From the IMG/VR virus record IMGVR_UViG_3300049432_000156, positions 1 to 64,000 of that record: a stretch of 64,000 nucleotides of DNA, one strand, 5' to 3'. How positions within the stretch are numbered: position 1 is the stretch's first letter; the number at the start of each line of letters is the position of its first letter. The notes beneath the pieces were generated by a model. That model made no database searches and was not told the origin of the DNA. It saw only the letters and a program-made list of their open reading frames with translations. The stretch comes from a virus. The position numbers and the translations under genes were made by a program. Of the stretch, positions 1 through 64,000 are shown in pieces.

Positions 1-67
1 TTCGCTTGCGATGGGCTTCGGCCTGGCTTGTGCGTTCCCCACTGCACGGTTCTCAGTCGCAAGCGAA
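1..67. repeat. Inverted repeat upstream of HNH gene
   Basis: TTCGCTTGCGA at 1-11 and its exact reverse complement TCGCAAGCGAA at 57-67 form an 11 bp perfect stem with a 45 nt loop. It ends two bases before the ATG of the HNH gene at 70, where no Shine-Dalgarno sequence is visible. The left arm starts at base 1, so the stem may be longer. It may control translation of the endonuclease or mark its insertion boundary. Confidence 0.6.
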
Positions 68-69
68 CT

Positions 70-522
70 ATGCTTAGCACGCAAGACGCAAAACGATTCT
101 GGAAGAAGGTGGACATCGGGCCAGATTGCTGGCTGTGGACGGCGGGACAACACAGAGGCTACGGCATTTTCCAATTGAACGGAGAAGCAAGGCGCGCTCA
201 TGTTCTGTCATACGAAGAATTCTTCGGACCAGTTCCGAGCGGCTTTTTAGTCTGCCACGATTGCGACAATCCGCCGTGCGTTTGCCCGGCTCATTTGTTC
301 TTAGGAACACCGGCTGATAATAGTGGCGATATGAAGGACAAAGGCAGAAGCGCTAGAGGCGAAATGCACGGAAGCGCAAAACTCACGGATGATGAAGTGA
401 CTGAGATCAGGCGACGCTATTCCCTGGGCGAGCTTCAAAGAGTTCTCGGAGTGCATTTCGGAATAACTCAGGCGATGGTTAGTTTGATTGTCCGCGGTTC
501 ACACTGGAAGCATCTTCTTTGA
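70..522 (+). CDS. HNH homing endonuclease with C-terminal HTH-like tail
   Basis: Free-standing HNH nuclease of the kind common in phages. The core shows the typical order: CWLWTA near the N-terminus, a GYG strand, an AHVLSYE helix, [18 protein letters not shown] holding the metal and catalytic His/Cys residues, then [11 protein letters not shown]. The last ~45 residues ([17 protein letters not shown] and on) look like a NUMOD/HTH DNA-binding tail. ATG 70 is preferred to the upstream ATG at 28 because family homology begins there. It precedes the DUF1257 gene and is probably a selfish intergenic insertion. Confidence 0.85.
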
Positions 523-526
523 AGAC

Positions 527-549
527 AAAAACCACAAACAGAAAGGAAC
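527..549 (+). promoter_or_regulatory. Leader/RBS copy 1, shared with the AAA gene leader
   Basis: The stretch AAACCACAAACAGAAAGGA just before the GTG start at 554 nearly repeats AAACCACAAACCAGAAAGGA at 3371-3390, ahead of the Ycf46-like AAA gene. It includes the AGAAAGGA ribosome-binding site. The duplicate suggests a common translational or transcriptional control element for the two partners. Confidence 0.5.
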
Positions 550-553
550 GCAA

Positions 554-961
554 GTGAGTCACTTAACCGTTGCACCGCTGAAGATTTTGGATATCGAAGC
601 GTTGCGCGCTGCCGCCAAAAGTCTTGGCGGACAGCTTGAACAGAGCAAGGTCTTCACCTCGTACACAGGAGATAAGAATCCGTGCGAATACCGGATCACA
701 CTGCCGGGCGTGAACTACCAGGTCGGTGTCATCTACAACGCGAAGGACAAGTCATACTCTTTGAGCCATGACAATTATGGCTATCAAGGTTCCCACCATG
801 ACGGGCATCTCTTGGAAGACAAGTTCGGTCGAGGTCTCGCGAAGCTCACTCAACAATACACTCGTCAGGTGGTTTTATCCAAAGCGCGAAACAGCGGGTG
901 GATGGTCTCAGAGAAACGGCTGGCCGATGGCCGGCTGCAACTTCAAATGGTGAGGGCATAA
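554..961 (+). CDS. DUF1257 (Ycf35-like) protein
   Basis: A 135 aa protein whose N-terminus (VSHLTVAPLKILDIEALRAA) matches the DUF1257/Ycf35 pattern: SH at the start, a hydrophobic strand, then 'D-x-E-A-L-x-x-A'. Central residues give a small beta-rich domain with GVIYNAKDKSYSLSHDNYGY. The GTG at 554 is chosen because AGAAAGGAACG sits just upstream and family members begin at this Ser-His; the longer reading from 488 would overlap the HNH gene. DUF1257 genes are known to sit beside DUF2997 and Ycf46-type AAA ATPases in bacteria; here the three are interleaved with small unknown genes. Molecular function is unknown. Confidence 0.75.
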   Translation: MSHLTVAPLKILDIEALRAAAKSLGGQLEQSKVFTSYTGDKNPCEYRITLPGVNYQVGVIYNAKDKSYSLSHDNYGYQGSHHDGHLLEDKFGRGLAKLTQQYTRQVVLSKARNSGWMVSEKRLADGRLQLQMVRA

Positions 962-964
962 ACT

Positions 965-1156
965 ATGAGCAAAGAAACGATAGTCGTGACGGTCGGGCTG
1001 AACGGCGAAGTTGAAGTCAGCGCCGAAGGATTCAAGGGCAAAGGGTGTGAGGCTGCAACGAAGTTCATCGAGGAAGCGTTGGGGATGAGCGGCAAGCGAA
1101 AGTTCAAGCCAGAGTATTACGCCACCGAAACCGTGAAGCAGGAGCAGCGAACGTGA
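965..1156 (+). CDS. DUF2997 family small protein
   Basis: A 63 aa protein with the DUF2997 pattern: two strands 'IVVTVGLNGEVEVSAEGFKGKGCEAATKFIEEALG', where a G-x-G-C-x-x-A-T turn leads into a helix. It starts three bases after the DUF1257 stop. DUF1257-DUF2997 pairs recur in cyanobacterial, plastid-related and phage loci; the pairing here supports both calls. The biochemical role is unknown. Confidence 0.75.
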   Translation: MSKETIVVTVGLNGEVEVSAEGFKGKGCEAATKFIEEALGMSGKRKFKPEYYATETVKQEQRT

Positions 1157-1341
1157 GCTACATCTACGACCCTGATGATTTCAACGCCTTGTTCGACGCC
1201 GCGCCGAGGGAGCAACTGGCCGATCTCTTGCGCAAGCGCGGCATCTTCACGAATCCGGAATTACCGAAGGAAGACTTGCGCCCTCTGTTCGCGATGGGAT
1301 TCAGCTTCGAGGAATACAGGCAACTGAAAGGAACGACATGA
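1153..1341 (+). CDS. Small hypothetical protein
   Basis: A 62 aa acidic/helical protein starting at GTG 1153, whose GTGA overlaps the DUF2997 stop, so translation is probably coupled. No family recognised. The reading continues without gap into the next gene by an ATGA overlap, typical of the operon. Confidence 0.6.
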   Translation: MSYIYDPDDFNALFDAAPREQLADLLRKRGIFTNPELPKEDLRPLFAMGFSFEEYRQLKGTT

Positions 1342-1796
1342 ACCCACAACTCAAATCCATGCTGGACGAACTCGTCGGCAAGGCCAGAGGGATGTTGGAG
1401 CAGCACGGATACCTTCTCCCCGTGTGCTTCATCTTCTCAGACGGCGGCTTCGACATTGTCGGTTGTCCCTGGCACAACGATGAAGAGAAGGAAGTGACGA
1501 TCATCATGCTTCGCGGCATGGCCCGCGAGAAGAACGCGAGCGCGGTTGCGATGCTCGCCGAAGCCTGGCACGCGACTCTGCCGGGCATGAGTCTGGATTC
1601 TTGGGACGGCACGCCGGCAAGCAAGATGAAGAACCGGAGGGAAGTCGTTCAGGTTTACGTCGAGGAACAGGACGGGTACTGGTTCGGTCTTGCGCCCATC
1701 ACGCGGGACAAAGGGCGTCCGACGTTCGCGGAGTTGGAGTGGCATCCACTCCCGGAGAGAAACGTGATTGAGAGATTCCAGAAGATACTTGCGTGA
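1338..1796 (+). CDS. Hypothetical protein
   Basis: A 152 aa soluble protein, ATGA-coupled to the preceding ORF. Codon usage and length are those of a real gene. The middle (DEEKEVTIIMLRGMAREKNASAVAMLAEAWHA) suggests an alpha/beta fold with a helix following a strand; residues ~85-95 contain a Met-rich, Lys/Arg-rich turn. I do not recognise a family. Confidence 0.7.
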   Translation: MNPQLKSMLDELVGKARGMLEQHGYLLPVCFIFSDGGFDIVGCPWHNDEEKEVTIIMLRGMAREKNASAVAMLAEAWHATLPGMSLDSWDGTPASKMKNRREVVQVYVEEQDGYWFGLAPITRDKGRPTFAELEWHPLPERNVIERFQKILA

Positions 1797-2287
1797 AGCT
1801 CATTGAGTTAACGCGCGGCGAATACGCCATCGTGGATAATCGCGACTACGAAAGACTCAACCAATTCTTTTGGAGAGCGTGCCGTGACGAACGCGGCAAC
1901 ATAAAGAACGTCCAACGGCAAGTGATGTTCGAAGGTAAGAAGAAAGCAGTGCTGATGCACCATGAGATCATAGGTCATCCGCTTCCTGGTCTGGAAGTAG
2001 ATCACAAAAACAGGAACCCGCTGGATAATCGCAGGCGGAATCTTCGTTTCTGCACAAGCCAACTCAACAAGGCCAACAGTAAGAAGCGCAGCACAAACAC
2101 GAGCGGATTCAAAGGTGTGTCGTTCGCAAAGAAAGGTGTCACCAAACCGTGGATAGTTAGGATTCAAGTAGGCGCACGCATCATTAGTGGAGGCTGCTTC
2201 GCCACACGAGAAGATGCGGCTCGAAGATACGATCAGTTGGCTCGACAGTTTCATGGTTCGTTCGCATATCAAAACTTCCCGCAATGA
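1793..2287 (+). CDS. HNH homing endonuclease with AP2 DNA-binding domain
   Basis: A 164 aa HNH-AP2 protein. The HNH core is LMHHEIIGHPLPGLEVDHKN followed by NPLDNRRRNLRFCT, giving His, Asp-His and Asn catalytic/metal residues. After NTSGFKGVSF (the NxSGxKGV linker typical of this class) comes the AP2 part, PWIVRIQVGARIISGGCFATREDAARRYDQLARQFHGSFA. GTG 1793 overlaps the upstream stop. Function by family: site-specific DNA nicking or cleavage that spreads its own gene. Confidence 0.9.
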   Translation: MKLIELTRGEYAIVDNRDYERLNQFFWRACRDERGNIKNVQRQVMFEGKKKAVLMHHEIIGHPLPGLEVDHKNRNPLDNRRRNLRFCTSQLNKANSKKRSTNTSGFKGVSFAKKGVTKPWIVRIQVGARIISGGCFATREDAARRYDQLARQFHGSFAYQNFPQ

Positions 2288-2580
2288 CAATCACAATAGA
2301 GACAGATGGGCGGGTATCATTTATTGGAAACCTTCCATTCGAGATGCCACTACTAGACCCGGTTAAAACACGGGTAAGCCGAATAGAGCCGGAGAGTCGG
2401 CGCAAGTGGATAGCATTCCGAAGTCTCCGAACTGTTTTCGGAGACAGGGGGCGCGCTGCCGATTGGACCAGAACTTGGGCCGGGCCGTGGATCGTGCGCA
2501 TCCTCGCCACCGGTCAGACTCAAACCTTCAACATCCGGGCCGAAGCGATTGCCTGGGAAATCGCAGTGCTGAACCTATGA
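2284..2580 (+). CDS. Hypothetical protein
   Basis: A 98 aa protein, ATG overlapping the HNH-AP2 stop. Trp-rich C-terminal half (WTRTWAGPWIVRILATGQTQTFNIRAEAIAWEI). No family recognised; kept because of exact overlap spacing on both sides and no competing frame. Confidence 0.6.
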   Translation: MTITIETDGRVSFIGNLPFEMPLLDPVKTRVSRIEPESRRKWIAFRSLRTVFGDRGRAADWTRTWAGPWIVRILATGQTQTFNIRAEAIAWEIAVLNL

Positions 2581-2738
2581 AAAGAAAGAGCGACCTTGCC
2601 TTGGACAAGAATCTTCTGCGCAGTCTTGACTTCATCATTCGGAACCCAGTGCTGGAAACTCCCGAAGACGTTCGCGCGCTCAAACGAATTCGCAACCGAC
2701 TAAAGAAGGCGAAGGCGATCAAGAAAATGACTTTGTGA
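2577..2738 (+). CDS. Small basic hypothetical protein
   Basis: A 53 aa Lys/Arg-rich, mostly helical protein (C-terminus RNRLKKAKAIKKMTL). The ATG at 2577 overlaps the previous stop as ATGA; the longer reading from 2406 is a shadow. Basic charge suggests nucleic acid contact, but no family is recognised. Confidence 0.55.
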   Translation: MKRKSDLALDKNLLRSLDFIIRNPVLETPEDVRALKRIRNRLKKAKAIKKMTL

Positions 2739-3067
2739 GATTCATCGGCGACATCGATGGCGTCATTCTTGCCGAAGGCGAGGCCGGACAACTTATCCAA
2801 CATACCTTGCGGCAAGCACTCAGTGCGGCGGCGCATTACAAACGCCCAGTGCGTTTTGAAGGAAACGCCGAGACGTTCATCGCATACCCAAACGGTTCTT
2901 ACCGGAGAATCGAACGCGTGGACATCAACGAGCCTTACGGAATCGCGCCCTACGGAATCACGGGCGCGAACGATGAACGGCACGTTGCACCCATTGAAAT
3001 CCCGAAGTCGTTCAGCAAACCAAAGCGAACAATCCCTGTAAATGGAAAGCGCAAACTGATTCTTTGA
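2735..3067 (+). CDS. Hypothetical protein
   Basis: A 110 aa protein from GTG 2735 (GTGA overlap with the preceding gene). The start FIGDIDGVILAEGEAGQLIQHTLRQALSAAAHYKR resembles a small alpha/beta fold. No family recognised. Confidence 0.55.
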   Translation: MRFIGDIDGVILAEGEAGQLIQHTLRQALSAAAHYKRPVRFEGNAETFIAYPNGSYRRIERVDINEPYGIAPYGITGANDERHVAPIEIPKSFSKPKRTIPVNGKRKLIL

Positions 3068-3115
3068 AAGGCGCGTATGGCGATACCGCTCAAGAAACTG
3101 ATGGAAAGGAGACAA

Positions 3116-3469
3116 GTGAAAACAATTTGGAGAGCGTGGACGTTCGCTTCATCCAGCAGTGACTCGACTTATCAGACTTTGCTTTATGCGGACGGCTCGA
3201 CCTCGTGCGATTGCAAAGGGTGGACCAGGCGTGTTGCGGCTGACGGGACTCGGAGTTGCCGGCACACGCGGGCGGTTGACATGGGCCGGGCTGATGAAGA
3301 AGCGATGAGCGTTCACGGTTACGCGCCGATGGCAACCCTGCGATCGGATAAGATTTCCAGCACACCAACGAAACCACAAACCAGAAAGGACACCAGCCAT
3401 GCCCAGAAAACGAAACCAAGCGGAACCGGAAGCCCCACCGGGTACGGGAAGCGACGGATCATCCTCTAA
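3116..3469 (+). CDS. SWIM-like zinc-finger protein
   Basis: A 117 aa protein with a likely zinc site CDCKGWTRR...SCRHTRAVD, i.e. CxC followed by CxH about 18 residues later, the SWIM finger arrangement. Start GTG 3116 is favoured by the strong upstream GGAAAGGAGACAA; ATG 3077 lies upstream of that site. The C-terminal 45 residues are low complexity and overlap the AAA gene by 71 bp. Genomic position between DUF2997 and the Ycf46-like ATPase suggests it belongs to the same module. Confidence 0.6.
   Translation: MKTIWRAWTFASSSSDSTYQTLLYADGSTSCDCKGWTRRVAADGTRSCRHTRAVDMGRADEEAMSVHGYAPMATLRSDKISSTPTKPQTRKDTSHAQKTKPSGTGSPTGYGKRRIIL
3371..3393 (+). promoter_or_regulatory. Leader/RBS copy 2, ahead of AAA gene
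   Basis: Second copy of the AAACCACAAAC-AGAAAGGA leader, located inside the 3' end of the SWIM gene and ending 6 bases before the ATG at 3399. It provides the RBS for the AAA gene and is nearly identical to that of the DUF1257 gene 2.8 kb upstream. Confidence 0.5.
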
Positions 3470-5030
3470 CCAGCAACTCACCGCCTACATCAGGTCGGGC
3501 AAAGCAGGCATTTATGTGGTTTCTTACGAGGAGGTCAGAGTGGAGTCAGAATTCAGTAACATCGTCAGGCACCTGGACTCAATCAAGAAGCCCGACGATG
3601 CGGGGTTCGGTCTCTACACTTGGAGCTACACAGCCGGCATCGTCAACGTAACCGATGATCCGCCCACGTCCATTGCCGAGACCGAAGACCCGCTGGCCAT
3701 GCTCGACGCGTTCAACAAGTTGCCAGAACGATCGCTGCTAATCGCCAGAGATTTTCACGCGTTCCTGTCGGACCCGAATCCGAAGCTCGTCCGCATGGTG
3801 AAAGACGCGCTTGCCACAGGGAAGATGTCGAACCGGGTGTTCGTCATCTGCGGTTGTCTCCTGAAAATTCCGCCTGAGTTGGAAAAGGAAATGGCTGTCG
3901 TCGAGTTTAAGTTACCCGACCGCGCGCAACTCCGGGTCGTGCTCGAAGGCATCGCCGCCTCCGCCGGCATACCCATCAACGGCAACACCGATCCCATCCT
4001 GGACGCGGCTTCAGGCTGCACAACTTCGGAAGCGGAAGACGCGTTTGCCTTGTCGGTAGTCCAATGCGGCGACATCAGGGCGGAGATTGTGGCAAGGGAG
4101 AAGAGTGGTACGGTGAAGAAAAACGGGCTGCTCGAAATCGTGGACACCGACTTCAACATCGGAGACATCGGTGGTCTCGAAGTCCTCAAGTCATGGCTCA
4201 CGAAACGGCGGCTGGCGTTTTCCAATGAGGCCAAGGCATACGGGTTGCCGGTTCCCAAAGGGATTTTGGTGACGGGGATTCCGGGTGTCGGAAAAAGCCT
4301 GACGGCGAAAGCATCCGCGAAGATTCTCGGGGTGCCGTTGCTGAAGCTGGACGCTGGGAGAATCTTCGGCAGCCTGGTTGGAGATTCGGAAAAGAATATC
4401 CGCGCGGTGATTCAAACAGCAGAGGCGATTGCTCCATGTGTTTTAATGGTGGATGAAATTGAGAAATCGTTCAGCGGTTCCAAGTCCAGCGGGTCAACTG
4501 ATGGTGGAACTTCGGCGCGTGTTTTTGGAACATTTCTCTCGTGGTTGCAAGACAAAACTTCTCCCGTGTTCGTCTTCGCAACCGCGAACGACATCTCTCA
4601 ACTGCCGCCGGAATTCCTGCGTAAGGGGCGCTTCGATGATTTATGGTTTGCGGACTTGCCGGACACGGAGGAACGCGCTGCTATCTGGCGGCTGCACATC
4701 AACAAGCGCGGGCGCGACGCAGACAAGTTCAACCTGGAAATGCTGGCCGGCAGAACAGATGGATTCACCGGCGCCGAGATTGAAGCGATGGTCAATGAAT
4801 CGTTGTTCGCCTCATTCGAGGACGGACAGAGGGCACTGAATGATGACGACTTGTTGGAAGCGATACGAAACACGGTGCCGCTGTCCCGCACGATGACCCC
4901 GCAGATAGACGCGTTGCGGGCTTGGTCCGTTGGCCGTGCGCGCCGGGCGTCGGCGATCAAGGACACATCGAAGGGGCCCATGGAGAACAACGATCCACAT
5001 TCGATTGAGTGCGCGGCAGTGTTCCTGTGA
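3399..5030 (+). CDS. Ycf46-like AAA+ ATPase
   Basis: A 543 aa protein. The N-terminal ~250 residues begin TAYIRSGKAGIYVVSYEE and include LIARDFHAFLSDPNPKLVRMV, the hallmark of the Ycf46 family (plastid/cyanobacterial uncharacterised AAA proteins). The AAA+ core has Walker A GIPGVGKS at residues 293-300, Walker B LMVDEIE around 352-353, sensor 1 in VFVFATAND, and RKGRFDDLWF near 408 as the arginine-finger helix; LTAKASAK follows Walker A. Such proteins remodel partners using ATP; the substrate is unknown. Neighbouring DUF1257, DUF2997 and SWIM genes are the likely functional partners. Confidence 0.9.
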   Translation: MPRKRNQAEPEAPPGTGSDGSSSNQQLTAYIRSGKAGIYVVSYEEVRVESEFSNIVRHLDSIKKPDDAGFGLYTWSYTAGIVNVTDDPPTSIAETEDPLAMLDAFNKLPERSLLIARDFHAFLSDPNPKLVRMVKDALATGKMSNRVFVICGCLLKIPPELEKEMAVVEFKLPDRAQLRVVLEGIAASAGIPINGNTDPILDAASGCTTSEAEDAFALSVVQCGDIRAEIVAREKSGTVKKNGLLEIVDTDFNIGDIGGLEVLKSWLTKRRLAFSNEAKAYGLPVPKGILVTGIPGVGKSLTAKASAKILGVPLLKLDAGRIFGSLVGDSEKNIRAVIQTAEAIAPCVLMVDEIEKSFSGSKSSGSTDGGTSARVFGTFLSWLQDKTSPVFVFATANDISQLPPEFLRKGRFDDLWFADLPDTEERAAIWRLHINKRGRDADKFNLEMLAGRTDGFTGAEIEAMVNESLFASFEDGQRALNDDDLLEAIRNTVPLSRTMTPQIDALRAWSVGRARRASAIKDTSKGPMENNDPHSIECAAVFL

Positions 5031-5121
5031 AGAAACCAATCGAACCGGTCTATCGCATGGTCGGACGGCATCGCGGCATCAGGTAATCGCGGAGTTCGTC
5101 GAGGAAGGAGCGAAGACATGA
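5027..5121 (+). pseudogene. Small ORF with apparent -1 frameshift
   Basis: GTG 5027 overlaps the AAA stop as GTGA and opens a frame ending at TAA 5084-5086 (KKPIEPVYRMVGRHRGIR). Reading on in the -1 frame gives VIAEFVEEGAKT with a TGA that overlaps ATG 5118 of the next gene. The combined 31 aa product would have the coupling seen everywhere else in this operon at both ends, so a lost base or programmed slip near 5083 is likely. Function unknown. Confidence 0.35.
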
Positions 5122-5399
5122 CGAAGTTAACGAAACCCATCGAGCGCGAGACCAACAAACGTTACGGGAACCGTGCTGTCATCGTGACGTTGGCTCCGGC
5201 AGGTTCCCAGAATGAAGCGCTCATCGGACTCAGGCTCAAGGGGACAAGAACTACCTACGTCATCGCGCTGTCCGACGTGTATCGGTACGCCGCTTTGCAA
5301 TATGGCTACAAGGCATCCATCGCGAAACGAAAGGCGCGCAAAGATGGCATTCCCTGGCGGCAAGCGAAGAAGGATTTCATCAAGACCAATTTGATATGA
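5118..5399 (+). CDS. Hypothetical protein
   Basis: A 93 aa basic protein preceded by GAGGAAGGAG. The first half looks like beta strands (RAVIVTLAPAGSQNEALIGLRLKG), the second is Lys/Arg-rich helical (KASIAKRKARKDGIPWRQAKKDF). No family recognised. Confidence 0.65.
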   Translation: MTKLTKPIERETNKRYGNRAVIVTLAPAGSQNEALIGLRLKGTRTTYVIALSDVYRYAALQYGYKASIAKRKARKDGIPWRQAKKDFIKTNLI

Positions 5400-6304
5400 T
5401 GCGCGGTGTGATTCTAGCAGGCGGCACAGGCTCGCGATTGTTCCCCGCCACGGTTGCCACGTCGAAGCAACTTCTCTCAGTGGCAGGCAAGCCCATGCTT
5501 CTCCATCCACTCTGTACTCTCATGGAGGCTGGCATCCGCGAGGTCTGCGTCATCACCACGGGAGACGAGTCCGGAAGATTCTGCCAGCTTCTAGGCAATG
5601 GGACTCGGTGGGGCATGAAGATAGAGTATCGCGAACAAGATGAACCGCGAGGAATCGCCGATGCTTTCCTTATCGCGGCATCCTTCATCGCCAAAGAACC
5701 GATGGCGCTCATCTTGGGAGACAATCTTTTCCTTGGCGCTCGGGAAGCAATCGGTGATTACTCGGCGGAGCCTTGCTCTTTTCACGGCGCAGCCGCGTTC
5801 ATTACGCGCGTTGCCAACCCGGAACGGTATGGAGTCATCAGCTTCGACCGGCACGACCGGATCGCTGGCATCAAAGAGAAACCAGGGAGGCCAAAGAGTC
5901 GGTATGCAATCACCGGGCTTTACCTCTGCGCGCCGTCCGTGGTGGAGATCGCCCGCGGACTCAAGCCATCGAAGCGGGGCGAACTTGAGATCACGGATGT
6001 TCTTTCGGAATTCAACCGCCGAGGCCAACTGCGCGCGGTCAAGCTCCCGGCCGCCGCCGTGTGGATGGATTGTGGAACACCCACCGATCTAATGGAAGCC
6101 ACCAATCTGATTCACGCGATGGAAAAAAGAACCGGAGAAGTCATCGGATCGCCGGAGGTTGCAGCATGGAAACAGAAATGGATAAATGACGCTCAATTTG
6201 CGGAGTTAGTCCGCGCCATGCCACAATGTTTTTACCGACAACAACTGGAGGCACTATGCGAAAGAAAGAAAAACCAGAACCGAGCAAGTTCAAGCAAGCC
6301 TTGA
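5396..6304 (+). CDS. Glucose-1-phosphate thymidylyltransferase (RmlA-like)
   Basis: A 302 aa nucleotidylyltransferase. N-terminal VILAGGTGSRLFPATVATSKQLL matches the GGxGxRLxPxT...K signature; LILGDNLF near residue 109 supplies the metal-binding Asp, and GIKEKPGRPKSRYAITGLYL and MDCGTP are the substrate-site motifs. By family it joins dTTP and glucose-1-phosphate into dTDP-glucose. Full family length. No RmlB, C or D is present in the window, so it may feed dTDP-glucose to phage glycosyltransferases or the host pathway. The start overlaps the previous stop; ATG 5399 is a possible alternative. Confidence 0.9.
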   Translation: MMRGVILAGGTGSRLFPATVATSKQLLSVAGKPMLLHPLCTLMEAGIREVCVITTGDESGRFCQLLGNGTRWGMKIEYREQDEPRGIADAFLIAASFIAKEPMALILGDNLFLGAREAIGDYSAEPCSFHGAAAFITRVANPERYGVISFDRHDRIAGIKEKPGRPKSRYAITGLYLCAPSVVEIARGLKPSKRGELEITDVLSEFNRRGQLRAVKLPAAAVWMDCGTPTDLMEATNLIHAMEKRTGEVIGSPEVAAWKQKWINDAQFAELVRAMPQCFYRQQLEALCERKKNQNRASSSKP

Positions 6305-6468
6305 CCATCACGCTGGCAGCGGATGGTTGGGTTATGCCGGAATCCCATGCGCTCAACATCATGGATGAACACGTTCGCCGGCTAGAGCAGGAGATTGAAG
6401 TCCTTACCAAAGGACGTAGCGCCGGCCCGTCGAGGATCAATCCACTTGGAAGGCCGATACCATCATGA
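6256..6468 (+). CDS. Small hypothetical protein
   Basis: A 70 aa protein starting MRKKEKPEPSKFKQALTITL, preceded by CTGGAGG. It overlaps the 3' end of the RmlA gene by 49 bp. A predicted helix HALNIMDEHVRRLEQEIEVLTKG has heptad character, suggesting a short coiled coil. No family recognised. Confidence 0.6.
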   Translation: MRKKEKPEPSKFKQALTITLAADGWVMPESHALNIMDEHVRRLEQEIEVLTKGRSAGPSRINPLGRPIPS

Positions 6469-6740
6469 ACAAGCAACAACTCATCGCCACCGTTGCCGAA
6501 GAACAGCGTGAAAACCTGCCGCCAGATTGGGAGCTTCCGGTTCACCTGGACATGACGAGCTTGTTCGTCGTCATCGGCGGGCTGCAACTGGCCTTGCGCC
6601 ATCCGGAGTTCAGAAAGACTCCATCCGCCAAGTTGGTGCGGAAGATCATTGACCTGCTCATCTCAGGAATCCCGGACAACTGCCCGACCAGCAAAGAACT
6701 GGCAAGGCTTGGAGACAACCCGAAATACGACACCGCTTGA
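6465..6740 (+). CDS. Hypothetical protein
   Basis: A 91 aa all-helical-looking protein, ATGA-coupled to the previous gene. 'MTSLFVVIGGLQLALRHPEF' is hydrophobic but too short and charged-flanked to call a membrane segment. No family recognised. Confidence 0.65.
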   Translation: MNKQQLIATVAEEQRENLPPDWELPVHLDMTSLFVVIGGLQLALRHPEFRKTPSAKLVRKIIDLLISGIPDNCPTSKELARLGDNPKYDTA

Positions 6741-6742
6741 CC

Positions 6743-7441
6743 ATGAACCCGCCGCCTTTCTGCTCCGTTTTGATCCCGACACGCGGCCGGGTCGCCTCCC
6801 TCCAAGCCGCCATCGAATCCTTCTTGCGGACTGCCGACAACCCATCCGACGTGGAGATCGTCGTCCGCGTCCATGACGATGATCCGCTTTCACTCTCATG
6901 GTGGGCCAAAGAGCGCCTGCCAAACGTCCGCGTTATCATCGGCGACACTGGCGACGGCTACGGTTCCATGCACGAATTCGTCGCCTCCCTGTGCGCCGCC
7001 TCTCGCGGGTCATGGCTCTGGCCGTCTTCAGACGATTGGCGTTCGCTCACCAAAGGCTGGGACACGAAGCTTGCAGCGCGTTGTGCCAACCCGCTCGACA
7101 CGCCATTGGTCCTGTCGTCCACAGTGCCCGGACGCCGACTCTGCATCATCTCTCGCGGTCTATACCACGCGGTAGGCCATATCGGTCTCACCGAACATCA
7201 GGACACTTACCTGTTCGCACTGGCCGACCTCGCTGCCATCCACGAAACCATCGACATTGACATACAGGACGCCGGCCTGCCGGAAGTCGGTCCCAGGGAC
7301 AGGCCAAAGACGTGGGAACAATTCCGCAGCGCAGCCACAGCAAAGCGATTCAACACCGACAAACTCAAGCTCGCCGCTGTCTTGGGTCGCCCCATCGCCA
7401 GCCCTTGGACAACGTCAGATGCGCCGACGGGAATTGCATGA
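6743..7441 (+). CDS. GT-A fold glycosyltransferase (family 2-like)
   Basis: A 232 aa protein opening with CSVLIPTRGRVASLQAAIES, the nucleotide-binding start of GT2 enzymes, and continuing VEIVVRVHDDDP and SWLWPSSDDW; the DD pairs at these positions are candidate metal/nucleotide ligands. The C-terminal catalytic region is shorter than in cellular GT2 enzymes. ATG 6743 is preferred over the TTG at 6737. With the RmlA gene 440 bp upstream it suggests a phage sugar-transfer function, acceptor unknown. Confidence 0.75.
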   Translation: MNPPPFCSVLIPTRGRVASLQAAIESFLRTADNPSDVEIVVRVHDDDPLSLSWWAKERLPNVRVIIGDTGDGYGSMHEFVASLCAASRGSWLWPSSDDWRSLTKGWDTKLAARCANPLDTPLVLSSTVPGRRLCIISRGLYHAVGHIGLTEHQDTYLFALADLAAIHETIDIDIQDAGLPEVGPRDRPKTWEQFRSAATAKRFNTDKLKLAAVLGRPIASPWTTSDAPTGIA

Positions 7442-7719
7442 ACGCAAGATTGGACGCAGCCGGCAGACCATTGCCGCCAACGAAGTGCCCGGACTGCGGT
7501 TGTGAGCTGGATGCCGCGACCGTCTGTGACGAAAACGCCGAAGAGGAAACGGTGCGCCCTTCGCCTGGGGATTTGTCCGTCTGCCTCAAGTGCGGTGCGA
7601 TTCTGCGGTTCACCGAGATCATGACGATTGTTCGCATTCAGCTTGAGGACATCCCAGACGACGATGCCAAGTTTCAAATCCGGCGAGTCCAGCAACACAT
7701 CCGCATGATGAACTTATGA
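7438..7719 (+). CDS. Zinc-ribbon protein
   Basis: A 93 aa protein with CPDCGC and CLKCGA knuckles about 45 residues apart, a four-cysteine zinc ribbon. The C-terminal part (ILRFTEIMTIVRIQLEDIPDD) is alpha/beta. It overlaps its neighbours by ATGA on both sides. Could bind nucleic acid or serve as an adaptor. Confidence 0.65.
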   Translation: MNARLDAAGRPLPPTKCPDCGCELDAATVCDENAEEETVRPSPGDLSVCLKCGAILRFTEIMTIVRIQLEDIPDDDAKFQIRRVQQHIRMMNL

Positions 7720-8342
7720 ACCCTGCCGCCTATACCCCGACCGAGCCAAGTGAGTTTATCGGACCAGCCCGCACCATAGCACTCATGCTCGAAGCGAAGG
7801 CTGACGCGTTGCTGGCCGAGAAGAACCCGTCGCCGGTGAAGATGTTGCTTTATGGCCCGCCCGGCGTGGCCAAGACGCGCCTCGTGGAGATGTTCGCCAG
7901 TCGGCTGGCTTGGCATCCGAGCGCCATCGAGTCCATCAACGGACGCAGCGTGACGATTGACACCGTGCGCAGGTGGCAGGAGTCCGCGCGATACATCCCA
8001 ATCGGCGGGCAGTTCGTAATAAAAATCCTCAACGAGATCGACACGGCGCCCTCAGCCAGTCTCGACTTGCTGCTCACGGTTTTTGACGAAGCACCGAAGC
8101 ACAGCGCGTTTCTCTGCACGTCCAACCTTCATCTCATGTCATTGAGTGAAAGGTTCGAGACACGGTTGCAGCAATTTCGAGTTGATGCTCCGAGCACCGA
8201 ACAGATAGCGGGCTTCCTGATGAAGCGCTGGGGATTCAGCGAACGACAGGCGATGGAGATAAGCGTCGGGAGCGGAGGCAACGTGCGGTGTGCTTGCCTT
8301 GATGCTCAGTCCATTCTCGACGTGGAGAGGATCGCAGCGTAA
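7716..8342 (+). CDS. RFC/MoxR-like AAA+ ATPase
   Basis: A 208 aa AAA+ protein. Walker A is LLYGPPGVAKT, where Ala replaces the usual second Gly as in MoxR-type proteins. The Walker B position reads VIKILNEID, with Asn where Asp is expected. FLCTSN is sensor 1 and RFETRLQQFRVDAPSTEQI the arginine-finger region. Resembles clamp-loader small subunits and viral helicase loaders. The N-for-D change may weaken Mg binding. Replication or repair remodelling is likely, but no polymerase, sliding clamp or helicase is in the window. Confidence 0.75.
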   Translation: MNPAAYTPTEPSEFIGPARTIALMLEAKADALLAEKNPSPVKMLLYGPPGVAKTRLVEMFASRLAWHPSAIESINGRSVTIDTVRRWQESARYIPIGGQFVIKILNEIDTAPSASLDLLLTVFDEAPKHSAFLCTSNLHLMSLSERFETRLQQFRVDAPSTEQIAGFLMKRWGFSERQAMEISVGSGGNVRCACLDAQSILDVERIAA

Positions 8343-8347
8343 ATCTA

Positions 8348-8550
8348 TGAAAGTCAATCGTTCACGTTACACATGCCCGATTTGCAGGGAACCATTGTGC
8401 CTCGGTCCAGCCACGAATGACGTGCCAATCTTCCTCTGGTGCGGTACGGGGAGGTGCAAAAACAAGGCAGCGAACAATGGGGCGCACGGCAAGACGGAGG
8501 ACGAAGCTTTCTCCGCTTTGTTGGAGAACATCGACAGGGAAGAATCGTAA
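8348..8550 (+). CDS. Small zinc-finger protein
   Basis: A 67 aa protein with CPICREPLC and WCGTGRC, i.e. paired cysteine knuckles. ATG 8348 follows the AAA stop by 5 bases. The C-terminus is an acidic helix. No specific family recognised. Confidence 0.65.
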
Positions 8551-8551
8551 G

Positions 8552-8583
8552 AAAAAAGCCCCGCGCTATGCGCAACGCGGGGC
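8552..8583 (-). terminator. Perfect 8 bp hairpin with T-run on the minus strand
   Basis: GCCCCGCG (8558-8565) and CGCGGGGC (8576-8583) form a perfect stem with a 10 nt loop. Six A residues precede it, so on the minus strand it ends in a T-tract like an intrinsic terminator. No minus-strand gene runs into it nearby except read-through beyond RusA, so it may block antisense transcription, or act as a stem in the + transcript. Confidence 0.55.
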
Positions 8584-8628
8584 CAACCAGAGGATAACCA
8601 ACGAAGAAAGAATACCGAAAGCTACTGA

Positions 8629-9015
8629 ATGAGCAAGCCGAAAGAAAACTCAGACATCACAGTACATTGCGAAACCTGCGGCACCAACTATCTGATTATG
8701 AAACTCGCGGGTCTCAGGGAAAAGATTCCCGACCTGGACCTGAAGACCAATCACTACAAGCACGGTCTCTGCAATGAGTGCGATGAACATCTGAAAGCCG
8801 GGGGCGTGTTCTTTCAGGATCGAGCCGGGCGATGTGTAAAGGTCGGACTTGAAGCAAGCCTGGAAAAAATATCACCGGGCTTTCGTGGCAAAGTCATCTG
8901 CATACCTTCGAAGGCCCTTGACGAACTCATCGCGGCGTGGATGGAGGCCAACCCGAATCCGCCGCCGTCGCCAGAATCCAATTCAGAGTTCGGAGATCAT
9001 CCGCCAAAGACCTAA
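8629..9015 (+). CDS. Hypothetical protein with cysteine motifs
   Basis: A 128 aa protein with CETCGTNY and GLCNECDEHL, a likely four-Cys zinc site. It is preceded by a 78 bp non-coding stretch holding the hairpin, so it may start a new transcription unit. The stop codon lies in the first attC-like palindrome. No family recognised. Confidence 0.65.
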   Translation: MSKPKENSDITVHCETCGTNYLIMKLAGLREKIPDLDLKTNHYKHGLCNECDEHLKAGGVFFQDRAGRCVKVGLEASLEKISPGFRGKVICIPSKALDELIAAWMEANPNPPPSPESNSEFGDHPPKT

Positions 9016-9098
9016 GACCGCGCTGGAGAGAACGCCGGGAAAGCGCTTCAGTCGTCGCCATCCGTTTTCTCCCCGGCGTCTCTCAGCTTGGATTTAGG
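9011..9098 (-). repeat. attC-like imperfect palindrome 1 (minus orientation)
   Basis: The left arm 9011-9039 and right arm 9070-9098 pair over about 26 bases, with one unpaired G and one unpaired A in the left arm, leaving a ~30 nt loop. Shared arm cores are CGCCGGG and GAGAGA next to CCTAA/TTAGG ends. Extra bases on one arm of an otherwise paired stem are the hallmark of integron attC sites. The terminal core is not the consensus GTTRRRY, so this copy is degenerate. Orientation is inferred from which arm carries the extra bases. Confidence 0.55.
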
Positions 9099-9118
9099 TG
9101 GATGAGCAACACGTCGAT

Positions 9119-9379
9119 ATGAAAACAGCAATTGTGATAATCGAGATACCTTACGGCAAAGACGATGCCATGAGGCACTGGCGGCAGCTTGCAGAGTTCT
9201 ACGCCGATAAAACAAAGTCCAAGCCAGGAATTGAAAGGCTTGCCGAAAATGTGTGGTTGATACCTCTTGATAGTGAATTGCCTCTGTTCGGCACTCTTGT
9301 ACACGGAGTGCGAGAGCATCACTTGAAATGCCGCACCCTGTTTCTTGATGAGAGTGCGCAATGGGTTTCATCCACCTAA
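9119..9379 (+). CDS. Cassette ORF of unknown function
   Basis: An 86 aa protein (MKTAIVIIEIPYGKDDAM...) lying exactly between two attC-like palindromes. Composition (beta strands IVIIEIPYG, VWLIPLD; charged helices) is that of a genuine soluble protein, although the ORF runs opposite to the inferred palindrome orientation. GTG 9098 is an alternative start. No family recognised; a minus-strand ORF of 92 aa over the same bases looks less protein-like. Confidence 0.55.
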   Translation: MKTAIVIIEIPYGKDDAMRHWRQLAEFYADKTKSKPGIERLAENVWLIPLDSELPLFGTLVHGVREHHLKCRTLFLDESAQWVSST

Positions 9380-9480
9380 CCAAGCGCTGGAGCCAACGCC
9401 GGGGAGTCACGCGAGTTGAGCCTTGGATTTTCTCTGGTCCAGCGCCAGCGTCCCGGCGTGGCTCAGCTTGGGTCGTTAGT
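9374..9480 (-). repeat. attC-like imperfect palindrome 2 (minus orientation)
   Basis: On the minus strand the site runs from ACTAAC to GTTAGGT, the latter a perfect match to the integron core GTTRRRY. Arms 9374-9404 and 9450-9480 pair as CCTAAC..CAAGC..GCCAACGCCGGG against their complements with single unpaired G and A in one arm. The loop is about 45 nt. It lies directly downstream of RusA in RusA's own orientation, the position of attC in a gene cassette. Confidence 0.65.
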
Positions 9481-9960
9481 TCTTTGTCTTTCATAGGCTT
9501 GCCTTTCCAATTGGGTTAACAGTTCAGAGATCGTAATATGACACCCGCCGGCTGAATTGACAATGGCCCAGTCTTTGGTGACGAGAACACGCGCAAGCTG
9601 GGCGTCATCATTCCATGCGCCGATCTTGGTCAGCGCATTTGCCACTGCCGCAGCCAGGTTGTCGAAGTCGGGTTTCTGTGTGTGATGGCTTGGAGCGGTT
9701 TCCTTGACCTTGCCGTTCGCCCTGAAGTGCGACTTCGGCCGCTTGAAATTGAACCGCAGTTCAAGGGAGATCGGGCCGTCGAACTTCTCAATTCCAGCTT
9801 CTTTGGCGGCTATCGCGATGGCCGACTTCCAACCTTCCGCCGTCGTCGGCGAGTACGCCCTCACCTGAATCTTATCTCCTTGTTTTAACGCGAACGCCCG
9901 CGGCCTGCCTTGCGCCTTTGGAGTTCCAGATACGAAAAAACTGATCGTTCTATTGGACAT
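9463..9960 (-). CDS. RusA-type Holliday junction resolvase
   Basis: A 165 aa endonuclease of the RusA family, which cuts four-way DNA junctions. Features: FFVSGTPKAQGRPRAF near the N-terminus (substrate-binding basic loop) and KPDFDNLAAAVANALTKIGAWNDDAQL with the catalytic Asp residues. ATG 9960 is chosen because homology begins at MSNRTISFFV; the 49 residues upstream look like non-coding leader. The C-terminus (RQRTNDPS) runs into the attC-like palindrome. It is the only confident minus-strand gene in the early region, transcribed divergently from the RHH-RecT pair. Confidence 0.9.
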   Translation of the reverse strand: MSNRTISFFVSGTPKAQGRPRAFALKQGDKIQVRAYSPTTAEGWKSAIAIAAKEAGIEKFDGPISLELRFNFKRPKSHFRANGKVKETAPSHHTQKPDFDNLAAAVANALTKIGAWNDDAQLARVLVTKDWAIVNSAGGCHITISELLTQLERQAYERQRTNDPS

Positions 9961-10079
9961 GCCGCCACCATCTTCTCCTGACAACATTGTGGGACGATAG
10001 CCAGCGCTGAATTTCCAAGCAATGAAAAAATCACAAAAAATGATTGCATTGTTTTTGGTCCTCTGTATCGTGGCCGTGC
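9961..10079. promoter_or_regulatory. Divergent promoter/operator region
   Basis: 119 bp between RusA (-) and the RHH gene (+), rich in A/T tracts. A candidate sigma70-like pair for the + strand is TTGCAT at 10044-10049 and TATCGT at 10066-10071 (16 bp apart), which would place the transcript start close to the ATG at 10080, a nearly leaderless mRNA. GCAAT at 10019 and ATTGC at 10043 form a partial inverted repeat that could be an RHH operator. All of this is inference. Confidence 0.35.
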
Positions 10080-10238
10080 ATGAGCGCAACTCAATCTGAA
10101 CGGACATGCCCGGTCAGAATATCCAGAGAACTCCATCAGCGGGCAAAGGCTTACGCCGCAAAACGCGGTTTGAAGATGCAAGCGCTGGCCGAACAAGCCT
10201 TCAAACTCCTGCTCGATGGCGCGAAGAAACCCCTATGA
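10080..10238 (+). CDS. Ribbon-helix-helix protein
   Basis: A 52 aa Arc-like protein: strand CPVRIS, helix RELHQRAKAYAAKRG and helix KMQALAEQAFKLLLDGAK. Such proteins bind DNA as dimers and usually repress their own promoter; the A/T-rich divergent region just upstream is the obvious target. ATGA-coupled to recT. Confidence 0.65.
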   Translation: MSATQSERTCPVRISRELHQRAKAYAAKRGLKMQALAEQAFKLLLDGAKKPL

Positions 10239-11479
10239 GTGAACCAACAAATCCGTTTGCCGTCGCCGCGAAACCAGCCGGGCCTGAGACGCTTCAGAGC
10301 CTTCTCGCCCAGGACAAATATCGAAAGCGTTTCGAGCAGGTGCTCGCCGACCGTGCGCCACAATTCATCAGCAGCATTCTCTCGCTGGGTGCCACGATGC
10401 CGGACGTTGAACCGCGAAGCATTCTCGCCAGCGCGGCCATCGCGGCATCTTTAGACCTCCCCGTGGATAAAAATCTTGGGTTCGCTTGGATCATTCCCTA
10501 TCGCAAGGGCGACAGGAAGTTCGCATCATTCCAGATGGGGGCGCGCGCCTACGTGCAGCTTGCCCTGCGCACTGCTCAGTACAAACGGATGAACGCGAAA
10601 CCGGTGAACGCCGAGGCGCTGAATGGGTACGACAACATTGGAGAGCCGGTGATTGATTGGAACAAGCTTGACGAAACAAAGGAACCGGTCGGGTATGTCT
10701 TTGCGTTCTCCCTCGTAAACGGTTTCACCAAGACATGCTACTGGTCGAAGTCCAAGGTCGAGGATCATGCCAGGAAATACTCGCAGGCGTATCGCGCAGG
10801 CTATGATTCGCCGTGGAAGACGCATTTTTCGGCTATGGCTTTGAAGACCGTCATCGCCAATGAGCTTCGGCACTGGGGTATTCTATCGGTAGAGATGCAG
10901 ATGGCATTTCGCGAGGACCTCGGAATGCACAAAGACATCGACACTGAAGTTGAATTTCCCGAGCCGGGAGACGAAATCATGCGACCGAAGTTTGATGACA
11001 AAATCGCCGACGCCGCGGACGCGAAGGCAACGGCCGACGAGAAGGCCGAAGCAGCGGCCGGTCTCGCCCCATCTTCACCGCCACCAGAACAACCCAGGCG
11101 CGGGCGAAAGAAAGCGGCAGCACCGGAGCCACCGGTTCAAGCCGCGCCCCAAGCGCCCGCGCCTGCTCCTGCTCCGGTTGCTCAGACGGGGCCAACAACC
11201 GCGACTCAGCCAAGCCCACCGAGCCAGCCAGCAGCCGGAGCCACGCAGCCGTCGTTCTCGGAGCTTTCCTTCCAACCGTACAACCAGTTGCGCGAGTTGA
11301 TGGATCACAGCAAGATCACGGAGCCGGAAATGATTCGCCTGTGCAGACACCGCGGCCTGATGACGGAGCAGCAGCAGGAGCTTCTGCAACTTGCGGACGA
11401 TAAGATCAAAGACCTCTGCGAAAGTTGGCCTGCAGTCGCTGGGCAGGTAAGGATTGATCGGAAGAGTTCGGGGAAATGA
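10235..11479 (+). CDS. RecT-family single-strand annealing protein
   Basis: A 414 aa protein. Residues ~15-245 match RecT/Bet-type annealases: SIL-SLGATMP, the conserved 'SILASAAIAASLDLPVDKNLGFAWIIPY' region and GARAYVQLALRTAQYKRMNA, followed by YWSKSKVEDHARKYS and MALKTVIANELRHWG. A long Pro/Ala-rich linker (about 290-355, with RRGRKKAAA) leads to a ~60 aa helical tail. By family it coats single-stranded DNA and anneals strands with a partner exonuclease, here probably the PD-(D/E)XK gene at 14.5 kb. The linker and tail are longer than in a minimal RecT and may bind SSB or exonuclease. Confidence 0.88.
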   Translation: MSEPTNPFAVAAKPAGPETLQSLLAQDKYRKRFEQVLADRAPQFISSILSLGATMPDVEPRSILASAAIAASLDLPVDKNLGFAWIIPYRKGDRKFASFQMGARAYVQLALRTAQYKRMNAKPVNAEALNGYDNIGEPVIDWNKLDETKEPVGYVFAFSLVNGFTKTCYWSKSKVEDHARKYSQAYRAGYDSPWKTHFSAMALKTVIANELRHWGILSVEMQMAFREDLGMHKDIDTEVEFPEPGDEIMRPKFDDKIADAADAKATADEKAEAAAGLAPSSPPPEQPRRGRKKAAAPEPPVQAAPQAPAPAPAPVAQTGPTTATQPSPPSQPAAGATQPSFSELSFQPYNQLRELMDHSKITEPEMIRLCRHRGLMTEQQQELLQLADDKIKDLCESWPAVAGQVRIDRKSSGK

Positions 11480-11910
11480 AATTGCCAAAAGCAATTCGTG
11501 GCAACGCTGGTGGCAGCGCTGGGCGGCTGCGTCGCGCGCTCCGACGGCTGGCGAATAGCGCGGCGCTGGCGTGTGCATCACGATCACCGGAGAAGACCCG
11601 GGCGGCCCTGCAAAGCCTCAGCGCCGAGGTGGAGCGCGCAGATCAGGTGATAAATTCCATCAAGCAAGCAGAACGACCCAAGCTCAATGCGTTAGACCTT
11701 TGCCGGTCGATGCTGAATCACTCAAAAGACAGAGAAAATCTCCGAGCGCCCGAAGACGATGAGATTCGCGAACTCTGCGAGCGAATTGGATACGGGGCCG
11801 TCATGGATTCTGCGGCTCGACAATGGCGAAAGAAAGACCCGATTACCGCTTTCGTCACCGGTCCATGTATTGGAACTCTCATCCATTATCTCGCTGACCG
11901 ATCCGAATGA
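11476..11910 (+). CDS. Hypothetical protein
   Basis: A 144 aa helical protein ATGA-coupled to recT. N-terminal ~35 residues are Arg-rich (RLRRALRRLANSAALACASRS). The C-terminal 60 residues (EIRELCERIGYGAVMDSAARQWRKKDP) resemble a small folded domain. No family recognised. Confidence 0.55.
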   Translation: MKLPKAIRGNAGGSAGRLRRALRRLANSAALACASRSPEKTRAALQSLSAEVERADQVINSIKQAERPKLNALDLCRSMLNHSKDRENLRAPEDDEIRELCERIGYGAVMDSAARQWRKKDPITAFVTGPCIGTLIHYLADRSE

Positions 11911-11972
11911 GCGCCACTGACACCAGCTTTTCAGAAGTCGCCAAACGCGTTCAACTGCGAGGTGGTCTGTGA
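11907..11972 (+). CDS. Micro-ORF coupling two genes
   Basis: ATG 11907 overlaps the stop of the preceding gene and encodes 21 residues (MSATDTSFSEVAKRVQLRGG and one more) ending at TGA 11970-11972, itself overlapped by GTG 11969. Double overlap is the operon's usual spacing, which is the only support; it may be a real peptide or a translational relay. Confidence 0.35.
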   Translation: MSATDTSFSEVAKRVQLRGGL

Positions 11973-12193
11973 TTTCGCCGAACGGCCAAGCAGCGCATGG
12001 TTCGGGAGAAGCCGACCCGCTGGTGTCGGAACTGCGAAGCCTCGCGACGACCGAATACCCGCTCTGCCCGGAAGCGAGACTGCTGCTTGAAATGGCCGTG
12101 GATGCTCAGCTTGGAAAACCCATAGACGTGACTCGGCTGCTCCCCAAGCTCAGCGACGGCAAAACCGAGACTCAACCATGCGAGAAAAAGTAA
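11969..12193 (+). CDS. Hypothetical small protein
   Basis: A 74 aa protein from GTG 11969. Core helices (PLVSELRSLATTEYPLCPEARLLLEMAVDAQL) look genuine. Its start region spans a short GCCGAAC...GTTCGGG inverted pair (11977-12006) and its C-terminus reads through the left arm of the next attC-like palindrome. Confidence 0.5.
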   Translation: MISPNGQAAHGSGEADPLVSELRSLATTEYPLCPEARLLLEMAVDAQLGKPIDVTRLLPKLSDGKTETQPCEKK

Positions 12194-12235
12194 ACCCAGA
12201 GCAGAAGCCGAGTTCGCCGGAGCGCTTGGTTAGGC
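12145..12235 (+). repeat. attC-like imperfect palindrome 3 (degenerate)
   Basis: Right arm 12207-12235 ends GAGCGCTTGGTTAGGC, with GTTAGGC at 12229-12235 fitting the integron core GTTRRRY exactly. The left arm (CCAAGCTCAGCGACGG at about 12144-12159) pairs only partly and lacks the RYYYAAC end, so the copy is decayed. The loop holds ATG 12178 of the next ORF and the stop (12193) of the previous one. Confidence 0.45.
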
Positions 12236-12489
12236 TGATATACTGCACTACACTGCTCCTCCTTGGCGTAGCGTCCATCAGCCATTCGATTGTGATATGG
12301 CGCTGGCAAAACAGGATCGTCACTTTAGAAACAGAAGTATCACTGCTGCGATCGCAGCTATCGACCCGACAATCAGGATCGCTATATCCACGCAGTGAAG
12401 GCGCTCAATTGATCTCTTCAAATCTCCTTGGCCATCTCGCCCCTATTGACTCTATTTTAAGCATGTGGAATCAGGCTGACGTACCATGA
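12178..12489 (+). CDS. Single-pass membrane protein in cassette array
   Basis: A 103 aa protein with a basic N-terminus, a transmembrane segment at about residues 19-41 (LIYCTTLLLLGVASISHSIV), then a short coiled-coil-like stretch (NRIVTLETEVSLLRSQL). This architecture is like small i-spanins or other phage inner-membrane proteins, but nothing specific is recognised. The start lies in the loop of palindrome 3. Confidence 0.55.
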   Translation: MREKVNPEQKPSSPERLVRLIYCTTLLLLGVASISHSIVIWRWQNRIVTLETEVSLLRSQLSTRQSGSLYPRSEGAQLISSNLLGHLAPIDSILSMWNQADVP

Positions 12490-12854
12490 ACCGCGATCCT
12501 TCCTCTTTGCGTGATGCGATATTCAGTCGGGCGCGTCGCTGTCGCTTCGGCATGGCCAGACTGAAGAAGACGCTCCAACAAAAAGTCAGCGCGCTATACC
12601 GATACTCCGACCGTCTGTGCTATCGCTTCTGGAAGTACCCAATCCCGCGCCGTGTCCAACGCCTTTATGACATGGCGTGCCTCTACGGACAATTGCTCCC
12701 CTATTACCTCGCGGTATTGCTGGAGGAGTTCATCATACTTCTGACGGAGGGAATCGAAGTCTTCATTTGGGTTCATAATAGGCGAGTGAACGATTGGCGT
12801 CGCGATAGTCAGCCTAACGACCAAGCTCAGGAGCGGCGGGAAGGAAAACTATGA
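12486..12854 (+). CDS. Possible cassette ORF (plus strand)
   Basis: A 122 aa frame overlapping the preceding stop and ending in the loop of palindrome 4 at 12854. It is rich in Arg, Tyr and Trp, which is suspicious of an antisense frame; a minus-strand ORF at 12594-12776 looks more protein-like. Kept because its ATGA overlaps at both ends match the array's architecture. Confidence 0.35.
   Translation: MNRDPSSLRDAIFSRARRCRFGMARLKKTLQQKVSALYRYSDRLCYRFWKYPIPRRVQRLYDMACLYGQLLPYYLAVLLEEFIILLTEGIEVFIWVHNRRVNDWRRDSQPNDQAQERREGKL
12594..12776 (-). CDS. Alternative cassette ORF (minus strand)
   Basis: A 60 aa frame (MNPNEDFDSLRQKYDELLQQ...) with clear heptad-like helices and ordinary composition, antisense to the + ORF over the same bases. 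GTG starts further upstream are possible. Only one of the two is likely to be made; proteomics or codon statistics would decide. Confidence 0.4.
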   Translation of the reverse strand: MNPNEDFDSLRQKYDELLQQYREVIGEQLSVEARHVIKALDTARDWVLPEAIAQTVGVSV

Positions 12855-12919
12855 ACGAGCAAGAGACTCAAGGCACAACCTCAACCGGCTCCCCGCCGTC
12901 GCCCAGCGCAGTGTTCGGC
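12812..12919 (+). repeat. attC-like imperfect palindrome 4
   Basis: Begins with GCCTAAC (12812-12818, perfect RYYYAAC) and ends with GTTCGGC (12913-12919). The arms GCGGCGGG and CCCCGCCGTCGC pair in between, and ~45 nt form the loop. ATG 12851 and TGA 12852-12854 sit in the loop. Confidence 0.6.
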
Positions 12920-12955
12920 GGCGGACGTTGCTGGCGAAACTTTTTGGCAGCATAA
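12851..12955 (+). CDS. Micro-ORF within attC-like site
   Basis: A 34 aa frame from ATG 12851 in the loop of palindrome 4, crossing its right arm and ending at TAA 12953-12955. Much of it is translated palindrome, so it may be only a relay for ribosomes. Low support. Confidence 0.25.
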   Translation: MNEQETQGTTSTGSPPSPSAVFGGGRCWRNFLAA

Positions 12956-13039
12956 CCGACCCGCGATACGCGGTACTAGTGCGCGTGAATCCGAGGCGGC
13001 GACTCGATCCGTGATGAGAGACGAAAGGGTTATGCTGCC
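12946..13039. repeat. 12 bp terminal inverted repeat element
   Basis: GGCAGCATAACC at 12946-12957 and GGTTATGCTGCC at 13028-13039 are exact reverse complements enclosing 70 bp with no ORF. The GCATAAC/GTTATGC ends resemble attC termini, but the inner arms do not pair. Could be a miniature transposable element or a collapsed cassette site. Confidence 0.55.
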
Positions 13040-13066
13040 GTTTGAATCTGTGGACAAGAACGAGCC

Positions 13067-13148
13067 GCCGAACGACCAAGCAAACCTGAAACCTTATGGC
13101 AAATAAACAAAACGCAAAAGCCGGGTTCGCTGGAGCGCCTGGTTCTGC
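13067..13148 (+). repeat. attC-like imperfect palindrome 5
   Basis: GCCGAAC (13067-13073) pairs with GTTCTGC (13142-13148) with one mismatch; between them GACCAAGC and GGAGCGCCTGG are the L-box equivalents. ATG 13096 of the next ORF lies in the loop. Arms are more diverged than in sites 6-8. Confidence 0.5.
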
Positions 13149-13353
13149 GGCGTGCCCCGACTTCTGGTTTCGATACGAGAGGGTGGACGGCGAGGAAGTG
13201 ATAAACACATCGCGCAATCTGCTCTATGAACAGGTGATGGAAATCATGGCTGGGATTGATCGCGTGAAAGCGACGATCACCGCTGGTGACAAATGGCACT
13301 GCCCGAACTGCGACAAGCCGCATAACGACAAAGCTCAGCGACCGGCCAACTGA
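13096..13353 (+). CDS. Cassette ORF, hypothetical
   Basis: An 85 aa protein running from the loop of palindrome 5 to the loop of palindrome 6. Real folded core is probably ACPDFWFRYERVDGEEVINT...AGIDRVKATI followed by a CPNCDKPH zinc knuckle. The last residues (NDKAQRPAN) are translated palindrome. No family recognised. Confidence 0.6.
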   Translation: MANKQNAKAGFAGAPGSAACPDFWFRYERVDGEEVINTSRNLLYEQVMEIMAGIDRVKATITAGDKWHCPNCDKPHNDKAQRPAN

Positions 13354-13423
13354 TATGAGCCAACCCGCGAGCAACGGCACGACTGAAACGACAATCCCGG
13401 TTGGCTCCAGTGAGTTGTTAGAG
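13320..13423 (+). repeat. attC-like imperfect palindrome 6
   Basis: GCATAAC (13320-13326) to GTTAGAG (13417-13423). The left arm AACGACAAAGCTCAGCGACCGG pairs with CCCGGTTGGCTCCAGTGAGTTGTTAG using single unpaired bases on the right arm. The loop (~45 nt) contains TGA 13351-13353 of the upstream ORF and ATG 13355 of the next. Confidence 0.65.
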
Positions 13424-13609
13424 GCGCTTCGGCGATGGCGCTACTTTGAAAAGAGACACGCAGCAGTGGTGCTTGGTGAAATCGACATCGACGCACAGCA
13501 GGCGAAAGAAGTATCTGACCGTGCGTTGCATCAACTGCGGATTGTGGCGGATAGGGCAATCACGCAAGCCTCTAACGACAAGCTCACCGACCGCCCACCG
13601 CGACAATGA
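13355..13609 (+). CDS. Cassette ORF, helical hypothetical
   Basis: An 84 aa protein from ATG 13355 in the loop of palindrome 6. Helical core ELLEALRRWRYFEKRHAAVV and IDAQQAKEVSDRALHQLRIV looks genuine; the last ~12 residues (SNDKLTDRPPRQ) are translated palindrome 7. Its TGA overlaps ATG 13606. Confidence 0.6.
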   Translation: MSQPASNGTTETTIPVGSSELLEALRRWRYFEKRHAAVVLGEIDIDAQQAKEVSDRALHQLRIVADRAITQASNDKLTDRPPRQ

Positions 13610-13672
13610 AAAACACTGACTCCAAGTCCAACCCGAAAGCGAATGGCGGTTCGGTGCAGCGCATGGTTGGGC
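13570..13672 (+). repeat. attC-like imperfect palindrome 7
   Basis: The clearest copy. CTCTAAC (13570-13576) to GTTGGGC (13666-13672, perfect GTTRRRY). GACAAGCTCACCGACCGCC pairs with GGCGGTTCGGTGCAGCGCATG over ~17 bases, leaving single G and A extrahelical in the right arm, as in integron attC sites. The loop holds the ATGA (13606-13609) joining two ORFs. Confidence 0.75.
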
Positions 13673-13821
13673 TGCGACGGTGCTCTTGCGGTCTCCGTCC
13701 AAAACTCACGCGATGGGAGGGCGGCGTAGAAATCGAATGCAGACTTGGCATGGACGAAGGATGCGGAGACTACATTAATGAAGCGACTGAGGCTCAAGCC
13801 CGAGCCGCATGGAACCAGTAA
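13606..13821 (+). CDS. Lar-like small zinc protein
   Basis: A 71 aa protein. After ~24 residues translated from the palindrome comes LRRCSCGLRPKLTRWEGGVEIEC and a final EAQARAAWNQ; the CxCG...C...AxAAWN pattern is that of the Lar/restriction-alleviation small zinc-finger family, which in lambda-like phages modulates host type I restriction. The second cysteine pair is incomplete, so the call is tentative. The stop sits just before palindrome 8. Confidence 0.55.
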   Translation: MKNTDSKSNPKANGGSVQRMVGLRRCSCGLRPKLTRWEGGVEIECRLGMDEGCGDYINEATEAQARAAWNQ

Positions 13822-13825
13822 GTGA

Positions 13826-13912
13826 GCCCAACGACAAAGCTCAGCGACCGGGACGCTGAGTAAAGTATTAACCCCGCGGCGAATCCCGGTTCGCTGCAGC
13901 GATTGGTTAGGT
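13826..13912 (+). repeat. attC-like imperfect palindrome 8
   Basis: GCCCAAC (13826-13832, perfect RYYYAAC) to GTTAGGT (13906-13912, perfect GTTRRRY). AACGACAAAGCTCAGCGACCGG pairs with CCGGTTCGCTGCAGCGATTGG with one extra G and one extra A on the right arm. 87 bp in all. Unlike the others it lies wholly between ORFs, as in a textbook cassette. Confidence 0.75.
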
Positions 13913-13932
13913 AAAAGTAACCCAAAACCACA

Positions 13933-14148
13933 ATGAAAAAAACGACCATAACTCAGGCCCAAGAGGACGCCGTATATGCAATCGGCACCAAATCTCGCGT
14001 CAACCTGCACGAAATCCACCCGCGCGTTGCTCGTGCTTTGATAAAAAAAAGACTGATCGAAAAACAATGGAACTCGAACGATGCAAGCGGAGAAAAGCTG
14101 AAGCTGACGGACAATGGCAGATCGGCGTTCAAACAGCTTTTTACCTAA
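13933..14148 (+). CDS. Winged-helix-like small protein
   Basis: A 71 aa protein (MKKTTITQAQEDAVYAIGTK...KLTDNGRSAFKQLFT). The pattern helix - 'HPRVARALIKKRLIEKQ' - beta wing 'KLKLTDNGRSAFK' is that of a MarR-like winged helix, where 'LTDNGR' is the wing. Probably DNA-binding. Last ORF in the cassette region; ACCTAAC and GTTAAAT flank its 3' side at 14143-14185 but without pairing arms. Confidence 0.6.
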   Translation: MKKTTITQAQEDAVYAIGTKSRVNLHEIHPRVARALIKKRLIEKQWNSNDASGEKLKLTDNGRSAFKQLFT

Positions 14149-14183
14149 CAGTACTTTAGACGACTCTTGAAAGGTAACGTTAA

Positions 14184-14477
14184 ATGACTCGCAAGCACTC
14201 AGCCAACGCACTGGCGGCAAAACAACGCAATCGGTTGGCCTCACCACCACCTGATTACTTCGACGCGCCGGATTACTCCAAGCCCGTGCGCGAGATCGTT
14301 TACCGCGACCTGCTGAGCGGCGAGACGCACATATTCCTGTTGTTCATCCATCCGCGCCGGGTCGATCAATTTGTTTGCCTCATCGACGGCAAGCCGTGGC
14401 TGGCCCAAGCCGGTTGGAGCCGCGTTTTAGCTGGACTCCGCAAGGCTGTGCCACGCTTCTCACAACGACCTCAATGA
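14184..14477 (+). CDS. Hypothetical protein
   Basis: A 97 aa protein with a central strand-rich stretch (REIVYRDLLSGETHIFLLFIHPRRVDQFVCLIDGKPW). No family recognised. ATGA overlap with the next gene supports expression in the same unit. Confidence 0.55.
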   Translation: MTRKHSANALAAKQRNRLASPPPDYFDAPDYSKPVREIVYRDLLSGETHIFLLFIHPRRVDQFVCLIDGKPWLAQAGWSRVLAGLRKAVPRFSQRPQ

Positions 14478-14731
14478 ACGACGCTCTGTTCAGACCGTCC
14501 TCGATGCTCCGCCGGTCAAAGTGTCCGGGGAGCTTGGCGCTTGAATCCACGTTGCCGGAGAGCGTGGATGACGAGAGCGACGAATACCGAGCAGAAGGTC
14601 GCCTGCTACACGCGCTCATTGCAGACCCGTCTCTGCCGAGAGATGAACTAAAGCCGAGCCAGATGGATTTAATCGAAACCATCGAGAAGGAGGAACGGAA
14701 TTTTCTCGAATCTAATCTATTCACCGTCTGA
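14474..14731 (+). CDS. N-terminal part of split DUF2800-like exonuclease
   Basis: An 85 aa protein beginning LFRPSSMLRRSKCPGSLALESTLPES..DEYRAEGRLLHALI, which matches the N-terminal 'S-x-x-x-R-W-x-x-C-P-G-S' and 'E-G-x-x-x-H' region of DUF2800/Cas4-like PD-(D/E)XK nucleases. Cys17 would be the first ligand of an iron-sulfur cluster whose other three cysteines are in the next ORF. It stops at TGATG, overlapping the next start. Confidence 0.65.
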   Translation: MNDALFRPSSMLRRSKCPGSLALESTLPESVDDESDEYRAEGRLLHALIADPSLPRDELKPSQMDLIETIEKEERNFLESNLFTV

Positions 14732-15618
14732 TGAAAGATTACATCGAACTGGTGGAGGAAGCGTTCTCATTCAGTTGGGATGGCAAGGTGTTGTTCACCG
14801 GGCATCCAGACAGTGTGCTTGTGTTCCGCCTTGGTAATCCAGTCATCGTGCGTGAACGGAAGATGGGGTTCAAAGTGGTCCAAGCTGCTGACGCAAACCT
14901 ACAGCTTCGTGCGTATATCGCGATGGTATCCGAAAAATATCAAGCGAGCGATTACTACGGCCAGCTCACCCAGCCGAGAGTTTCATCGAAGTCACACATT
15001 GTTTATTATACGCGAGAGGATGTCGCCAAAGCCCGCCTTGAAATAAAGGCTTTATGGGACGCAAGCCACGCGCCAGATGCGCCGCGCCGGGCATCGCACG
15101 ACGCCTGCAACTTCTGCCGGGCGCAGACCGTGTGCCCCGAATTTCAGTCTTGGCTCGGTGCCATCGAGAAATCAAAGCACCTGCCGGTCGCTCAATGGAC
15201 GGACGGCCAGATGAGTCTGTTTGAGGAACGGCGTGGAATGTTGGAGAAATTCCTCAAGGAGACCCACAAGCAGATCTTCGCGATTAAACAGGCTGACCCG
15301 GAGAGATTGCCGGGGTGGAGTATAAAGCCCGGAGCTAACGTCCGAAGAGTCAACGACCTTGTCGCCGCCTGGTCGGCATTGCAGAGTTTGCTGTCCGACG
15401 GTTTTGGCAACGAAGCCGCGAAGCAATTCAGCAATTGCTGTGACATCTCAATCGGGGCATTGGAAGATTTGATTTACAACATGCTCAAGGATGCGGCAAA
15501 AAAAAAGAGCCAGAAAGAAGTCAAACGACTGGTCAACGATGCCCTGTCCGGGCTAATTGAACTGCGACAGAACAAGCCATCATTGGTCAAAGATGAGCGA
15601 ACAGCACCAAACCGTTAA
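14731..15618 (+). CDS. PD-(D/E)XK exonuclease, catalytic part
   Basis: A 295 aa protein continuing the DUF2800/Cas4-like nuclease. GHPD (Asp27) and VRERKMG (Glu42, Lys44) form the PD-(D/E)XK active site; CNFCRAQTVC (Cys126, 129, 135) matches the C-terminal cysteine trio of Cas4/AddB-type 4Fe-4S nucleases. Expected role: resecting dsDNA ends to provide single strands for RecT. It follows the N-terminal ORF by a TGATG overlap, so the enzyme would have to form from two chains or by frameshift. Confidence 0.75.
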   Translation: MKDYIELVEEAFSFSWDGKVLFTGHPDSVLVFRLGNPVIVRERKMGFKVVQAADANLQLRAYIAMVSEKYQASDYYGQLTQPRVSSKSHIVYYTREDVAKARLEIKALWDASHAPDAPRRASHDACNFCRAQTVCPEFQSWLGAIEKSKHLPVAQWTDGQMSLFEERRGMLEKFLKETHKQIFAIKQADPERLPGWSIKPGANVRRVNDLVAAWSALQSLLSDGFGNEAAKQFSNCCDISIGALEDLIYNMLKDAAKKKSQKEVKRLVNDALSGLIELRQNKPSLVKDERTAPNR

Positions 15619-15772
15619 AGTCGGTCAGCGTGTTAAAATAGGAAGTCACGTCGGCACCGTTACCGGCAAGACCGGCGAGTGGTATCACATAGATTGGGAT
15701 GATTGGAAACAGCACTGCTGCAACTACTATGGAGCGTGGGAATTTGAGGCTGCGTCGGTAAAAGATGAATAG
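15593..15772 (+). CDS. Small SH3/KOW-like protein
   Basis: A 59 aa beta-rich protein with VKVGQRVKIGSHVGTVTGKTGEWYHIDWDD, resembling a KOW/SH3-like barrel. ATG 15593 overlaps the end of the exonuclease by 26 bp. Function unknown. Confidence 0.6.
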   Translation: MSEQHQTVKVGQRVKIGSHVGTVTGKTGEWYHIDWDDWKQHCCNYYGAWEFEAASVKDE

Positions 15773-15775
15773 CCC

Positions 15776-16126
15776 ATGAGCTTGGTTAAAAAGCTAGATG
15801 CCATCCCGCCCTGCCTCGTGCGTTTGATCGCCAGAGACCCACGGCATCCAGGCCGCCGGCTGCCGCTCTTGGCCATTGCCGAACGCGCCGGCTTGTCCTA
15901 TGGAGCCACGAGGCGCCTGTCGCTGAAACGCTCGTGGGGCAATGTCACACCAAGGATCATTGATTCCTTCTGTAGCGCGTGCGGCGTCGACATTCTGCAT
16001 CCGAAAAGCTCCGTTGATTATCTCAAAAGAACTCTGAGGAAACCAAACGGCTACAAACTGCTGGCCAACAAATCCGGTTCTGGATCGGCCGAGTCGGTGC
16101 TAAGATTATTGCAGACACTCCAATGA
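15776..16126 (+). CDS. HTH DNA-binding protein upstream of the recombinase
   Basis: A 116 aa protein whose middle LLAIAERAGLSYGATRRLSLKRSWGNVTPRIIDSFCSACGVDI reads as a helix-turn-helix with recognition helix YGATRRLS. ATGA-coupled to the integrase, as excisionases and integrase regulators often are, but no excisionase family is recognised. Confidence 0.6.
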   Translation: MSLVKKLDAIPPCLVRLIARDPRHPGRRLPLLAIAERAGLSYGATRRLSLKRSWGNVTPRIIDSFCSACGVDILHPKSSVDYLKRTLRKPNGYKLLANKSGSGSAESVLRLLQTLQ

Positions 16127-17103
16127 ATGACGAAAACAAAGCCCTGGAACAGAACCCCGTCCTCAAGCCGACGGTTGCCATATGGGTCGAGGAGTACAAG
16201 GCGCAGAATTTTCCAAGATTCGCGCAGAACACTCGAACCTTAGTGAACACTGAACTTGTCCGGTTTGCGCTATTCCTTGGACGCCGAGCAATCTCCGGGA
16301 ACATCCTGCACGAGTACATGGCCGAACAACGTCGCAGGGTTGCAGGCGAATCGCTGATCAGGGCGATGCGATGGACTGGCGCATTCCTGAAGTGGGCCGA
16401 GGAAATGGGCTACCTGGACAGGCGCTACTCGTCGCTGTCGATCTTCAAATGCAGTGCGGTCCTGGTCATTCACAAACCGCCGCAGCGCTTCACGCCCGAA
16501 CAGTACGAAGCGATGAAGGAAGCGACCAAGGGCACCGGATGGCACTATGCCACGATCATGGCGTATCGCACCGGCGCACGGTTGAGCGATGCGTGTCTGC
16601 TGAAATGGGAGAGCGTAAACCTGGAAGAGCTTTACATTCATTACCTGCCGTGGAAAACCAGGAAGTCGCAGCGGTATGCGACCTGCCCCTTTCAGGCTGG
16701 TGGGGATTTCCACAATGTACTCATTGAGCTAAACGCATCACGGGACAAGCGCCCGCACTGGGACCAGTTCGTCTGCCCGGAACTCGCGATGAGATACGCG
16801 ACGCAATCAGACGTGTTCCAGAGCTATGAGCTGAGTCGTCAGTTCGGAGGCTACTGCAAAAAAATCGGCGCTGCGCACCTGAGCTTCCATAAACTGCGTA
16901 ACACGTTCATGGCGAAATGCGTTGACGGCTCAATCCCGTTCGCACAGGCGCGTCAGATTACGGGGCTTGGTAGCGACAGCGTGTTCATGCGATATGCGAA
17001 ACCGAATCTGGATGTTCTCAGAGTCGCAATCGACAAAATTGATTCGCAAGACTTGCCTAAAGGAACGTCGATTATTCAGTTGCCGCAAAATTCGGCAGCT
17101 TGA
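16123..17103 (+). CDS. Tyrosine recombinase/integrase
   Basis: A 326 aa site-specific recombinase. N-terminal core-binding domain (~30-110, VAIWVEEYKAQNF...YMAEQRRRVAGE) and C-terminal catalytic domain: Arg153 in TGARLSDACLLKW, Lys in WKTRKSQ, His256-x-x-Arg259 in SFHKLRNTF, and Tyr291 in FMRYAKPN. The usual LGH before the tyrosine is GLGSDS, so the third histidine is replaced. It lacks the extra helix of integron integrases between patches II and III, so it is XerC/phage-like, not IntI. It may integrate the phage; no attP-like repeat was identified nearby. Confidence 0.85.
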   Translation: MNDENKALEQNPVLKPTVAIWVEEYKAQNFPRFAQNTRTLVNTELVRFALFLGRRAISGNILHEYMAEQRRRVAGESLIRAMRWTGAFLKWAEEMGYLDRRYSSLSIFKCSAVLVIHKPPQRFTPEQYEAMKEATKGTGWHYATIMAYRTGARLSDACLLKWESVNLEELYIHYLPWKTRKSQRYATCPFQAGGDFHNVLIELNASRDKRPHWDQFVCPELAMRYATQSDVFQSYELSRQFGGYCKKIGAAHLSFHKLRNTFMAKCVDGSIPFAQARQITGLGSDSVFMRYAKPNLDVLRVAIDKIDSQDLPKGTSIIQLPQNSAA

Positions 17104-17153
17104 GTCCAGCGAGCGAGCGCAATGTCAGGCCAATTGGAACTCTTACCAGCCGC

Positions 17154-17804
17154 ATGAACGCCCCAAACGTCAAAGACGCTATCCAATTTTTGAACGGTCC
17201 CAAGCGCGGACTGCTCGGCCAAATCGTCTCCGTTGATGGCGACAGGGCGAAAGTCCTATCCCGCGATATGGACGGTACACCGCACTTCTTCGAGCTTTCC
17301 GATGCTGACGAATTCGCTTTCGTCGGCGTAGCCGCGCTCGGTCCAAAGCAGAATGCGGCGGCAGAGACGGAACAAAAACCCTCTCTTCCGCCCCCGCTCA
17401 ATCCGCAGGAACTCTTGGAGCCGCTTCCTCCGGAAGTGAAGGTCCAACCGTTGAACGCGCAGCCAGAGGAGGAAGCGCCGCTGATGCCGAAGCTCAAGCC
17501 GCTCCACAAGCCCGGTCATCGCCGCATCAAACCGACTCGCGCCAATCCAACGCCCGCACCGCGGCCAGAGGTTCAGAGGCGGCAATTCATCGCGACCGTG
17601 AGGAACGCTCTCGGGCAAGAAACCACGGTGGAGATTGCCGTCCGCCTGGATGATAATCCGAATCGGCACAACAACGTCGCGATTATGAAAGCCATCCGCA
17701 CCAAGGCGATTCAGCGTGCAAAGCCGTTTCTAGTCCTGGGTTGGAAACTGAAGGAACCCCCTCTTGTCGCACACCAAACGGGGAGCGCCGGCCTCGAAAG
17801 CTGA
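17154..17804 (+). CDS. Hypothetical protein with Pro-rich linker
   Basis: A 216 aa protein. Residues 1-60 form a small beta-rich domain (KRGLLGQIVSVDGDRAKVLSRDMDG), residues ~70-140 are Pro/Glu-rich linker, and the last ~75 (RRQFIATVRNALGQETTVEIAVRLDDNP) are another folded domain. ATG 17154 is preferred over TTG 17100. No family recognised. Confidence 0.6.
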   Translation: MNAPNVKDAIQFLNGPKRGLLGQIVSVDGDRAKVLSRDMDGTPHFFELSDADEFAFVGVAALGPKQNAAAETEQKPSLPPPLNPQELLEPLPPEVKVQPLNAQPEEEAPLMPKLKPLHKPGHRRIKPTRANPTPAPRPEVQRRQFIATVRNALGQETTVEIAVRLDDNPNRHNNVAIMKAIRTKAIQRAKPFLVLGWKLKEPPLVAHQTGSAGLES

Positions 17805-17871
17805 GATTGCGCGGAGCGGCGACAATGACGTTGGTGCGCTCCAAATCACAGCGACCGGCGCAGAAAGATTT

Positions 17872-17937
17872 ATGAATAGCGGCGCTCGTCACGATATTCC
17901 AAAGAATAAAATGGAAAGGCAATTGCAAAATGCTTAA
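17872..17937 (+). CDS. Micro-ORF before the glycosyltransferase cluster
   Basis: A 21 aa ORF from ATG 17872 (RBS-like AGAAAGA upstream), whose TAA overlaps ATG 17930 of the next gene. The 67 bp before it holds nothing I can assign. Possible leader peptide; weak support. Confidence 0.3.
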   Translation: MNSGARHDIPKNKMERQLQNA

Positions 17938-18721
17938 ATGCGGAATAGTTACGTACGTTCCACCAGTCGGCAAATTGCACTCTGAAGCCTATGTTGCCAA
18001 CCTGTTGAAGTTTCCGCCGAAGCATCCGCTTTTCCTCATCTCAGATGACGCCGGGCACAACCCGTCTCGATTGATTAAAAACCCAGAGTTGATTGGGCGA
18101 AGGCCACCACACGCGTTGAACAACTACCTTTGGTTTTCTGCATTGCAACTGGCCAAGGATGTCGGCCTCGACTTCGGGATTTACATGGAGTCCGACTCCC
18201 GCGTTGGGCGCAAGGATTGGGACACCTACATGTTCGAAGAATTCTTTGGGCGGTATCCAAGCGGTCTCGCCTGCGCTGGCACGCCGGTTGCGTGGGATAT
18301 TTGCAGTGGCGGTGGCGAGCTCGCCAAAAATGTGATTGAGCAAGCGTGGCAGTACCAGCAGTTGTCCGGACTCCCGGCCTCTTTTTATAGCAGCAAACAT
18401 CCATACGACAATTCAGGCGCCTGCTACTATCCAAACGGTTCATTGATGATCTTCGAGACCGCTGCGATGTTGAAAATCTTCGATGGATTCTTGATCGATA
18501 TAGCCGCCTATTCAAAGCACCTGACAGCATTCGATATGGCCATCGGCAAGTTCCTGTGGAATTATCACGGGCCAAAGGCAATCCAGCACGTAGGCTGGCT
18601 GGCTTGTTCGTACTCGGCATTCGGCGATGCCGTGACCACACCGCAACAGCGCATTGCGATGCTTACCAGTGGTTCCAAAGTCGCGATCCACCAATGGAAA
18701 ATGGACGGACCTGAGCTATGA
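17930..18721 (+). CDS. Glycosyltransferase-like protein
   Basis: A 263 aa protein with a GT-A-like layout: N-terminal strand MLKCGIVTYVPPVG, later FGIYMESDSRVGRKDW with a DSD (about residues 88-90) that fits the metal-binding DxD, and C-terminal catalytic region (GPKAIQHVGWLACSYS). It starts the 4 kb surface-sugar cluster. Substrate unknown. Confidence 0.65.
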   Translation: MLKCGIVTYVPPVGKLHSEAYVANLLKFPPKHPLFLISDDAGHNPSRLIKNPELIGRRPPHALNNYLWFSALQLAKDVGLDFGIYMESDSRVGRKDWDTYMFEEFFGRYPSGLACAGTPVAWDICSGGGELAKNVIEQAWQYQQLSGLPASFYSSKHPYDNSGACYYPNGSLMIFETAAMLKIFDGFLIDIAAYSKHLTAFDMAIGKFLWNYHGPKAIQHVGWLACSYSAFGDAVTTPQQRIAMLTSGSKVAIHQWKMDGPEL

Positions 18722-19449
18722 TTGTTGATGCATTTCTGCGTTCGTATGCAGGGGATGTACAATGGGTCCCGTGGGCGCTCCGCAGCCTCGACAAGTTTGT
18801 CACCGGAATTCGGGACATCGTAGTCGTGGTCCCGGCAAACGACTACACCGCATTCAAGAGCCTGAATCTGACCAAGGAGATTATTTGTTCGTCGCGGTTG
18901 GAGCCGTTCAAGGACGATTACTGCGGCCAACAGGCAGACAAACTAATCGCCCATCTCTACACCGATGCCGAGCACATCCTTTATTGGGATTCGGACGTGC
19001 TCGCAATTCGCCCGTTCTGTCCAAAAGACTTGATGATTGAAGGGAAACCACGCTGCCTTGAGACGCCATTCGAGAAATTGGTGAACGCAGATGGTAGCCC
19101 GGCGGTCCCCTGGAAACCCATTGTTGAGCGCGCTTTGGGGCATCCGGTTTCCAAAGAACGAATGAGAGCGCACCCTTTTTTGGTGAATCGAATGGCGCTC
19201 ATCGGCCTGCGCGATTACATGCAGAAGCTTCATCACGTCCCGCTGGTGGATTACATCGCAGCGCAGCCGAACGGGGAATTTTCGGAGTGGAATGTACTTC
19301 ATAGTTGGGCGGCGGATCACGCTCCGGACCTGTTCACGTTTTGGGATACGGAGAAACAAGGCGTGCCAGAACCGTTCGTGCGCCAATTTTGGAGCTGGTC
19401 GGGTGTGACCCTGGAGATTCGCGCGGAGATGGAGAAATTGATCGCATGA
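18718..19449 (+). CDS. Glycosyltransferase with DxD motif (DUF6492-like)
   Basis: A 243 aa protein, ATGA-coupled to the previous gene. DAEHILYWDSDVLAIRPF contains the DSD (about 91-93) expected of a GT-A enzyme; CGQQADKLIAHLYTDAEHILYWDSDVL fits families annotated DUF6492. Likely acts in the cytoplasm on a sugar nucleotide; acceptor unknown. Confidence 0.7.
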   Translation: MIVDAFLRSYAGDVQWVPWALRSLDKFVTGIRDIVVVVPANDYTAFKSLNLTKEIICSSRLEPFKDDYCGQQADKLIAHLYTDAEHILYWDSDVLAIRPFCPKDLMIEGKPRCLETPFEKLVNADGSPAVPWKPIVERALGHPVSKERMRAHPFLVNRMALIGLRDYMQKLHHVPLVDYIAAQPNGEFSEWNVLHSWAADHAPDLFTFWDTEKQGVPEPFVRQFWSWSGVTLEIRAEMEKLIA

Positions 19450-19661
19450 AGAAACAGTTCATCGTTGTCGGCATTTGCGCGTCGTGTTTGATCTCTTGCC
19501 ACAAAGAGCTTCAGCAAGGCGGGGTAACGAAGAATGGGGAGTTCAAGATCGTCATCATAGATGGTTGCCAGTACATCCTGATGGCAACTTCCGATCCCAA
19601 CGTTGTTACCCACAAAGGCGATTGCACGAATCGGATTCACATTTACCGGGTGGAACAATGA
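19446..19661 (+). CDS. Small lipoprotein
   Basis: A 71 aa protein with a short signal peptide FIVVGICASCLISCHKE; LISC is a good lipobox. The mature ~54 residues contain two cysteines (ref DGC, GDC). May anchor in the host envelope, for example as a superinfection-exclusion or lysis helper; inference only. Confidence 0.55.
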   Translation: MKKQFIVVGICASCLISCHKELQQGGVTKNGEFKIVIIDGCQYILMATSDPNVVTHKGDCTNRIHIYRVEQ

Positions 19662-19861
19662 AAATGCAAGAATTGGTTGATAGGCTTCTCGAGTTATCTC
19701 CAAATCATAACGCGGAGGTCTGGATGCAATGTCCTTCGTTCGGACCTAACTCCTCCATGTTTCAGGAGATCGAAACCGTGGAGATAAATAATTCGGGAAC
19801 AATTATTCTCAACGCGCCAGGACTATCGTTGCCTCATAGTGTGGCAGGAACACGAGCATGA
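19658..19861 (+). CDS. Small hypothetical protein
   Basis: A 67 aa protein (MKMQELVDRLLELSPNHNAEVWMQ...) with an amphipathic N-terminal helix then beta strands. Coupled by ATGA on both sides. No family recognised. Confidence 0.55.
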   Translation: MKMQELVDRLLELSPNHNAEVWMQCPSFGPNSSMFQEIETVEINNSGTIILNAPGLSLPHSVAGTRA

Positions 19862-20100
19862 ACTTGGAACAATGGCTTATTGGACGCCCGGACATTGTTC
19901 AGAGCATGGCCCGGCGCTATCCTCCCGGCACGAAGTTCCGTATCCACGACAAAGTTGTTTGGGTTGTCTCATTCAGAGAGGACGGAAGCCTGATGGTATC
20001 TGAAACGAATCCAGCGGAAGATTACGACAAATCTGTTGCCACGCGACAGCCTGTCTGCAACTGCTGCGTAGCAAATCTGGATGCGGTGCGAATATCATAA
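19858..20100 (+). CDS. Small hypothetical protein
   Basis: An 80 aa protein with beta-rich middle (GTKFRIHDKVVWVVSFREDGSLMVSETNP) and CNCC near the C-terminus. No family recognised. Confidence 0.55.
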   Translation: MNLEQWLIGRPDIVQSMARRYPPGTKFRIHDKVVWVVSFREDGSLMVSETNPAEDYDKSVATRQPVCNCCVANLDAVRIS

Positions 20101-20101
20101 C

Positions 20102-20428
20102 ATGAATCACATTTACGTAACGCCGATGCCATTCGTGGCATTTGGGAAAACGCTGTGGTCCCTGGAAGTGCGCGCTCATACATGCGCGGTATTTGACCGC
20201 GGCAATGTCATCCAGCCGGATCATCCATTTCAAATCAGCTATCTCGACCATAATGGAGACAACACCATTCGTCAGGGTTCTGTACGGACACACGGCTGGA
20301 AATCCGCAGATGACGCCAGACAATTCGCTGTGACAAAACAAAAAGAACTTCTTGAGCGCATCGCCAAAGGCGAACACGTCAACACGAACGTCAGCATCCT
20401 GGCCAATCCAGCGGTAATTATCCAATGA
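20102..20428 (+). CDS. Hypothetical protein
   Basis: A 108 aa beta-rich protein (MNHIYVTPMPFVAFGKTLWSLEVRAHTCAV...). ATG 20102 is one base after the previous stop. No family recognised; coupled to the FkbM gene. Confidence 0.55.
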   Translation: MNHIYVTPMPFVAFGKTLWSLEVRAHTCAVFDRGNVIQPDHPFQISYLDHNGDNTIRQGSVRTHGWKSADDARQFAVTKQKELLERIAKGEHVNTNVSILANPAVIIQ

Positions 20429-21093
20429 TCCGACAAACCAAAGAAGGCTGGTGGATCATCGAAGGTGACACCTGCATCTCCAAATGGATTGAGGACACGG
20501 GGAACCTGGATGCCGACGTTAACACCATACCGTTCATCTGCAAATTGATCGGCGAAGGCGCAGTCGTGGTTGACGGAGGCGCTTATGTGGGAGACCACAC
20601 CTTTGGCTATCTCAGGGCTGCCGGAAAAACCGGTAGCGTTTATTCATTCGAGCCAGAGCCGGAAGCATACCGTTGCCTTGTCCGCAACTGTCCCGACGCA
20701 TTTACTTACCAACTTGCGCTCGGCGACAGCTACGGACCTTCGACCATGCGAATCGTATATAATAACCCAGGAGCCAGTTGGCTTGAAAAGTCCGGCCTTC
20801 GTCCTCTGTTCGTCATTCCATTGGACGCAATGGAACTGCCGAGCTTGTCACTGCTCAAACTGGACCTGGAAGGTTACGAATTGCGCGCGCTCAAAGGCGC
20901 TGCCGAAACGATCAAACGATGCCGGCCAATCATCGTCATCGAAATTTATGAAGCGGCTTTGGAGCGCCAGGTAGCGAAGCCGCAGGACATATTCACTTTC
21001 CTCGACCAGATGGGTTATCAGTACCGAAACCTTCATGTGGCTAACCCTTGTGAGGGCGTTGTGTTCGATATTGTGTGCACTTTCGGCGCATGA
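20425..21093 (+). CDS. FkbM-family methyltransferase
   Basis: A 222 aa SAM-dependent methyltransferase. VVVDGGAYVGDHTFGYLRAAGKTGSVYSFEPEP is the SAM-binding motif I with the post-I Glu; LPSLSLLKLDLEGYELRALKGA is the FkbM signature (KxDxEG). Such enzymes O-methylate sugars or polyketides. In this sugar cluster it probably caps a glycan made by the nearby glycosyltransferases. Confidence 0.88.
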   Translation: MIRQTKEGWWIIEGDTCISKWIEDTGNLDADVNTIPFICKLIGEGAVVVDGGAYVGDHTFGYLRAAGKTGSVYSFEPEPEAYRCLVRNCPDAFTYQLALGDSYGPSTMRIVYNNPGASWLEKSGLRPLFVIPLDAMELPSLSLLKLDLEGYELRALKGAAETIKRCRPIIVIEIYEAALERQVAKPQDIFTFLDQMGYQYRNLHVANPCEGVVFDIVCTFGA

Positions 21094-21899
21094 TTGACAC
21101 CAGCACAACTAAGAAGGAACAGCTTCGCACGGGTTATTTCCAGACCGGCACAGGCCCTGAACGCATCCTGATCCTTGGAAGCTGCCGCACCTTGGCTTTA
21201 ACCAACTACCTTGATTGCTTCAATCGCCGATTCGGGAATCCGTTCACGATTTATCGAATTGACCCACACGACTTTCATTGGAACACACAGGACGAACGGG
21301 TGGACATCGAAGCGGCCGTCGCGGCTCAAGAACGGAATTCTCACTTGCTCGACATGCTTCATTCGACGCCGATCTTCATCCACGAATATCTGCGTAACTA
21401 CGGCATGTTCAATACAGATCGTCAGGCGCTGAAAAACATCTGGCAGTTCGGCATTGCTCCAAGGCTGGACATCTGCCTGCCGAATTGGCACGACAGGTTC
21501 GTCTTGTTCCAAGACCAGCTTAATGCCGATACCGCCCTGAAAGGAATGGTGCAGGCAGGCGGGTTGACCGCCGAATTGTCCTGCCTGATGAGAGATCTCG
21601 GCCTCGCCGCCCTGGACAAATTCTACAACATCTGCCGCTTGACCAGCTTTCCGGAGATGGCGGATCATTTCCGGGAATGGTGGACGCGCAAACGTTTCTT
21701 CTGGACGGGCAACCACGTCTCGCGCCATTTCACGCTCTATCTTTTTCACCAGCTCAACGAGCGTTTTCTACACCTGAGTTGGGATGACGCGTTCCAGAAT
21801 GAAATTGAAGCCCAGAACTTGTTTTCACAGCCGCACACGCCCATGACGCAGGCCGACGTGGATGCCTACGGCCTGAAATGGGATGAGCCTATAATATGA
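21090..21899 (+). CDS. WcbI-like polysaccharide protein
   Basis: A 269 aa protein starting with ILILGSCRTLALTNYL, the GxCQ/GSCR turn of WcbI/SGNH-related capsule proteins, and continuing with IFIHEYLRNYGMF. WcbI-type proteins act late in polysaccharide assembly, sometimes acetyl transfer. The match is in motif style only, so the family call is moderate. ATG 21090 overlaps the FkbM stop. Confidence 0.5.
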   Translation: MIDTSTTKKEQLRTGYFQTGTGPERILILGSCRTLALTNYLDCFNRRFGNPFTIYRIDPHDFHWNTQDERVDIEAAVAAQERNSHLLDMLHSTPIFIHEYLRNYGMFNTDRQALKNIWQFGIAPRLDICLPNWHDRFVLFQDQLNADTALKGMVQAGGLTAELSCLMRDLGLAALDKFYNICRLTSFPEMADHFREWWTRKRFFWTGNHVSRHFTLYLFHQLNERFLHLSWDDAFQNEIEAQNLFSQPHTPMTQADVDAYGLKWDEPII

Positions 21900-22201
21900 A
21901 ACCACTCGCAACAACAAAAACCGCCGCCACTGTAATGTGCCGTCCGCAATTCAGGATCGACTGCGTTGGCGAGGAAGGCCCTCATTCTGATATGGAGAAA
22001 TATGGATGGGTGCCAAGTGGGGATGACATGCTTTATCTCACAGTGAAAACCTGTGTGAATACATGGCATTGCATGGTGCCAAGAGCCGCTATGAACGCCG
22101 TGTTCGAGGCGATCAACAAAAACGGTGTCACGATTGAATTTTGCGGTTCAGATAGCCGTCAATCTCCCATGCCGCTAGACCGCCAGCCTCCGCAGCCGTG
22201 A
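21896..22201 (+). CDS. Hypothetical protein
   Basis: A 101 aa protein, last of the + strand cluster, overlapping the 3' end of the giant gene by 27 bp on the opposite strand (convergent). Several cysteines, no known motif. The last ~25 residues lie in the overlap. Confidence 0.5.
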   Translation: MKPLATTKTAATVMCRPQFRIDCVGEEGPHSDMEKYGWVPSGDDMLYLTVKTCVNTWHCMVPRAAMNAVFEAINKNGVTIEFCGSDSRQSPMPLDRQPPQP

Positions 22202-25200
22202 CTGTCTCGGCCTTCTTGACGCGCCCCTGAGCAAGCTACGAGTTCTCAGCCCACGCCGCAGTGACCTTGATCTGAACCCGGAGCGCACGCCGCGCGGAGA
22301 GCCAAGAGAGAGTCGGCTGCGCGAACCGCCGAATCCTCCGATGTCGGAAAAAGCGCCTGAGCTTTCGGATGGCACCGCGCCGAAGCCGCGTCCGCCGCCG
22401 AAGCTCCGGGCTGTAGCGCCGCCTCCACCCGTGCCGTAACGGCTGGCAATCTGGTTGAAGACAGCGTTGGCCTCATTCTGCCGTCCGAGCGCTTCAGGAG
22501 TCATACGTGAGTAAATCATTTCGCGTTCGCCGTCCGTCAGCACACGGGAGAACACGGCGGACTCTGGTGCCCGCGTCCGGATAGCGGAGATGATTGCCTG
22601 CTCAGGGTTCGGATTGCCCGACGCACGACTCTGCTCAACGGCTTTGGCAAAGGCTTCGTCCGCCGTGGACCAATCTCCGACTGCCGCCGCATTCAGAATC
22701 GTGTTGTAGAGCGGAGTCATGGGCGTGACGCGCAGATCATTGCCTGACGAAGGCTGCCTTCTCTTGGCTTCCAAACTCTCCGGCGTATTGGCGCGAAGCT
22801 CATTGGCGGCGTTGCGCATCTTGACCAAACCCTCGCGTGATGGCGCCCGGTTGATGAGCGCCCGCGCCACGGGCGAGTAACGCGCCAGGAAATCCACGGC
22901 TGGCCCGGCATCACGGCTCTGGTAAATCTTAGCCATTGTTTGAAGGAGGTCCGTGACGTAGTTCGCGCCGAAGATCGGATTGCGCAGACCGAGTTTACCT
23001 GGTGTATCCTTGAACCCTTTGAAGATGCTGCCCGCCGCACCCCAGAAGTTCGCCGCAACAGAGAGCAGAATCTTCCAGCGATCATCGTCATTGTCCGCGT
23101 CCAGGAAATCCGGTTGCGATGAGATCGTGTTGAACAACGCGTCATTCGCACGCTGCCCGGGAATCCTCGCAACCAACCCGGCTATGCCCGATGCGATCAG
23201 GAAGCCGAACACAAACGGCAGATAACGCACGTCACTGCCTTTCTGGCCGCGGACCTTGGCGAACAATTCCTGCAACTTGTCCGTGTTCCAAAGAAACCAT
23301 TGGCCGAGCACACCGCCAATCTGCCGTTCTTTGCTGCCCATGAAATACGTCGGCCTGCTCGTCGGCGTGCCCATGTTCGTGTCTTCGGCCATTTTGAACT
23401 GCAACGCATACCGCTGCGCCGGGGTCATAATCGGCGCTGTGCGGTTCCCGTTGGGATGCGTCTTGTTCCACCAATACTTCAGCATGATCAGGTCAACCGG
23501 ATCGTTGTTTTCCAGGAACATGTTGCGAAGCTGGACAGCGGCTTTGCGCATCGTCAGTCCGACGATGATTGGGTCTTTGCCCGTCAATTCGGCAGGTGAC
23601 AGGAGTTCACCCTTGCCATCCGGCCCGATCAAAACACCGGAGAACCGTTTGTAGTTGTCGCCGTATTCCCGATAGAGCCTTGCGAACTCCGGATCGTTCT
23701 CAAGCCGGCTGTCGAATGCGCGCATCGCCCGGACTTCCAAAGACCTTCCAAGGCTTTGCTCCTTGGCGATGGATTTGACATTGATCCAGTTATCGACGGA
23801 GCGCATGAAGCCATGCCGCAGTAAGACTTGTCCGGCGCGCGGGATCATCCCGATGTAACCGAACGCTTCCTTGCTCCCGCTCAGACTTGGGTCGGCGTGA
23901 ATGTCACGGAACGCGGCCATTGCCGCTTTGAAGTTTTCCGCCAGCGTCCATTCCGCATTGGTGCCCATCGCTTCCCGGTAAGAGAACCGGTCGATCATGC
24001 CCATCCTGGCCTGTTGCTCTCGGTCGGCAGCTTCCTGAGCCATGCCGGATACGATCTCCGTTGCCGCTTCTCTCAGGTCGCGATTGTCCAACAGCCGTTT
24101 GACGGCGTTGGTCTTCATTGCACGCAGAGCTTTAGCGCCCGGGCGAAGACTGACAGGTTCGCCTTTCCACTTCAGATACGGCACTTTCAATTCCGCCAGA
24201 GCAGCAGTTTTTATGGCCGTGCGCACCCAATCTTTTACGAGATGGCCTGTCACCCACAACCAGCCGCCTTTGCGGATCTCCGCCGTCTTCAATGCCCACA
24301 TGAACTCGCCTGAAACGCCGTTCGTGATCAAAGTCATCGGTGCCAGGAGCACGTTGCTGACGGCGAAATTCCACCACGGCATGAACATCCGTGACGCGAT
24401 GTCATCACCGAAGAATCCCTCGCCGCGTTTTGCGATGTCGGTGACGTTGTTTAACAACCTGCCAATGCGGGCGATGTCCCGGTTCACCTCCCAGATCGCC
24501 ATCTGATGTTTCTGCACGGACTCGTTTCCGGAGACGATGGCTGCGTTCAGCTTGCGCCGGGCCTGCCAGCCGGTGCCACCGTAAGCGTCCTTCAACGTCT
24601 TGGACAACGCGGTCTTCTCCGCGAGTAACGCAGTGTTCAACGACCGCAGGCTGTCGCGGTACTTGATGACGTAGAATTCTAGGGCATTGGCGCCTTTGCG
24701 GAAGGCATCAACCGGGTCGGTTGTTCCGTACCGGTACAACGTGCCAGGAGCAATCTTTCCGCCGCGCGGCTGGGTGAATTCGTTCTCATGCACGGTGATG
24801 TCCACATTGGCCGCGGTCGCTTTCCTTGCGTTATCATCCGAGACCTTCAGCATGAACTCGTTCACTTCATCAATCAGCTTTCGTCGGACTTCGCCAGCAG
24901 TTGCCGGTGGCAGTGGCGGGTCAGAGCCTGCGATTCGCTGGTTATACCGATCTGCAATGAACTGCGCTAACTCATCCAGGCTGGCCGGCATCCGGCCCTC
25001 TCTGAACAAAATCTCGCGTTCGTTCCGTATCCGTTTGTAATCCTCAGCGAATTTGCCTTGGCCAAGCTGGAAATAAGGGCGCTCGTCTTCAAGGACGTGC
25101 CCGAGCACGACGCGTTTGTACCGGTCCCCGGCGCTGAGGAATTGGTCGATCTGATTATTCTCCCGGGCGCTCTTCCACAACGCCGGCAGTTCACGGCTGC

Positions 25201-28200
25201 TCGGTGGCAGAAATCGCGGTATCGTTCCCGGCCCGCGCGACAATGGCGCCCTGAACATCCTGAGTTCATGCTCCTTGATCATGGCCGGGTCCTCGGCCAG
25301 GGCGGATTCAAACCCGGCGCGCTGCGCCAGGCGGACAAGGTGTTGCTCGAATTCGTACTGCGTCCGGATCGCCGCCATGTCTTCTTTGGTGATGACGTGT
25401 CCGAATGGTGTGTGCTCGCCGACGTTGTATAACGTCTGTCCAGTGTGCTGCCGAGAATCGTGGATGAACGAAGCCACTTCATCGCGCCAACGGTCCAGCG
25501 TCATCCCCGGATGCGACCGCATCGCCTTCAGGTTTGTGCCCCGAATGATTTCATCGAACTTCTTCTGCAACGCATTGTTGGTCTTGAGCGCAAGCGAATA
25601 AGCGTTGCCTGCCCTTATCATCTTTAGATTGAGAGCGCCGGGTATCCTTGAAGCCGTCGTTGCCGAGATCAATCCGTACTTTGATTTGGTAACGAAATTG
25701 AACCACTTGATCGGGTTGAACCAAGACGGATCAGTCAGCCGATCGTTGTCCGCGTGCGATGCCAAGATTTGAGCATCGATGTATTCCGCGAAGTGCATCC
25801 AACCAGCGGCTTTGATTGGATCGGCATCCGGTCGCGCCGCGTATTCAAGCCCGGCATCCTTCAGCGCGTTCAGTTTCAGGAGCAATTCAACCTGCCCACC
25901 AAACCGGTAATCCACTTCAACGTCAGCGCCGGTCAACGGATGCTCGTATGTGACAACGACACCGTCCACCGTGTTCTTGATGTCCTTGATTGCGCCGGTT
26001 GCACGCTGCATTTGCTTTCCGAAAGCCACGAATTCTGGGTTGGCATCATGTTCGTTTAGGAACTGCGCGGCTGCTTCCAGATTCGCCTTCTTTTCAGTCA
26101 ACGTCTCGATGCGCCGGTCGAGCCGCCGCGCAGCGGCACTGAGCGCATCGGATTCGACTTGAGCCTTGGCATACTCCTTGAGAATCGCATTGAAACCGCG
26201 CGGCGTCCTCGAACGAAGATCGTTCAGGTAATCCGCGTTGAACCGCCGCAACGTTCCGTCGGCCGTCATCTGGACTTCGAGCAATGCCTGCCGCCAATCG
26301 CCAATCTGACGAAGACCCCAGAGCGTTGCCTCGATGACATCGCGCCCAGCGTTGATGGCCTTGTTGCCTTCCGGTGTTTGGATTTGGTCAAGATGCGTTG
26401 CCAATTGGCGGACCCAGGCGCGCACCGTGAGCGGTGGCGATAACCCAGGCGAACCAGTTTGAGTCGCGATAAGCTCAAGAACGTTTTCGCCAGGCCGTTC
26501 AGCCGTCAAAGCAGCGCGCCCGACCAGCCGGGTTATTCCACTCAACGCCCGTGCGTGCGCCACGGGTTGACTGAGCAAATCATTGAGTTCAGCGATGTGT
26601 TCGATGCCTTCGCCGATGACTGCGTTGGTGTGCGCTTTCTCTCCGACAGCGATTTGTTCGGTATGGATTTTGTCGATGATTTCTCCAAGCCGATTGGTCC
26701 GTTCCACCTGCGCTTCGTTGGTTTCCGGTGTGGCCGTGATGCGGTCGGTAATCGCCTGGGCATGATCAACGGCAGCCGCCTCCACTTTACTCAGGATTTT
26801 CAGCTTCTCCGCCTGGTACAGGTTCCATTCAACAAAGGCATTGTGTGCGTGCTCAGCTTTCTTTTCCGGCGTGATGTTCGGGTCAGCCATGACCTGGGCG
26901 AACGTTGGGCCGGTCTCGCGGTGCGTCCCAATCCTGCCGCCGAACATGTCTTCAAGCTCACCGCGGATGCCGGCGGGCAAAGCTGTGTAGCGCGGAATCA
27001 CCGACGACGGCACCAACCCCTTGTTGATGACCGACGCCATTGCGCGGAAGTATTCCGGTGTCCGGGTTTCCTCCAACGGTTTGACGTACTCCTCGACGGC
27101 CTGGCGGGATTCCAGGGCGGCTTGGGTGCCCCTGCTGCGGCTTATGCTGGGAGGTTCCGCGCGGGCCTGCCCGGCAAGGATGTCCCCGATTGGGCCAGCA
27201 GCGCGATCTGCCGGTCCAGTTCTTCCAAGGCCGGCACGTCCTTGTTCCGGAATGCCGACAACTCCCGGCGCATTGACTCCAAGTGGACCTTCACCAGGCC
27301 GTGCAGCTTCACCGGGTCGTTCGGGGCCAACGGCTGAAGAAGATTGAAAACTCTCGGCACGATTCCTTGTATTGTAATTTTGGAGTCGGTCATTGATTTC
27401 ATTGAATGCCTCCCAGTTTGTAGTAAAAATCTTGTCCAATGTCCCCTCAAAAATCTCGACGGGTATGTCCGCCGAGCGGAGTCTGGCATAGTTGTTCGCG
27501 AGTTCAGCGGTAAAATCGGCTCCTTCTGTCCTGGCGGCAACGTGGGTTATTTCGTGAATGAAGATGTGCAGAGCTTCCGATGCCGCCGCTGCCGGGCTGC
27601 TCCTACCCGCGTTGGAGAACAATCCGAGGTTGAACCATATCGCCCGCATCGGCTTTACCATGTTCAAGCCGCGATAATTCTTGTCGAAAGAGATTCCGCC
27701 GAACCATCCGGTGATCGAAGCGTCGGTGAGTTGTTCGTACTCGCCTCCAACTTTCTTGCCCCATTCGCGCATGAAGTTCAGAAGGACATTGCCGGTCTCG
27801 GTGATCAGTGTCCCGGCGCGCGGAATGTCGTCAAACTCCACGGCGACGTTGTTGTGAAGATTCGGCACAGACGGGTCCATGTCGCTCACGTCGATTTCCG
27901 TTTTCTTCAGGTCAATCTCGCGCTTTGCCTCGAAAGTCTTTCTGACGTACTCCTGCTTGCTCTCGGTGATCGCGGTTCCGTCCCTGTAGTGAATGACGAC
28001 ATCCGGGCCTCGAAAATCCACGGACTCAATTTCCTTCGGCTTTCTGATCGGAGGCGGCGGTTCGGACTTCTTTCGGAAATAACGCCGCTCCATGTCGGCC
28101 ATCTCTTCCGGCGTCCAATCTTTCATCGGATCAACCTTCTCCAATTGCCGAATGCTGGTGAACGCTTCCTTGGCCTGAAGCAGTTCCTGCTCAACCGCCA

Positions 28201-31200
28201 TCCGTTTCAGGAACGTGTACATCGCGTCCACGTCCTCTTTGATCGTCGCGCGCCAGCCCTCCCTTTGATTGTTGAATGGGTACGCCGCGTTGTCCGTCTT
28301 CACCTTCGGGCGGACATCCAGGATGAGATTGTACGGAAGCTTCTTGTCGTTCCAGCCATAAGGATCAGCCTCGAATTGTTTCAGCCCGGCGCTGAGAACA
28401 TGCGTTGTCGGGTAGTCTCTCTTTTCTCGCGGGTCAATGTAGAGGTCGATCCTGCCCCATCCGAAATTGAATTCGTTCTCCTTCTGCCAGCCTTCAAGTT
28501 TAACGCCGATTGGAAGTTCCGTGCCGTTGAATATCACCCGCACCGGGCCGATGAGCGGTTGAGTCAGGAAGCTCGGATAGCTGTTGAAGTAAATGGATTT
28601 CTGTTCCCCGTAGGCATCGGTGTAGTTTTCCGGAATCTTAACCGTGACCGTCGTTCCGTTCGGTTCATCGGTGCGCTCGGTCTGGATTTTGAATTTCGAG
28701 CTTCTGATTTGATCGGAGCTTGCATCCACCACCGATTTCAGCCCGTTCCGGTTGCTCTCAACCCGGATGTGTTCGGAGCCAAGAATGAACGCCATCTTCG
28801 CAAGGCCAAGCCCGCCCGAAGTATTTTCCAGCGAACCTGTCTTGTAGGTTCCGCCGATGGTGAAAAAGGCCGTGCGGATAATCTCGGGCGTCATGCCAGT
28901 GCCGGTATCCTTCACCATCAGAGTCCGATTGCTGTAATCGGTTTTGATCTCAATAGTTCCTGGATTCTCGTAGGTCGCCCCGGCGCTGCGAGCCGTATCG
29001 AATGCGTTTTGGAGAAGTTCCTTGGTCGCCACTTCGACAATTGGCTTGCTGTACATCTGCGGACCTACCAGAGCCATCAACTGCTTCTTGTTGATGTCCA
29101 GTTCGATTTCGACATCGCCAGGACCGGCGCGCAGGATATGCGAACCTTTGTCCTTCAACTCGTCGAACTGCTCGTCGATTGCGGCTTGGGTGCCGCGTTC
29201 ATGTCCCGTATGAATGTAATCTTTAGCCAGCCCGTAAGAGATAGAAGTGTCTGTGCCGAATACTGCGTTTATACCATGCTCGATAGCGTAGTCCTTGACT
29301 GCCCGTCTGGCCGTATTGGTTAAAGGTTGAGTAGCATCAACCAACAATGTGTTGCTTTTCCTGTCGAAAACTCCCCTGGCGTAGCGTTTCTTGTCCAATT
29401 GATACTCAGGAACCCCTTTACCCGGCTTGAAGTCTTCACCCAATAATCGCCTTGCGGTGAATTCATGCTCGAACATGCTGACTGGTGTAATATCACCTTC
29501 GGGTGATACCCACATACCGGACGGACCTTCAAGGCCGGCTTGAGTGTCATGCGATAGGAATGACGTTTCTGGCGTCACATCGTATTTCCCATCCAGAATC
29601 GTCCGTTGGAGAATGTCCGCCTGCGTGCGTAGGCCGGGGACACGCTGCCGGATGGCATCAAAGATGACCGCCAATATCTGCCGCACCTTGGACAGGAATG
29701 CGTCCTGTGATGCGAGGATTTCCTTGGCCTGACCCCAAATGCCTTGGCGGTCGCGCGCAAACCGATCCGTCATCATGTGCGCGAAGAACTCCTCTGAACT
29801 CGACCAGTTGTAGAACTTATTGTCGATGCCTTCGTCGATGAACCGGCGGTATCCCATCTCGCCAGCAGCCAGTTTTTGAAGGTCAGCCAAGTCCTTGCCG
29901 GTTGCCGTTTGGAGCGCTCTGGCAATCGCATCATCACGCCATCGCTTCACGTTCAGCCGGTCGCTGTCCTGAACCATCTCCCAAAGCGGGTGAAAGAATT
30001 CGTGGGCGCCGACAAATGGATCACGATAACGCGCAACCTCAATAATCTGGTCCACTGGATCGTAGAATCCGGCAAGTCCACGATCTCGGCCTTGAATACC
30101 ATCGACCAACCGGAATCGAATCTGACGACCATTGAGATAGCCAGCTACCGGACTGTTCAGAATATCCCGCAGAACGGCTCTGTGTTCTTCATCCAACCCG
30201 TTTAGCGGATGCTCAACCAAAGCTCGCGCCTCTTGAATGTTCGCGGCTTCTTGAGAGTTCTGTGCGGTGCCAGGAATTCCTTCCCAGCCTTTTGGAACAG
30301 ATGCTTGCAGAGGTCGTTCGTATGAATTCCTCAAACTGAAGATGTCAAAGGATTGACCTTCCGGCGTAACGCCTGTTGCGCGTCCTCTGGCATGAAGCGC
30401 CAACTTCAAATCTCTCGGCGATGTTCCTTCGGTGTCTGTGAATGGTCTGGCCTTTTCCGCCGACTCGACCATCCGCACCCAGCGTTCGTTATTCTCCAAC
30501 GCGAAAATCCGCCCTTCGCGGAAGTCCTTGGCGAATTGTCTTGCCGCTTCCTCTGTGCGGAATGTCGCCACGTCCAAGCCTCGCAAATCTCCTTCCAATC
30601 CGGCAACGACGCGCCAATTTCGGGTCACTTGATCTTGCTTGTAATCCGACCACACCTGCCCCCATCGCCTGTTCTGCGTATTCCACGACCAAATATCTGA
30701 GGCTCGTTCTCTGGCTGCATCCGCTTTTGTGCGCTCGTATGCGGCTTCCAACGCTTGTTTAATTCCTCCGGCTGCATCGACATCCGTCTGAGTCAATCCG
30801 TAAGGCAGCGGCAAATCGCTTAGTCCGCCGCCTTGAGAGATTGCCATCTGCCACTCCAAATCATTCCCGTCCTTCAACCGGCGCAGGTCATTGACCAAGG
30901 CGTCTGCCGCAGCTACCGGATCAGGAAGCTTTTTGATCTCCTCGTTCTCTCGCAGCAATTCGTCGCGGATGCCGTTCCAGAAAGCGTCATCAAGTTCTTC
31001 GGGTCGGCGGCCAAGGAGTTGTTCGACAAGTTGCGGATTCTTCTCGCGAAGGTCATCGAAAGCCCGGCGCGTGATGTCCAGCATCGGACGGCGGCCGCTC
31101 ACCGGTTGGCCGACTTTCTTCTGCACCTTCGGCAGTTCTTCCAGGGGCACTGGCTGTAGCGGCGTCCCTGCCCCGGTCGCAGGTCTGCCGAATGGTTTAA

Positions 31201-33184
31201 CAATGAGGTCGATGTCCTCCGGCGCGTAATGCGTCACGTTGCGGTCATCGACAATCGCAGCCTGCCGCTTCGCCTTATCGCTCAGGAAGGCCAGAACCGT
31301 CGCCTTGTCAACGTTGATGCCACCTTTGACGATCTCGTGCGGAATCTCTGCCAGCGGAATCTTGTAAGTAGCGCGCTGCGCCGGTCCTTTGATGAGCAGA
31401 AAACCCTTCTGCTTCGGATCGTAGATGACGCTGGCTGGGAAGGTGCGCCCTGTACGCGGTTCGGGCAAGCGGCGGTTGATGGCCTCAAGGGTGAACTCCG
31501 GAAGGTCGGCGGCGATGTTGTTGCGGAGGGTTATCCTCGCTCCAGCAGGTTCAACAAATTTCGTTGCTCTGGGCGCTTCCGGTGGGATGTTTACCACTCC
31601 AGTACCACCAGACGCTATAACTGAACCTTCGCGAATTCCGCTAATACGGTAAGCCTCGTCTCTGTTAACAAAACGTCCTTTATCCGTAAGAAATCCATTC
31701 TCAAACCCCGGCTTGGCTTTGCCTTGTTCGGTTATTCCGCCAATCTCACTCAGAATAAGAGGATGCAACGGGCCAGTGTATATCTCCCCTGTTGGAGTTC
31801 TAACCGCTACAGCCACTACTTTTTCGCCGCCAGTCTCCGCATCCGCTGCTTTGACTTCGGCTTGACCCGTTCCGGCAGGTTCTTCGGGGGCTTTCCGTAT
31901 TCCCGCACCCACCGTTTCGCTACCTCCGGGTGTTGGCTGAACAACAGTCTCATCTGCGCTTTTGATCGGAATGGCACTTGGAACCTCCTTTGGTTTTGGA
32001 ACTTCAATTCCCGCCTTCAACAACTGCGGTTCGGTGATGATGTCGTCAACTTTGTAAACGCCTTCGTCGGCTGGATTGACGAACTGCCGCGTGACTCGAA
32101 ATTGGCGGACTGTTCCGAATGGTTCGATTTCCTCGACGGGCGGCTCAGGGATTGGTGCCGGCTCTGGCTTGACCTCGACCGGAATCCCCTGCTCCGCGGC
32201 GGACTGGGCGGCAAGGAGCCGGGCGCGCCGATAGATTCTTTCTTCCCGGACGCCTTCTGGCGTTGCGGCGTATTCCTGCTCCCGTTGCTGGGCGAAATAA
32301 TCCGTGAGCCTTCCGGCCTCCTGCCGAATCGCTCCTTCATACTCGCTCGGATGCCCGGCTGCGTAGCCAAGGACGCGTGGCAAGGCAAAGACCGCATTGG
32401 CACTGAACGATTCGGCAATTGCCCGATTGCGTTCCTCTGGCGTCATGTGCGTGTACTCCGGCAGATTCAACACCTGCCCGACTGCCTGGAGCAATGCCTG
32501 GTCAACCGTCGTTTCAATCGCCTTCTGTGCCGTCGGATTGTTCACCAATCCAAAACGGTTGATGAGACCAGCGGCAATCGGTTTCACGACCTGTCCGACG
32601 CCCAGATATAAAGCGCCAAGCGTCCCGCTCTTGACGGCTTGGTAGGGGTCTCCGGTGGCTTCATACGTTTCTCCTGCGAAGATCGGAGGATAAACAAACG
32701 CTGGAGGCAATTTGGTTACGGCCGTAATCGCTGCCGCTGCTGCGAGGGTCGGAGCGGTTTTCACCATTCCAATGACACCGCTTTTTAGTCCTGCCGCAAC
32801 GCCCCTGTCCTTGGCCAATTCCTGTTCGTATGGCGTCGGCTGATATGTGGTTAGCGCACTGTTGACGTTTTCCCATCCTGGTTTCCCGGACAAGACATCC
32901 TCGCCAGCACCCGCCAGAACGTTCCCAGTTGCCCGCAGACCGCGAAAGAAGGTGCCGAGTGGGTCAAAGCGTGAGACAACGTCTGCAACATCGCCTACGG
33001 TTCCAGCACCAGCCATTTCGGAACGTAACGATGCCTTCCGCGTTTCTCTGGCAATCAGGTCGTCGGCAGAAACACTGCGCCCGATGGCGTCGAGGTCCAG
33101 AGGTGGGGCGGGCTGTGGAGAATCTGCTACCGCACCAGCAGCGCGGCCAATCGCATCGAGGTCAAGGATGTCAGCATCAGGCAT
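22175..33184 (-). CDS. Giant polyvalent virion protein (3,669 aa)
   Basis: Largest gene of the window. Recognisable parts: a hydrophobic helical stretch near residues 150-200 (TAPTLAAAAAITAVTKLPPA); a first zincin motif HEFFH at 1061-1065; a GHKL/Hsp90-type ATPase with KELLQNAFDT (~1394), DTGTGM (~1427) and SGGLGLAKM (~1457); a second zincin motif HEITH at 1877-1881; long helical regions up to ~3500; and an Arg/Gly-rich tail. It resembles the multi-domain 'polyvalent' or injected proteins of large podoviruses, delivered with DNA. Full function is unknown; the N-terminal third is not assigned. Confidence 0.85.
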   Translation of the reverse strand: MPDADILDLDAIGRAAGAVADSPQPAPPLDLDAIGRSVSADDLIARETRKASLRSEMAGAGTVGDVADVVSRFDPLGTFFRGLRATGNVLAGAGEDVLSGKPGWENVNSALTTYQPTPYEQELAKDRGVAAGLKSGVIGMVKTAPTLAAAAAITAVTKLPPAFVYPPIFAGETYEATGDPYQAVKSGTLGALYLGVGQVVKPIAAGLINRFGLVNNPTAQKAIETTVDQALLQAVGQVLNLPEYTHMTPEERNRAIAESFSANAVFALPRVLGYAAGHPSEYEGAIRQEAGRLTDYFAQQREQEYAATPEGVREERIYRRARLLAAQSAAEQGIPVEVKPEPAPIPEPPVEEIEPFGTVRQFRVTRQFVNPADEGVYKVDDIITEPQLLKAGIEVPKPKEVPSAIPIKSADETVVQPTPGGSETVGAGIRKAPEEPAGTGQAEVKAADAETGGEKVVAVAVRTPTGEIYTGPLHPLILSEIGGITEQGKAKPGFENGFLTDKGRFVNRDEAYRISGIREGSVIASGGTGVVNIPPEAPRATKFVEPAGARITLRNNIAADLPEFTLEAINRRLPEPRTGRTFPASVIYDPKQKGFLLIKGPAQRATYKIPLAEIPHEIVKGGINVDKATVLAFLSDKAKRQAAIVDDRNVTHYAPEDIDLIVKPFGRPATGAGTPLQPVPLEELPKVQKKVGQPVSGRRPMLDITRRAFDDLREKNPQLVEQLLGRRPEELDDAFWNGIRDELLRENEEIKKLPDPVAAADALVNDLRRLKDGNDLEWQMAISQGGGLSDLPLPYGLTQTDVDAAGGIKQALEAAYERTKADAARERASDIWSWNTQNRRWGQVWSDYKQDQVTRNWRVVAGLEGDLRGLDVATFRTEEAARQFAKDFREGRIFALENNERWVRMVESAEKARPFTDTEGTSPRDLKLALHARGRATGVTPEGQSFDIFSLRNSYERPLQASVPKGWEGIPGTAQNSQEAANIQEARALVEHPLNGLDEEHRAVLRDILNSPVAGYLNGRQIRFRLVDGIQGRDRGLAGFYDPVDQIIEVARYRDPFVGAHEFFHPLWEMVQDSDRLNVKRWRDDAIARALQTATGKDLADLQKLAAGEMGYRRFIDEGIDNKFYNWSSSEEFFAHMMTDRFARDRQGIWGQAKEILASQDAFLSKVRQILAVIFDAIRQRVPGLRTQADILQRTILDGKYDVTPETSFLSHDTQAGLEGPSGMWVSPEGDITPVSMFEHEFTARRLLGEDFKPGKGVPEYQLDKKRYARGVFDRKSNTLLVDATQPLTNTARRAVKDYAIEHGINAVFGTDTSISYGLAKDYIHTGHERGTQAAIDEQFDELKDKGSHILRAGPGDVEIELDINKKQLMALVGPQMYSKPIVEVATKELLQNAFDTARSAGATYENPGTIEIKTDYSNRTLMVKDTGTGMTPEIIRTAFFTIGGTYKTGSLENTSGGLGLAKMAFILGSEHIRVESNRNGLKSVVDASSDQIRSSKFKIQTERTDEPNGTTVTVKIPENYTDAYGEQKSIYFNSYPSFLTQPLIGPVRVIFNGTELPIGVKLEGWQKENEFNFGWGRIDLYIDPREKRDYPTTHVLSAGLKQFEADPYGWNDKKLPYNLILDVRPKVKTDNAAYPFNNQREGWRATIKEDVDAMYTFLKRMAVEQELLQAKEAFTSIRQLEKVDPMKDWTPEEMADMERRYFRKKSEPPPPIRKPKEIESVDFRGPDVVIHYRDGTAITESKQEYVRKTFEAKREIDLKKTEIDVSDMDPSVPNLHNNVAVEFDDIPRAGTLITETGNVLLNFMREWGKKVGGEYEQLTDASITGWFGGISFDKNYRGLNMVKPMRAIWFNLGLFSNAGRSSPAAAASEALHIFIHEITHVAARTEGADFTAELANNYARLRSADIPVEIFEGTLDKIFTTNWEAFNEINDRLQNYNTRNRAESFQSSSAVGPERPGEAARPGEGPLGVNAPGVVGIPEQGRAGLGRTGPADRAAGPIGDILAGQARAEPPSISRSRGTQAALESRQAVEEYVKPLEETRTPEYFRAMASVINKGLVPSSVIPRYTALPAGIRGELEDMFGGRIGTHRETGPTFAQVMADPNITPEKKAEHAHNAFVEWNLYQAEKLKILSKVEAAAVDHAQAITDRITATPETNEAQVERTNRLGEIIDKIHTEQIAVGEKAHTNAVIGEGIEHIAELNDLLSQPVAHARALSGITRLVGRAALTAERPGENVLELIATQTGSPGLSPPLTVRAWVRQLATHLDQIQTPEGNKAINAGRDVIEATLWGLRQIGDWRQALLEVQMTADGTLRRFNADYLNDLRSRTPRGFNAILKEYAKAQVESDALSAAARRLDRRIETLTEKKANLEAAAQFLNEHDANPEFVAFGKQMQRATGAIKDIKNTVDGVVVTYEHPLTGADVEVDYRFGGQVELLLKLNALKDAGLEYAARPDADPIKAAGWMHFAEYIDAQILASHADNDRLTDPSWFNPIKWFNFVTKSKYGLISATTASRIPGALNLKMIRAGNAYSLALKTNNALQKKFDEIIRGTNLKAMRSHPGMTLDRWRDEVASFIHDSRQHTGQTLYNVGEHTPFGHVITKEDMAAIRTQYEFEQHLVRLAQRAGFESALAEDPAMIKEHELRMFRAPLSRGPGTIPRFLPPSSRELPALWKSARENNQIDQFLSAGDRYKRVVLGHVLEDERPYFQLGQGKFAEDYKRIRNEREILFREGRMPASLDELAQFIADRYNQRIAGSDPPLPPATAGEVRRKLIDEVNEFMLKVSDDNARKATAANVDITVHENEFTQPRGGKIAPGTLYRYGTTDPVDAFRKGANALEFYVIKYRDSLRSLNTALLAEKTALSKTLKDAYGGTGWQARRKLNAAIVSGNESVQKHQMAIWEVNRDIARIGRLLNNVTDIAKRGEGFFGDDIASRMFMPWWNFAVSNVLLAPMTLITNGVSGEFMWALKTAEIRKGGWLWVTGHLVKDWVRTAIKTAALAELKVPYLKWKGEPVSLRPGAKALRAMKTNAVKRLLDNRDLREAATEIVSGMAQEAADREQQARMGMIDRFSYREAMGTNAEWTLAENFKAAMAAFRDIHADPSLSGSKEAFGYIGMIPRAGQVLLRHGFMRSVDNWINVKSIAKEQSLGRSLEVRAMRAFDSRLENDPEFARLYREYGDNYKRFSGVLIGPDGKGELLSPAELTGKDPIIVGLTMRKAAVQLRNMFLENNDPVDLIMLKYWWNKTHPNGNRTAPIMTPAQRYALQFKMAEDTNMGTPTSRPTYFMGSKERQIGGVLGQWFLWNTDKLQELFAKVRGQKGSDVRYLPFVFGFLIASGIAGLVARIPGQRANDALFNTISSQPDFLDADNDDDRWKILLSVAANFWGAAGSIFKGFKDTPGKLGLRNPIFGANYVTDLLQTMAKIYQSRDAGPAVDFLARYSPVARALINRAPSREGLVKMRNAANELRANTPESLEAKRRQPSSGNDLRVTPMTPLYNTILNAAAVGDWSTADEAFAKAVEQSRASGNPNPEQAIISAIRTRAPESAVFSRVLTDGEREMIYSRMTPEALGRQNEANAVFNQIASRYGTGGGGATARSFGGGRGFGAVPSESSGAFSDIGGFGGSRSRLSLGSPRGVRSGFRSRSLRRGLRTRSLLRGASRRPRQSRLRRLAV

Positions 33185-33191
33185 CGCACAC

Positions 33192-34295
33192 TTAGTTCAT
33201 CAGGCTGCGGAAGTCCAATGGGTCGGTCGGCTGCGGTGTAGGCAGAACCGCGCGCCTGCTCTGTAGCAATTGCCCGATGATGGCTTTGTAGGCAGCCGGG
33301 CGTTGCTCCGCTGGAATAGCAATCAACTGCCGTTGCAACACCGCATCATCTTCAGGAGTGAGCAACACAGTGGTTGAACCGAGCAATCGCCGCACAGACG
33401 GAGTTCCAAGCGTGGCTGTCGGCGCGACTGGCGCAGTCACCGGCGCTTTGATACCGAACATGTCCGCTGCTGAACTCAGAACCTTGTCCACAATCGGCTG
33501 GCCGACTGCCGTGATGGCTTGAGCTTCCGGAGACATTGGCCCCAGCGCGGCAGGATTTGCCGCGGCATCGGGAGGAGCAACGTTGGGAGTCGCATCCAGG
33601 GCGGCGGCGCCCGGATTCGATGGATCGCCGGGAGGCTTCAAAGTTGGCTTCGGCGGCACGATGGCCTTGCCAGTCTCATCGTACTGCACCGGCTTGAACG
33701 TGAATGTGTCCGGGTCCGGAATCAGTGATTGCGCAGTGCCCTTCTCGGATTTCAAACCCAGATAGACGGCGTCAAACGCGTCTCGATTGATCTTTTGTCG
33801 AACCGGATGGTTAGGGTCATCAAAACTTTTTTCCCATGTGAATAAATGTCCAGCAGCTTTGGCGTCAGCCACCCTCTTGTTCACTTCAATCTGATACAGC
33901 GCGTTGGCCCTCTGAGCGTCGTTAATGGCAGCGGCATTGGCGTCGATGATTTCAGATTTCCGGCGCTCCGCTTCCAAGTCGGTGCGCGGAACCCTCGCCG
34001 CCTTATCCGTGTCGGCCTGTTGTTGAAGGATTTTGTTTCGCGCCTCTTCAGCTTTCTCCTGCGATGTGAGCTGCTGCATCCGGAACAAATTGGCCTGATC
34101 CTGGCTCTGCTGCTGACCGCGAAGCTGGGCCTGGGCCAATTGGCTCTGGGCCATTATTTGCTGGCGCGCGATCTCATTCGCAGCGGCTTGCTGGTCCGTC
34201 TGACGTTGTGCCGCTCTCTGCGCGAATTCACTGGCGAATAGCTGGCCGACTGCCGGATTCGTCGAGGCAAAAGGTTGGATGTCGAAGTAAGCCAT
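33192..34295 (-). CDS. Gln/Ala-rich coiled-coil virion protein
   Basis: A 367 aa protein. Residues ~25-130 are a long Gln/Ala-rich helix (AQRAAQRQTDQQAAANEIAR...), followed by a Pro/Ala-rich middle (~205-275) and a helical tail. Placed between the giant protein and the Gly-rich protein in the same operon; composition fits an internal (ejection) protein. No family recognised. Confidence 0.6.
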   Translation of the reverse strand: MAYFDIQPFASTNPAVGQLFASEFAQRAAQRQTDQQAAANEIARQQIMAQSQLAQAQLRGQQQSQDQANLFRMQQLTSQEKAEEARNKILQQQADTDKAARVPRTDLEAERRKSEIIDANAAAINDAQRANALYQIEVNKRVADAKAAGHLFTWEKSFDDPNHPVRQKINRDAFDAVYLGLKSEKGTAQSLIPDPDTFTFKPVQYDETGKAIVPPKPTLKPPGDPSNPGAAALDATPNVAPPDAAANPAALGPMSPEAQAITAVGQPIVDKVLSSAADMFGIKAPVTAPVAPTATLGTPSVRRLLGSTTVLLTPEDDAVLQRQLIAIPAEQRPAAYKAIIGQLLQSRRAVLPTPQPTDPLDFRSLMN

Positions 34296-34298
34296 TGC

Positions 34299-35405
34299 TC
34301 AGTCACCGCCACCAAACTGATAATTGAAATCCTCCTGTGCCGAATTCGGTTGGTAATTGCCCCAACCGTAAGCCGAGCCATCATAGGGTGAGCTTCCACC
34401 GCCTTGGCCACCGCCGTACATCTTCATGAGCATCTGGATGAGCTGCATGATTTGTTGTTGGTTTCCGCCACCGCCACCGCCACCGCCACCGCCTCGACCT
34501 CCTTGCTGTGCCAATCGCGATTTCCCAAGGTCGCTTCCCGCAGAAGCCCATGAACCCGCTCCTGATGATCCTGGTTGGCCTCCACCGGTAACGCCCGCAC
34601 CCCCAAGGAAACCGCTGCCATAGGCGCGTTCGTAAAGGCTCAAGGCATCGTTTGCCTCACTGACGATTCCTCCCTGCACCTCATTGAATCCACGCCCGAT
34701 TCTTTCGGCGAGTCCCGGTTGCCGGTAGTACGCCCGGTTTTTGTCCTCCTGTGTAGCGATGGCCCCGAGGTTCCCCAAGTTCGCCTGTACATCCGACCGA
34801 GCCAATCGAGTCGGTTCGAGGTAACGCATCGCCGGGGTATCCAACTGACGATATTGTTCGCCTGAGCCAATCACGTTCATCCGATTCAAAAAGTTCTCTT
34901 GGCCAAGTTGCCCGGCAGTTTGATACGCCTGATTCGTTGACCCAAGAAGATTTGGCACCGCTTGAGATGCGAGTTGCTGCTGAATTCTCCCTTGGAGCAA
35001 AGCGTCGTATGTCCCGCCGCCCTGCCCGCCATAACCCGCCCTGGCCTGTTGTTCCTTCCGTTGCCGCGTGAGATCCGCCAATGCCGGGTTGATGAGAAAA
35101 CTTCCAAGAGCGTCCTGATTCATCTTCAGGATGTCACCATAGGATTTCGTCGGATCATACGCGCCAGTCGCGTACTGATTCAGAAAACCGAGGTTGCCTT
35201 TGGAAATATTCTGAGCTTGCGGCATGTTCGCTGCGTAAGCCGCCAGGTAGTTTGCATTATTGGCGGGTGAAGCGGACGTGTCGTACTCGGACCAGATGCT
35301 GCCCAGACGCGCCTGTCGCGCGGGATCGATGGTGCTCCAGCGGACGTCCGGCTTATCGGTTCTGAAGGCACCGGCTATGGCGCCCGGGATTGATTGACCC
35401 GGCAT
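34299..35405 (-). CDS. Gly/Gln-rich virion protein
   Basis: A 368 aa protein whose middle has repeats like LGSTNQAYQTAGQLGQENFLNR and whose C-terminal third contains a ten-glycine run followed by NQQQIMQLIQMLMKMYGGG. Likely a particle component (internal or fibre-associated). Separated from the 367 aa gene by three bases. Confidence 0.6.
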   Translation of the reverse strand: MPGQSIPGAIAGAFRTDKPDVRWSTIDPARQARLGSIWSEYDTSASPANNANYLAAYAANMPQAQNISKGNLGFLNQYATGAYDPTKSYGDILKMNQDALGSFLINPALADLTRQRKEQQARAGYGGQGGGTYDALLQGRIQQQLASQAVPNLLGSTNQAYQTAGQLGQENFLNRMNVIGSGEQYRQLDTPAMRYLEPTRLARSDVQANLGNLGAIATQEDKNRAYYRQPGLAERIGRGFNEVQGGIVSEANDALSLYERAYGSGFLGGAGVTGGGQPGSSGAGSWASAGSDLGKSRLAQQGGRGGGGGGGGGGNQQQIMQLIQMLMKMYGGGQGGGSSPYDGSAYGWGNYQPNSAQEDFNYQFGGGD

Positions 35406-35448
35406 GGCGCATCTTTACGCCTCAACACCGTGCGATGCAAAGGGTTTT

Positions 35449-35724
35449 TTAGGCGCGCTTCGGCCACGCGTAGATGAAGAACAGCGGGCCGATGTGACAA
35501 CCAACGAACCAGGCAACGCAAACCTCACTCTTTCTATCCTCAGCCAATCTGAAAACGTTCGTGTCCCCCCAAGAGATCGAGATGCCCCAGTACCGCCAAT
35601 TGCACTTTATCTCCAAGCCTCGTGCTCCGATTCGGTTCTTGACCATATGCACGGTATTATAGTCAACACGCGGCCCTGGCGGACGATTCAGCACACATTC
35701 GTATTTTGAATCTAACTGGCTCAT
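35449..35724 (-). CDS. Small hypothetical protein
   Basis: A 91 aa protein with many aromatic and Cys residues, overlapping its upstream neighbour by four bases (ATGA). May be a small tail or head part; no family recognised. Confidence 0.5.
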   Translation of the reverse strand: MSQLDSKYECVLNRPPGPRVDYNTVHMVKNRIGARGLEIKCNWRYWGISISWGDTNVFRLAEDRKSEVCVAWFVGCHIGPLFFIYAWPKRA

Positions 35725-35942
35725 GGTGGAACATCTCGTGCCGCCAGCAACGCCTCGCTCAACAAGTTTTTCAGCCGCTCATCCCGAAGGCGTGAGGCTT
35801 CGTTGAACGCTTCAACGGCCAGTTGCATTTCCGGAAAACGCGAGAATTTCGAGGCGTCAATCTGCGGTGCGGGACCGAGCGACAGACTTTTCAGAGCCTC
35901 GCTCCTTCTCGAAATCCGTGCAATGTCAGCGGCGGTGGCCAC
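35721..35942 (-). CDS. Small helical hypothetical protein
   Basis: A 73 aa Ala/Arg-rich helical protein (MATAADIARISRRSEALKSL...). Six bases downstream of the 222 aa gene. No family recognised. Confidence 0.55.
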   Translation of the reverse strand: MATAADIARISRRSEALKSLSLGPAPQIDASKFSRFPEMQLAVEAFNEASRLRDERLKNLLSEALLAARDVPP

Positions 35943-35948
35943 AGATCA

Positions 35949-36617
35949 TTACAATGGCCAATCCACCTCTATCCAGCTCATAAAGCAAGCGTAGAGCGTA
36001 GCTGACGCGGCGTGTGCGGCGAGTCCGAGCGCGGCCCCCGGCGGGACGATGATACTTCCAGCGGTTTCTTCCGTCACATAGGCGGTGACGGCTTGTGCAA
36101 CAGCCGGCGCGGTCGTCATCTGGGAATTGGCGTAGAGCGGCCGCAGATAGGTGAAGGCGGGTGCCCCAGTTGGCACGGTGTTGACGAACGTGCGCATTGA
36201 GCTTGCGGCAGGCGTTGTCAGAAGTCCAGACGCCGCACCAGCGCCACCCGCCGCAGTGATGCCAGCAGGTGAAGGGATGTAGTTCCAGCAGATGATGGAG
36301 GCCGTTTGCGTCGTGACAACATTCACCGCGCTAAAGCCTGCCAGCAAAATGACCGCCGCCTGACCGCTCCCAACCGGGTTGAAGATTCCGACAAACGGTT
36401 GACCCGTCGTCACTGGTATCGGCGAAACGTTTGCCGCTGCTGGCGCTACTCCAGTCGGTGCCGCCGCGATAGTAAATATGCGGTTCAACCTGGCCGCTTC
36501 AAAATACCTTCCGTGGCCGACATCGTTCGTTATCAACTCCGAGTAGGGTCCGACACGCAAGGCGCTCGTGACACCGGATGTCACCTTTCGTTCACTGGCA
36601 ATTCCTTCAGCATGCAT
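35949..36617 (-). CDS. Ala/Thr-rich structural protein
   Basis: A 222 aa protein, very rich in Ala, Thr, Pro and Val in short beta stretches (e.g. TIAAAPTGVAPAAANVSPIPV). The composition is that of a head decoration or fibre protein. In the virion operon; no family recognised. Confidence 0.6.
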   Translation of the reverse strand: MHAEGIASERKVTSGVTSALRVGPYSELITNDVGHGRYFEAARLNRIFTIAAAPTGVAPAAANVSPIPVTTGQPFVGIFNPVGSGQAAVILLAGFSAVNVVTTQTASIICWNYIPSPAGITAAGGAGAASGLLTTPAASSMRTFVNTVPTGAPAFTYLRPLYANSQMTTAPAVAQAVTAYVTEETAGSIIVPPGAALGLAAHAASATLYACFMSWIEVDWPL

Positions 36618-36822
36618 ATTGTTCCATTTCCTTTTGAAGTTCGGCGGGCATAGAAAATCCTTGCTCGGTCAAAGAGAACAGGAGCAGCCGGAAGTTTTGT
36701 TGCAGTTGTTGAAAGTCCGATTGGCCAGTCAGCTTCGTCTTGTCCGGGTCAAGTCCGTCCTGCCGTTGCAACTGCTGAACAGCGGCTTTGTCGTCCAGCA
36801 CCAATGGCACACGGCTGCTCAC
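36607..36822 (-). CDS. Small helical protein
   Basis: A 71 aa protein from GTG 36822, whose GTGA overlaps the upstream stop. Sequence VSSRVPLVLDDKAAVQQLQRQ and NFRLLLFSLTEQGFSMPAELQ is helical with Gln-rich surface. It fills the otherwise empty space between two structural genes and is missed by default ORF calls. Confidence 0.55.
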   Translation of the reverse strand: MSSRVPLVLDDKAAVQQLQRQDGLDPDKTKLTGQSDFQQLQQNFRLLLFSLTEQGFSMPAELQKEMEQYAC

Positions 36823-37307
36823 AATAGAATCGGAGGCTGAATAGCAATCATCAGTTCCGTCGTTGAAAGTGCTGTGCCCACCCGCGTAACGCTCTGCCCA
36901 ACTGTGATTGGGGCGGTTGCAGTGAGTTTTCCGGCTGTCGTTGGAGACAAGTAATAATCCGTGCCAAACGTCAAGCCACCACTTCCCGATTCCACCACCG
37001 CATCCCACTGCGCCGTTGTTGCCGTAAGCACCCCGGCCACCATGACCGAACCCGAAACGCCATTAGTGATTGAAGGGCTGACGGCTACCAGACCGCGCGC
37101 TTTGGACGTGCTGGGCGCGTCCGCCTTTGCCTTGAGAAACGAATCGGCGGCATTGATGTACACCGGCGCGCCGATGACGGCCGGAGAGGCTTCGCCGTTC
37201 ACAAGCACAACAACATCACCACCGGATTGCGGTGCGTCGATGGAATCTCCAGATTGAAGAGCCTGTATGGCCCCCGACACGAGCACAAGCGGTTTCCTGA
37301 TTGCCAT
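36819..37307 (-). CDS. Beta-rich structural protein
   Basis: A 162 aa protein (LVLVSGAIQALQSGDSIDAPQSGG... and FGTDYYLSPTTAGKLTATAPIT). 'GxxYYLSxxTAGxLT' and '-VGQSVTRVGTALST' are typical of head-decoration or tail-fibre attachment domains in many phages. Probably external capsid or fibre. Confidence 0.6.
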   Translation of the reverse strand: MAIRKPLVLVSGAIQALQSGDSIDAPQSGGDVVVLVNGEASPAVIGAPVYINAADSFLKAKADAPSTSKARGLVAVSPSITNGVSGSVMVAGVLTATTAQWDAVVESGSGGLTFGTDYYLSPTTAGKLTATAPITVGQSVTRVGTALSTTELMIAIQPPILL

Positions 37308-37313
37308 GTCTGA

Positions 37314-37811
37314 TTAGAGTAGCACAGGCTCGCCCGAATCAACTACCAATTTCGTCGGCCCTGACGCCGTTCCCATCCTTTGCACAAACCCGCTTGTCGG
37401 CGGCGCGCTGGCCAGTCCTGTGCCGTTCAAGAACACCGCGTCACCCTTGGTCCAACGCCAATCCGGGTTCACGATCTCGCCCACGACGATGATGCTGCCG
37501 GCACGTCCTTGATCGATGTCGCTGGAAGCCAGGCCAAGCACCCTGCCGAAACTGGCGCTCGGGTTGTTGGAGTCGGCGCGTAGCCCAAGACTCGTGACCG
37601 GGTCGAACCTCAGTATTTTCTCAGCGGCGACAAAGTCCACTTCAACGGCCGCCTCCGGGATTTCCAGCGCCAGTTTCGCCGCGGGCAGATTCGCGATTGT
37701 GATCTTGGAGAAGTCCAACGTAAGCCCGCTCGGGAAATCAACCAGGGCTTTGGCCGTGGCTTCAGTCTTCGCCCTGGCACGACCGGCGGCGCGTCTGCTG
37801 TCTTCTGGCAT
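37314..37811 (-). CDS. Hypothetical structural protein
   Basis: A 165 aa protein (MPEDSRRAAGRARAKTEATAKAL...), N-terminal 25 residues basic, then beta-rich. Likely virion, from operon position. ATG 37811 is preferred over 37823. Upstream lies the divergent HNH gene. Confidence 0.55.
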   Translation of the reverse strand: MPEDSRRAAGRARAKTEATAKALVDFPSGLTLDFSKITIANLPAAKLALEIPEAAVEVDFVAAEKILRFDPVTSLGLRADSNNPSASFGRVLGLASSDIDQGRAGSIIVVGEIVNPDWRWTKGDAVFLNGTGLASAPPTSGFVQRMGTASGPTKLVVDSGEPVLL

Positions 37812-37860
37812 ATCAAAACACAATTTTCTTTTCTCCCGGTGGGGTCAAGGCATAATCGCA

Positions 37861-37919
37861 GCACGGGTCGGTTACAGCCGACTCCGTGCCGCTGAACACA
37901 ACGTTGAAAGACCAACGCC
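37861..37919 (+). promoter_or_regulatory. Hairpin plus conserved leader of HNH gene
   Basis: GCACGG-GTCGG at 37861-37871 pairs with CCGACTCCGTGC at 37878-37889 (11 pairs, one bulged A, short TTACA-type loop). After it comes GCTGAACACAACGTTGAAAG and ACCAACGCC leading straight into ATG 37920. The same hairpin-leader order occurs before the GIY-YIG gene and at 63.9 kb. Confidence 0.6.
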
Positions 37920-38564
37920 ATGCCAAACCGAAAATCCTACATAGGGCAGAGATACGCAATGCTTGTTATCATTCGCGATGGCCCAGATTACCACTGTCCG
38001 TCTGGGGGCAAGCCGGTCCGCACATTCATCTGCGAGTGTGATTGCGGAAATATCGTGACAGTCCACAGGACAAAATGGAGGTATACGCGATCTTGCAGAC
38101 CGTGTGCTCATCTCAGTCATGGGCACGCCCGGCGAAGTGGGCTTAGCCGAACGTATCGGTCTTGGAGGAACATGATCCAGAGATGCGAAAACCCCAACTG
38201 CTTAGAATTTCACAGGTATGGCGGCGATGGCGTTACGATCTGCGAGCGATGGCATTCTTTTCCGGAGTTTCTTGCCGACATGGGCGAATGCCCTCCAAGA
38301 CTCACAATCGAACGCGTCGATAATGAGGCTGGATATTTCCCGGGTAACTGCATTTGGGCGACTTACAAAACGCAGAACAGAAATCAATCGAGCAATATCG
38401 TGCTCAGTTTTTCTGGTGTCACTGCATGTCTGGGGGAATTGTGCGAGCGTTTCAATATGCCGTACTACAAGGTTTATTATTTGCTGTCACGCGGGTGGTC
38501 TATTGAGGATGCGTTTGCAAGATTTAGAACTCAGACTTCGCTACCGACAAGCCGACACCGCTAA
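37920..38564 (+). CDS. HNH homing endonuclease
   Basis: A 214 aa protein. N-terminal YIGQRYAMLVIIRDG and CECDCGN...CRPCAHLSHGH form the Cys-rich substrate-binding domain; YRSWRNMIQRCENPN, HRYGGDGVTICERW, FPEFLADMG and IERVDNEAGYFPGNCIWAT hold the HNH residues (RVDN in place of RIDN). C-terminal ~50 residues are a NUMOD-like HTH (GVTACLGELCERFNMPYYKVYYLL). It sits opposite to its neighbours, overlapping the nozzle gene end by 41 bp. Confidence 0.88.
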   Translation: MPNRKSYIGQRYAMLVIIRDGPDYHCPSGGKPVRTFICECDCGNIVTVHRTKWRYTRSCRPCAHLSHGHARRSGLSRTYRSWRNMIQRCENPNCLEFHRYGGDGVTICERWHSFPEFLADMGECPPRLTIERVDNEAGYFPGNCIWATYKTQNRNQSSNIVLSFSGVTACLGELCERFNMPYYKVYYLLSRGWSIEDAFARFRTQTSLPTSRHR

Positions 38565-40848
38565 TGCAGCAGCCTCCACCGAGACCGGCCACCTTCAGTC
38601 TGTATCCGAAGTAGCGGCCTCTCGCCGCAGTGAAAAACGCCGCATCCATTCCGGGTCTCGTCATGTTTGCCTGATGCTCTGCGGCGGAAAATTCACTCAA
38701 ACATCTAAGCTCCACACCTTGTTCAATCACTCCATTCGGCTGAACGTTTCTCATCAGTTTCCAACTTGGGCAATTCGGCTCTGCTGCAAAGCCGATGTAA
38801 CCGTACAATAGATTCGGTGAAGTCTGCGGCTCCGCACGATAGGAAACCTTGACTTCACGGCACGACTTTTCTCCATCAACTCGCAAGTCCTCCATGCCAC
38901 TTTGGATCACAGAATCGTATCCCCTAAACACATAGAGGCCGTTGACCAATTGCTCTCGGTAGAAAATTCCATCTTCGTATTGTTTCAAACATCGGTCGCT
39001 GGTATCTGCCATCACGAAAATTTTTCGGCCAGTGCAACCCTTGCAAAAATCCTCAGCCGTTCGATTACCCAAGATGGCGCACAGCGAATCCGTGTCCGCC
39101 GGCAGCGACGGGTCTTCGGTCTCGTTCCAGATGCAGGTCGGGCTTGCGGTTGCTTCAACATCGCTCTCGGTTGGTTCGCCTTCCTTGATGGTCGGCGGAA
39201 GTTCATTGCGTTCGCAGACACCAAGTTCTTCCAGCCAATCCGCCACGGTCGGCAGCCGGTCGGATTCAAAAATGCAAAAAGCCGAGAAGCCGTGATCCAC
39301 GAGATCGGCGGCTTCCTGTTGCCGGGTGAGATTGAACACCAACGAGACGTTCGGGCATGAGTTGTCACCGGTTGGCCAGGACCACCAAAGCTCTTTGAGC
39401 ACCGAGTTGTAACCGCCCGTGACAAGGTCGCACGCATCGTTGTTCAGGGGGCCATACGACGTTTCAAACTCGTCGATGCCGGCGAAGATGACCGGTGACG
39501 TCGCGCGCATCCAGCCGACTTCAATCGGAGACGCATCGGCCAGCGTCATCAGGAGAATCTTATCCTCGCTCAGGTAGTAAATCTGCTCGCCCGTGTTCAC
39601 CAGCGAGAACTTGTATTTGCACGCATCCGGCCCACGATAAATCGTCTCGAAATTAAAAACTTCACCGGAAGAAACCAGCGACCCGCGGTGAATCGCCTGG
39701 TCTGAGAAGCAGTAAAGATAATCACCAAGGACTTCCATCCTGAGAATCCGCTCCCCGCTACCGATGTCTTGGAAGCCGGCCAGGGAATCGGTTGTCGGAA
39801 TGAACGAGATCGGGTTCTTGTAGTCCGACCAGACGACACGGTGCGGATAGTAAGAACCGTCCTGCTCCACGTCAGCAAGGAACATGAACCCCTTGAACTC
39901 GGCCAGGCAACCGACCTTGGTGATGTTCAAATCTTCCAAGTCCGGGATCGGGCGCGCGCTCCACAAATCGCAGTTACTCCCGTCTCCGGGCTGTGGAGAG
40001 TCATCGAAATACCACCAGAGCGGAGGGTCGAAATCGTTTGAAAGTACGAGGATGTTGTCCATCTGCGCGGAGAGGAACCGGCGCTGCGAACAACCGGTGC
40101 AATCCAGCGTCGCATCGACCGTTCCTCCAAGACCGTCCGCCAGAATTCGCCAGTTGCCCGTGCGCTCGTTCAACGAATACAGACGGCTCTTTGTTCCCGC
40201 GATGAGCTTCCGGAAGTTGCGCGGACTCCTGAACTCTGCCAGATAAGTGATGGCCTCACGGCAACCGCCTCTCACCAATGGGACTTCGCCACAGTACAGA
40301 TACTCGTAACCGAAAGTCGGTGAATAGATGCCTTCATACGGTCCATACGGGTATCCTTCGGTCACGAATCCAGACTCGCCTTCATGGCACATTGTCCGAT
40401 AGTACGTGAGCGGTGGAAAATCGTAATAGAAATAGGCGAAGCACGCGTTGTTGGCCGTGACCCCGAACGGAAATGCTCCGTAAGGGTCTCCGGGGTGATT
40501 CACGTAGTCTGACGTGAAGATGTCGTACCCAGGATTGTATCCGGTCGGGTGATGATAGCTGTAGGCGTAGTGATCGAATTCACCGCCCCCCGAGAGGAAG
40601 GCCGAGTAGCCTTCGTAATATAGCTGGCTTGAAAATAATTGATCTGCCAACGATTCGTTGTTGTAGCTCTGGTTGACGCCGTCGAGAAGCTTGACCCATC
40701 CGCCGCGCCGGCATCGCTTTCCTATCGCGCGCACCGACATGTTCTTCACCAAGACGAAACTTCCGGCACCGGTTGAATCCGGCAACGATCTGATGTCAAA
40801 AAGCCCCGTCAAGGGCCTTACCGGAACCAAAGCGTATTTCGATGGCAT
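38524..40848 (-). CDS. Tail nozzle/stabilisation-like protein
   Basis: A 774 aa Cys-rich protein composed of repeating beta strands (KLIAGTKSRLYSLNERTGNWRILADG; GFMFLADVEQ...RVVWSDYKNPISFIP; GDYLYCFSDQAIHRG), i.e. beta-propeller-like. These short blade motifs are typical of podovirus tail nozzle proteins (T7 gp12 / P22 gp10). A C-terminal ~170 aa region has more cysteines (CIWNETEDP, CAILGNRTAEDFCKGC). Position beside the adaptor-type protein supports the call. Confidence 0.65.
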   Translation of the reverse strand: MPSKYALVPVRPLTGLFDIRSLPDSTGAGSFVLVKNMSVRAIGKRCRRGGWVKLLDGVNQSYNNESLADQLFSSQLYYEGYSAFLSGGGEFDHYAYSYHHPTGYNPGYDIFTSDYVNHPGDPYGAFPFGVTANNACFAYFYYDFPPLTYYRTMCHEGESGFVTEGYPYGPYEGIYSPTFGYEYLYCGEVPLVRGGCREAITYLAEFRSPRNFRKLIAGTKSRLYSLNERTGNWRILADGLGGTVDATLDCTGCSQRRFLSAQMDNILVLSNDFDPPLWWYFDDSPQPGDGSNCDLWSARPIPDLEDLNITKVGCLAEFKGFMFLADVEQDGSYYPHRVVWSDYKNPISFIPTTDSLAGFQDIGSGERILRMEVLGDYLYCFSDQAIHRGSLVSSGEVFNFETIYRGPDACKYKFSLVNTGEQIYYLSEDKILLMTLADASPIEVGWMRATSPVIFAGIDEFETSYGPLNNDACDLVTGGYNSVLKELWWSWPTGDNSCPNVSLVFNLTRQQEAADLVDHGFSAFCIFESDRLPTVADWLEELGVCERNELPPTIKEGEPTESDVEATASPTCIWNETEDPSLPADTDSLCAILGNRTAEDFCKGCTGRKIFVMADTSDRCLKQYEDGIFYREQLVNGLYVFRGYDSVIQSGMEDLRVDGEKSCREVKVSYRAEPQTSPNLLYGYIGFAAEPNCPSWKLMRNVQPNGVIEQGVELRCLSEFSAAEHQANMTRPGMDAAFFTAARGRYFGYRLKVAGLGGGCCISGVGLSVAKSEF

Positions 40849-40854
40849 TTCGCG

Positions 40855-41379
40855 TCACGTCTTTATGATGAATGTACCGACTGTGAAAGGCGGAAGATTG
40901 TTATGCGCCGCGTCTGCCCCGGTCACAGAGGTATCCAATGTTTGGGTCGGGCCGTATTGCAATCCATTGGCGCCGCCGTTATTGGCGTCTTTGACCACGA
41001 GCGGATAGAACAGGTGCGTGTGCGCTGGCATCTCAGGAATTGTAAGAACATGAGTTTCTTCTCCACCGGTATCGCCGATGGCCCGGGTGCTGTTCTTGCC
41101 CATCAGGAACATCCCACGGAGGTCTGGAAGGTTGAATGTCGTCGAGCCGTTTCCGTTGCCGAAGGTTGTCCCGATGACAGCCAGCAATTGTGGGTAGGCC
41201 GCGCGTTCAATCTCCCTGCCATCGCAATAAAGCCAGCCGTTCGGAATCACGGTGGTCGGTTGCCAGACGACGATGCCGACTGGAAGAGCGGCGACTTCCC
41301 GGATGAAGGTGTCGGTCAAAGTGCCGTCTGGATTCAGTGCCCATGTGAAAAAGTCGCATAGCATCTTGGGCATCTGCAA
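40855..41379 (-). CDS. Phage tail collar-domain protein
   Basis: A 174 aa protein with the collar signature PVGIVVWQPTTVIPNGWLYCDGREIERAAYPQLLAVIGTTFGNGNGSTTFNLPDLRGMFLMG. By family it is a fibre or collar tip protein involved in host attachment. Short for a fibre, so it may be a fibre tip or a fragment of a longer one. The GTTF.. and C-terminal strand (TVGTFIIKT) close the domain. Confidence 0.85.
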   Translation of the reverse strand: MQMPKMLCDFFTWALNPDGTLTDTFIREVAALPVGIVVWQPTTVIPNGWLYCDGREIERAAYPQLLAVIGTTFGNGNGSTTFNLPDLRGMFLMGKNSTRAIGDTGGEETHVLTIPEMPAHTHLFYPLVVKDANNGGANGLQYGPTQTLDTSVTGADAAHNNLPPFTVGTFIIKT

Positions 41380-41450
41380 AAAAACGCGCAGAAGCCTATC
41401 GCAAAGCGATGACGTACCCGATGGGACTATCGCGCAGAATTCGGCGGGTT

Positions 41451-42203
41451 TCAGAGGGCTTGGGATAAATCCCTCCTTTCTACCGGCTTGCCGAAGCGTT
41501 TGACAATCGTTCTCGTGTCCAAATTCAAAACTTCAGACCATTCAGAAAGGCACTTTGTCTCACCGCGAATCGTCAGCATTTTGTTGTTTCGCTTGTTCCT
41601 GTTCTGCTCCAGTGGAGTCGCCCACCGAACATTCAATGCCCAATGATGCGCCAAGCAATCGGCGCAACATCCACACGAATAACTGCCATCATTGTCAATC
41701 CGGTCAACCGAGTGTTCGCTTGACGGTTTAGCACCCAGCAGAAGGATGATATTTGCAGGCGAGGATTTCAAAAATTCGCATATTGCGATTCCCCTTCCTC
41801 CGTACCTGTCGAAGGCGGGATTGTTCTCATTGCAGCAACGCTGGTTTCTTGATGTCCAAGTGTAGCCGGCTGGCGTGCAGGCTAGACCGTGAACCTTATG
41901 TTCTTCACTGGCTCTTTCTTTTTGCAAGCAGCTACAGGATGCCGTATTGCCTTGCTTCAAATTCGTTGCGCTGGCTGTCGTTGGCTTACCACAATCACAA
42001 ATGCAATCCCATTCTGGATGGAGACCTTTTTTCTCGGACAGTTTCACGACCGTCAGTTTACCAAACCGACGACCTGTTAGATCATCCATCCTACCGGCAT
42101 CGCAGCAGGGTTTGCTACAGAACCGGATTGGCTTGCGAGCGGTCGGCCTGCGTTCTCTGGTGAACTGAACACCGCACTGCTCGCATGTAAATTGGAAAGG
42201 CAT
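41451..42203 (-). CDS. HNH homing endonuclease
   Basis: A 250 aa HNH protein. CEQCGVQFTR and CSKPCCDAG are an N-terminal zinc finger; the core runs TGRRFGKLTVVKLSEKKG, CICDCGKPTTA, CNENNPAFDRYGGRGIAIC, and RIDNDGSYSCGCC, HWALNVRWATP. C-terminal (RGETKCLSEWSEVLNLDTRTIVKRFG) is a NUMOD-like DNA-binding part. Two bases after the adaptor-type gene and 71 bp ahead of the collar gene: an insertion in the tail operon. Confidence 0.88.
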   Translation of the reverse strand: MPFQFTCEQCGVQFTRERRPTARKPIRFCSKPCCDAGRMDDLTGRRFGKLTVVKLSEKKGLHPEWDCICDCGKPTTASATNLKQGNTASCSCLQKERASEEHKVHGLACTPAGYTWTSRNQRCCNENNPAFDRYGGRGIAICEFLKSSPANIILLLGAKPSSEHSVDRIDNDGSYSCGCCADCLAHHWALNVRWATPLEQNRNKRNNKMLTIRGETKCLSEWSEVLNLDTRTIVKRFGKPVERRDLSQAL

Positions 42204-42205
42204 GG

Positions 42206-43645
42206 TTATGAATACGTGACGTGGATGGGCGATTGTGGTGTTCCGACAAGGGTAGCTGGCGGGTCTTCAAAACCGTTGAACTCGTATTCCCCGTGGGGAC
42301 AAGTTGGATTTCCGTCGCTCTTGGCGTAACGGATTTGGATTTGAACACCTGATTGCCACACGAACATAATTATAACTCCGCCTGCCGGCCCTACTCCACC
42401 TCCGCGTCCAAGACGCATGGCTGCGAAATGCCCCGGTATAACCGGAGATGCGATGCTGTCCCAAAAGTTAACGCCCTGGACCATTACGCCATCAATGGGA
42501 GATTCGTCGGTAAGTGCATTGAAAGCAGCAGCGCCATCGACAGAATGGATGGTGTCCGGATACGGTTCAACGCATGGGTCACTGCATTCCAATGCCGCTT
42601 GCGCTTGCTCAGTTGCCGCCGCGAGGGCGAGCGCGTCAGCCTCTTCCTGAGTCGCCGCTGAATACGCCCCGGCTGCAATCGTCACTTCGACCGGCGAACC
42701 GGTGAGGTCTTCCGCACATTCGGCCACGAACGTCTGCGCCGTGTTCAGGAAGCTCTCGATTTGCGCCACACCGGATGACACCGCACATGACTCCCCGACT
42801 CCAACCGGATACGGATTGTCCGGGTAAATCTGCACAAGCTCCGACAAATCCAATCCTTCGATGCAAATCCTCGTTGCGCGTGGTTTCAAGTCCTGTTCCT
42901 CGCGAAAGATGATGTCGCCCGCCTTCATCCGGTAATCGGCGTACAGCTTGTCAGCACTCGCCTGGTCCTTGTCCACCCGCCTGGCCACTTCACTCTCCAC
43001 GTAGCAGGCGACAGCATCCTTCAAATCGTCATCATCTAACACATAATCGTTGTCGAGATAGGAACGGCGGATTCCGCGAGAATGCACCCCTACCACCCAA
43101 TTGCATGGGAAGCGAGGGAACAACCAGATTTTATTGGCCGGTCCTACGGCAAAGTATTTCTCAGAACTGATAAATTCACAGGCGTCTTCCGGCAACGCTG
43201 GCAAATATGGTGGGGCACAACCTTCGTTGCCTCCAATGTTGTAGCCGCAGTACGCGGGGTCTCTGGTGTAGGCCGATAAGGAAAACACTGACGAAGGAAC
43301 ACATCCAGTCTGCGCGCATCGGCACTGTTCATAAAGGCAAGACAACTTTTCCAATGATGCCGATTCATAGAAATACCTTCGGCACCTGCAAGAAGGCTCG
43401 AACGCATAAATCGCTCCAATGCGTCCGCGACAGCCTTGAATGACTGATAATCCACAGTCGTCCGCGCTCTGATCTTTGTCGTAGAAGTTGACGTTCAGAA
43501 GCTGATACGACTCTACGTAAGTTTGAAGCTGGATCAGGGAGTTAACCACCAGATTGCGAAACAATGGTACGCGCTGTTCAGCCATGCCCTCGGGGAACAC
43601 CAGATTGAAGATGTCCCGCTTGAAAGCTGAGAAGGTAATCATCAT
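42206..43645 (-). CDS. Tail adaptor/connector-like protein with DUF5977
   Basis: A 479 aa protein. The N-terminal ~280 residues (FKRDIFNLVFPEGMAEQRVPLFRNLVVNSLIQLQTYVESY... DLKDAVACYVESEVARRV) look like the head-tail adaptor/gp4- or tubular-A-type proteins of podoviruses. Around 309-352 a DUF5977 domain reads SPVEVTIAAGAYSAATQEE and ADALALAAATEQAQAALEC. C-terminal ~110 residues form another domain. Cys-rich throughout. Forms the tail base by inference. Confidence 0.6.
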   Translation of the reverse strand: MMITFSAFKRDIFNLVFPEGMAEQRVPLFRNLVVNSLIQLQTYVESYQLLNVNFYDKDQSADDCGLSVIQGCRGRIGAIYAFEPSCRCRRYFYESASLEKLSCLYEQCRCAQTGCVPSSVFSLSAYTRDPAYCGYNIGGNEGCAPPYLPALPEDACEFISSEKYFAVGPANKIWLFPRFPCNWVVGVHSRGIRRSYLDNDYVLDDDDLKDAVACYVESEVARRVDKDQASADKLYADYRMKAGDIIFREEQDLKPRATRICIEGLDLSELVQIYPDNPYPVGVGESCAVSSGVAQIESFLNTAQTFVAECAEDLTGSPVEVTIAAGAYSAATQEEADALALAAATEQAQAALECSDPCVEPYPDTIHSVDGAAAFNALTDESPIDGVMVQGVNFWDSIASPVIPGHFAAMRLGRGGGVGPAGGVIIMFVWQSGVQIQIRYAKSDGNPTCPHGEYEFNGFEDPPATLVGTPQSPIHVTYS

Positions 43646-44148
43646 GGCGCAGGTGACGGCCCGGATGGCGCTGGTGGACTCGGAGCTTTGGCCGGCGGGA
43701 TACGACCCACGCGCGGCTTCGAGAATGAACTCGGCACCTCTAAGGGCTGAACTCTCTGCTGCCCAGCTTGCTGCTGCGCCTGGTTCGGCGATGAAATCAC
43801 GTTCGGCCCGGGCACCACTGTGCTACCGACGGCGGCTGCGCCCGCAGCACGAATGGCTTGGAGTTGTTGAAACGGGATTGGCCCCAGACTCTCCCGATCC
43901 CGCACTGGCGATGATCCCAAAGAGGACTGAGAGGTTTTTTTTTGTGCCAGCCATGAATTATACTCGGCCTCCGTCAACGGTATCACCCCGCCGGTGTGCG
44001 TCTTCACCGCGCGATCAAGCTCAGCGATTAAATACCCATCAGACGTCGCCAGAATTCCGTAGGTGCCGCCGATGTCCTCGAACGGCGCCTTCGACCCGTT
44101 CGGAAGATAAAGCGCGGATTGAACCAGTTCCTTCAAATACCATTTCAT
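43642..44148 (-). CDS. Small virion-operon protein
   Basis: A 168 aa protein, ATG 44148 (M of MKWYLKELVQ). N-terminal 60 residues folded (DIGGTYGILATSDGYLIAELD), middle helical (LTEAEYNSWLAQKK), Pro/Gln-rich tail. It overlaps the adaptor gene by four bases. No family recognised. Confidence 0.5.
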   Translation of the reverse strand: MKWYLKELVQSALYLPNGSKAPFEDIGGTYGILATSDGYLIAELDRAVKTHTGGVIPLTEAEYNSWLAQKKTSQSSLGSSPVRDRESLGPIPFQQLQAIRAAGAAAVGSTVVPGPNVISSPNQAQQQAGQQRVQPLEVPSSFSKPRVGRIPPAKAPSPPAPSGPSPAP

Positions 44149-45110
44149 GGCGTCGAGAGTGCAGGGTCGGGCGTCGGGACGCAAGCGGGTTGTGCGTGGT
44201 CTTTGCGACTCCACCATTTGCCATTGTGCCACGAAGACTTCGCCAAGTTTTCCTCGTACCAAAGAGGCTGGAGATTCGTGAAATGGAACGCGGCTTTCTG
44301 ACCTTCGAGAGTTGCCATGTTGTGAGCCGCAATCGGCACTTTATGATCCAAGACCCAACAGCCGGGTCTGCGCGCCCTGTTGTTCCAAGTCATTCCCGGT
44401 TTGAATTGCGATTCGATATGCTTGATGAGCGCCACGCGGTCGCACCCAACCAGGTCCATCGTGTGCGCCTGCTTCCTTGCGCCATTGAGTGCCGACAGCA
44501 ATCTGATACGCAAATCCGCGACGAGTTTGTAATGAGGGTCAGTGCGGTATTTCTTAATCAGCCATTTGCTCTGATACTTGCTGATTTTCTTGCGGTTCTT
44601 TTTCCGATACACCTTGCAAGCCGCTAAAACTTTTGCGCGATACTCTGGATTCGCCCATGACTTCTGGTGGTTCTCCTTGTCGAAGTTCGGGTTTCTACGC
44701 AAGGCACCTTCCCGATATTTGCGAGCGATGGCTCTCTTTTCTTCGGGGCTTCTTAGCGCATTTCTGGCCAGTTGCTTGACTCGGTTGTTCTCACGCACAC
44801 GCTCAATGTTCTTCGCCTTCCAACGCTCCACGTTCTCCTTGTGCCTTTTCTTATTGGCGTGATAACGCTTGCGGTGGTAGCTCCGCATCCGGTCCCGGTT
44901 ACGCGCGTAGTACTCACGCCACGGTTTTTTTCGGACGCCCTCCGAGTTTCCCATTTCGCCTGACGGCTCGGATTTTTTTGGCTGACCGCGAGAGTCCTCC
45001 GATTTTCCCGCCGAGTCTTCCAAGGGCAACTGCGTGTTTGTTTTTTGAGCGCATAGCATTTGCCAGAACATATAAACCAAAAGCGGTCTTGGCAAGTTAT
45101 ATTTTCGCAT
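44145..45110 (-). CDS. Large basic HNH endonuclease
   Basis: A ~321 aa protein. N-terminal ~170 residues are strongly Lys/Arg-rich (YARNRDRMRSYHRKRYHANKK), probably DNA-contacting; the C-terminal HNH part shows RTDPHYKLVADLRIRLLSALNG, DLVGCDRVALIKHIESQF, GCWVLDHKVPIAA (DH pair) and FTNLQPLWYEEN. It lies between MCP and the small virion gene, directly downstream of the MCP terminator. GTG 45119 is an alternative start. Confidence 0.82.
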   Translation of the reverse strand: MRKYNLPRPLLVYMFWQMLCAQKTNTQLPLEDSAGKSEDSRGQPKKSEPSGEMGNSEGVRKKPWREYYARNRDRMRSYHRKRYHANKKRHKENVERWKAKNIERVRENNRVKQLARNALRSPEEKRAIARKYREGALRRNPNFDKENHQKSWANPEYRAKVLAACKVYRKKNRKKISKYQSKWLIKKYRTDPHYKLVADLRIRLLSALNGARKQAHTMDLVGCDRVALIKHIESQFKPGMTWNNRARRPGCWVLDHKVPIAAHNMATLEGQKAAFHFTNLQPLWYEENLAKSSWHNGKWWSRKDHAQPACVPTPDPALSTP

Positions 45111-45118
45111 AAGCGCCA

Positions 45119-45146
45119 CAAAAAAGCCCAGCCGTAAAGCTGGGCT
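45119..45146 (-). terminator. Intrinsic terminator after MCP gene
   Basis: On the minus strand AGCCCAGC (45146-45139) and GCTGGGCT (45132-45125) form an 8 bp stem with six-base loop, followed by a T-run. It closes the capsid gene and precedes the HNH gene, so transcripts of the latter must read through or start nearby. Confidence 0.85.
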
Positions 45147-45167
45147 GTGAAATCATTCGAGCCAGAA

Positions 45168-46868
45168 TCAGTACGGTTCGTACAAATCCGTATAGACTCC
45201 AACTTTTGCGGTCGTGCCAGGCACGACGGACGCAAAATTTTCCAACACCAACGATGACTGAGGACAATCAACGACGGCGGTCCATGTCGTCGAGTTGAGC
45301 GTGACGGTGCTGGTCGGCCTTTCCATGACGCACGCGAACGACTCGTCGATGCGCGCCAAGTCCGCGAGCGCCCCGCTGGTAAACTGCTTGCGGTTCGATG
45401 CGATGATTCCCGGGTAGATGTTCGGCCAGTCCAAAAACCAGAGGAACTTGCCGCTACCTTCCATACCTGCGGTTGTTGCCGCCGCCGCGAGGTCGTCAAA
45501 ATACCAGTGAGTGATGACGTTGAGCGTCACACCCTGCGGCCAGAGCAAACGGTATGAGTTCCATTTCAGCCCCAATTCAGACATCTCACCAGGTGTAACA
45601 TTGACACGTACTGTACCGCCGTACTGCGCATTGAAATACGCGATGAACGCAAGTTCGATTTGATACGCGGTCGTTGAATCCGTGAGGACATCAATCGAGT
45701 GGGTGTCCATGCTTGAACCCTGTGCATCGCGGATTCGGACGAGCTGATAAATCCGATCCATCAGTTCGATCAAATTGATTTTTTGTCCCTGTAAATCCAC
45801 AACGGACCCGCATTCCTGCAACTGCTCGTACACCCCAATCGCATTTGCCCTGAACCCTACGCACCTGCCTTCGGAGCCTGGGAGATAGAGATCGCCACTG
45901 GCATAGGTGGAGATTTGAGGAAGCGAACGGTAAAGCTGTAGGGTCTGGTTCGAGTTGAGGCGCGGATTCCAGAAGAAGGAATTGAGCCATTCGCGTTGGG
46001 CGATTTCACCCAGTTGGCGGTTCCGTTCAGCCAGAGGGACGTCGCCGAAGATGCGGAAGTATTCGTTGTTCTTGACGAGGCGGGCGAAAGTTTCCTCATA
46101 AAGCTGGTCGGAACAGAGCGTGAATCGGGAGGTTTGGATCCAGAACGGCACGCGTTTGTTCGGGTTGAGCGCCGGCCGGTTATGGCACCATTGCTCGAAA
46201 TCATTGATGTTGTTTGTGCCGCGGACCAGGACGCCGCGGGTCGGCAGCGCCGTGGTATTGATGGCGTTGTAGGAAGCCCCGCTGCGCCCTGTGCACGTGA
46301 TGGCCAGGACATTGAGACCTGAGTTTGTGGTGGCAACGCATTGGGTGACTTCCCATGCGGTACGGGCGGAAGAGCCGCCGGCAGTGCGCGAGGCGATATA
46401 GACGTAGTTGCCAACAACGAACCATTGCGGATCCAGTTCGATGTTATTGCGGTTGATGACGAAGAAGGTGGCCGTCGTGGTGTTGCCGATGGAATTGACG
46501 ACCTCCCAGTATTCGGCGTTGATGATGGATTTCTGGCTGGCCAGGATGAATGGCTGGATTTCGTCATAAGAACCGCGGATGGCCTGCTTGGAGACCAGCT
46601 TGCCCATCGGCTTGGCGTTGGCCATAAGCAGGTCGTAGAGGCCGTTGACCCTGGAACCGCACATCTTGAGTTCGAGTTGCGTGGCGAGCAGCGAACTCAT
46701 GTCGCGGAAGTTCCCTTCGCCATCGGTGAAGATGGTGGCAAGGACAGAAGGGGTCGCGGTAACGATTGAGCACTTGGTCAGTGTTCCGCAGGAGGACAGG
46801 GACGTGCCGATTGCCGGGAGACAACGCCCGCCGGTGGAGGTTGAGAAAATGTTTGCCGCGATTGCCAT
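45168..46868 (-). CDS. Major capsid protein
   Basis: A 566 aa protein, directly downstream of the scaffold-like gene and followed by a strong terminator, as highly expressed capsid genes are. Ala/Thr/Asn-rich with mixed alpha/beta segments (FIYCSRIDESFACVMERP near the end; QREWLNSFFWNPRLNSNQ). There is no diagnostic motif; the call rests on position, size and composition. HK97-like fold is assumed. Confidence 0.75.
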   Translation of the reverse strand: MAIAANIFSTSTGGRCLPAIGTSLSSCGTLTKCSIVTATPSVLATIFTDGEGNFRDMSSLLATQLELKMCGSRVNGLYDLLMANAKPMGKLVSKQAIRGSYDEIQPFILASQKSIINAEYWEVVNSIGNTTTATFFVINRNNIELDPQWFVVGNYVYIASRTAGGSSARTAWEVTQCVATTNSGLNVLAITCTGRSGASYNAINTTALPTRGVLVRGTNNINDFEQWCHNRPALNPNKRVPFWIQTSRFTLCSDQLYEETFARLVKNNEYFRIFGDVPLAERNRQLGEIAQREWLNSFFWNPRLNSNQTLQLYRSLPQISTYASGDLYLPGSEGRCVGFRANAIGVYEQLQECGSVVDLQGQKINLIELMDRIYQLVRIRDAQGSSMDTHSIDVLTDSTTAYQIELAFIAYFNAQYGGTVRVNVTPGEMSELGLKWNSYRLLWPQGVTLNVITHWYFDDLAAAATTAGMEGSGKFLWFLDWPNIYPGIIASNRKQFTSGALADLARIDESFACVMERPTSTVTLNSTTWTAVVDCPQSSLVLENFASVVPGTTAKVGVYTDLYEPY

Positions 46869-46917
46869 AGGGTCATCAGGAGCAAATCGACGGCGTCATT
46901 GCCGCAACGATTTGGCC

Positions 46918-48504
46918 TTATGACCTTACGGTTTGAAAGAGCCGCCCCAAAATAACATCTGCTTCGCCTGGGGCCGGTTTACCATCGGTTCCGGTGGCTG
47001 TTTTCACGCTGGCTTTTGACGTGGCCTCCGGGGAAACGATTGTCTCCTTTGTTTTTGCGGGTGTAACCGGCTTCTTATCATCTTTGCCGGGTGCCGATTT
47101 GGCCGCGTCGATCTTCTTGTAACCGAGCCGTTCGGCGGTTGCATTGAACTTTTCGACCTCAGTATCGCGGATTTTTTTGGCCTGATGCGCGTATTTCTGC
47201 GCGAGCAGATTGATGATGTCGTCCTGATCGAGGAACCAGTAGCCGGGCTTTTCATCGGCAGGCAGGTTCCGGTAAGCTAGTCGGCCGATGAACCGTTTCC
47301 CGTCGCGCGCGCGATCCTCGGCAGGCATCCGGGCAATGCGCTGTTCCTGTTCGAGGATGAAATCGGCGATCTCTTTGTGGGCGCCGTTGCGCGCGTCGAA
47401 TTCAACACCGGCGTTCGGGTCGTGGAGCCGGACGATCTCAGCGCTCAGGGCGAACAACACCCCGGCGGTGTGGTTCAGGATGCCGGCTGTGATCGGGTCT
47501 TTCTCGGCCAGAGCCTTCGCGCCATCGGGTTTGTTGAGTTCAGCGGCGACTTCGGGATCGAATTCATTGAGCAACATCCCGACGGATTCGAGCTGCTTCT
47601 GTCGAACGAACGGTTCCAGATTCGCCCGGGCACGGTCTTTCTCCATCTGTTGAAGCTTTTCGTTCATCGGCTTCACCGCTTGCGCGGAGATGTCGCGTGC
47701 GCGCAGATTCACCTTGGCATCCACCCAATCGTCTTCGTCCACTTCCGGTTCGATCCGCGCGAAGAATTCGTTGTGTTCCTCGGCGTCGGGATTGAATTTC
47801 TGGCCCGGATTCTCCTTCGCCCAGGTCTTCGTGTACTCTTGGATGTCGGTGAGCGACTTCAGATATTTGGACGTTACGCCCTTGTAACGGTCGGGCTGCG
47901 AGGCTTCGAGTTCCTGATAAACGTCGAATTGCCGGCGTTCGGCGGAGGAAAGGGCTTCACGTGGGTCTGTAGGCTTGACGACGGCGGGCGAGGCTTCCTG
48001 CCTGAGCATTTTGGAAACGGCATTGGTCGCGGCCTCGGCAGCGGCAGCCGCGGCGCGCTCGGTGATCTCGTTTCGATCCGCACCCCGCGCTCGTGCTCGG
48101 GGTGAACTTGTTTTGTCGTCAACCTTCGGTTTGACCAATGCCGTTTCTTCTGCTGGTTTCTCCGCTGTTTTCTCTGCTGGCTTTTCCTCCTTGGGTTTGC
48201 GAGATTTGAACAACTTCTCGGCAATGCCTTCCCCGGCTTTCTTGAACGCTTCCTGCTCGGCGGCTTCGCGTTCCTCCCGGGACTTCTTTTCTTCCGGCTT
48301 CTCTTCGGGCTTCGGGGGTTCCTCCGCCTTCTCCTTTTTCTCCGGCTTCTTTCCGTCATCCTCCGCGATGGGCGGCAGTTCACGGCCTTTGATGACCGGC
48401 GCGTCGGACATGTCCATCTGGCCGGCGAGGGATTCGAGCAGCGTAGGGGTTTTCCCTAGGTCTTGGGCGGGCGCGTTTGCTGGAGGATTAGCGATTTCTG
48501 GCAT
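46918..48504 (-). CDS. Scaffold-like protein
   Basis: A 528 aa highly charged protein. Residues 50-150 are Lys/Glu-rich (DDGKKPEKKEKAEEPPKPEE...), a long helical middle (AERRQFDVYQELEASQPDRYKG; KYLKSLTDIQEYTKTWAKENPGQKF) follows, and the tail is Lys/Pro/Thr-rich. Position just 5' of the MCP in the transcription order, composition and length suit a scaffolding or internal head protein; no protease domain seen. Confidence 0.6.
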   Translation of the reverse strand: MPEIANPPANAPAQDLGKTPTLLESLAGQMDMSDAPVIKGRELPPIAEDDGKKPEKKEKAEEPPKPEEKPEEKKSREEREAAEQEAFKKAGEGIAEKLFKSRKPKEEKPAEKTAEKPAEETALVKPKVDDKTSSPRARARGADRNEITERAAAAAAEAATNAVSKMLRQEASPAVVKPTDPREALSSAERRQFDVYQELEASQPDRYKGVTSKYLKSLTDIQEYTKTWAKENPGQKFNPDAEEHNEFFARIEPEVDEDDWVDAKVNLRARDISAQAVKPMNEKLQQMEKDRARANLEPFVRQKQLESVGMLLNEFDPEVAAELNKPDGAKALAEKDPITAGILNHTAGVLFALSAEIVRLHDPNAGVEFDARNGAHKEIADFILEQEQRIARMPAEDRARDGKRFIGRLAYRNLPADEKPGYWFLDQDDIINLLAQKYAHQAKKIRDTEVEKFNATAERLGYKKIDAAKSAPGKDDKKPVTPAKTKETIVSPEATSKASVKTATGTDGKPAPGEADVILGRLFQTVRS

Positions 48505-48507
48505 AGG

Positions 48508-48594
48508 TCATGCGGCTTTCCGAGACATCAGCAAATCATAGAAACTGGACGGCTCGACTTTGCATAAGCCAAATTCGATTTTTGCCGCGATCAT
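48508..48594 (-). CDS. Micro-ORF near scaffold gene
   Basis: A 28 aa frame (MIAAKIEFGLCKVEPSSFYDLL and 6 more) between the scaffold-like gene and the 81 aa gene, with a weak GAAG upstream. Composition is ordinary, but only size and spacing support it. Confidence 0.35.
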   Translation of the reverse strand: MIAAKIEFGLCKVEPSSFYDLLMSRKAA

Positions 48595-48607
48595 TGCTTC
48601 ACATTCA

Positions 48608-48853
48608 TCAGTGATTCATCCAGCAAACAGATTTATCAAATGGCGGTGCGTTCTTCAGCAAAGCTTTGATCCGGTTGGCCGAAGGGCTGTCTTCCTTGAT
48701 GCCAATGTATATCCCGCCATTCGTGATGAAGCCGCAATCGGAAATCGCGATGATGTCAGCGTCATCGACCAGTGTTGGCGACGGCTTTGGCCGTGGAACC
48801 GACGCGATTCCGAGAAACGCCAAGATGTTTTTCAGGAATAAGAATCGGTTCAC
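48608..48853 (-). CDS. Small protein with hydrophobic N-terminus
   Basis: An 81 aa protein (MNRFLFLKNILAFLGIASVPRPKPS...). The first ~20 residues are hydrophobic and basic-led, like a signal or membrane anchor. Overlaps the next gene by four bases. No family recognised. Confidence 0.5.
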   Translation of the reverse strand: MNRFLFLKNILAFLGIASVPRPKPSPTLVDDADIIAISDCGFITNGGIYIGIKEDSPSANRIKALLKNAPPFDKSVCWMNH

Positions 48854-49131
48854 AACTCGATCCTATTGATGAACGGCCCGTCAGGGAAGAAGCTTTTCAG
48901 CACCTTCACGGTGGTCTCGAACTCGGCCGCTTCGCTGAGCTTTTCCTCGGCAGCGGCGGCATAGTTCGGATTGTCGTTGTCGGCCTTGGCCTTAGTCCGG
49001 AGTTCGATGGATTCCACCATTGCCATCTTCGCCCGCTTCTCAAGGCAGGTGAGCAGGTCGCCGGCTTCGGGTTTGAGGAACCAGTTGTTCAGCGCGTTGA
49101 CGCGGGCGGGTTCCAGTTCGATCAGGTTCAT
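48850..49131 (-). CDS. Small helical hypothetical protein
   Basis: A 93 aa protein, mainly helical (LEPARVNALNNWFLKPEAGDLLTCLEKRAKMA; AAEEKLSEAAEFETTVKVLKS). No family recognised; in the head operon. Confidence 0.55.
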   Translation of the reverse strand: MNLIELEPARVNALNNWFLKPEAGDLLTCLEKRAKMAMVESIELRTKAKADNDNPNYAAAAEEKLSEAAEFETTVKVLKSFFPDGPFINRIEL

Positions 49132-49132
49132 C

Positions 49133-49669
49133 TCAGTAGCCTAGCACGCGAATCCGTTCGCGGGTGGATTCGTTCCTGTATTCTCCGGTTTCCCAATCTT
49201 TCAGTAAATCTTCCACAATCAGCCGGTTGGACGGATGCAGCAATATCTTGTCCTTGTTCTTCGCATACCAATCGCAGACTTCAATCTTGCCGGTGATCGC
49301 GCGTCCAGCCCCGACCCAATCAGCGACCATCTCTCTAATGCAAATGACCGGCATCATGAGCGGTCTGTGGCGCGGTTCATCGGAGTCGGTCACAAGAAGG
49401 AAATGCTGCCAGTGGTGATCACAGGATTTCTGGTGATGATTCCATGCGTCATCGAATTGATTGGTCTCGACAGAATCGCGCGTCTTCCAGTCCCGCCTGC
49501 TGCCATCCTCGTTGTAGAACGATTGGGCGTATGGAAACCACTCTCGCGGTAAAAACTTCTGCCAGTCATGCTTGATTGCACGCCACCAGAGGCCGTAGCG
49601 CAAACAAGCCAGGCCGACGTACAGCTTGTGTTTGACCACGTATCGGAGGTAGGCGAGATGGCGTTTCAC
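49133..49669 (-). CDS. DUF5662-like His-rich protein
   Basis: A 178 aa protein with RLAYLRYVVKHKLYVG-type start and the His-rich segment DAWNHHQKSCDHHWQHFLL, then MPVICIREMVADWVGAGRA. This His-rich helix with conserved 'H-x3-NxH-xx-HHW' resembles DUF5662 family proteins in phages and bacteria; a metal-binding role is likely. It lies between the portal and head genes. Confidence 0.65.
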   Translation of the reverse strand: MKRHLAYLRYVVKHKLYVGLACLRYGLWWRAIKHDWQKFLPREWFPYAQSFYNEDGSRRDWKTRDSVETNQFDDAWNHHQKSCDHHWQHFLLVTDSDEPRHRPLMMPVICIREMVADWVGAGRAITGKIEVCDWYAKNKDKILLHPSNRLIVEDLLKDWETGEYRNESTRERIRVLGY

Positions 49670-52158
49670 GCTGGCACCATTGGCTGAGCTACTGGCTGCG
49701 GTTGTGGCGGCGGCTGTGCGCCCTGCATGGCGACTTGGAGCACCTGCATGAGCTTCTGGATCGCTTGGTCCTGCTCAGCGTCGTGTTGGCCGATGCCTTC
49801 AAATGCCTTCTGCACTCCGGCCTGCATTTGCGGAATGGCTTGGCCGAGTTGAGCCATCTGCTCCGCGAGCTGCGGAATGGCCTGCCCGCTCATCTGCGCG
49901 GCCTTGCCGAGTTCCTGGACCTGTTGCGCGATTTGTTGGAGTCCTTGCGCCAATGGCTGCGTCGCTGCCCCTACAGTTTCTTGCATTTCCTTTTCGAGCA
50001 CGGTCTTGAGTTGGGCTAACATGCCACCGACTTCTTCCTGGGCTTTGGCATTCTGCTCTTCCGCGCTCGCGCCGGGCATGGTTTCCAGCTTGAATTCCTT
50101 GAAGAAACCCCCGAGCGCGACCACCTGATTGATGAGCTTCACAGACTGCGCCGGGCCGATGGCTTGGAAGATCAGCGGGTTTGAAAAAACCACCTGGAGC
50201 AATTGCACCATCGCATTGGCAATCGCCACGTTGTTGATGCGGTCCCCTGAATCCCGCGTGCTGGAAAAGCTCTCATAGAGCAGCGCCGTCTTCGATCCCT
50301 TCACCAGAGTCTTCGTGTTCTTGCCGGCGTCACCTTCTTCTTCGACCGTGAACCCCAAATCTTCCAGGGTCTTCTTCACGTCTTCGGCAACGACCGTTTC
50401 AATCTGGGCGTACATCTCGTCTTCGCCGTAGGCCATGAGCGCGTCGTAAAGCTGCTTCTTCCAGGCCAGGTCCGCGTCATCGTCGTAGGACGCGGTGAAG
50501 TTGAGCCGGTTGGATGTCGAACTCTGGATGACCCGCGTTTCCTCGGCGGTCTGTTCGTGCGCCGCCGCCGCGCCGATCTCCTGCGATGACATGACCAGGA
50601 TGCGTTCCATCATATCCAGGAGCGTCCGGATGCCGTTCAGGATCGCCGTCGTGTCCAGGCGCGGGAAACTTACCGGGATGAACGCTTCCTTGATGTCCTT
50701 GCCGGCGAACGCTGCTGATTTTGCCGAGAACGGAATGAAGCTCATCTCGACGTAGAGCTTTTGCCCCAGGTTCTTGAGCTTGTCCATCGTGCCCTTGCCG
50801 ACAGCGTCCTCGTTGACGAATGCCGCGGCGATCAGGTTCTGTTTGATCGTAAGAATTTGCTGCGAGATGAGATTGCCGATGTGATCCTGGAACGGCAGGG
50901 TTTCAAGGACTAATGACGAGTTCAATTCCCGTTCCTCGTGCGCGTCGTATCCCCGGTAAACCACCGGGTTGTACGCCAGCGGCTCGGCGTAGATGACCGT
51001 GGATTCGTTGACGACCACGAACCGGAACCAGACCGGGTGCGGATAATCTCCAAAGCCGTATTTCTCGGGGACCAACTTCATGAAAAGCTGGGTCATCGTG
51101 ACGGCCTTGTCGGTCTCTTCGGCGGCATAGAACCCGGCGGCGGATTCCCGGTCCATCGCCCCGGCCCCAGCGGTCGGCGCATTGCCAGTGTTACCGCTCG
51201 TTGCATTCGGCGTGCGGTTCGCTTGATTCGGGAACTTGCAGACGCACGGGTACAGCGTCGAGAAGAACGTCGGGCTGTGCGTCATCCAATCCGTGCCGTA
51301 GGTGATCCTGTCCGTGTTCCAATAGGCGTCGTTGTCCTTCACGTCGCCATACCGCTGGACCTGCCAGTAGAAACCCCAGGAACAACCGGTGTCGGTGTTG
51401 AATGTGCCCAGCCGATAATTGAGATCCCACGCGACCCGGGACGGATGCGGCAGATTGTATCGAAGCCCTTCCTTGACGACTTTGGTTTCCTCTTTGCCGT
51501 CCTTGCCCTCATGGATTTGCTTCTCGGTGTGCCAGCATTCGGCCGGGAACATCAGGCAGGTGCCGTAGATGTTCTTGTTCAGAATCGCCTGGCGCATGAT
51601 CGAGACGTACCCGTATTGACTGGTCATTCCTTGGACCCGGTCGGTGATGATTTCGCAGCGCGTTTTGTTCTTCAGCGTAAGCCGGGCCGGTTCGTACTTG
51701 AACGTGGGATACACGTTCCGCTGATTGAAGATCGTGGCACTCCGGATGATCGCATACGCCTTGGCCACCGGAACCGTCACCTCGAAGAAGGCCGGCAGGT
51801 CGATTGTCTTCGTGACCTTCCCGTGCGCGTCGGTCTGTTCCCTGATCAGATGGGTCAACCCCCAGTCTTGGGATGCCTTCAGGACGCCGGCATCGTCCAT
51901 CTTGGCGGACAGAAGGGATTTCGCGAGAGTCGGAGAAATTTGTTTAAAAGGTGCGTCGAATGCTTGATCGATTGCCCACCAGTGCCGGCTCTCGCGCAGA
52001 CTTTTACTGATTCCTTCGCCGATCCTGGACTTGATCAGGTTGATGAGCGCCCTGGTCTTTTCGTCCTTGGCCAACGCCGCCTCGTCTTGCGTGAACTTCT
52101 TTTTCAAGGCTTCGACGGTCACGCCGTGAGCTTTAAGAACTTGGGGGTCGAGACTCAT
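49666..52158 (-). CDS. Portal protein
   Basis: An 830 aa protein, long for a portal, as in some podoviruses. Mixed wing/stem region (e.g. NLISQQILTIKQNLIAAAFVNED; LLDMMERILVMSSQEIGAAAAHEQTAEE, a typical portal stem helix) and a C-terminal coiled coil of Gln/Ala repeats (LAQGLQQIAQQVQELGKAAQM) like a barrel. Coupled by ATGA to the DUF5662 and upstream genes. Family identity is by position and these features; a start at 52158 fits the ATGA overlap. Confidence 0.75.
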   Translation of the reverse strand: MSLDPQVLKAHGVTVEALKKKFTQDEAALAKDEKTRALINLIKSRIGEGISKSLRESRHWWAIDQAFDAPFKQISPTLAKSLLSAKMDDAGVLKASQDWGLTHLIREQTDAHGKVTKTIDLPAFFEVTVPVAKAYAIIRSATIFNQRNVYPTFKYEPARLTLKNKTRCEIITDRVQGMTSQYGYVSIMRQAILNKNIYGTCLMFPAECWHTEKQIHEGKDGKEETKVVKEGLRYNLPHPSRVAWDLNYRLGTFNTDTGCSWGFYWQVQRYGDVKDNDAYWNTDRITYGTDWMTHSPTFFSTLYPCVCKFPNQANRTPNATSGNTGNAPTAGAGAMDRESAAGFYAAEETDKAVTMTQLFMKLVPEKYGFGDYPHPVWFRFVVVNESTVIYAEPLAYNPVVYRGYDAHEERELNSSLVLETLPFQDHIGNLISQQILTIKQNLIAAAFVNEDAVGKGTMDKLKNLGQKLYVEMSFIPFSAKSAAFAGKDIKEAFIPVSFPRLDTTAILNGIRTLLDMMERILVMSSQEIGAAAAHEQTAEETRVIQSSTSNRLNFTASYDDDADLAWKKQLYDALMAYGEDEMYAQIETVVAEDVKKTLEDLGFTVEEEGDAGKNTKTLVKGSKTALLYESFSSTRDSGDRINNVAIANAMVQLLQVVFSNPLIFQAIGPAQSVKLINQVVALGGFFKEFKLETMPGASAEEQNAKAQEEVGGMLAQLKTVLEKEMQETVGAATQPLAQGLQQIAQQVQELGKAAQMSGQAIPQLAEQMAQLGQAIPQMQAGVQKAFEGIGQHDAEQDQAIQKLMQVLQVAMQGAQPPPQPQPVAQPMVPA

Positions 52159-52454
52159 TCGCTTAGAATCATCTTGCCCTTGAGCAGTGCCTGGTAACGC
52201 CGGTTGTCATTCTGCTTTTTGAGATCGCGTTCAGCGACTTTCGCGTAGAGTTTGATGACGCAAATTACCGGCCTCGTGATTCCGTGGCAATCAATCGTTT
52301 GCGGCAGGGTTTCGACAATGTCGCACAGGCTGTACACCGTCCCGTTCGCGCTGCTCTTGAGCTTCAGGTTCTTCCCGGCAATGACGAAGGCGTAGGTGTA
52401 ATCTTCTTTCGGTCCCTGCCGCTGGATTTTGACGAGAATGTTCCGGCGCGGCAT
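52155..52454 (-). CDS. Small hypothetical protein
   Basis: A 99 aa basic beta-rich protein (MPRRNILVKIQRQGPKEDYTYAFVIAGKNLK). Overlaps both neighbours by few bases. Possibly a head-completion or portal cofactor; no family recognised. Confidence 0.55.
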   Translation of the reverse strand: MPRRNILVKIQRQGPKEDYTYAFVIAGKNLKLKSSANGTVYSLCDIVETLPQTIDCHGITRPVICVIKLYAKVAERDLKKQNDNRRYQALLKGKMILSE

Positions 52455-52798
52455 CAGGAATACCGGAGGGCCTTCGACGGTTTCTTCGGCGCTTCTTCGG
52501 CGGGTTCCTCTTCAGCGTCTTCGTCATCCTCGGCCCCGCCATCAGCCGGGGCGAAGTCGTCCATGCTCAGAACGTCGAATTCCAGACGTTCGCCATATTC
52601 GTCGACCGACATGCCCTTCACCCGGAGCCGCACGGTAGCGGTGTAAACATCATCCAGCTCGCATTCGTGGTCGCCCTTGACCTTGGCAACGTTCCCGTCG
52701 CGCAACGTCAGATCGGGGAACCACTCTTTCTTCTCAGCACTCTCGCCTTCCGGCAACGTCATCGGCGATTCTTTGTCGGTGTAGCCAAGATCGGCCAT
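52454..52798 (-). CDS. Acidic-tailed hypothetical protein
   Basis: A 114 aa protein with a beta-rich centre (FPDLTLRDGNVAKVKGDHECELDDVYTATVRLRVKG) and an acidic tail (DFAPADGGAEDDEDAEEEPAEEA). First gene of the minus virion operon after the GIY-YIG gene. No family recognised. Confidence 0.55.
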   Translation of the reverse strand: MADLGYTDKESPMTLPEGESAEKKEWFPDLTLRDGNVAKVKGDHECELDDVYTATVRLRVKGMSVDEYGERLEFDVLSMDDFAPADGGAEDDEDAEEEPAEEAPKKPSKALRYS

Positions 52799-52829
52799 GC
52801 CGCGAACGTCCTACCGTTCACGATGGGCG

Positions 52830-53624
52830 TCAATGAGATTCTAGATGCCTGATGCGAGCTTCGCACTGGCGTCTCTGTCGCTGAGAGATGACAAGTTTGG
52901 CGCGAGTCTCAGCGGAAAGAGTTCTTCCCAATTTCGCTGCTCGCATTTTTGCGACGGTTTCCGGGCCGTGCTTTTTGCCAAAGAACCCGTTCTTATCGCC
53001 CTTGTTTGCGATGCTCATTCTGGCGCGAGTCTCATCAGAAGGCGGCTTTCTGTTCTTTCCAGCTATCCTCATGTTTTCCCGGGCCGTGTCTGACATTTTT
53101 CTGCCAAGGTTTATTTTTCTTAGAAGTTCTCGAACACGTGGACGCATCGGATTTCCGGGCTTCCCTTTTCTCGCCACGCTCAGTTTAGCTATAGTCTCCG
53201 GGGTGACACTATGCCCCATCAACTTTGCGCGAATCCTGGATCGCATTTCTGGTGTGCGCGGCTTTCCAAATAGTGGATTGTCTTCTCCGGAGCCAAGCCC
53301 CTCGCCTCCGGGAGTTGCATTCGTCAGATCACACCCTTCTTCCCTGAAGAATATGATATAGGCAGCTTCTGCCGCCTGCCAATCATGGACACAAACCTTG
53401 TCGATGATTTGAAGAATTGGACGCAATCCTTTCGCGACGAGGGATCGAATCCAACGCGCTCTGTAGGTATTTTCGGATGCGCTCGTTCTGATGTGCAGTC
53501 CAAGTCTAGCCGCAGGTTTGTCGGTTTTTCCGATGTACCGAATTTCCCGCGTTCGCGGATCAACCAGAGCATAGATAAAAGTTGTCGGGGCGTCCTTTTT
53601 AGCGATAGGTTCTATGGCAGACAT
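52830..53624 (-). CDS. GIY-YIG homing endonuclease
   Basis: A 264 aa protein. FIYALVDPRTREIRYIGKTDKP holds the (G/F)IY...YIG motif; RLGLHIRTS and AEAAYIIFFREEG carry catalytic Arg and Glu. The C-terminal half has NUMOD3-type repeats (GKPRTPEMRSRIRAKLMG; GKPGNPMRPRVRELLRK; GDKNGFFGKKHGPETVAKMRA) plus HTH-like NPMRPRVRELLRK. Sits between TerL (+) and the portal operon (-), with a hairpin-leader in front. Site-specific DNA cleaver by family. Confidence 0.9.
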   Translation of the reverse strand: MSAIEPIAKKDAPTTFIYALVDPRTREIRYIGKTDKPAARLGLHIRTSASENTYRARWIRSLVAKGLRPILQIIDKVCVHDWQAAEAAYIIFFREEGCDLTNATPGGEGLGSGEDNPLFGKPRTPEMRSRIRAKLMGHSVTPETIAKLSVARKGKPGNPMRPRVRELLRKINLGRKMSDTARENMRIAGKNRKPPSDETRARMSIANKGDKNGFFGKKHGPETVAKMRAAKLGRTLSAETRAKLVISQRQRRQCEARIRHLESH

Positions 53625-53690
53625 GCGTTGGTCTTTCAGGTTTCAACGTTTTGTTAGCGGCGGATGCCGGAGTCGCGTCCAGCATCCGCC
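53625..53690 (-). promoter_or_regulatory. Hairpin plus conserved leader of GIY-YIG gene
   Basis: On the minus strand, GGCGGATGC and GCATCCGCC (53690-53682 and 53667-53659) form a perfect 9 bp stem, followed by CCGCTAACAAAACGTTGAAA and a CCTGAAAGACCAACGC segment, then ATG 53624. AACGTTGAAA...GACCAACGC is shared with the HNH leader at 37.9 kb. On the plus strand the same stem contains the terminase ATG (53664-53666). Confidence 0.65.
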
Positions 53691-55247
53691 GTGATTGTTC
53701 ACACCATCGCTTCTGATGACAAGCTCAAACCACTCGTGATTGATCCAGCAACAGGAACTTGGTGCCCCGACCTCGCCCCGAAACAGGCGTTCCTGTTCAA
53801 CTCGTACTTCAAATTTATTCTCGCTAGCGGTCCCGTGCGCAGCGGGAAAACCATTGCATGTGCCCATCGCATCCTTAGACACGCGTGGGAGACGGAGAGC
53901 GCACGAATCGGCATCTTCGCGCGCACCGTGAAGTCAGCGTTTGCTGGCGGTGTTTGGTCTGACCTCGTCGAACTGGTTCTTCCAATCTGGCTCAAGGCCA
54001 ACATGGGGATGCGGATTACGAAGGGACCGAAGGTGGATGGCTCGACACGCCTGCATCACCTTCGATTGAGCAACATGTACGGCGGTGAATCAGAGATTCA
54101 ACTTCGCTCACTTGATTTCGATGGCGATATTGAAAGCGTGATTAAATCGGCGCGTTTTTCTTGCTTTTGGTTCAGTGAGTTGTCGAATTTCAAGAGCAGG
54201 ATCGTCTTTGATACGACCACTGAACGACTAAGGATGCCTCATTTGCGCGAGGACGCGCATCTCTGGATTTCGGACACAAATCCGGCCGATGAGGGAGAAA
54301 AATTTTGGGCGTACAAATTGTTCTACACCGAACGCCTCGCCGAAGACCATCCTTTTCCTGACTATCAGAAAAAATTTCAAGTCGTGTCTTTCGATTTGTC
54401 GGACAACGTCTGGCTTACTGAATCGGAGCGCAACGAAATCTTCGCCCGCTACGCGCACGACGAGGATCGGCGGAACCGTTACTGTTACGGCAAGTGGACG
54501 ACGCGGACGGAGGAAGGATTATTCAGCGACGTCTTCATGGGCGACACGCACGTTCTTGGGAACGCATCGGCATTCGAGGAGGGCGACTGGGAAGTGATTT
54601 TGCCGACGGAGACCTGCGCGGCGCTGGTGACGGGCTGGGACATTGGCACGTCGAAGAACCACAGCGCGCACATCATCGAACGGATCGGAGCGCCCGGGGA
54701 CAAGAACAGCGTGTTCAACGTGCTGGACGAGGCGGTGTCAGTCGGGGTGATGATCACGATTGAAGATTTCGTGGAAGTGATGCTCGAACGCTGGGAATTC
54801 TGGATGAAGTACATTCGGGAGAACTGCCACGACAAAGCGGTGGAGGCCCGGCATTGGAGCGACACATCGGCCTTCAACACTTTCCGCGCGGCATTGGGCG
54901 GGTTCGATCACACCGTTGTCGCGATGGCGTCGGACGGGAAGTTTTTTTTGAGCGGTGCCCCAAAGTCGCGCGGAAGCGTATTTAAGAGGGTCGATCTCGT
55001 GCGTCGGCTCCTCTTTCAGAACCGGTTGTTCGTTTCCGCGCGCTGCACCGAGACGATCAAAATGCTGGGATCGCTCAAGGCTGGGAAGACGAAGATGGAA
55101 CCGGTTGACCGCGGCACGGGGATGATCCACGTCTTCGATTCCTTGAGTTATGCGCTCTCGTCTGAGCTTGTAAACGAGTTAGCGGAGACTTGGAGCAACA
55201 CGCAAAGCATCGGCCGAGTCGATGGGCTGGTGTCGCTCCGACTCTAA
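53664..55247 (+). CDS. Terminase large subunit
   Basis: A 527 aa packaging motor. Walker A GPVRSGKT at 56-63; Walker B/catalytic Glu in RFSCFWFSELSNF (about 160-175); coupling and nuclease parts follow, with Asp in TGWDIGTSK (~325) and a C-terminal VFDSLSYALS motif (~493) as nuclease metal sites. By family it cuts concatemers and pumps DNA into the procapsid. It runs opposite to the rest of the virion genes. The start codon sits in a stem-loop. Confidence 0.88.
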   Translation: MPESRPASAVIVHTIASDDKLKPLVIDPATGTWCPDLAPKQAFLFNSYFKFILASGPVRSGKTIACAHRILRHAWETESARIGIFARTVKSAFAGGVWSDLVELVLPIWLKANMGMRITKGPKVDGSTRLHHLRLSNMYGGESEIQLRSLDFDGDIESVIKSARFSCFWFSELSNFKSRIVFDTTTERLRMPHLREDAHLWISDTNPADEGEKFWAYKLFYTERLAEDHPFPDYQKKFQVVSFDLSDNVWLTESERNEIFARYAHDEDRRNRYCYGKWTTRTEEGLFSDVFMGDTHVLGNASAFEEGDWEVILPTETCAALVTGWDIGTSKNHSAHIIERIGAPGDKNSVFNVLDEAVSVGVMITIEDFVEVMLERWEFWMKYIRENCHDKAVEARHWSDTSAFNTFRAALGGFDHTVVAMASDGKFFLSGAPKSRGSVFKRVDLVRRLLFQNRLFVSARCTETIKMLGSLKAGKTKMEPVDRGTGMIHVFDSLSYALSSELVNELAETWSNTQSIGRVDGLVSLRL

Positions 55248-55251
55248 AATT

Positions 55252-55407
55252 ATGGACCTGACCGCGCCCAAGCCCAAGCCCGCACCCGACTCCGTGTTCC
55301 GCTTCACGACGAACGAAGAATGGCGCAAGGCCGTCCTAAAAAATCCCGCGCGCGGTTTGCCCACAAGGGCGCCAGACAGGCGGTGTCGTAAGTCCGTTAG
55401 CCGTTGA
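55252..55407 (+). CDS. Small basic protein after TerL
   Basis: A 51 aa Pro/Arg/Lys-rich ORF (MDLTAPKPKPAPDSVFRFTTNEEWRKAVL...), four bases after the terminase stop. N-terminal half Pro-rich, C-terminal half basic helix. Could be a TerL partner; weak support. Confidence 0.4.
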   Translation: MDLTAPKPKPAPDSVFRFTTNEEWRKAVLKNPARGLPTRAPDRRCRKSVSR

Positions 55408-55491
55408 AGCCGGCGAGCGAAAACGAAACGGTTGCCCACCGACTCCGCACAGGAACCGCCTGCTTAACCCAGCCCGCGCGCGGAAAGTAAA

Positions 55492-55561
55492 TTGCATCAG
55501 CGCCATCGTCCGCCGTCCGATGGACCGCCCGGCCATTTTGGTTGCCAGTGCGCTGATGCAA
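55492..55561. repeat. 12 bp perfect inverted repeat
   Basis: TTGCATCAGCGC (55492-55503) and GCGCTGATGCAA (55550-55561) are exact reverse complements around 46 nt which include the further pair CCATCG/CGATGG (55503-55508 and 55518-55523). No ORF on either strand looks real here. It sits at the convergent junction between the TerL unit and the minus operon, so it may end transcription or be a structured RNA. Confidence 0.55.
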
Positions 55562-55562
55562 A

Positions 55563-55745
55563 TCACACCGACTTCGTCGGGTTGAGCGCAAAATCGTGAG
55601 CTTTTAGAAACGCGACTTCGCCTGGTTGCAGCCAGAGTTGGCGAATATGATACCAGATTTGGTCGCTGCATTTCTGCTCATAAACTCGATTCCTGAGCGC
55701 ACGCACTTCCGCCTCGGTGAGACCTAAGTAAGTTGGCTCATCCAT
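55563..55745 (-). CDS. Small hypothetical protein
   Basis: A 60 aa protein (MDEPTYLGLTEAEVRALRNRVY...) with plausible helices and an upstream AAGAAA. Last gene of the minus unit. No family recognised. Confidence 0.5.
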   Translation of the reverse strand: MDEPTYLGLTEAEVRALRNRVYEQKCSDQIWYHIRQLWLQPGEVAFLKAHDFALNPTKSV

Positions 55746-55853
55746 TTTCTTACCGTGTCACCCGTTCGCACGTCGCGCGGCGAATCGGCTCTTTGGCAAC
55801 TGCTGTCGTGTGTCGTTCGTTCAGCCTGAAACCGCCGATTGCACGGTAAGAAA
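55746..55853. repeat. 12 bp perfect inverted repeat within small ORF
   Basis: TTTCTTACCGTG (55746-55757) and CACGGTAAGAAA (55842-55853) are exact reverse complements spanning the 35 aa ORF. One arm contains that ORF's stop and RBS of the next gene, the other its start region. Possible translational control or mobile element end. Confidence 0.45.
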
Positions 55854-55857
55854 TCAC
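55750..55857 (-). CDS. Micro-ORF with GTG overlap
   Basis: A 35 aa frame (VISYRAIGGFRLNERHTTAV...) from GTG 55857, whose GTGA overlaps the stop of the upstream 58 aa gene, and ending four bases before ATG 55745. It is not in default ORF calls because of its size. Confidence 0.4.
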   Translation of the reverse strand: MISYRAIGGFRLNERHTTAVAKEPIRRATCERVTR

Positions 55858-56030
55858 ACGTCGGGCTTCGCGTATGGCTGTGAGAATACGTCTTTCTGCC
55901 GGCGCTGAAATTCCGCTTCCTCAGTCTCGCTCAATTCCCCGCGTGCTTTCGCCTGACTGATCCACTTCGGTATCGCCCCTGCAAGCCACTCAAGAGTTTG
56001 AAGAGCTAATGCGATTTCTGCTGGTGTCAT
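55854..56030 (-). CDS. Small protein coupled to lipoprotein
   Basis: A 58 aa protein (MTPAEIALALQTLEWLAGAI...) with helical N-terminal half and acidic C-terminal half (GELSETEEAEFQRRQ). ATG 56030 overlaps the stop of the lipoprotein gene. The N-terminal segment is mildly hydrophobic. No family recognised. Confidence 0.55.
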   Translation of the reverse strand: MTPAEIALALQTLEWLAGAIPKWISQAKARGELSETEEAEFQRRQKDVFSQPYAKPDV

Positions 56031-56503
56031 GGGGTTCCTTTCGTTGCGGCGGCAATCTCTGCGAGGTTTGTTATCGCGCTGTTGACCAGCGATTGCAAAG
56101 CGGCCAGTGCGTTCCGAAGCGTCGTCGCATCAGCCGCGCTTCGGCTCTTCTGATAAGCGGTTTTGCTGTCCGTGAGCGCGTTGAGCGCCTTCGGTCCATC
56201 GCGCCGGATTTGTTCAACGGCGACATGGATTTTTGGATTGAGCCGCATCAGAGAATCCTGGTTTTGTTTTTCGAGCCGCATCGCCGCATCGAAAAGGCCA
56301 AGAGCCGTTTCACGGATACTCTCCACGCTTATGACTAAAGGATCGCCCGGAGCCGATGCGTCATAAACTCCCGTCGTGTTGGTTCCGGTTGGCGGCGAGT
56401 ACGTGCCCTTCCCAGCCGCACACCCGCCGCAGCCCACGAACGTCAGGACACACACCGTCCATAAGCCGATCGCCACCGTCAACGGATTCAGGAATCGATT
56501 CAT
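56027..56503 (-). CDS. Putative lipoprotein in lysis region
   Basis: A 158 aa protein with signal peptide VAIGLWTVCVLTFVGCGGCAAG, where TFVGC is a lipobox-like site. Mature part is helical (RETALGLFDAAMRLEKQNQDSL; TDSKTAYQKSRSAADATTLR). Could be an outer-membrane spanin-type or host-interaction lipoprotein; placed near small membrane-protein genes. Confidence 0.6.
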   Translation of the reverse strand: MNRFLNPLTVAIGLWTVCVLTFVGCGGCAAGKGTYSPPTGTNTTGVYDASAPGDPLVISVESIRETALGLFDAAMRLEKQNQDSLMRLNPKIHVAVEQIRRDGPKALNALTDSKTAYQKSRSAADATTLRNALAALQSLVNSAITNLAEIAAATKGTP

Positions 56504-56506
56504 GGA

Positions 56507-56665
56507 TCAAGTGTGCGCTTGCTGGTTGTTTGAAGTCAATCCGGCTTTGGCCGCGCGGCGGCGACGGTAAACGGTCGGGCGCAGCATCAGGATAGCCAAT
56601 AACTTCCCGCTGTGCCGCAGCACGTTCTCGCGGCTCTGCGTGTCGTGCATGGCTTTGACGTTCAC
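56507..56665 (-). CDS. Small basic protein between kinase and lipoprotein
   Basis: A 52 aa protein from GTG 56665 (GTGA overlap with the kinase stop): VNVKAMHDTQSRENVLRHSG, then LLAILMLRPTVYRRRRAAKAG. A short hydrophobic stretch and an Arg cluster suggest membrane association. Found by overlap rule and composition. Confidence 0.5.
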   Translation of the reverse strand: MNVKAMHDTQSRENVLRHSGKLLAILMLRPTVYRRRRAAKAGLTSNNQQAHT

Positions 56666-58122
56666 GGATTCAGAATAAGAATACGCCGCAGCTCTTCAAG
56701 CAATAGGGCACTACTGAAGGGTTTTTGCAGCGATGTGTCCGGTCCGTGCGCCCGGCCTCCACTGGCAAGCCCCGTCACGAACAGCACCGGCAACGCGGGT
56801 TCCAATTCCCGCAGTGCTTTCGCCAGTTCATAGCCGTCCATCAAAGGCAGGCCGATGTCGCTTACCAGAACAGCGATCCCCTCATGCTTTAGGAATGCCG
56901 ACAACGCCTCCGGGCCACTCGCCGCCTCGACAACACGGTAGTTCGCCGATTCCATAAATAAACGCATCCACGTTCTCAAGACCGGTTCGTCGTCCACGAG
57001 CAGGACCAGTTTCCCGTCACCGTCGAACTCCTGGGCGTCCACAGCCGTCGCGACCGGCAGGTAGATGTTAAATGTCGATCCGTGCGGATCGCTCTGGACC
57101 GTCACGCCGCCACCGTGGGCTTCGATGAGGGATTTCACCATCGACAAACCGAGTCCAGTTCCCTTGCCCTTTGGCTTGGTGGTGAAGAACGGCTGGAAAA
57201 TCAGTGGCAAAGCCGCGTCAGAAATCCCAACGCCCGTATCCCGGACGCTGACGCAGACGTATTTGCCATCCAATCCAAGCTCTGCGTCGGAGTGCAACGA
57301 AACGTTTTGAGTCGTGATCGTCAACTGCCCGCCGTTGGGCATTGCGTCGCGGGCGTTGATGCAGAGATTCAGGAGCGCGGCGTTGATCTGAGCCGCATCG
57401 CACCGGACCTGCGCTGTGCCGATTGCGGTCTCTACTTTCACGCGCACGTTGACGGGGAATGTCCCGCGCAACATCTGGCTGATCTCCGTCATCAGGAACT
57501 CTGCCGCGACGACGTGGAATGCGCCACCCTCGTTGCCTCGGGCAAAGGCGAGCATCTGTTGGAGTATTTCCGCGCCCCGTTTGGACGCGCCCTCCATCAT
57601 ATCCAAAATACGCTCGTCCTGCGGGACTATTCGCCGGCGGACCATGTCAATCCCGCTCAGGATAACCCCCAGAATGTTGTTGATGTCGTGCGCCAGGCCG
57701 GCGGACAACTCGCCCAGCAGTTCGAGCCTCTGGTTTAAGTTTTTTTCCAATATCCGCTTATGGTTTTCGTGGGCGTGTTCCACTGCCATCCGTAGCCGCT
57801 CTATCCGGTCTTTCAGGATGTAGTCCGACGCGCCAGCTTTCATCGCTGCAACAGCCGCTTCATGGTCCCCGATGCTGCCAGTCACCAGAATGACGGGCGT
57901 TTCCGGTTGTGATTTTTTGACCATCCGAATGGCTTCAGTGCCGTCAATGCCGGGCAGTTTCTGATCCACAAGAACGATGTCCCATTGCTGTTTCAGGGCT
58001 GCCAATAACTTGCTTGCCGAGTTGCAAACCGTGAGGTCAACAAGACCTGCAAGTTTGGCACCTACCATCTCGGCATCGTCCGGATCGTCTTCTAAAAACA
58101 AAGTGCGTAGTGGTTTTTTCAT
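56662..58122 (-). CDS. REC-histidine kinase-REC hybrid protein
   Basis: A ~486 aa soluble signalling protein. REC1: LFLEDDPDDAEM, phospho-acceptor Asp in VLVDQKLPG (Asp53 counting from ATG 58122), LVTGS, ILK. Then a short helix and HisKA with SAGLAHDINNILGVI (His145). HATPase_c: NLCINARDAM (N box), RDTGVGIS, PFFTTKPKGKGTGLGLSMV. REC2: VLLVDDEPVL, VLVSDIGLP (Asp ~422), FVTGL, LQKPF. All phosphorelay residues are present, so it is likely an active phosphorelay. Start at ATG 58122 overlaps the upstream stop; 58134 is an alternative. Phage-encoded two-component proteins are rare. Confidence 0.9.
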   Translation of the reverse strand: MKKPLRTLFLEDDPDDAEMVGAKLAGLVDLTVCNSASKLLAALKQQWDIVLVDQKLPGIDGTEAIRMVKKSQPETPVILVTGSIGDHEAAVAAMKAGASDYILKDRIERLRMAVEHAHENHKRILEKNLNQRLELLGELSAGLAHDINNILGVILSGIDMVRRRIVPQDERILDMMEGASKRGAEILQQMLAFARGNEGGAFHVVAAEFLMTEISQMLRGTFPVNVRVKVETAIGTAQVRCDAAQINAALLNLCINARDAMPNGGQLTITTQNVSLHSDAELGLDGKYVCVSVRDTGVGISDAALPLIFQPFFTTKPKGKGTGLGLSMVKSLIEAHGGGVTVQSDPHGSTFNIYLPVATAVDAQEFDGDGKLVLLVDDEPVLRTWMRLFMESANYRVVEAASGPEALSAFLKHEGIAVLVSDIGLPLMDGYELAKALRELEPALPVLFVTGLASGGRAHGPDTSLQKPFSSALLLEELRRILILNP

Positions 58123-58442
58123 CGAAGGTGGCATTCTTTTTCGATCTGAGATTTGACGAACGCATCGGTCTCGTCCCGTTTCTTTTTCTCGTCTCCAAAA
58201 TGCGCCACTGTCTTATCGAGGTACGTGAGCCACGCGGTTATGGCTGCCCAACTGACGGACACCCAAAGCAATCGAACGTCCAGTGGGGTGATGTCGTTTT
58301 CATGCACCTTCCACTCATGCAGGGTCGTGACCATCACGCCCAAGGCTGCCGCGCCGACCCAGAGCGTCCCGCGCAGAATCACCGGACTGTAAAACCGGAC
58401 ATGCTTCGCGCTTCGCTTGAGCAAGAGCGTCGTGTTCGACAT
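58119..58442 (-). CDS. Two-helix membrane protein, holin-like
   Basis: A 107 aa protein with two transmembrane segments (about 20-40, SPVILRGTLWVGAAALGVMV; 58-77, LLWVSVSWAAITAWLTYL) and a charged C-terminal tail. The size and topology match phage holins, but no family is certain; kinase partner is an alternative role given the ATGA overlap with the kinase gene. Confidence 0.55.
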   Translation of the reverse strand: MSNTTLLLKRSAKHVRFYSPVILRGTLWVGAAALGVMVTTLHEWKVHENDITPLDVRLLWVSVSWAAITAWLTYLDKTVAHFGDEKKKRDETDAFVKSQIEKECHLR

Positions 58443-58585
58443 GAGACAAGTTTGGCGGGAAACGAGACGGAGGCAACCTGCAATCCAGTTAATTTACGGG
58501 GCGTTTCAGACTGGCCCGTCCCATGCTGACAAGACATTGGCTGCGTGTTTAAGGGGGAGTCCGCGCAGCTTACGTTTCTGTTGCG

Positions 58586-58635
58586 GGCAAGAGTGCCAGC
58601 CGCGTGGATGGACGCGGACCCTCTTGCCTGTTTTT
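58586..58635 (+). terminator. Intrinsic-terminator-like hairpin on the plus strand
   Basis: GGCAAGAG (58586-58593) pairs with CTCTTGCC (58621-58628) and CCGCGT (58600-58605) with ACGCGG (58612-58617), followed by TGTTTTT. It faces the plus strand whereas adjacent genes are on the minus strand, so it may block antisense transcription. Confidence 0.5.
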
Positions 58636-58742
58636 CATTCCGGCCAGAACTTCCAGACCAGCCCCATTACCAACAGCCAGATGAGCAGGCCGAAGAACAC
58701 TTTCCAGCCGCGCTTGGTTTCACGGTGATCCTCACGGCACAT
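58635..58742 (-). CDS. Micro membrane protein 1
   Basis: A 35 aa single-pass protein (MCREDHRETKRGWKVFFGLL, then IWLLVMGLVWKFW). Charged N-terminus and a ~19 residue hydrophobic helix rich in Trp/Leu are typical of toxic or holin-accessory peptides. Its start lies two bases from the stop of the next micro-ORF. Confidence 0.5.
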   Translation of the reverse strand: MCREDHRETKRGWKVFFGLLIWLLVMGLVWKFWPE

Positions 58743-58743
58743 A

Positions 58744-58827
58744 TCACCATCGCCGGAACACTCGCGCTACGATAGAAAGAAAACCCACCAGCACCCGGAT
58801 CAGGAACTCTTGGTAGCGGCGTTTCAT
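58744..58827 (-). CDS. Micro membrane protein 2
   Basis: A 27 aa peptide (MKRRYQEFLIRVLVGFLSIV and ARVFRRW) with a basic start, hydrophobic middle and basic end. Preceded by a strong GGCGGAGGAAAT ribosome-binding site, the best evidence that it is made. Its ATGA overlaps the Tat-protein gene end. Confidence 0.5.
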   Translation of the reverse strand: MKRRYQEFLIRVLVGFLSIVARVFRRW

Positions 58828-59744
58828 GGATTTCCTCCGCCTAGGCTGGTTCGCAGTGTCGCGATCAGGGAGTAAAAAGCTGCTGACTCAGCAGAGGTAA
58901 ACCCAGCGTGAGCGGCTATGAATGACATCCGCTTTGCACTGTAAGAATGAGCAAGTCCGGTAGCCGTATTCCGAACAGCGAAAGCATACAGTATAGAGTT
59001 AAGTGCGTTTCCAGTAGCCGTAGTAGCACTACCAACTTGAGCATGAGGAGTAGCTTGGTTTGCAAAATACAGTTTGAAATCAGTTGTCGAAAGACGATTT
59101 GCTGAGTAGTAACCATTGCCTGGCTGCGGTGTCACCTGTATATTCCAACCACTTCCGAAACCGCACGATTCAACATAGCTATTGCCGCCGTTATTCAGAT
59201 AAAATACCGTGTTGTTGTTGCTGTTCGCTGTATTGATGGAACCAAACTCGCTTTCAGTTACCCCTCCATTGCTGGCAGAATCAGGAGAGACAATGGTCAT
59301 TCCAAAATCAGTGCTGGGTGTTGTCCCAGGTGGAATAATACCTGTATCGAGATATTTGGAAATTCCATCACCCTTTAATCCGTTGACTGTAAGATCACCA
59401 CTGACAAAGTTGTGGTTAACCCACAGTTCATAGCCTGTCCCACTGCCGGATAGTGTGTAAATTATTGGAACCAGCGCAGCCGTCAGAGAATCGGGAACAA
59501 TACAGTTCAGGGAATAGAACTTGTCCCGAAGTCCCGCCGCGATTAAATTGTCATAGAAGGTGCTGATTGCTTTTATGGTGGCCAGAGATGGGAGAGCACC
59601 TCCAAGTCTAACAACCGCCGCAGCCCAGGCTTGTCCGGAGAGTGTAAACTCCGCCCTGCGATTCGGAACCGTGGCGAGTTGCCCGTGGGCGTAGGCGGGC
59701 ACAAAAATCAATCCACTCTTAATGAAGTTGCGGCGCGTTACCAT
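58824..59744 (-). CDS. Tat-signal exported fibre-like protein
   Basis: A 306 aa protein beginning MVTRRNFIKSGLIFVPAYAHG, a textbook twin-arginine signal with SRRxFxK-like core and AxA-type cleavage (AYAHG). The mature part is Asn/Ser/Gly-rich and beta-like (NTANSNNNTVFYLNNGGNSYV; NRLSTTDFKLYFANQATPHAQ), as in fibres or lectin-like domains. Exported through the Tat system it would reach the host periplasm or surface, an odd fate for a virion part. ATG 59744 is chosen for the signal. Confidence 0.65.
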   Translation of the reverse strand: MVTRRNFIKSGLIFVPAYAHGQLATVPNRRAEFTLSGQAWAAAVVRLGGALPSLATIKAISTFYDNLIAAGLRDKFYSLNCIVPDSLTAALVPIIYTLSGSGTGYELWVNHNFVSGDLTVNGLKGDGISKYLDTGIIPPGTTPSTDFGMTIVSPDSASNGGVTESEFGSINTANSNNNTVFYLNNGGNSYVESCGFGSGWNIQVTPQPGNGYYSANRLSTTDFKLYFANQATPHAQVGSATTATGNALNSILYAFAVRNTATGLAHSYSAKRMSFIAAHAGFTSAESAAFYSLIATLRTSLGGGNP

Positions 59745-60937
59745 AAGGACGGAGCCGTTGAGGATTCGAGCCATTGCAGGCGGGCTTTGAGCAGCCGAAC
59801 GGGAGTGTTCGTCCAGGTGTCCGATGAGTTACCGCCTTGTCGTGACACGTCGAACCAGATGGAGTCTCCCCTCGCCGGAGAACCGCCTATTGTGATGGCT
59901 GGAGAAAGGAACATCTGCAGGACGTTCCCGGCAGTGCTCAGTCCATTGGTGACGAAAACCTGCGTGCCGAATACAGCATTGGTCAATGCTTCACCAGGAG
60001 CCAATGAACCAGCCTTGACACCCCACACCAGGTTTGTGGTCGTTGCCACGTTGGTATTGTCACAGGTCACATAGAGCTTGAGCGTTACGGTGCCGACATT
60101 CCACACATCAGGAAGTGTCAGTGCGAACCGCGCGCTTTGTGTTGCGGCATCAGCGAAAATCCAGGAATCCGAAAGCGTGTCGTTTACGCTGTTGGTGTAG
60201 GCACCCGCTGTTGCCGCAGTTGGCCCGCCGAACATCGCCCCGGCTTCGATGGATTGATCGCGGTAAATGCCAACAAAACTGCTTACCGCAGTCGCGGTGA
60301 TGTTGCTTCCGTTCACACCCCACGTCACGGAAGCCGTGTCCTGGATGTTCGGTGTCGTAACGTTCGTCGCGTTGACTGAGACGGTCGTGCCACCTCCCGT
60401 TGCGCTTAACGTCGTGCCATCAAACGCCAGCCCGGGGCCGATGGTCGTTGCCGCCAGGTTCGTGTTGCCGTCCGTGCGCACAATCTTGCTCGGGCCGATC
60501 TGGAGGACGGTCAGGTTGCTGGAAATCTGCAAATGGCCGCCCTTGCCGATGTTGAATACGTTCGACGTGACGTTGACCGTCGTGGCGTTGATGACCGTGT
60601 TCGTCGTATTTGTGCCTCCTGCCGCGATTGGATTGCCGTCCAGCGTCAGGACACCACCAACAGCCATTGTCACCACGTTCGTCAATCCGCCCAGTTTGAG
60701 ATACGTCGCACTGACAGTGATGGCAGAAACCGGATCAGCCGCGAGTCCATTGACGTTCAAGTTGCTAACTGTGGCTCCATTCAAGATAGACACCTTGTTG
60801 CCGTTGGTGCTGAACTGAGAACTGACAAAATCAGACAACGTGGGGTGAGGCGTGCTGTTCGTGGTGAAGTAGTTCAATTTGAACGGTTGCCCAATGGCGG
60901 ACAGGCAGCACAGGAGGAGGCAGAGAAAGATTTTCAT
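59738..60937 (-). CDS. Sec-signal fibre-like protein
   Basis: A 399 aa protein from ATG 60937 with signal peptide MKIFLCLLLCCLSAIGQPF. The mature chain is Asn/Thr/Val-rich with long beta repeats (TVSNLNVNGLAADPVSAITV; TNTTNTVINATTVNVTSNVF), as in autotransporters or fibres, ending with a compact domain. With the Tat protein it forms a pair of exported proteins at the end of the late operon. Confidence 0.65.
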   Translation of the reverse strand: MKIFLCLLLCCLSAIGQPFKLNYFTTNSTPHPTLSDFVSSQFSTNGNKVSILNGATVSNLNVNGLAADPVSAITVSATYLKLGGLTNVVTMAVGGVLTLDGNPIAAGGTNTTNTVINATTVNVTSNVFNIGKGGHLQISSNLTVLQIGPSKIVRTDGNTNLAATTIGPGLAFDGTTLSATGGGTTVSVNATNVTTPNIQDTASVTWGVNGSNITATAVSSFVGIYRDQSIEAGAMFGGPTAATAGAYTNSVNDTLSDSWIFADAATQSARFALTLPDVWNVGTVTLKLYVTCDNTNVATTTNLVWGVKAGSLAPGEALTNAVFGTQVFVTNGLSTAGNVLQMFLSPAITIGGSPARGDSIWFDVSRQGGNSSDTWTNTPVRLLKARLQWLESSTAPSLW

Positions 60938-60939
60938 TT

Positions 60940-61179
60940 TTATCCTGCTTGTTGGTTCCACGCCTGGCTGGTCACATTCCACGACCACCAATTCGGAACG
61001 GCTCCCTCCTGATAGTACCACGCGGCCAGACTGGGATCGGACGGCGTCACGTTCCCGTTCGGATCGGCGAACGCGCCGGTGATGACGGAGCCGGAGCTGG
61101 CGGACGGCCCGGCCGGGGCGGTGAATGGACCGGCGGGTCCCTGGGCATACAAGAAGTGGTTCACGTCAACGACTGTCAT
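60940..61179 (-). CDS. Small Trp-rich fibre-like protein
   Basis: A 79 aa protein with collagen-like GPAGPFTAPAGPS and a Trp-rich tail AAWYYQEGAVPNWWSWNVTS. The tail looks like a carbohydrate-binding or fibre end domain. Two bases upstream of the Sec-signal gene. Confidence 0.5.
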   Translation of the reverse strand: MTVVDVNHFLYAQGPAGPFTAPAGPSASSGSVITGAFADPNGNVTPSDPSLAAWYYQEGAVPNWWSWNVTSQAWNQQAG

Positions 61180-61685
61180 TTGGCCTCCTTGAGTTCTTTT
61201 TTCTCCACGGACTGCGCGTTGATTTGGATGTTGATCGGGCTGATCTGCGCGCCCGGCAGAAACGGTTTGGACGGCAACGCGGCGGGGCCTGCCTGCTTGC
61301 CAGCGGTCTGGCCGCTGATCTCCATTTGGAGTTCCACGTTTTTGTCCAGGGCACTGAGGAATCGCAATTGAAGGTCCAGGTAGCCCTGCTTGGTTTCATC
61401 GTCGAGGTCATCTCTGCCGGCCAGTTCGGCGCAGCGCGCGGCGGCTTCGCAGACCATCTCCGCACTTCCAAGCAATTTCCCAGTACCGTATCGCAAGATG
61501 CCAATCTGGTCGAGGAACTGGCCGATGGCCGCGACGTTGGACAACCCGCGGGCGGACACCTTTAGCAGATTCAGTTCTCTGGCCGCGCGGTTGAGCCTGC
61601 CCGGTGAGACCGGCTTTGGCTTTTCGGGGACGCCCGATGGTTCGATTACTTCAAGCTCGCGCCTGGATGTGATAACTTCGGCCAT
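61176..61685 (-). CDS. Helical hypothetical protein
   Basis: A 169 aa protein from ATG 61685 (MAEVITSRRELEVIEPSG...). Helical middle (LLKVSARGLSNVAAIGQFLDQI; CEAAARCAELAGRDDLDDETKQGYLDLQLRFLSAL) and Gln/Pro-rich tail. Size and position allow a small terminase or head-associated role, but nothing specific is visible. Overlaps the next gene by ATGA. Confidence 0.5.
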   Translation of the reverse strand: MAEVITSRRELEVIEPSGVPEKPKPVSPGRLNRAARELNLLKVSARGLSNVAAIGQFLDQIGILRYGTGKLLGSAEMVCEAAARCAELAGRDDLDDETKQGYLDLQLRFLSALDKNVELQMEISGQTAGKQAGPAALPSKPFLPGAQISPINIQINAQSVEKKELKEAK

Positions 61686-62040
61686 GCTCATCTTCGGATT
61701 CAAACGTGCGCGGTTTCGGGAATGGACGCAAGTTTTGAATCTTGAGCGCAAGTCATCCCCGTTGTGGAAGCTACTGCTTGAGATGTCGTGGGTCGCGCTG
61801 AAGGGATTGCCTCACTGGCGAGCTAACCGGCGGCGCTGGCGCAAGCGGATGCGGACGTGCATCAAATGCCCCATCTATAACCCGGAACTTCACCAATGCC
61901 GACCCGCCGTGCCGCCGGGGATTGACCCGAAGCGGTTCGAGCATATCGGGTGTGGGTGCCACGCGCCCATGCTGGCAGTTTTTTCGTCCGAACCCTGTTT
62001 CGCAAAAAAAACTCTCGGAGGATCGAACGGTTGGGATTGA
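61684..62040 (+). CDS. Cys-rich zinc-binding protein
   Basis: A 118 aa protein. N-terminal ~70 residues basic/helical (KRARFREWTQVLNLERK; RRRWRKRMRTC). Then CIKCPIYNPELHQCRP and GCGCHAPMLAVFSSEPC: a CxxC...C...CxC cysteine cluster seen in small phage proteins of unknown function. Its ATG overlaps the minus-strand start at 61685 in CATG (divergent). Confidence 0.6.
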   Translation: MLIFGFKRARFREWTQVLNLERKSSPLWKLLLEMSWVALKGLPHWRANRRRWRKRMRTCIKCPIYNPELHQCRPAVPPGIDPKRFEHIGCGCHAPMLAVFSSEPCFAKKTLGGSNGWD

Positions 62041-62083
62041 CAAACTCCAGAGTTTCAGTTTTGCTGGTTGCGTTCGGAAGCCC

Positions 62084-62165
62084 GTAGTACGGCACGCAAA
62101 TTTTCCACGCCGGCAAGTTGGCGGAATCATCCTTGGTTCTGCCGTACTACAACTTCCGGCGTGGA
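62084..62165 (+). promoter_or_regulatory. Interleaved inverted repeats (pseudoknot-like leader)
   Basis: GTAGTACGGCA (62084-62094) pairs with TGCCGTACTAC (62140-62150), and TCCACGCCGG (62104-62113) pairs with CCGGCGTGGA (62156-62165). Order A-B-A'-B' permits an RNA pseudoknot or two alternative hairpins. B' ends three bases before ATG 62169, so the second stem would hide the RBS. Both stems are perfect. Confidence 0.6.
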
Positions 62166-62168
62166 CTT

Positions 62169-62588
62169 ATGACCAAAGCACAGGAACGCAAAGCAAGAAG
62201 GAAAGGCTTCAAATTTCGGAAACGTCGAATCAGACTTGTAAAGCGGTTGGATCGGGAATTGAAACTGGTTTCATCCGATCCGGCTGAGCGGTTGTCTCTG
62301 CTCAAAAGGTGGTCCTTGAGAAAAGTAAAGACCGGGGCATTCGACACCGCTTCAATGCGCCGTGCCGCTCACCAGCGCAGACCCCACGAAGCCATTTTCG
62401 GGCATTGCTGGGCTTGTGCTGAACCGCGAATGCTGGTCAATCACCACGTCATTCAAATTCAGCATGGAGGCAGCAATTGGCATCTGAACATCGTCAAAAT
62501 CTGCGATGATTGCCACGCTCTGATTCATCCCTGGCTATCTCCACAAAGTCCATACTCGGATTTGAAATCCGGAGAAGTGCCTTTTTAG
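62169..62588 (+). CDS. HNH endonuclease
   Basis: A 139 aa protein. Very basic N-terminal part (KAQERKARRKGFKFRKRRIR), then CWACAEPRMLVNHHVIQIQHGGSNWHLNIVKICDDCHALIHP containing the two zinc knuckles and HH...N...H catalytic residues. ATG 62169 avoids the structured leader; a longer reading from 62118 would code through it. Site-specific nuclease, likely mobile. Confidence 0.8.
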   Translation: MTKAQERKARRKGFKFRKRRIRLVKRLDRELKLVSSDPAERLSLLKRWSLRKVKTGAFDTASMRRAAHQRRPHEAIFGHCWACAEPRMLVNHHVIQIQHGGSNWHLNIVKICDDCHALIHPWLSPQSPYSDLKSGEVPF

Positions 62589-63856
62589 TGGCCGTTTCGA
62601 TTCTTCTCCGGCAAATCTTCTGGAGAAGTGTCGAGGTCGATAATCACGCCGCCGTCGCGTTTCCGTCGGGTCTCGGACAGTTCGCCGTTCTCGACGAGCG
62701 CGCGGAATGAGCGGATGTTTTTGAGGAAATTCGGGAGTTCCGGAGGCGCTTCTTCCTTCTCCGGTTTCGGCGGAGCTTCATCGGAGAAGCGGTTAAAGGC
62801 GGTTTCCGGTGAAAGCTCAAGACTTTCACAGATACCTTTGCCCGGGCGGACGCGGCCCGGGTCGGTTGCCGGAATCAAAGTAACGGAGCCGAAAGTTTTC
62901 CCTTCGCAAATTGCACCGGCCGGAACAGATACGGCACCCGAGTAGTGCCGCAGGATTTCCAGGGTGTATTTGAGGCGTTTGGACATGGCACCCAGGATGT
63001 GGTTCGCGTAGGCGGCGTGGCCGATCTTCTGCAACCGGGCGAATTCCTGTTCCTCCAAGGATTGTTCCAGCTCACGGGAGGGCAGGGTTTCCAAGGTCCA
63101 ACGGACGAAGCGATGTTTGGCATCGATGGCCAGGAGTTTTGCGGAAGCCAGTGCCTTGTACACTCCGGCTTCGGTCAATGCCTCCTGCCGTTCGCCTGGA
63201 GGTTTTCGGAATGCGGAGATGAGCGCGCTGAACCGGACGGTGAGCGCTTCTTTCCAGTTTTGTCGATAAGGCATTGCGATGATCCGCGCGAAGCCCAGGT
63301 CGAGAACGCGGCGGTCGGTGACGAGGAATTTCTTCGCCTCCTTGCGGACGGCGAGCCAGATTATTTTGAGTTCCTCCCAGGCGATCGAACCCAGCAGACC
63401 GTGGACGCGCTTCAGGAACTCCGATTCCAGCGCGGAGAAGCCGGGTTCCGGTTCGAGCTGCAGGTCTTCTTCGTCGTTATCGACGTCGCCGCGGTCGATC
63501 TTGGGCGGTTCGTATCCTGGCCAAACGATGGTCGTTTCGCGGTTTATCCCCGGATGTTTGCGGGCGAACTTGAGCAGGCTCGCGTCGCTGAACCACCATG
63601 CGTTCTGGTCATTCGGGCAATGATCGAAAGAGTCGATGACCGGTTTGAGACACCGGTACTGGGAAGCGGTGTAGCTGCCGGCGCGCTTGACGCGGAACCA
63701 GCGTTCTCCGTCTTCGCTGCGGAAAGGATGTACGTATATAGGCAGCGACCAGGCGAAGCCGTCCTCAAGTCTGCCCGAGACCACCCAGAGTTCGGTATCG
63801 CCATCGCGCCGGACGGAGATTTTCCGGGGCGCTGTTGTTTCCTGCAAATCTGACAT
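62585..63856 (-). CDS. Large hypothetical protein
   Basis: A ~423 aa protein from ATG 63856 (MSDLQETTAPRKISVRRDGD...). N-terminal beta-rich half (ELWVVSGRLEDGFAWSLPIYVHPFRS), middle helical (FARIIAMPYRQNWKEALTV), tail with EAPPKPEKEEAPPELPNFLKN. No family recognised. Might be a virion or replication protein; it overlaps the HNH gene end by four bases. Confidence 0.55.
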   Translation of the reverse strand: MSDLQETTAPRKISVRRDGDTELWVVSGRLEDGFAWSLPIYVHPFRSEDGERWFRVKRAGSYTASQYRCLKPVIDSFDHCPNDQNAWWFSDASLLKFARKHPGINRETTIVWPGYEPPKIDRGDVDNDEEDLQLEPEPGFSALESEFLKRVHGLLGSIAWEELKIIWLAVRKEAKKFLVTDRRVLDLGFARIIAMPYRQNWKEALTVRFSALISAFRKPPGERQEALTEAGVYKALASAKLLAIDAKHRFVRWTLETLPSRELEQSLEEQEFARLQKIGHAAYANHILGAMSKRLKYTLEILRHYSGAVSVPAGAICEGKTFGSVTLIPATDPGRVRPGKGICESLELSPETAFNRFSDEAPPKPEKEEAPPELPNFLKNIRSFRALVENGELSETRRKRDGGVIIDLDTSPEDLPEKNRNGH

Positions 63857-63883
63857 TGCGTTCATTCCGGAATCGGCTAAGGT

Positions 63884-63943
63884 CGCGGCAGCGTTCGACA
63901 CGCGATGCCGAACGCCGCCACTGAACACAACGATGTGACCGTT
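63884..63943 (+). promoter_or_regulatory. Hairpin plus conserved leader of partial HNH gene
   Basis: GCGGCAGCGTTCG pairs with CGAACGCCGC (about 63884-63917). It is followed by CTGAACACAACGATGTGACC and then ATG 63944. The block CTGAACACAACG and the hairpin match the HNH leader at 37.9 kb (one mismatch in a 16 base run). Confidence 0.5.
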
Positions 63944-64000
63944 ATGCCTACAAAACCAATATCACCGGGGACTCGATATACAAGATGGATCGTGCTTGGT
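63944..64000 (+). CDS. Partial gene, probably HNH endonuclease N-terminus
   Basis: ATG 63944 opens MPTKPISPGTRYTRWIVLG and runs off the window end. The 'G-x-R-Y-x-x-W-x-V-L' phrase matches the N-termini of phage HNH proteins, and the leader matches other homing endonuclease genes here. Only 19 residues are visible. Confidence 0.4.
   Translation, partial: MPTKPISPGTRYTRWIVLG

What the first reader, a model, noticed from the sequence alone, without database searches (positions are those of the whole stretch)
12145..13912. Array of integron attC-like palindromes in a phage genome, with cassette-sized ORFs
Five imperfect palindromes plus one decayed copy, 82-108 bp each, recur at 12.1-13.9 kb. 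The ends fit RYYYAAC and GTTRRRY (GTTAGGC, GTTGGGC, GTTAGGT perfect). The arms (AACGACAAAGCTCAGCGACCGG with CCGGTTCGCTGCAGCG) pair with single extrahelical G and A on one arm, the hallmark of attC folded on the bottom strand. Between them lie ORFs of 34-122 residues with no recognised function except a possible Lar-like zinc protein. Seen: palindromes and ORFs. Known: attC defines integron cassettes. Inferred: this is a cassette array carried by a phage, or a related repeat family of the host.
Basis: partly seen in the sequence, partly recalled or inferred. Interest (0 to 1): 0.88.

Follow-up and report, generated by a model that had tools for sequence, protein, structure and literature searches.

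The report
Phage integron array with reversed genes
An uncultivated phage carries a row of small genes separated by integron recombination sites, and in it and about a dozen comparable phages (some with their own integron integrase) the genes run opposite to the usual direction and often begin inside the recombination-site hairpin, which suggests that phages have adapted the bacterial gene-cassette system to their own operons.

Summary
Six attC-like elements lie at 12135-13912 (+). A covariance model trained only on bacterial elements scores all six (E 3e-16 to 2e-4). It also finds two missed elements on the other strand (9010-9099, 9374-9481) and a 30-nt remnant (11977-12006). The next hit is noise (E 0.13). 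The same elements occur in bacterial, mostly Verrucomicrobiota, genomes; 23 of 37 encode an integron integrase above the curated cut-off (0 of 14 controls). The right R-box of each element pairs with the left R-box of the next, as in true cassettes. The closest relative (G032) lacks both arrays; comparable phages carry different arrays at the same site next to an exonuclease gene. So this is a phage-borne integron cassette array, a CALIN. Phage CALINs are known (Qi 2023).

The unexpected part is polarity. In 12 phage records, 41 of 41 units with a resolvable coding strand read opposite to bacterial cassettes (0 of 11). Loops of phage elements usually hold an ATG (74/87; bacterial 20/85). Four other phage records encode IntI at the attI side of such arrays. 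Palindromes and gene cores assort independently between phages. Recombination activity and cassette functions are untested; in the window itself reversed polarity is clear for only some units.

The parts
11977..12006 (+). E0: 30-nt collapsed attC remnant at the left end of the array
   Evidence: CM R1 E 0.0017; right R-box GTTCGGGAG matches CTCCC at the decayed left end of E1
12135..12235 (+). E1: attC-type element, left R-box decayed
   Evidence: CM R1 E 3.1e-5; 43 bits by viral weight matrix
12812..12919 (+). E2: attC-type element; start codon of a short ORF (12851) in its loop
   Evidence: CM R1 E 8.4e-6; 78-80% identical palindrome in L071 and L076
13067..13148 (+). E3: attC-type element; ATG of ORF 13096-13353 in its loop
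   Evidence: CM R1 E 1.7e-4; 87-88% identical piece in L076 and L077
13320..13423 (+). E4: attC-type element; upstream ORF stops and next ORF starts (TGATATG) in its loop
   Evidence: CM R1 E 6.4e-8; 84% identical palindrome in L076
13570..13672 (+). E5: attC-type element; ATG of ORF 13606-13821 in its loop
   Evidence: CM R1 E 1.1e-13; 93% identical over 100 nt in L076 with unrelated flanks
13826..13912 (+). E6: attC-type element, best preserved
   Evidence: CM R1 64 bits, E 3.2e-16; DNA fold z about -3.2; 90% identical in L049
14105..14149 (-). right end of the array: R-box ACCTAAC (14143-14149) pairing 11 bp with the right end of E6, preceded on the - strand by GTCGTCTAAAGTACT, resembling the attI side of the bacterial integrons
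   Evidence: read from sequence; suggestive only
11969..12193 (+). array ORF, 74 aa, ends inside E1
   Evidence: codon score 14.9
12178..12489 (+). possible ORF, 103 aa, starting in the loop of E1; codon score negative
12594..12824 (-). possible remnant of a classically oriented cassette gene: the reading frame continues past one stop with a winged-helix-like C-terminus (to 12471)
   Evidence: visual impression, no family match sought
12486..12854 (+). possible ORF, 122 aa, ending in E2 (tail NDQAQ); coding strand of this unit unresolved
   Evidence: codon score 11.3 against 8.7 for the - strand
13096..13353 (+). array ORF, 85 aa: starts in E3 loop, ends in E4 loop; CPNC motif
   Evidence: codon score 16.5 against -7.2 on the other strand
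13606..13821 (+). array ORF, 71 aa, cysteine-rich: starts in E5 loop, ends just before E6
   Evidence: coding strand unresolved by score (3.5 against -7.2)
13933..14148 (+). last unit's ORF, 71 aa, winged-helix-like by eye; ends at the terminal R-box
   Evidence: codon score 13.7; Pfam match not significant
9374..9481 (-). attC-type element of a second, oppositely oriented array; overlaps the 3' end of a RusA-like gene (by inspection) on the - strand
   Evidence: CM R1 E 1e-13; fold z about -2.6
9010..9099 (-). second attC-type element of that array
   Evidence: CM R1 E 6.6e-10
9098..9379 (+). ORF, 93 aa, of the unit between those two elements; if real it has classical polarity
   Evidence: codon score 8.9 against 6.1 on the other strand, not decisive
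10106..11479 (+). flanking gene: RecT-like ssDNA annealing protein, upstream of the array
   Evidence: phrog_148 E 5e-46
14476..15618 (+). flanking gene: PD-(D/E)XK exonuclease, downstream of the array (annotated ORFs 14375-14731 and 14731-15618)
   Evidence: phrog_69 E 1e-22, PF12705 E 1e-8; homologs in G032, G012, L071, L074

Best explanation
This is a phage-borne array of integron gene cassettes without its own integrase in the record (a CALIN), inserted between the RecT-like gene and the exonuclease gene of an early phage operon. Its recombination sites belong to the attC class used by integrons of Verrucomicrobiota-type bacteria and by four other phage records that carry intI. Shown: attC-type sites; cassette-end R-box pairing; absence of both arrays from the closest relative; different arrays at the same site in comparable phages; IntI at the attI side of comparable phage arrays; and, across 12 phage records, cassette ORFs running opposite to the bacterial direction. 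Inferred: cassettes are gained and lost by IntI-type recombination on the folded bottom strand (here the + strand), supplied in trans by the host or another phage or formerly encoded by the phage. Also inferred: selection in the phage kept cassettes whose ORFs point along the phage operon. As a result many ORFs start in the loop of one attC and stop in the next, so that translation of one ORF opens the hairpin that holds the start of the next. Likely use: swapping small early proteins, among them anti-restriction functions.
For: CM trained on bacterial elements finds all elements and gives none in the array-free relative or in nine RecT-bearing phages. IntI over cut-off in 23 of 37 bacterial carriers, 0 of 14 controls. 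Same layout (array, then intI on the attI side, same relative orientation) in 4 of 4 phage and all 8 bacterial integrons where it could be read. R-box positions 4-7 pair fully with the NEXT element in 32 of 58 neighbours, against 6 of 58 with the same element's other end and about 5% at random. Array-free relative G032: 349 bp between RecT stop and exonuclease start, about 3.0 kb in the window. Same site, different arrays in G012, L071, L074. Coding strand 41:0 in phages against 0:11 in IntI-bearing bacterial arrays, Fisher p 1.7e-11, units not independent, backed by family-assigned genes on both sides. ATG in 74/87 phage loops against 20/85 bacterial; stop inside the next element in 34/41.
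Against: No integrase of the IntI family in the 77-kb record; the tyrosine recombinase at 16123-17103 also occurs in the array-free relative and is not IntI. Four of six elements do not fold better than shuffles. In the window only one of the five units tested is decisively + by the unit test; the first and last units have + strand ORFs with good codon scores but were outside that test. One unit of each array may hold a classically oriented ORF. In phages palindromes and cores assort independently, which simple cassette movement does not predict. The start codon of the best-scoring ORF lies inside the upstream element in only 17 of 41 units. No recombination, transcription or translation was measured.
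Confidence: 0.75

Rival explanations
1. The palindromes now serve as homology linkers: the phage's RecT/exonuclease-type annealing system swaps gene cores by homologous recombination through the conserved arms, and integrase plays no present part.
For: Array lies between the ssDNA-annealing gene and the exonuclease gene, with comparable synteny in G012, L071, L074, and annealing/exonuclease genes near the array in G008. Palindromes up to 93% identical have unrelated cores on both sides, and shared cores have unrelated palindromes. No IntI in this record.
Against: Cassette-end R-box pairing is specific to each unit and in places runs 8-11 bp, beyond what the shared arms would give. Elements keep R-boxes and the extra bases on one arm. 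Four comparable phage records keep intI at the attI side. Vibrio-type chromosomal integrons also show near-identical attC with unrelated genes (own knowledge).
Confidence: 0.2
2. The elements are mainly RNA devices: hairpins in the phage mRNA that hold the start codon in the loop and couple translation of neighbouring small ORFs; their likeness to attC is only ancestry.
For: ATG in 74 of 87 loops against 20 of 85 in bacteria; many ORFs stop in the next element (34/41). attC sites are known to affect translation of downstream cassettes (review PMC8876359).
Against: Reading frame relative to the R-box is not fixed (by inspection); hairpin stability is often no better than shuffles; unit-specific R-box pairing and phage intI are not explained.
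Confidence: 0.15
3. An ordinary bacterial cassette array picked up by chance, inert, with meaningless + strand ORFs.
For: Same attC class as bacterial integrons; a possible broken classical gene in one unit.
Against: Opposite coding strand in 41 of 41 resolved phage units; methyltransferase and Mom-like genes in comparable arrays on the reversed strand; comparable arrays in many independent viral contigs.
Confidence: 0.05
4. A REP/MITE-type dispersed palindrome unrelated to integrons.
For: Elements recur with unrelated flanks.
Against: R-box consensus, extra bases on one arm, cassette-end pairing, arrays beside intI and IntI co-occurrence.
Confidence: 0.03

Closest known systems
CALINs and integrons in phages (Qi et al. 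2023, PMC9892861): 17 CALINs, 3 complete integrons and one In0 among 10,705 phage genomes
   Same: attC arrays in phage genomes, some with IntI; small genes of unknown function and DNA methyltransferases as cargo; five of six tested phage attC recombined with attI1 there
   Different: A different attC class: model R1 finds nothing in TJE1 (best E 0.54) and blastn of the array finds no isolated phage. Reversed ORF polarity, start codons in the loop and independent assortment are not reported there; two published arrays are called typical.
Sedentary chromosomal integrons of Verrucomicrobiota-type and other bacteria (for example L145, L149, L153, L155)
   Same: Same attC arms, R-boxes and position relative to intI
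   Different: Bacterial cassette ORFs run the other way, away from intI (11 of 11 resolved units); loops rarely hold an ATG
Spirochaetota integrons (stated in PMC9668308 to have intI generally in reverse orientation)
   Same: intI and cassette ORFs read in one direction, as in the phage integrons
   Different: There the integrase is reversed; here intI and attC keep the classical relation and the ORFs are reversed
Vibrio superintegron VCR repeats (own knowledge)
   Same: Closely related attC copies beside unrelated genes
   Different: VCRs are similar within a genome; here near-identical palindromes occur in different phage genomes

Membership tests
attC site | R'' (RYYYAAC) and R' (GTTRRRY) boxes at the two ends | tested here: met
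   Present or near-present in all; E1 left box decayed, and single boxes of E2, E3 and E4 degenerate
attC site | Arms pair imperfectly with unpaired bases on one arm only | tested here: met
   Extra T and C on the right arm of E6; same in bacterial elements A1
attC site | Stable single-strand fold | tested here: inconclusive
   z about -3.2 for E6 and -2.6 for 9372-9482; E1-E4 near 0
attC site | Match to a covariance model of attC sites | tested here: met
   Own model R1 from bacterial elements, E 3e-16 to 2e-4; IntegronFinder/HattCI models were not available
attC site | Recombination by IntI on the bottom strand | not testable with these tools
   needs the suicide-conjugation assay
Integron gene cassette array | Core site at a cassette's start is complementary to the R box at its other end | tested here: met
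   32/58 next-element against 6/58 same-element and about 5% random
Integron gene cassette array | ORF in the same direction as its attC (classical polarity) | tested here: not met
   Phage records 41 reversed, 0 classical, 23 unresolved; bacterial arrays 0 reversed, 11 classical, 10 unresolved. This is the usual, not a strictly defining, feature
CALIN | At least two attC sites without a nearby intI | tested here: met
   6 + 2 elements; no TIGR02249 match in the 77,365-base record
Complete integron | intI in the same replicon | tested here: not met
   Not in this record, which may be incomplete; present in G005, G006, G008, G017
Complete integron | attI site | tested here: inconclusive
   attI-like sequence at about 14105-14149 (-), by inspection only
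REP/MITE repeats | Dispersed palindromes without link to IntI | tested here: not met
   IntI in 23/37 carriers over cut-off; arrays beside intI

The most novel reading that the evidence does not exclude
A class of phage-adapted integrons: phages that encode their own IntI, or use one in trans, maintain cassettes with ORFs inverted relative to attC, so that each attC hairpin doubles as translation start and stop junction of a phage operon, and hairpins and gene cores are exchanged as separate modules at the R-boxes.
Probability: 0.4. Interest if true: 0.85.

Novelty: new variant of a known kind. Interest (0 to 1): 0.7.

Why it matters
Integrons are described as bacterial and archaeal platforms in which attC polarity makes cassettes point away from intI, under one promoter. 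A set of phages in which intI and attC keep the classical relation but the genes point the other way shows that this rule is not absolute. It would give phages a ready-made way to swap small early genes; comparable arrays carry DNA methyltransferases, a Mom-like protein and a weakly Lar-like protein, all plausible anti-restriction functions. The finding that near-identical attC palindromes sit beside unrelated genes in different phages bears on the open question of how an attC becomes attached to a gene, and offers natural material to test it.

Tried and rejected
Rfam scan of the window: no hit. tRNA scan: none. blastn of the array against 50,697 isolated-phage records: no match, so no cultured relative was found. 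Exact 22-base arm in viral contigs: no hit, replaced by degenerate patterns. Tyrosine recombinase at 16123-17103 considered as a diverged IntI: rejected, since no TIGR02249 match exists in the record and the array-free relative has a homolog. G017 first seemed to carry a terminase, but that protein matches a helicase far better. Host search with a conserved structural protein in 388 genomes of the phylum of G035 (a Verrucomicrobiae MAG): nothing, and no positive control, so the host is unknown. Model R1 on phage TJE1: best E 0.54, so R1 covers this attC class only and cannot judge the polarity of published phage CALINs. Two other published phages were fetched (P12002L, H101) but not analysed. 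L067 and L113 junctions: shared cores found, but the upstream element was degenerate or missed by the matrix scan, so only L054/L056 is a clean R-box junction. L059, L069 and L075 gave classical or mixed polarity under the first scan and may be bacterial contigs; L059 and L069 are counted in the first tally (40:3) and none of the three is in the CM-based tally (41:0). The IntI tree does not make the four phage integrases one clade: three group weakly, the fourth (G008) is a long branch.
Full report
What was given. The window is bases 1-64000 of a 77,365-base virus record (G000). It encodes a terminase large subunit (53664-55247), a virion structural protein, a RecT-like annealing protein (10106-11479), an exonuclease and a tyrosine integrase, so it is a tailed-phage genome or most of one.

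Observation. The six palindromes are real. Two detectors, neither trained on the window, find all of them. A two-arm weight matrix from other viral contigs gives 28.6-69.4 bits against a best of 20.8 in 30 shuffled windows. A covariance model from 28 bacterial elements gives E from 3.2e-16 to 1.7e-4. The same model adds two elements on the - strand at 9010-9099 and 9374-9481, and a 30-nt remnant at 11977-12006; the next hit, E 0.13, is noise. Folding as single-stranded DNA is clearly better than shuffles only for E6 and for 9372-9482, so several elements are probably worn.

Which family. A 19-base arm pattern hit 46 stretches in bacterial genomes, mostly Verrucomicrobiota and Planctomycetota MAGs but also some Proteobacteria; a few hits are chance matches within unrelated genes. 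Of 37 such genomes, 23 encode an integron integrase above the curated TIGR02249 cut-off, against 0 of 14 control genomes. Where intI and the elements lie on one contig, the array is on one side of intI with a constant orientation; L145, for example, has nine elements up to 7034 and intI from 7680. The elements are therefore attC sites of real integrons. The right R-box of an element pairs with the left R-box of the next one in 32 of 58 neighbour pairs, but with its own left R-box in only 6 of 58. That is expected if each unit was once a circle closed at an attC. In the window the pairing reaches 8-11 bp, e.g. GTTCGGCGGC with GCCGCCGAAC, and GTTAGGTAAAA with TTTTACCTAAC at the array's right end.

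In phages. Degenerate arm patterns found 12 and 20 stretches in IMG/VR contigs, 29 other viral loci in all. Four of the records encode an IntI-family integrase: two above the cut-off (G005 313 bits, G006 274.5) and two just below (G017 254.8, G008 231.4; cut-off 265). G005 also has portal and major-head matches. In all four, intI sits at the attI side of the array and reads in the direction of the cassette ORFs. In G006 and G017 the integrases are 56% identical. A tree of 25 integrases groups three of the four phage proteins weakly among bacterial ones; the fourth is a long branch.

Same site, different arrays. G032 (74 kb) is collinear with the window (terminase 69% identical) and has no element anywhere. 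It has 349 bp between the end of RecT and the start of the exonuclease, where the window has about 3.0 kb. Its genes flanking the second site overlap, where the window has about 450 bp more. G012, L071 and L074 carry other arrays directly upstream of a homologous exonuclease, and L071 shares the gene 14184-14477 at 82% amino-acid identity. So the array is accessory and changes by units, though the compared phages are not close enough to show a single event.

Polarity. A codon-usage score trained on long viral (or bacterial) ORFs was used to call the coding strand of each unit. With CM-defined elements, 12 phage records gave 41 units reading left arm to right arm, none the other way and 23 unresolved. 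Five IntI-bearing bacterial arrays gave 11 the other way, none this way and 10 unresolved; Fisher p 1.7e-11, with units not independent. An earlier tally with more loci gave 40:3 against 1:18. Genes with family matches agree: phage DNA methyltransferases and a Mom-like protein on the reversed strand, bacterial GNAT, FKBP, SMI1 and glyoxalase genes on the classical strand. Loops hold an ATG in 74 of 87 phage elements and 20 of 85 bacterial ones. In 34 of 41 phage units the ORF stops inside the next element; in 17 of 41 the best-scoring ORF starts inside the upstream one. In the window itself only 13096-13353 is decisive in the unit test. The first and last units (11969-12193, 13933-14148) have + strand ORFs with good codon scores but lay outside that test, and the other units are unresolved. 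The cassette of the second array, and a broken ORF in the E1-E2 unit, may be classical. The reversed rule is therefore a statement about the set of phages, and for this window it is likely but not uniform.

Module assortment. Of the 90 longest DNA matches listed between arrays of different phages, 73 cover one element on both sides and run at most about 35 nt into the neighbouring gene core; most of the rest are gene cores or flanking genes. E5 is 93% identical to an element of L076 with unrelated genes on both sides. Conversely, one gene core is shared by L054, L056 and L067; for L054/L056 identity starts at the R-box (73% after it, background before it). Fast change of the leaders could explain missing similarity beside shared cores. 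It cannot explain unrelated genes beside near-identical palindromes. Either integrase acts at both R-boxes, or homologous recombination through the arms shuffles the cores, or elements are homogenised. These are not told apart here.

Mechanism. The best reading is an integron cassette array whose integrase is supplied in trans or was lost. An attI-like sequence may remain at the right end. Published work states that only the folded bottom strand of attC is recombined by the integrase (PMC11023631), and that attC sites influence translation (PMC8876359). With the reversed polarity, the recombining strand has the sequence of the phage mRNA, and a hairpin can hold the start of one ORF and the end of the previous. 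Translational coupling follows as an inference and was not tested.

Known or new. Phage CALINs and a few phage integrons are published, with recombination shown for five of six sites tested (PMC9892861). That paper calls two of its arrays typical in direction and, in the passages read and searched, does not mention reversed ORFs or start codons in the loop. My literature searches cover open-licence PubMed Central papers only, so reversed phage cassettes may be described elsewhere. Verdict: a new variant of a known kind.

Noticed in passing
window 9010-9481 (-): A second, oppositely oriented array of two attC-type elements with one unit, between a RusA-like gene and the gene 8629-9015; absent from the relative G032.
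   Followed up: partly
L054 (G006) 108-6585: Viral record with an IntI-family integrase beside an array carrying a C5 DNA methylase, an N6/N4 methylase and a Mom-like DNA modification protein: an integron with DNA-modification cargo.
   Followed up: partly
L113 (G005) 3377-14309: Record with portal and major-head matches, an IntI of 313 bits (over the TIGR02249 cut-off) and at least 11 attC-type elements.
   Followed up: partly
L075 (45-kb viral record): Eight elements with classical, bacterial-type ORF polarity; may be a bacterial contig or prophage flank misfiled as viral.
   Followed up: no
window 22175-33184 (-): A single ORF of 3669 aa, with a short RIIA-like match (E 6e-8) in its middle; a 2585-aa homolog in G032 (48% over 1694 aa).
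   Followed up: no
L153:10900-13794 (-): Two cassettes of this bacterial integron appear to hold the same gene (ORFs of equal length and identical codon scores), as after a recent cassette duplication.
   Followed up: no
window 12471-12824 (-): Reading frame with one stop and a winged-helix-like C-terminus on the classical strand of the E1-E2 unit; possibly a decaying classical cassette gene.
   Followed up: no
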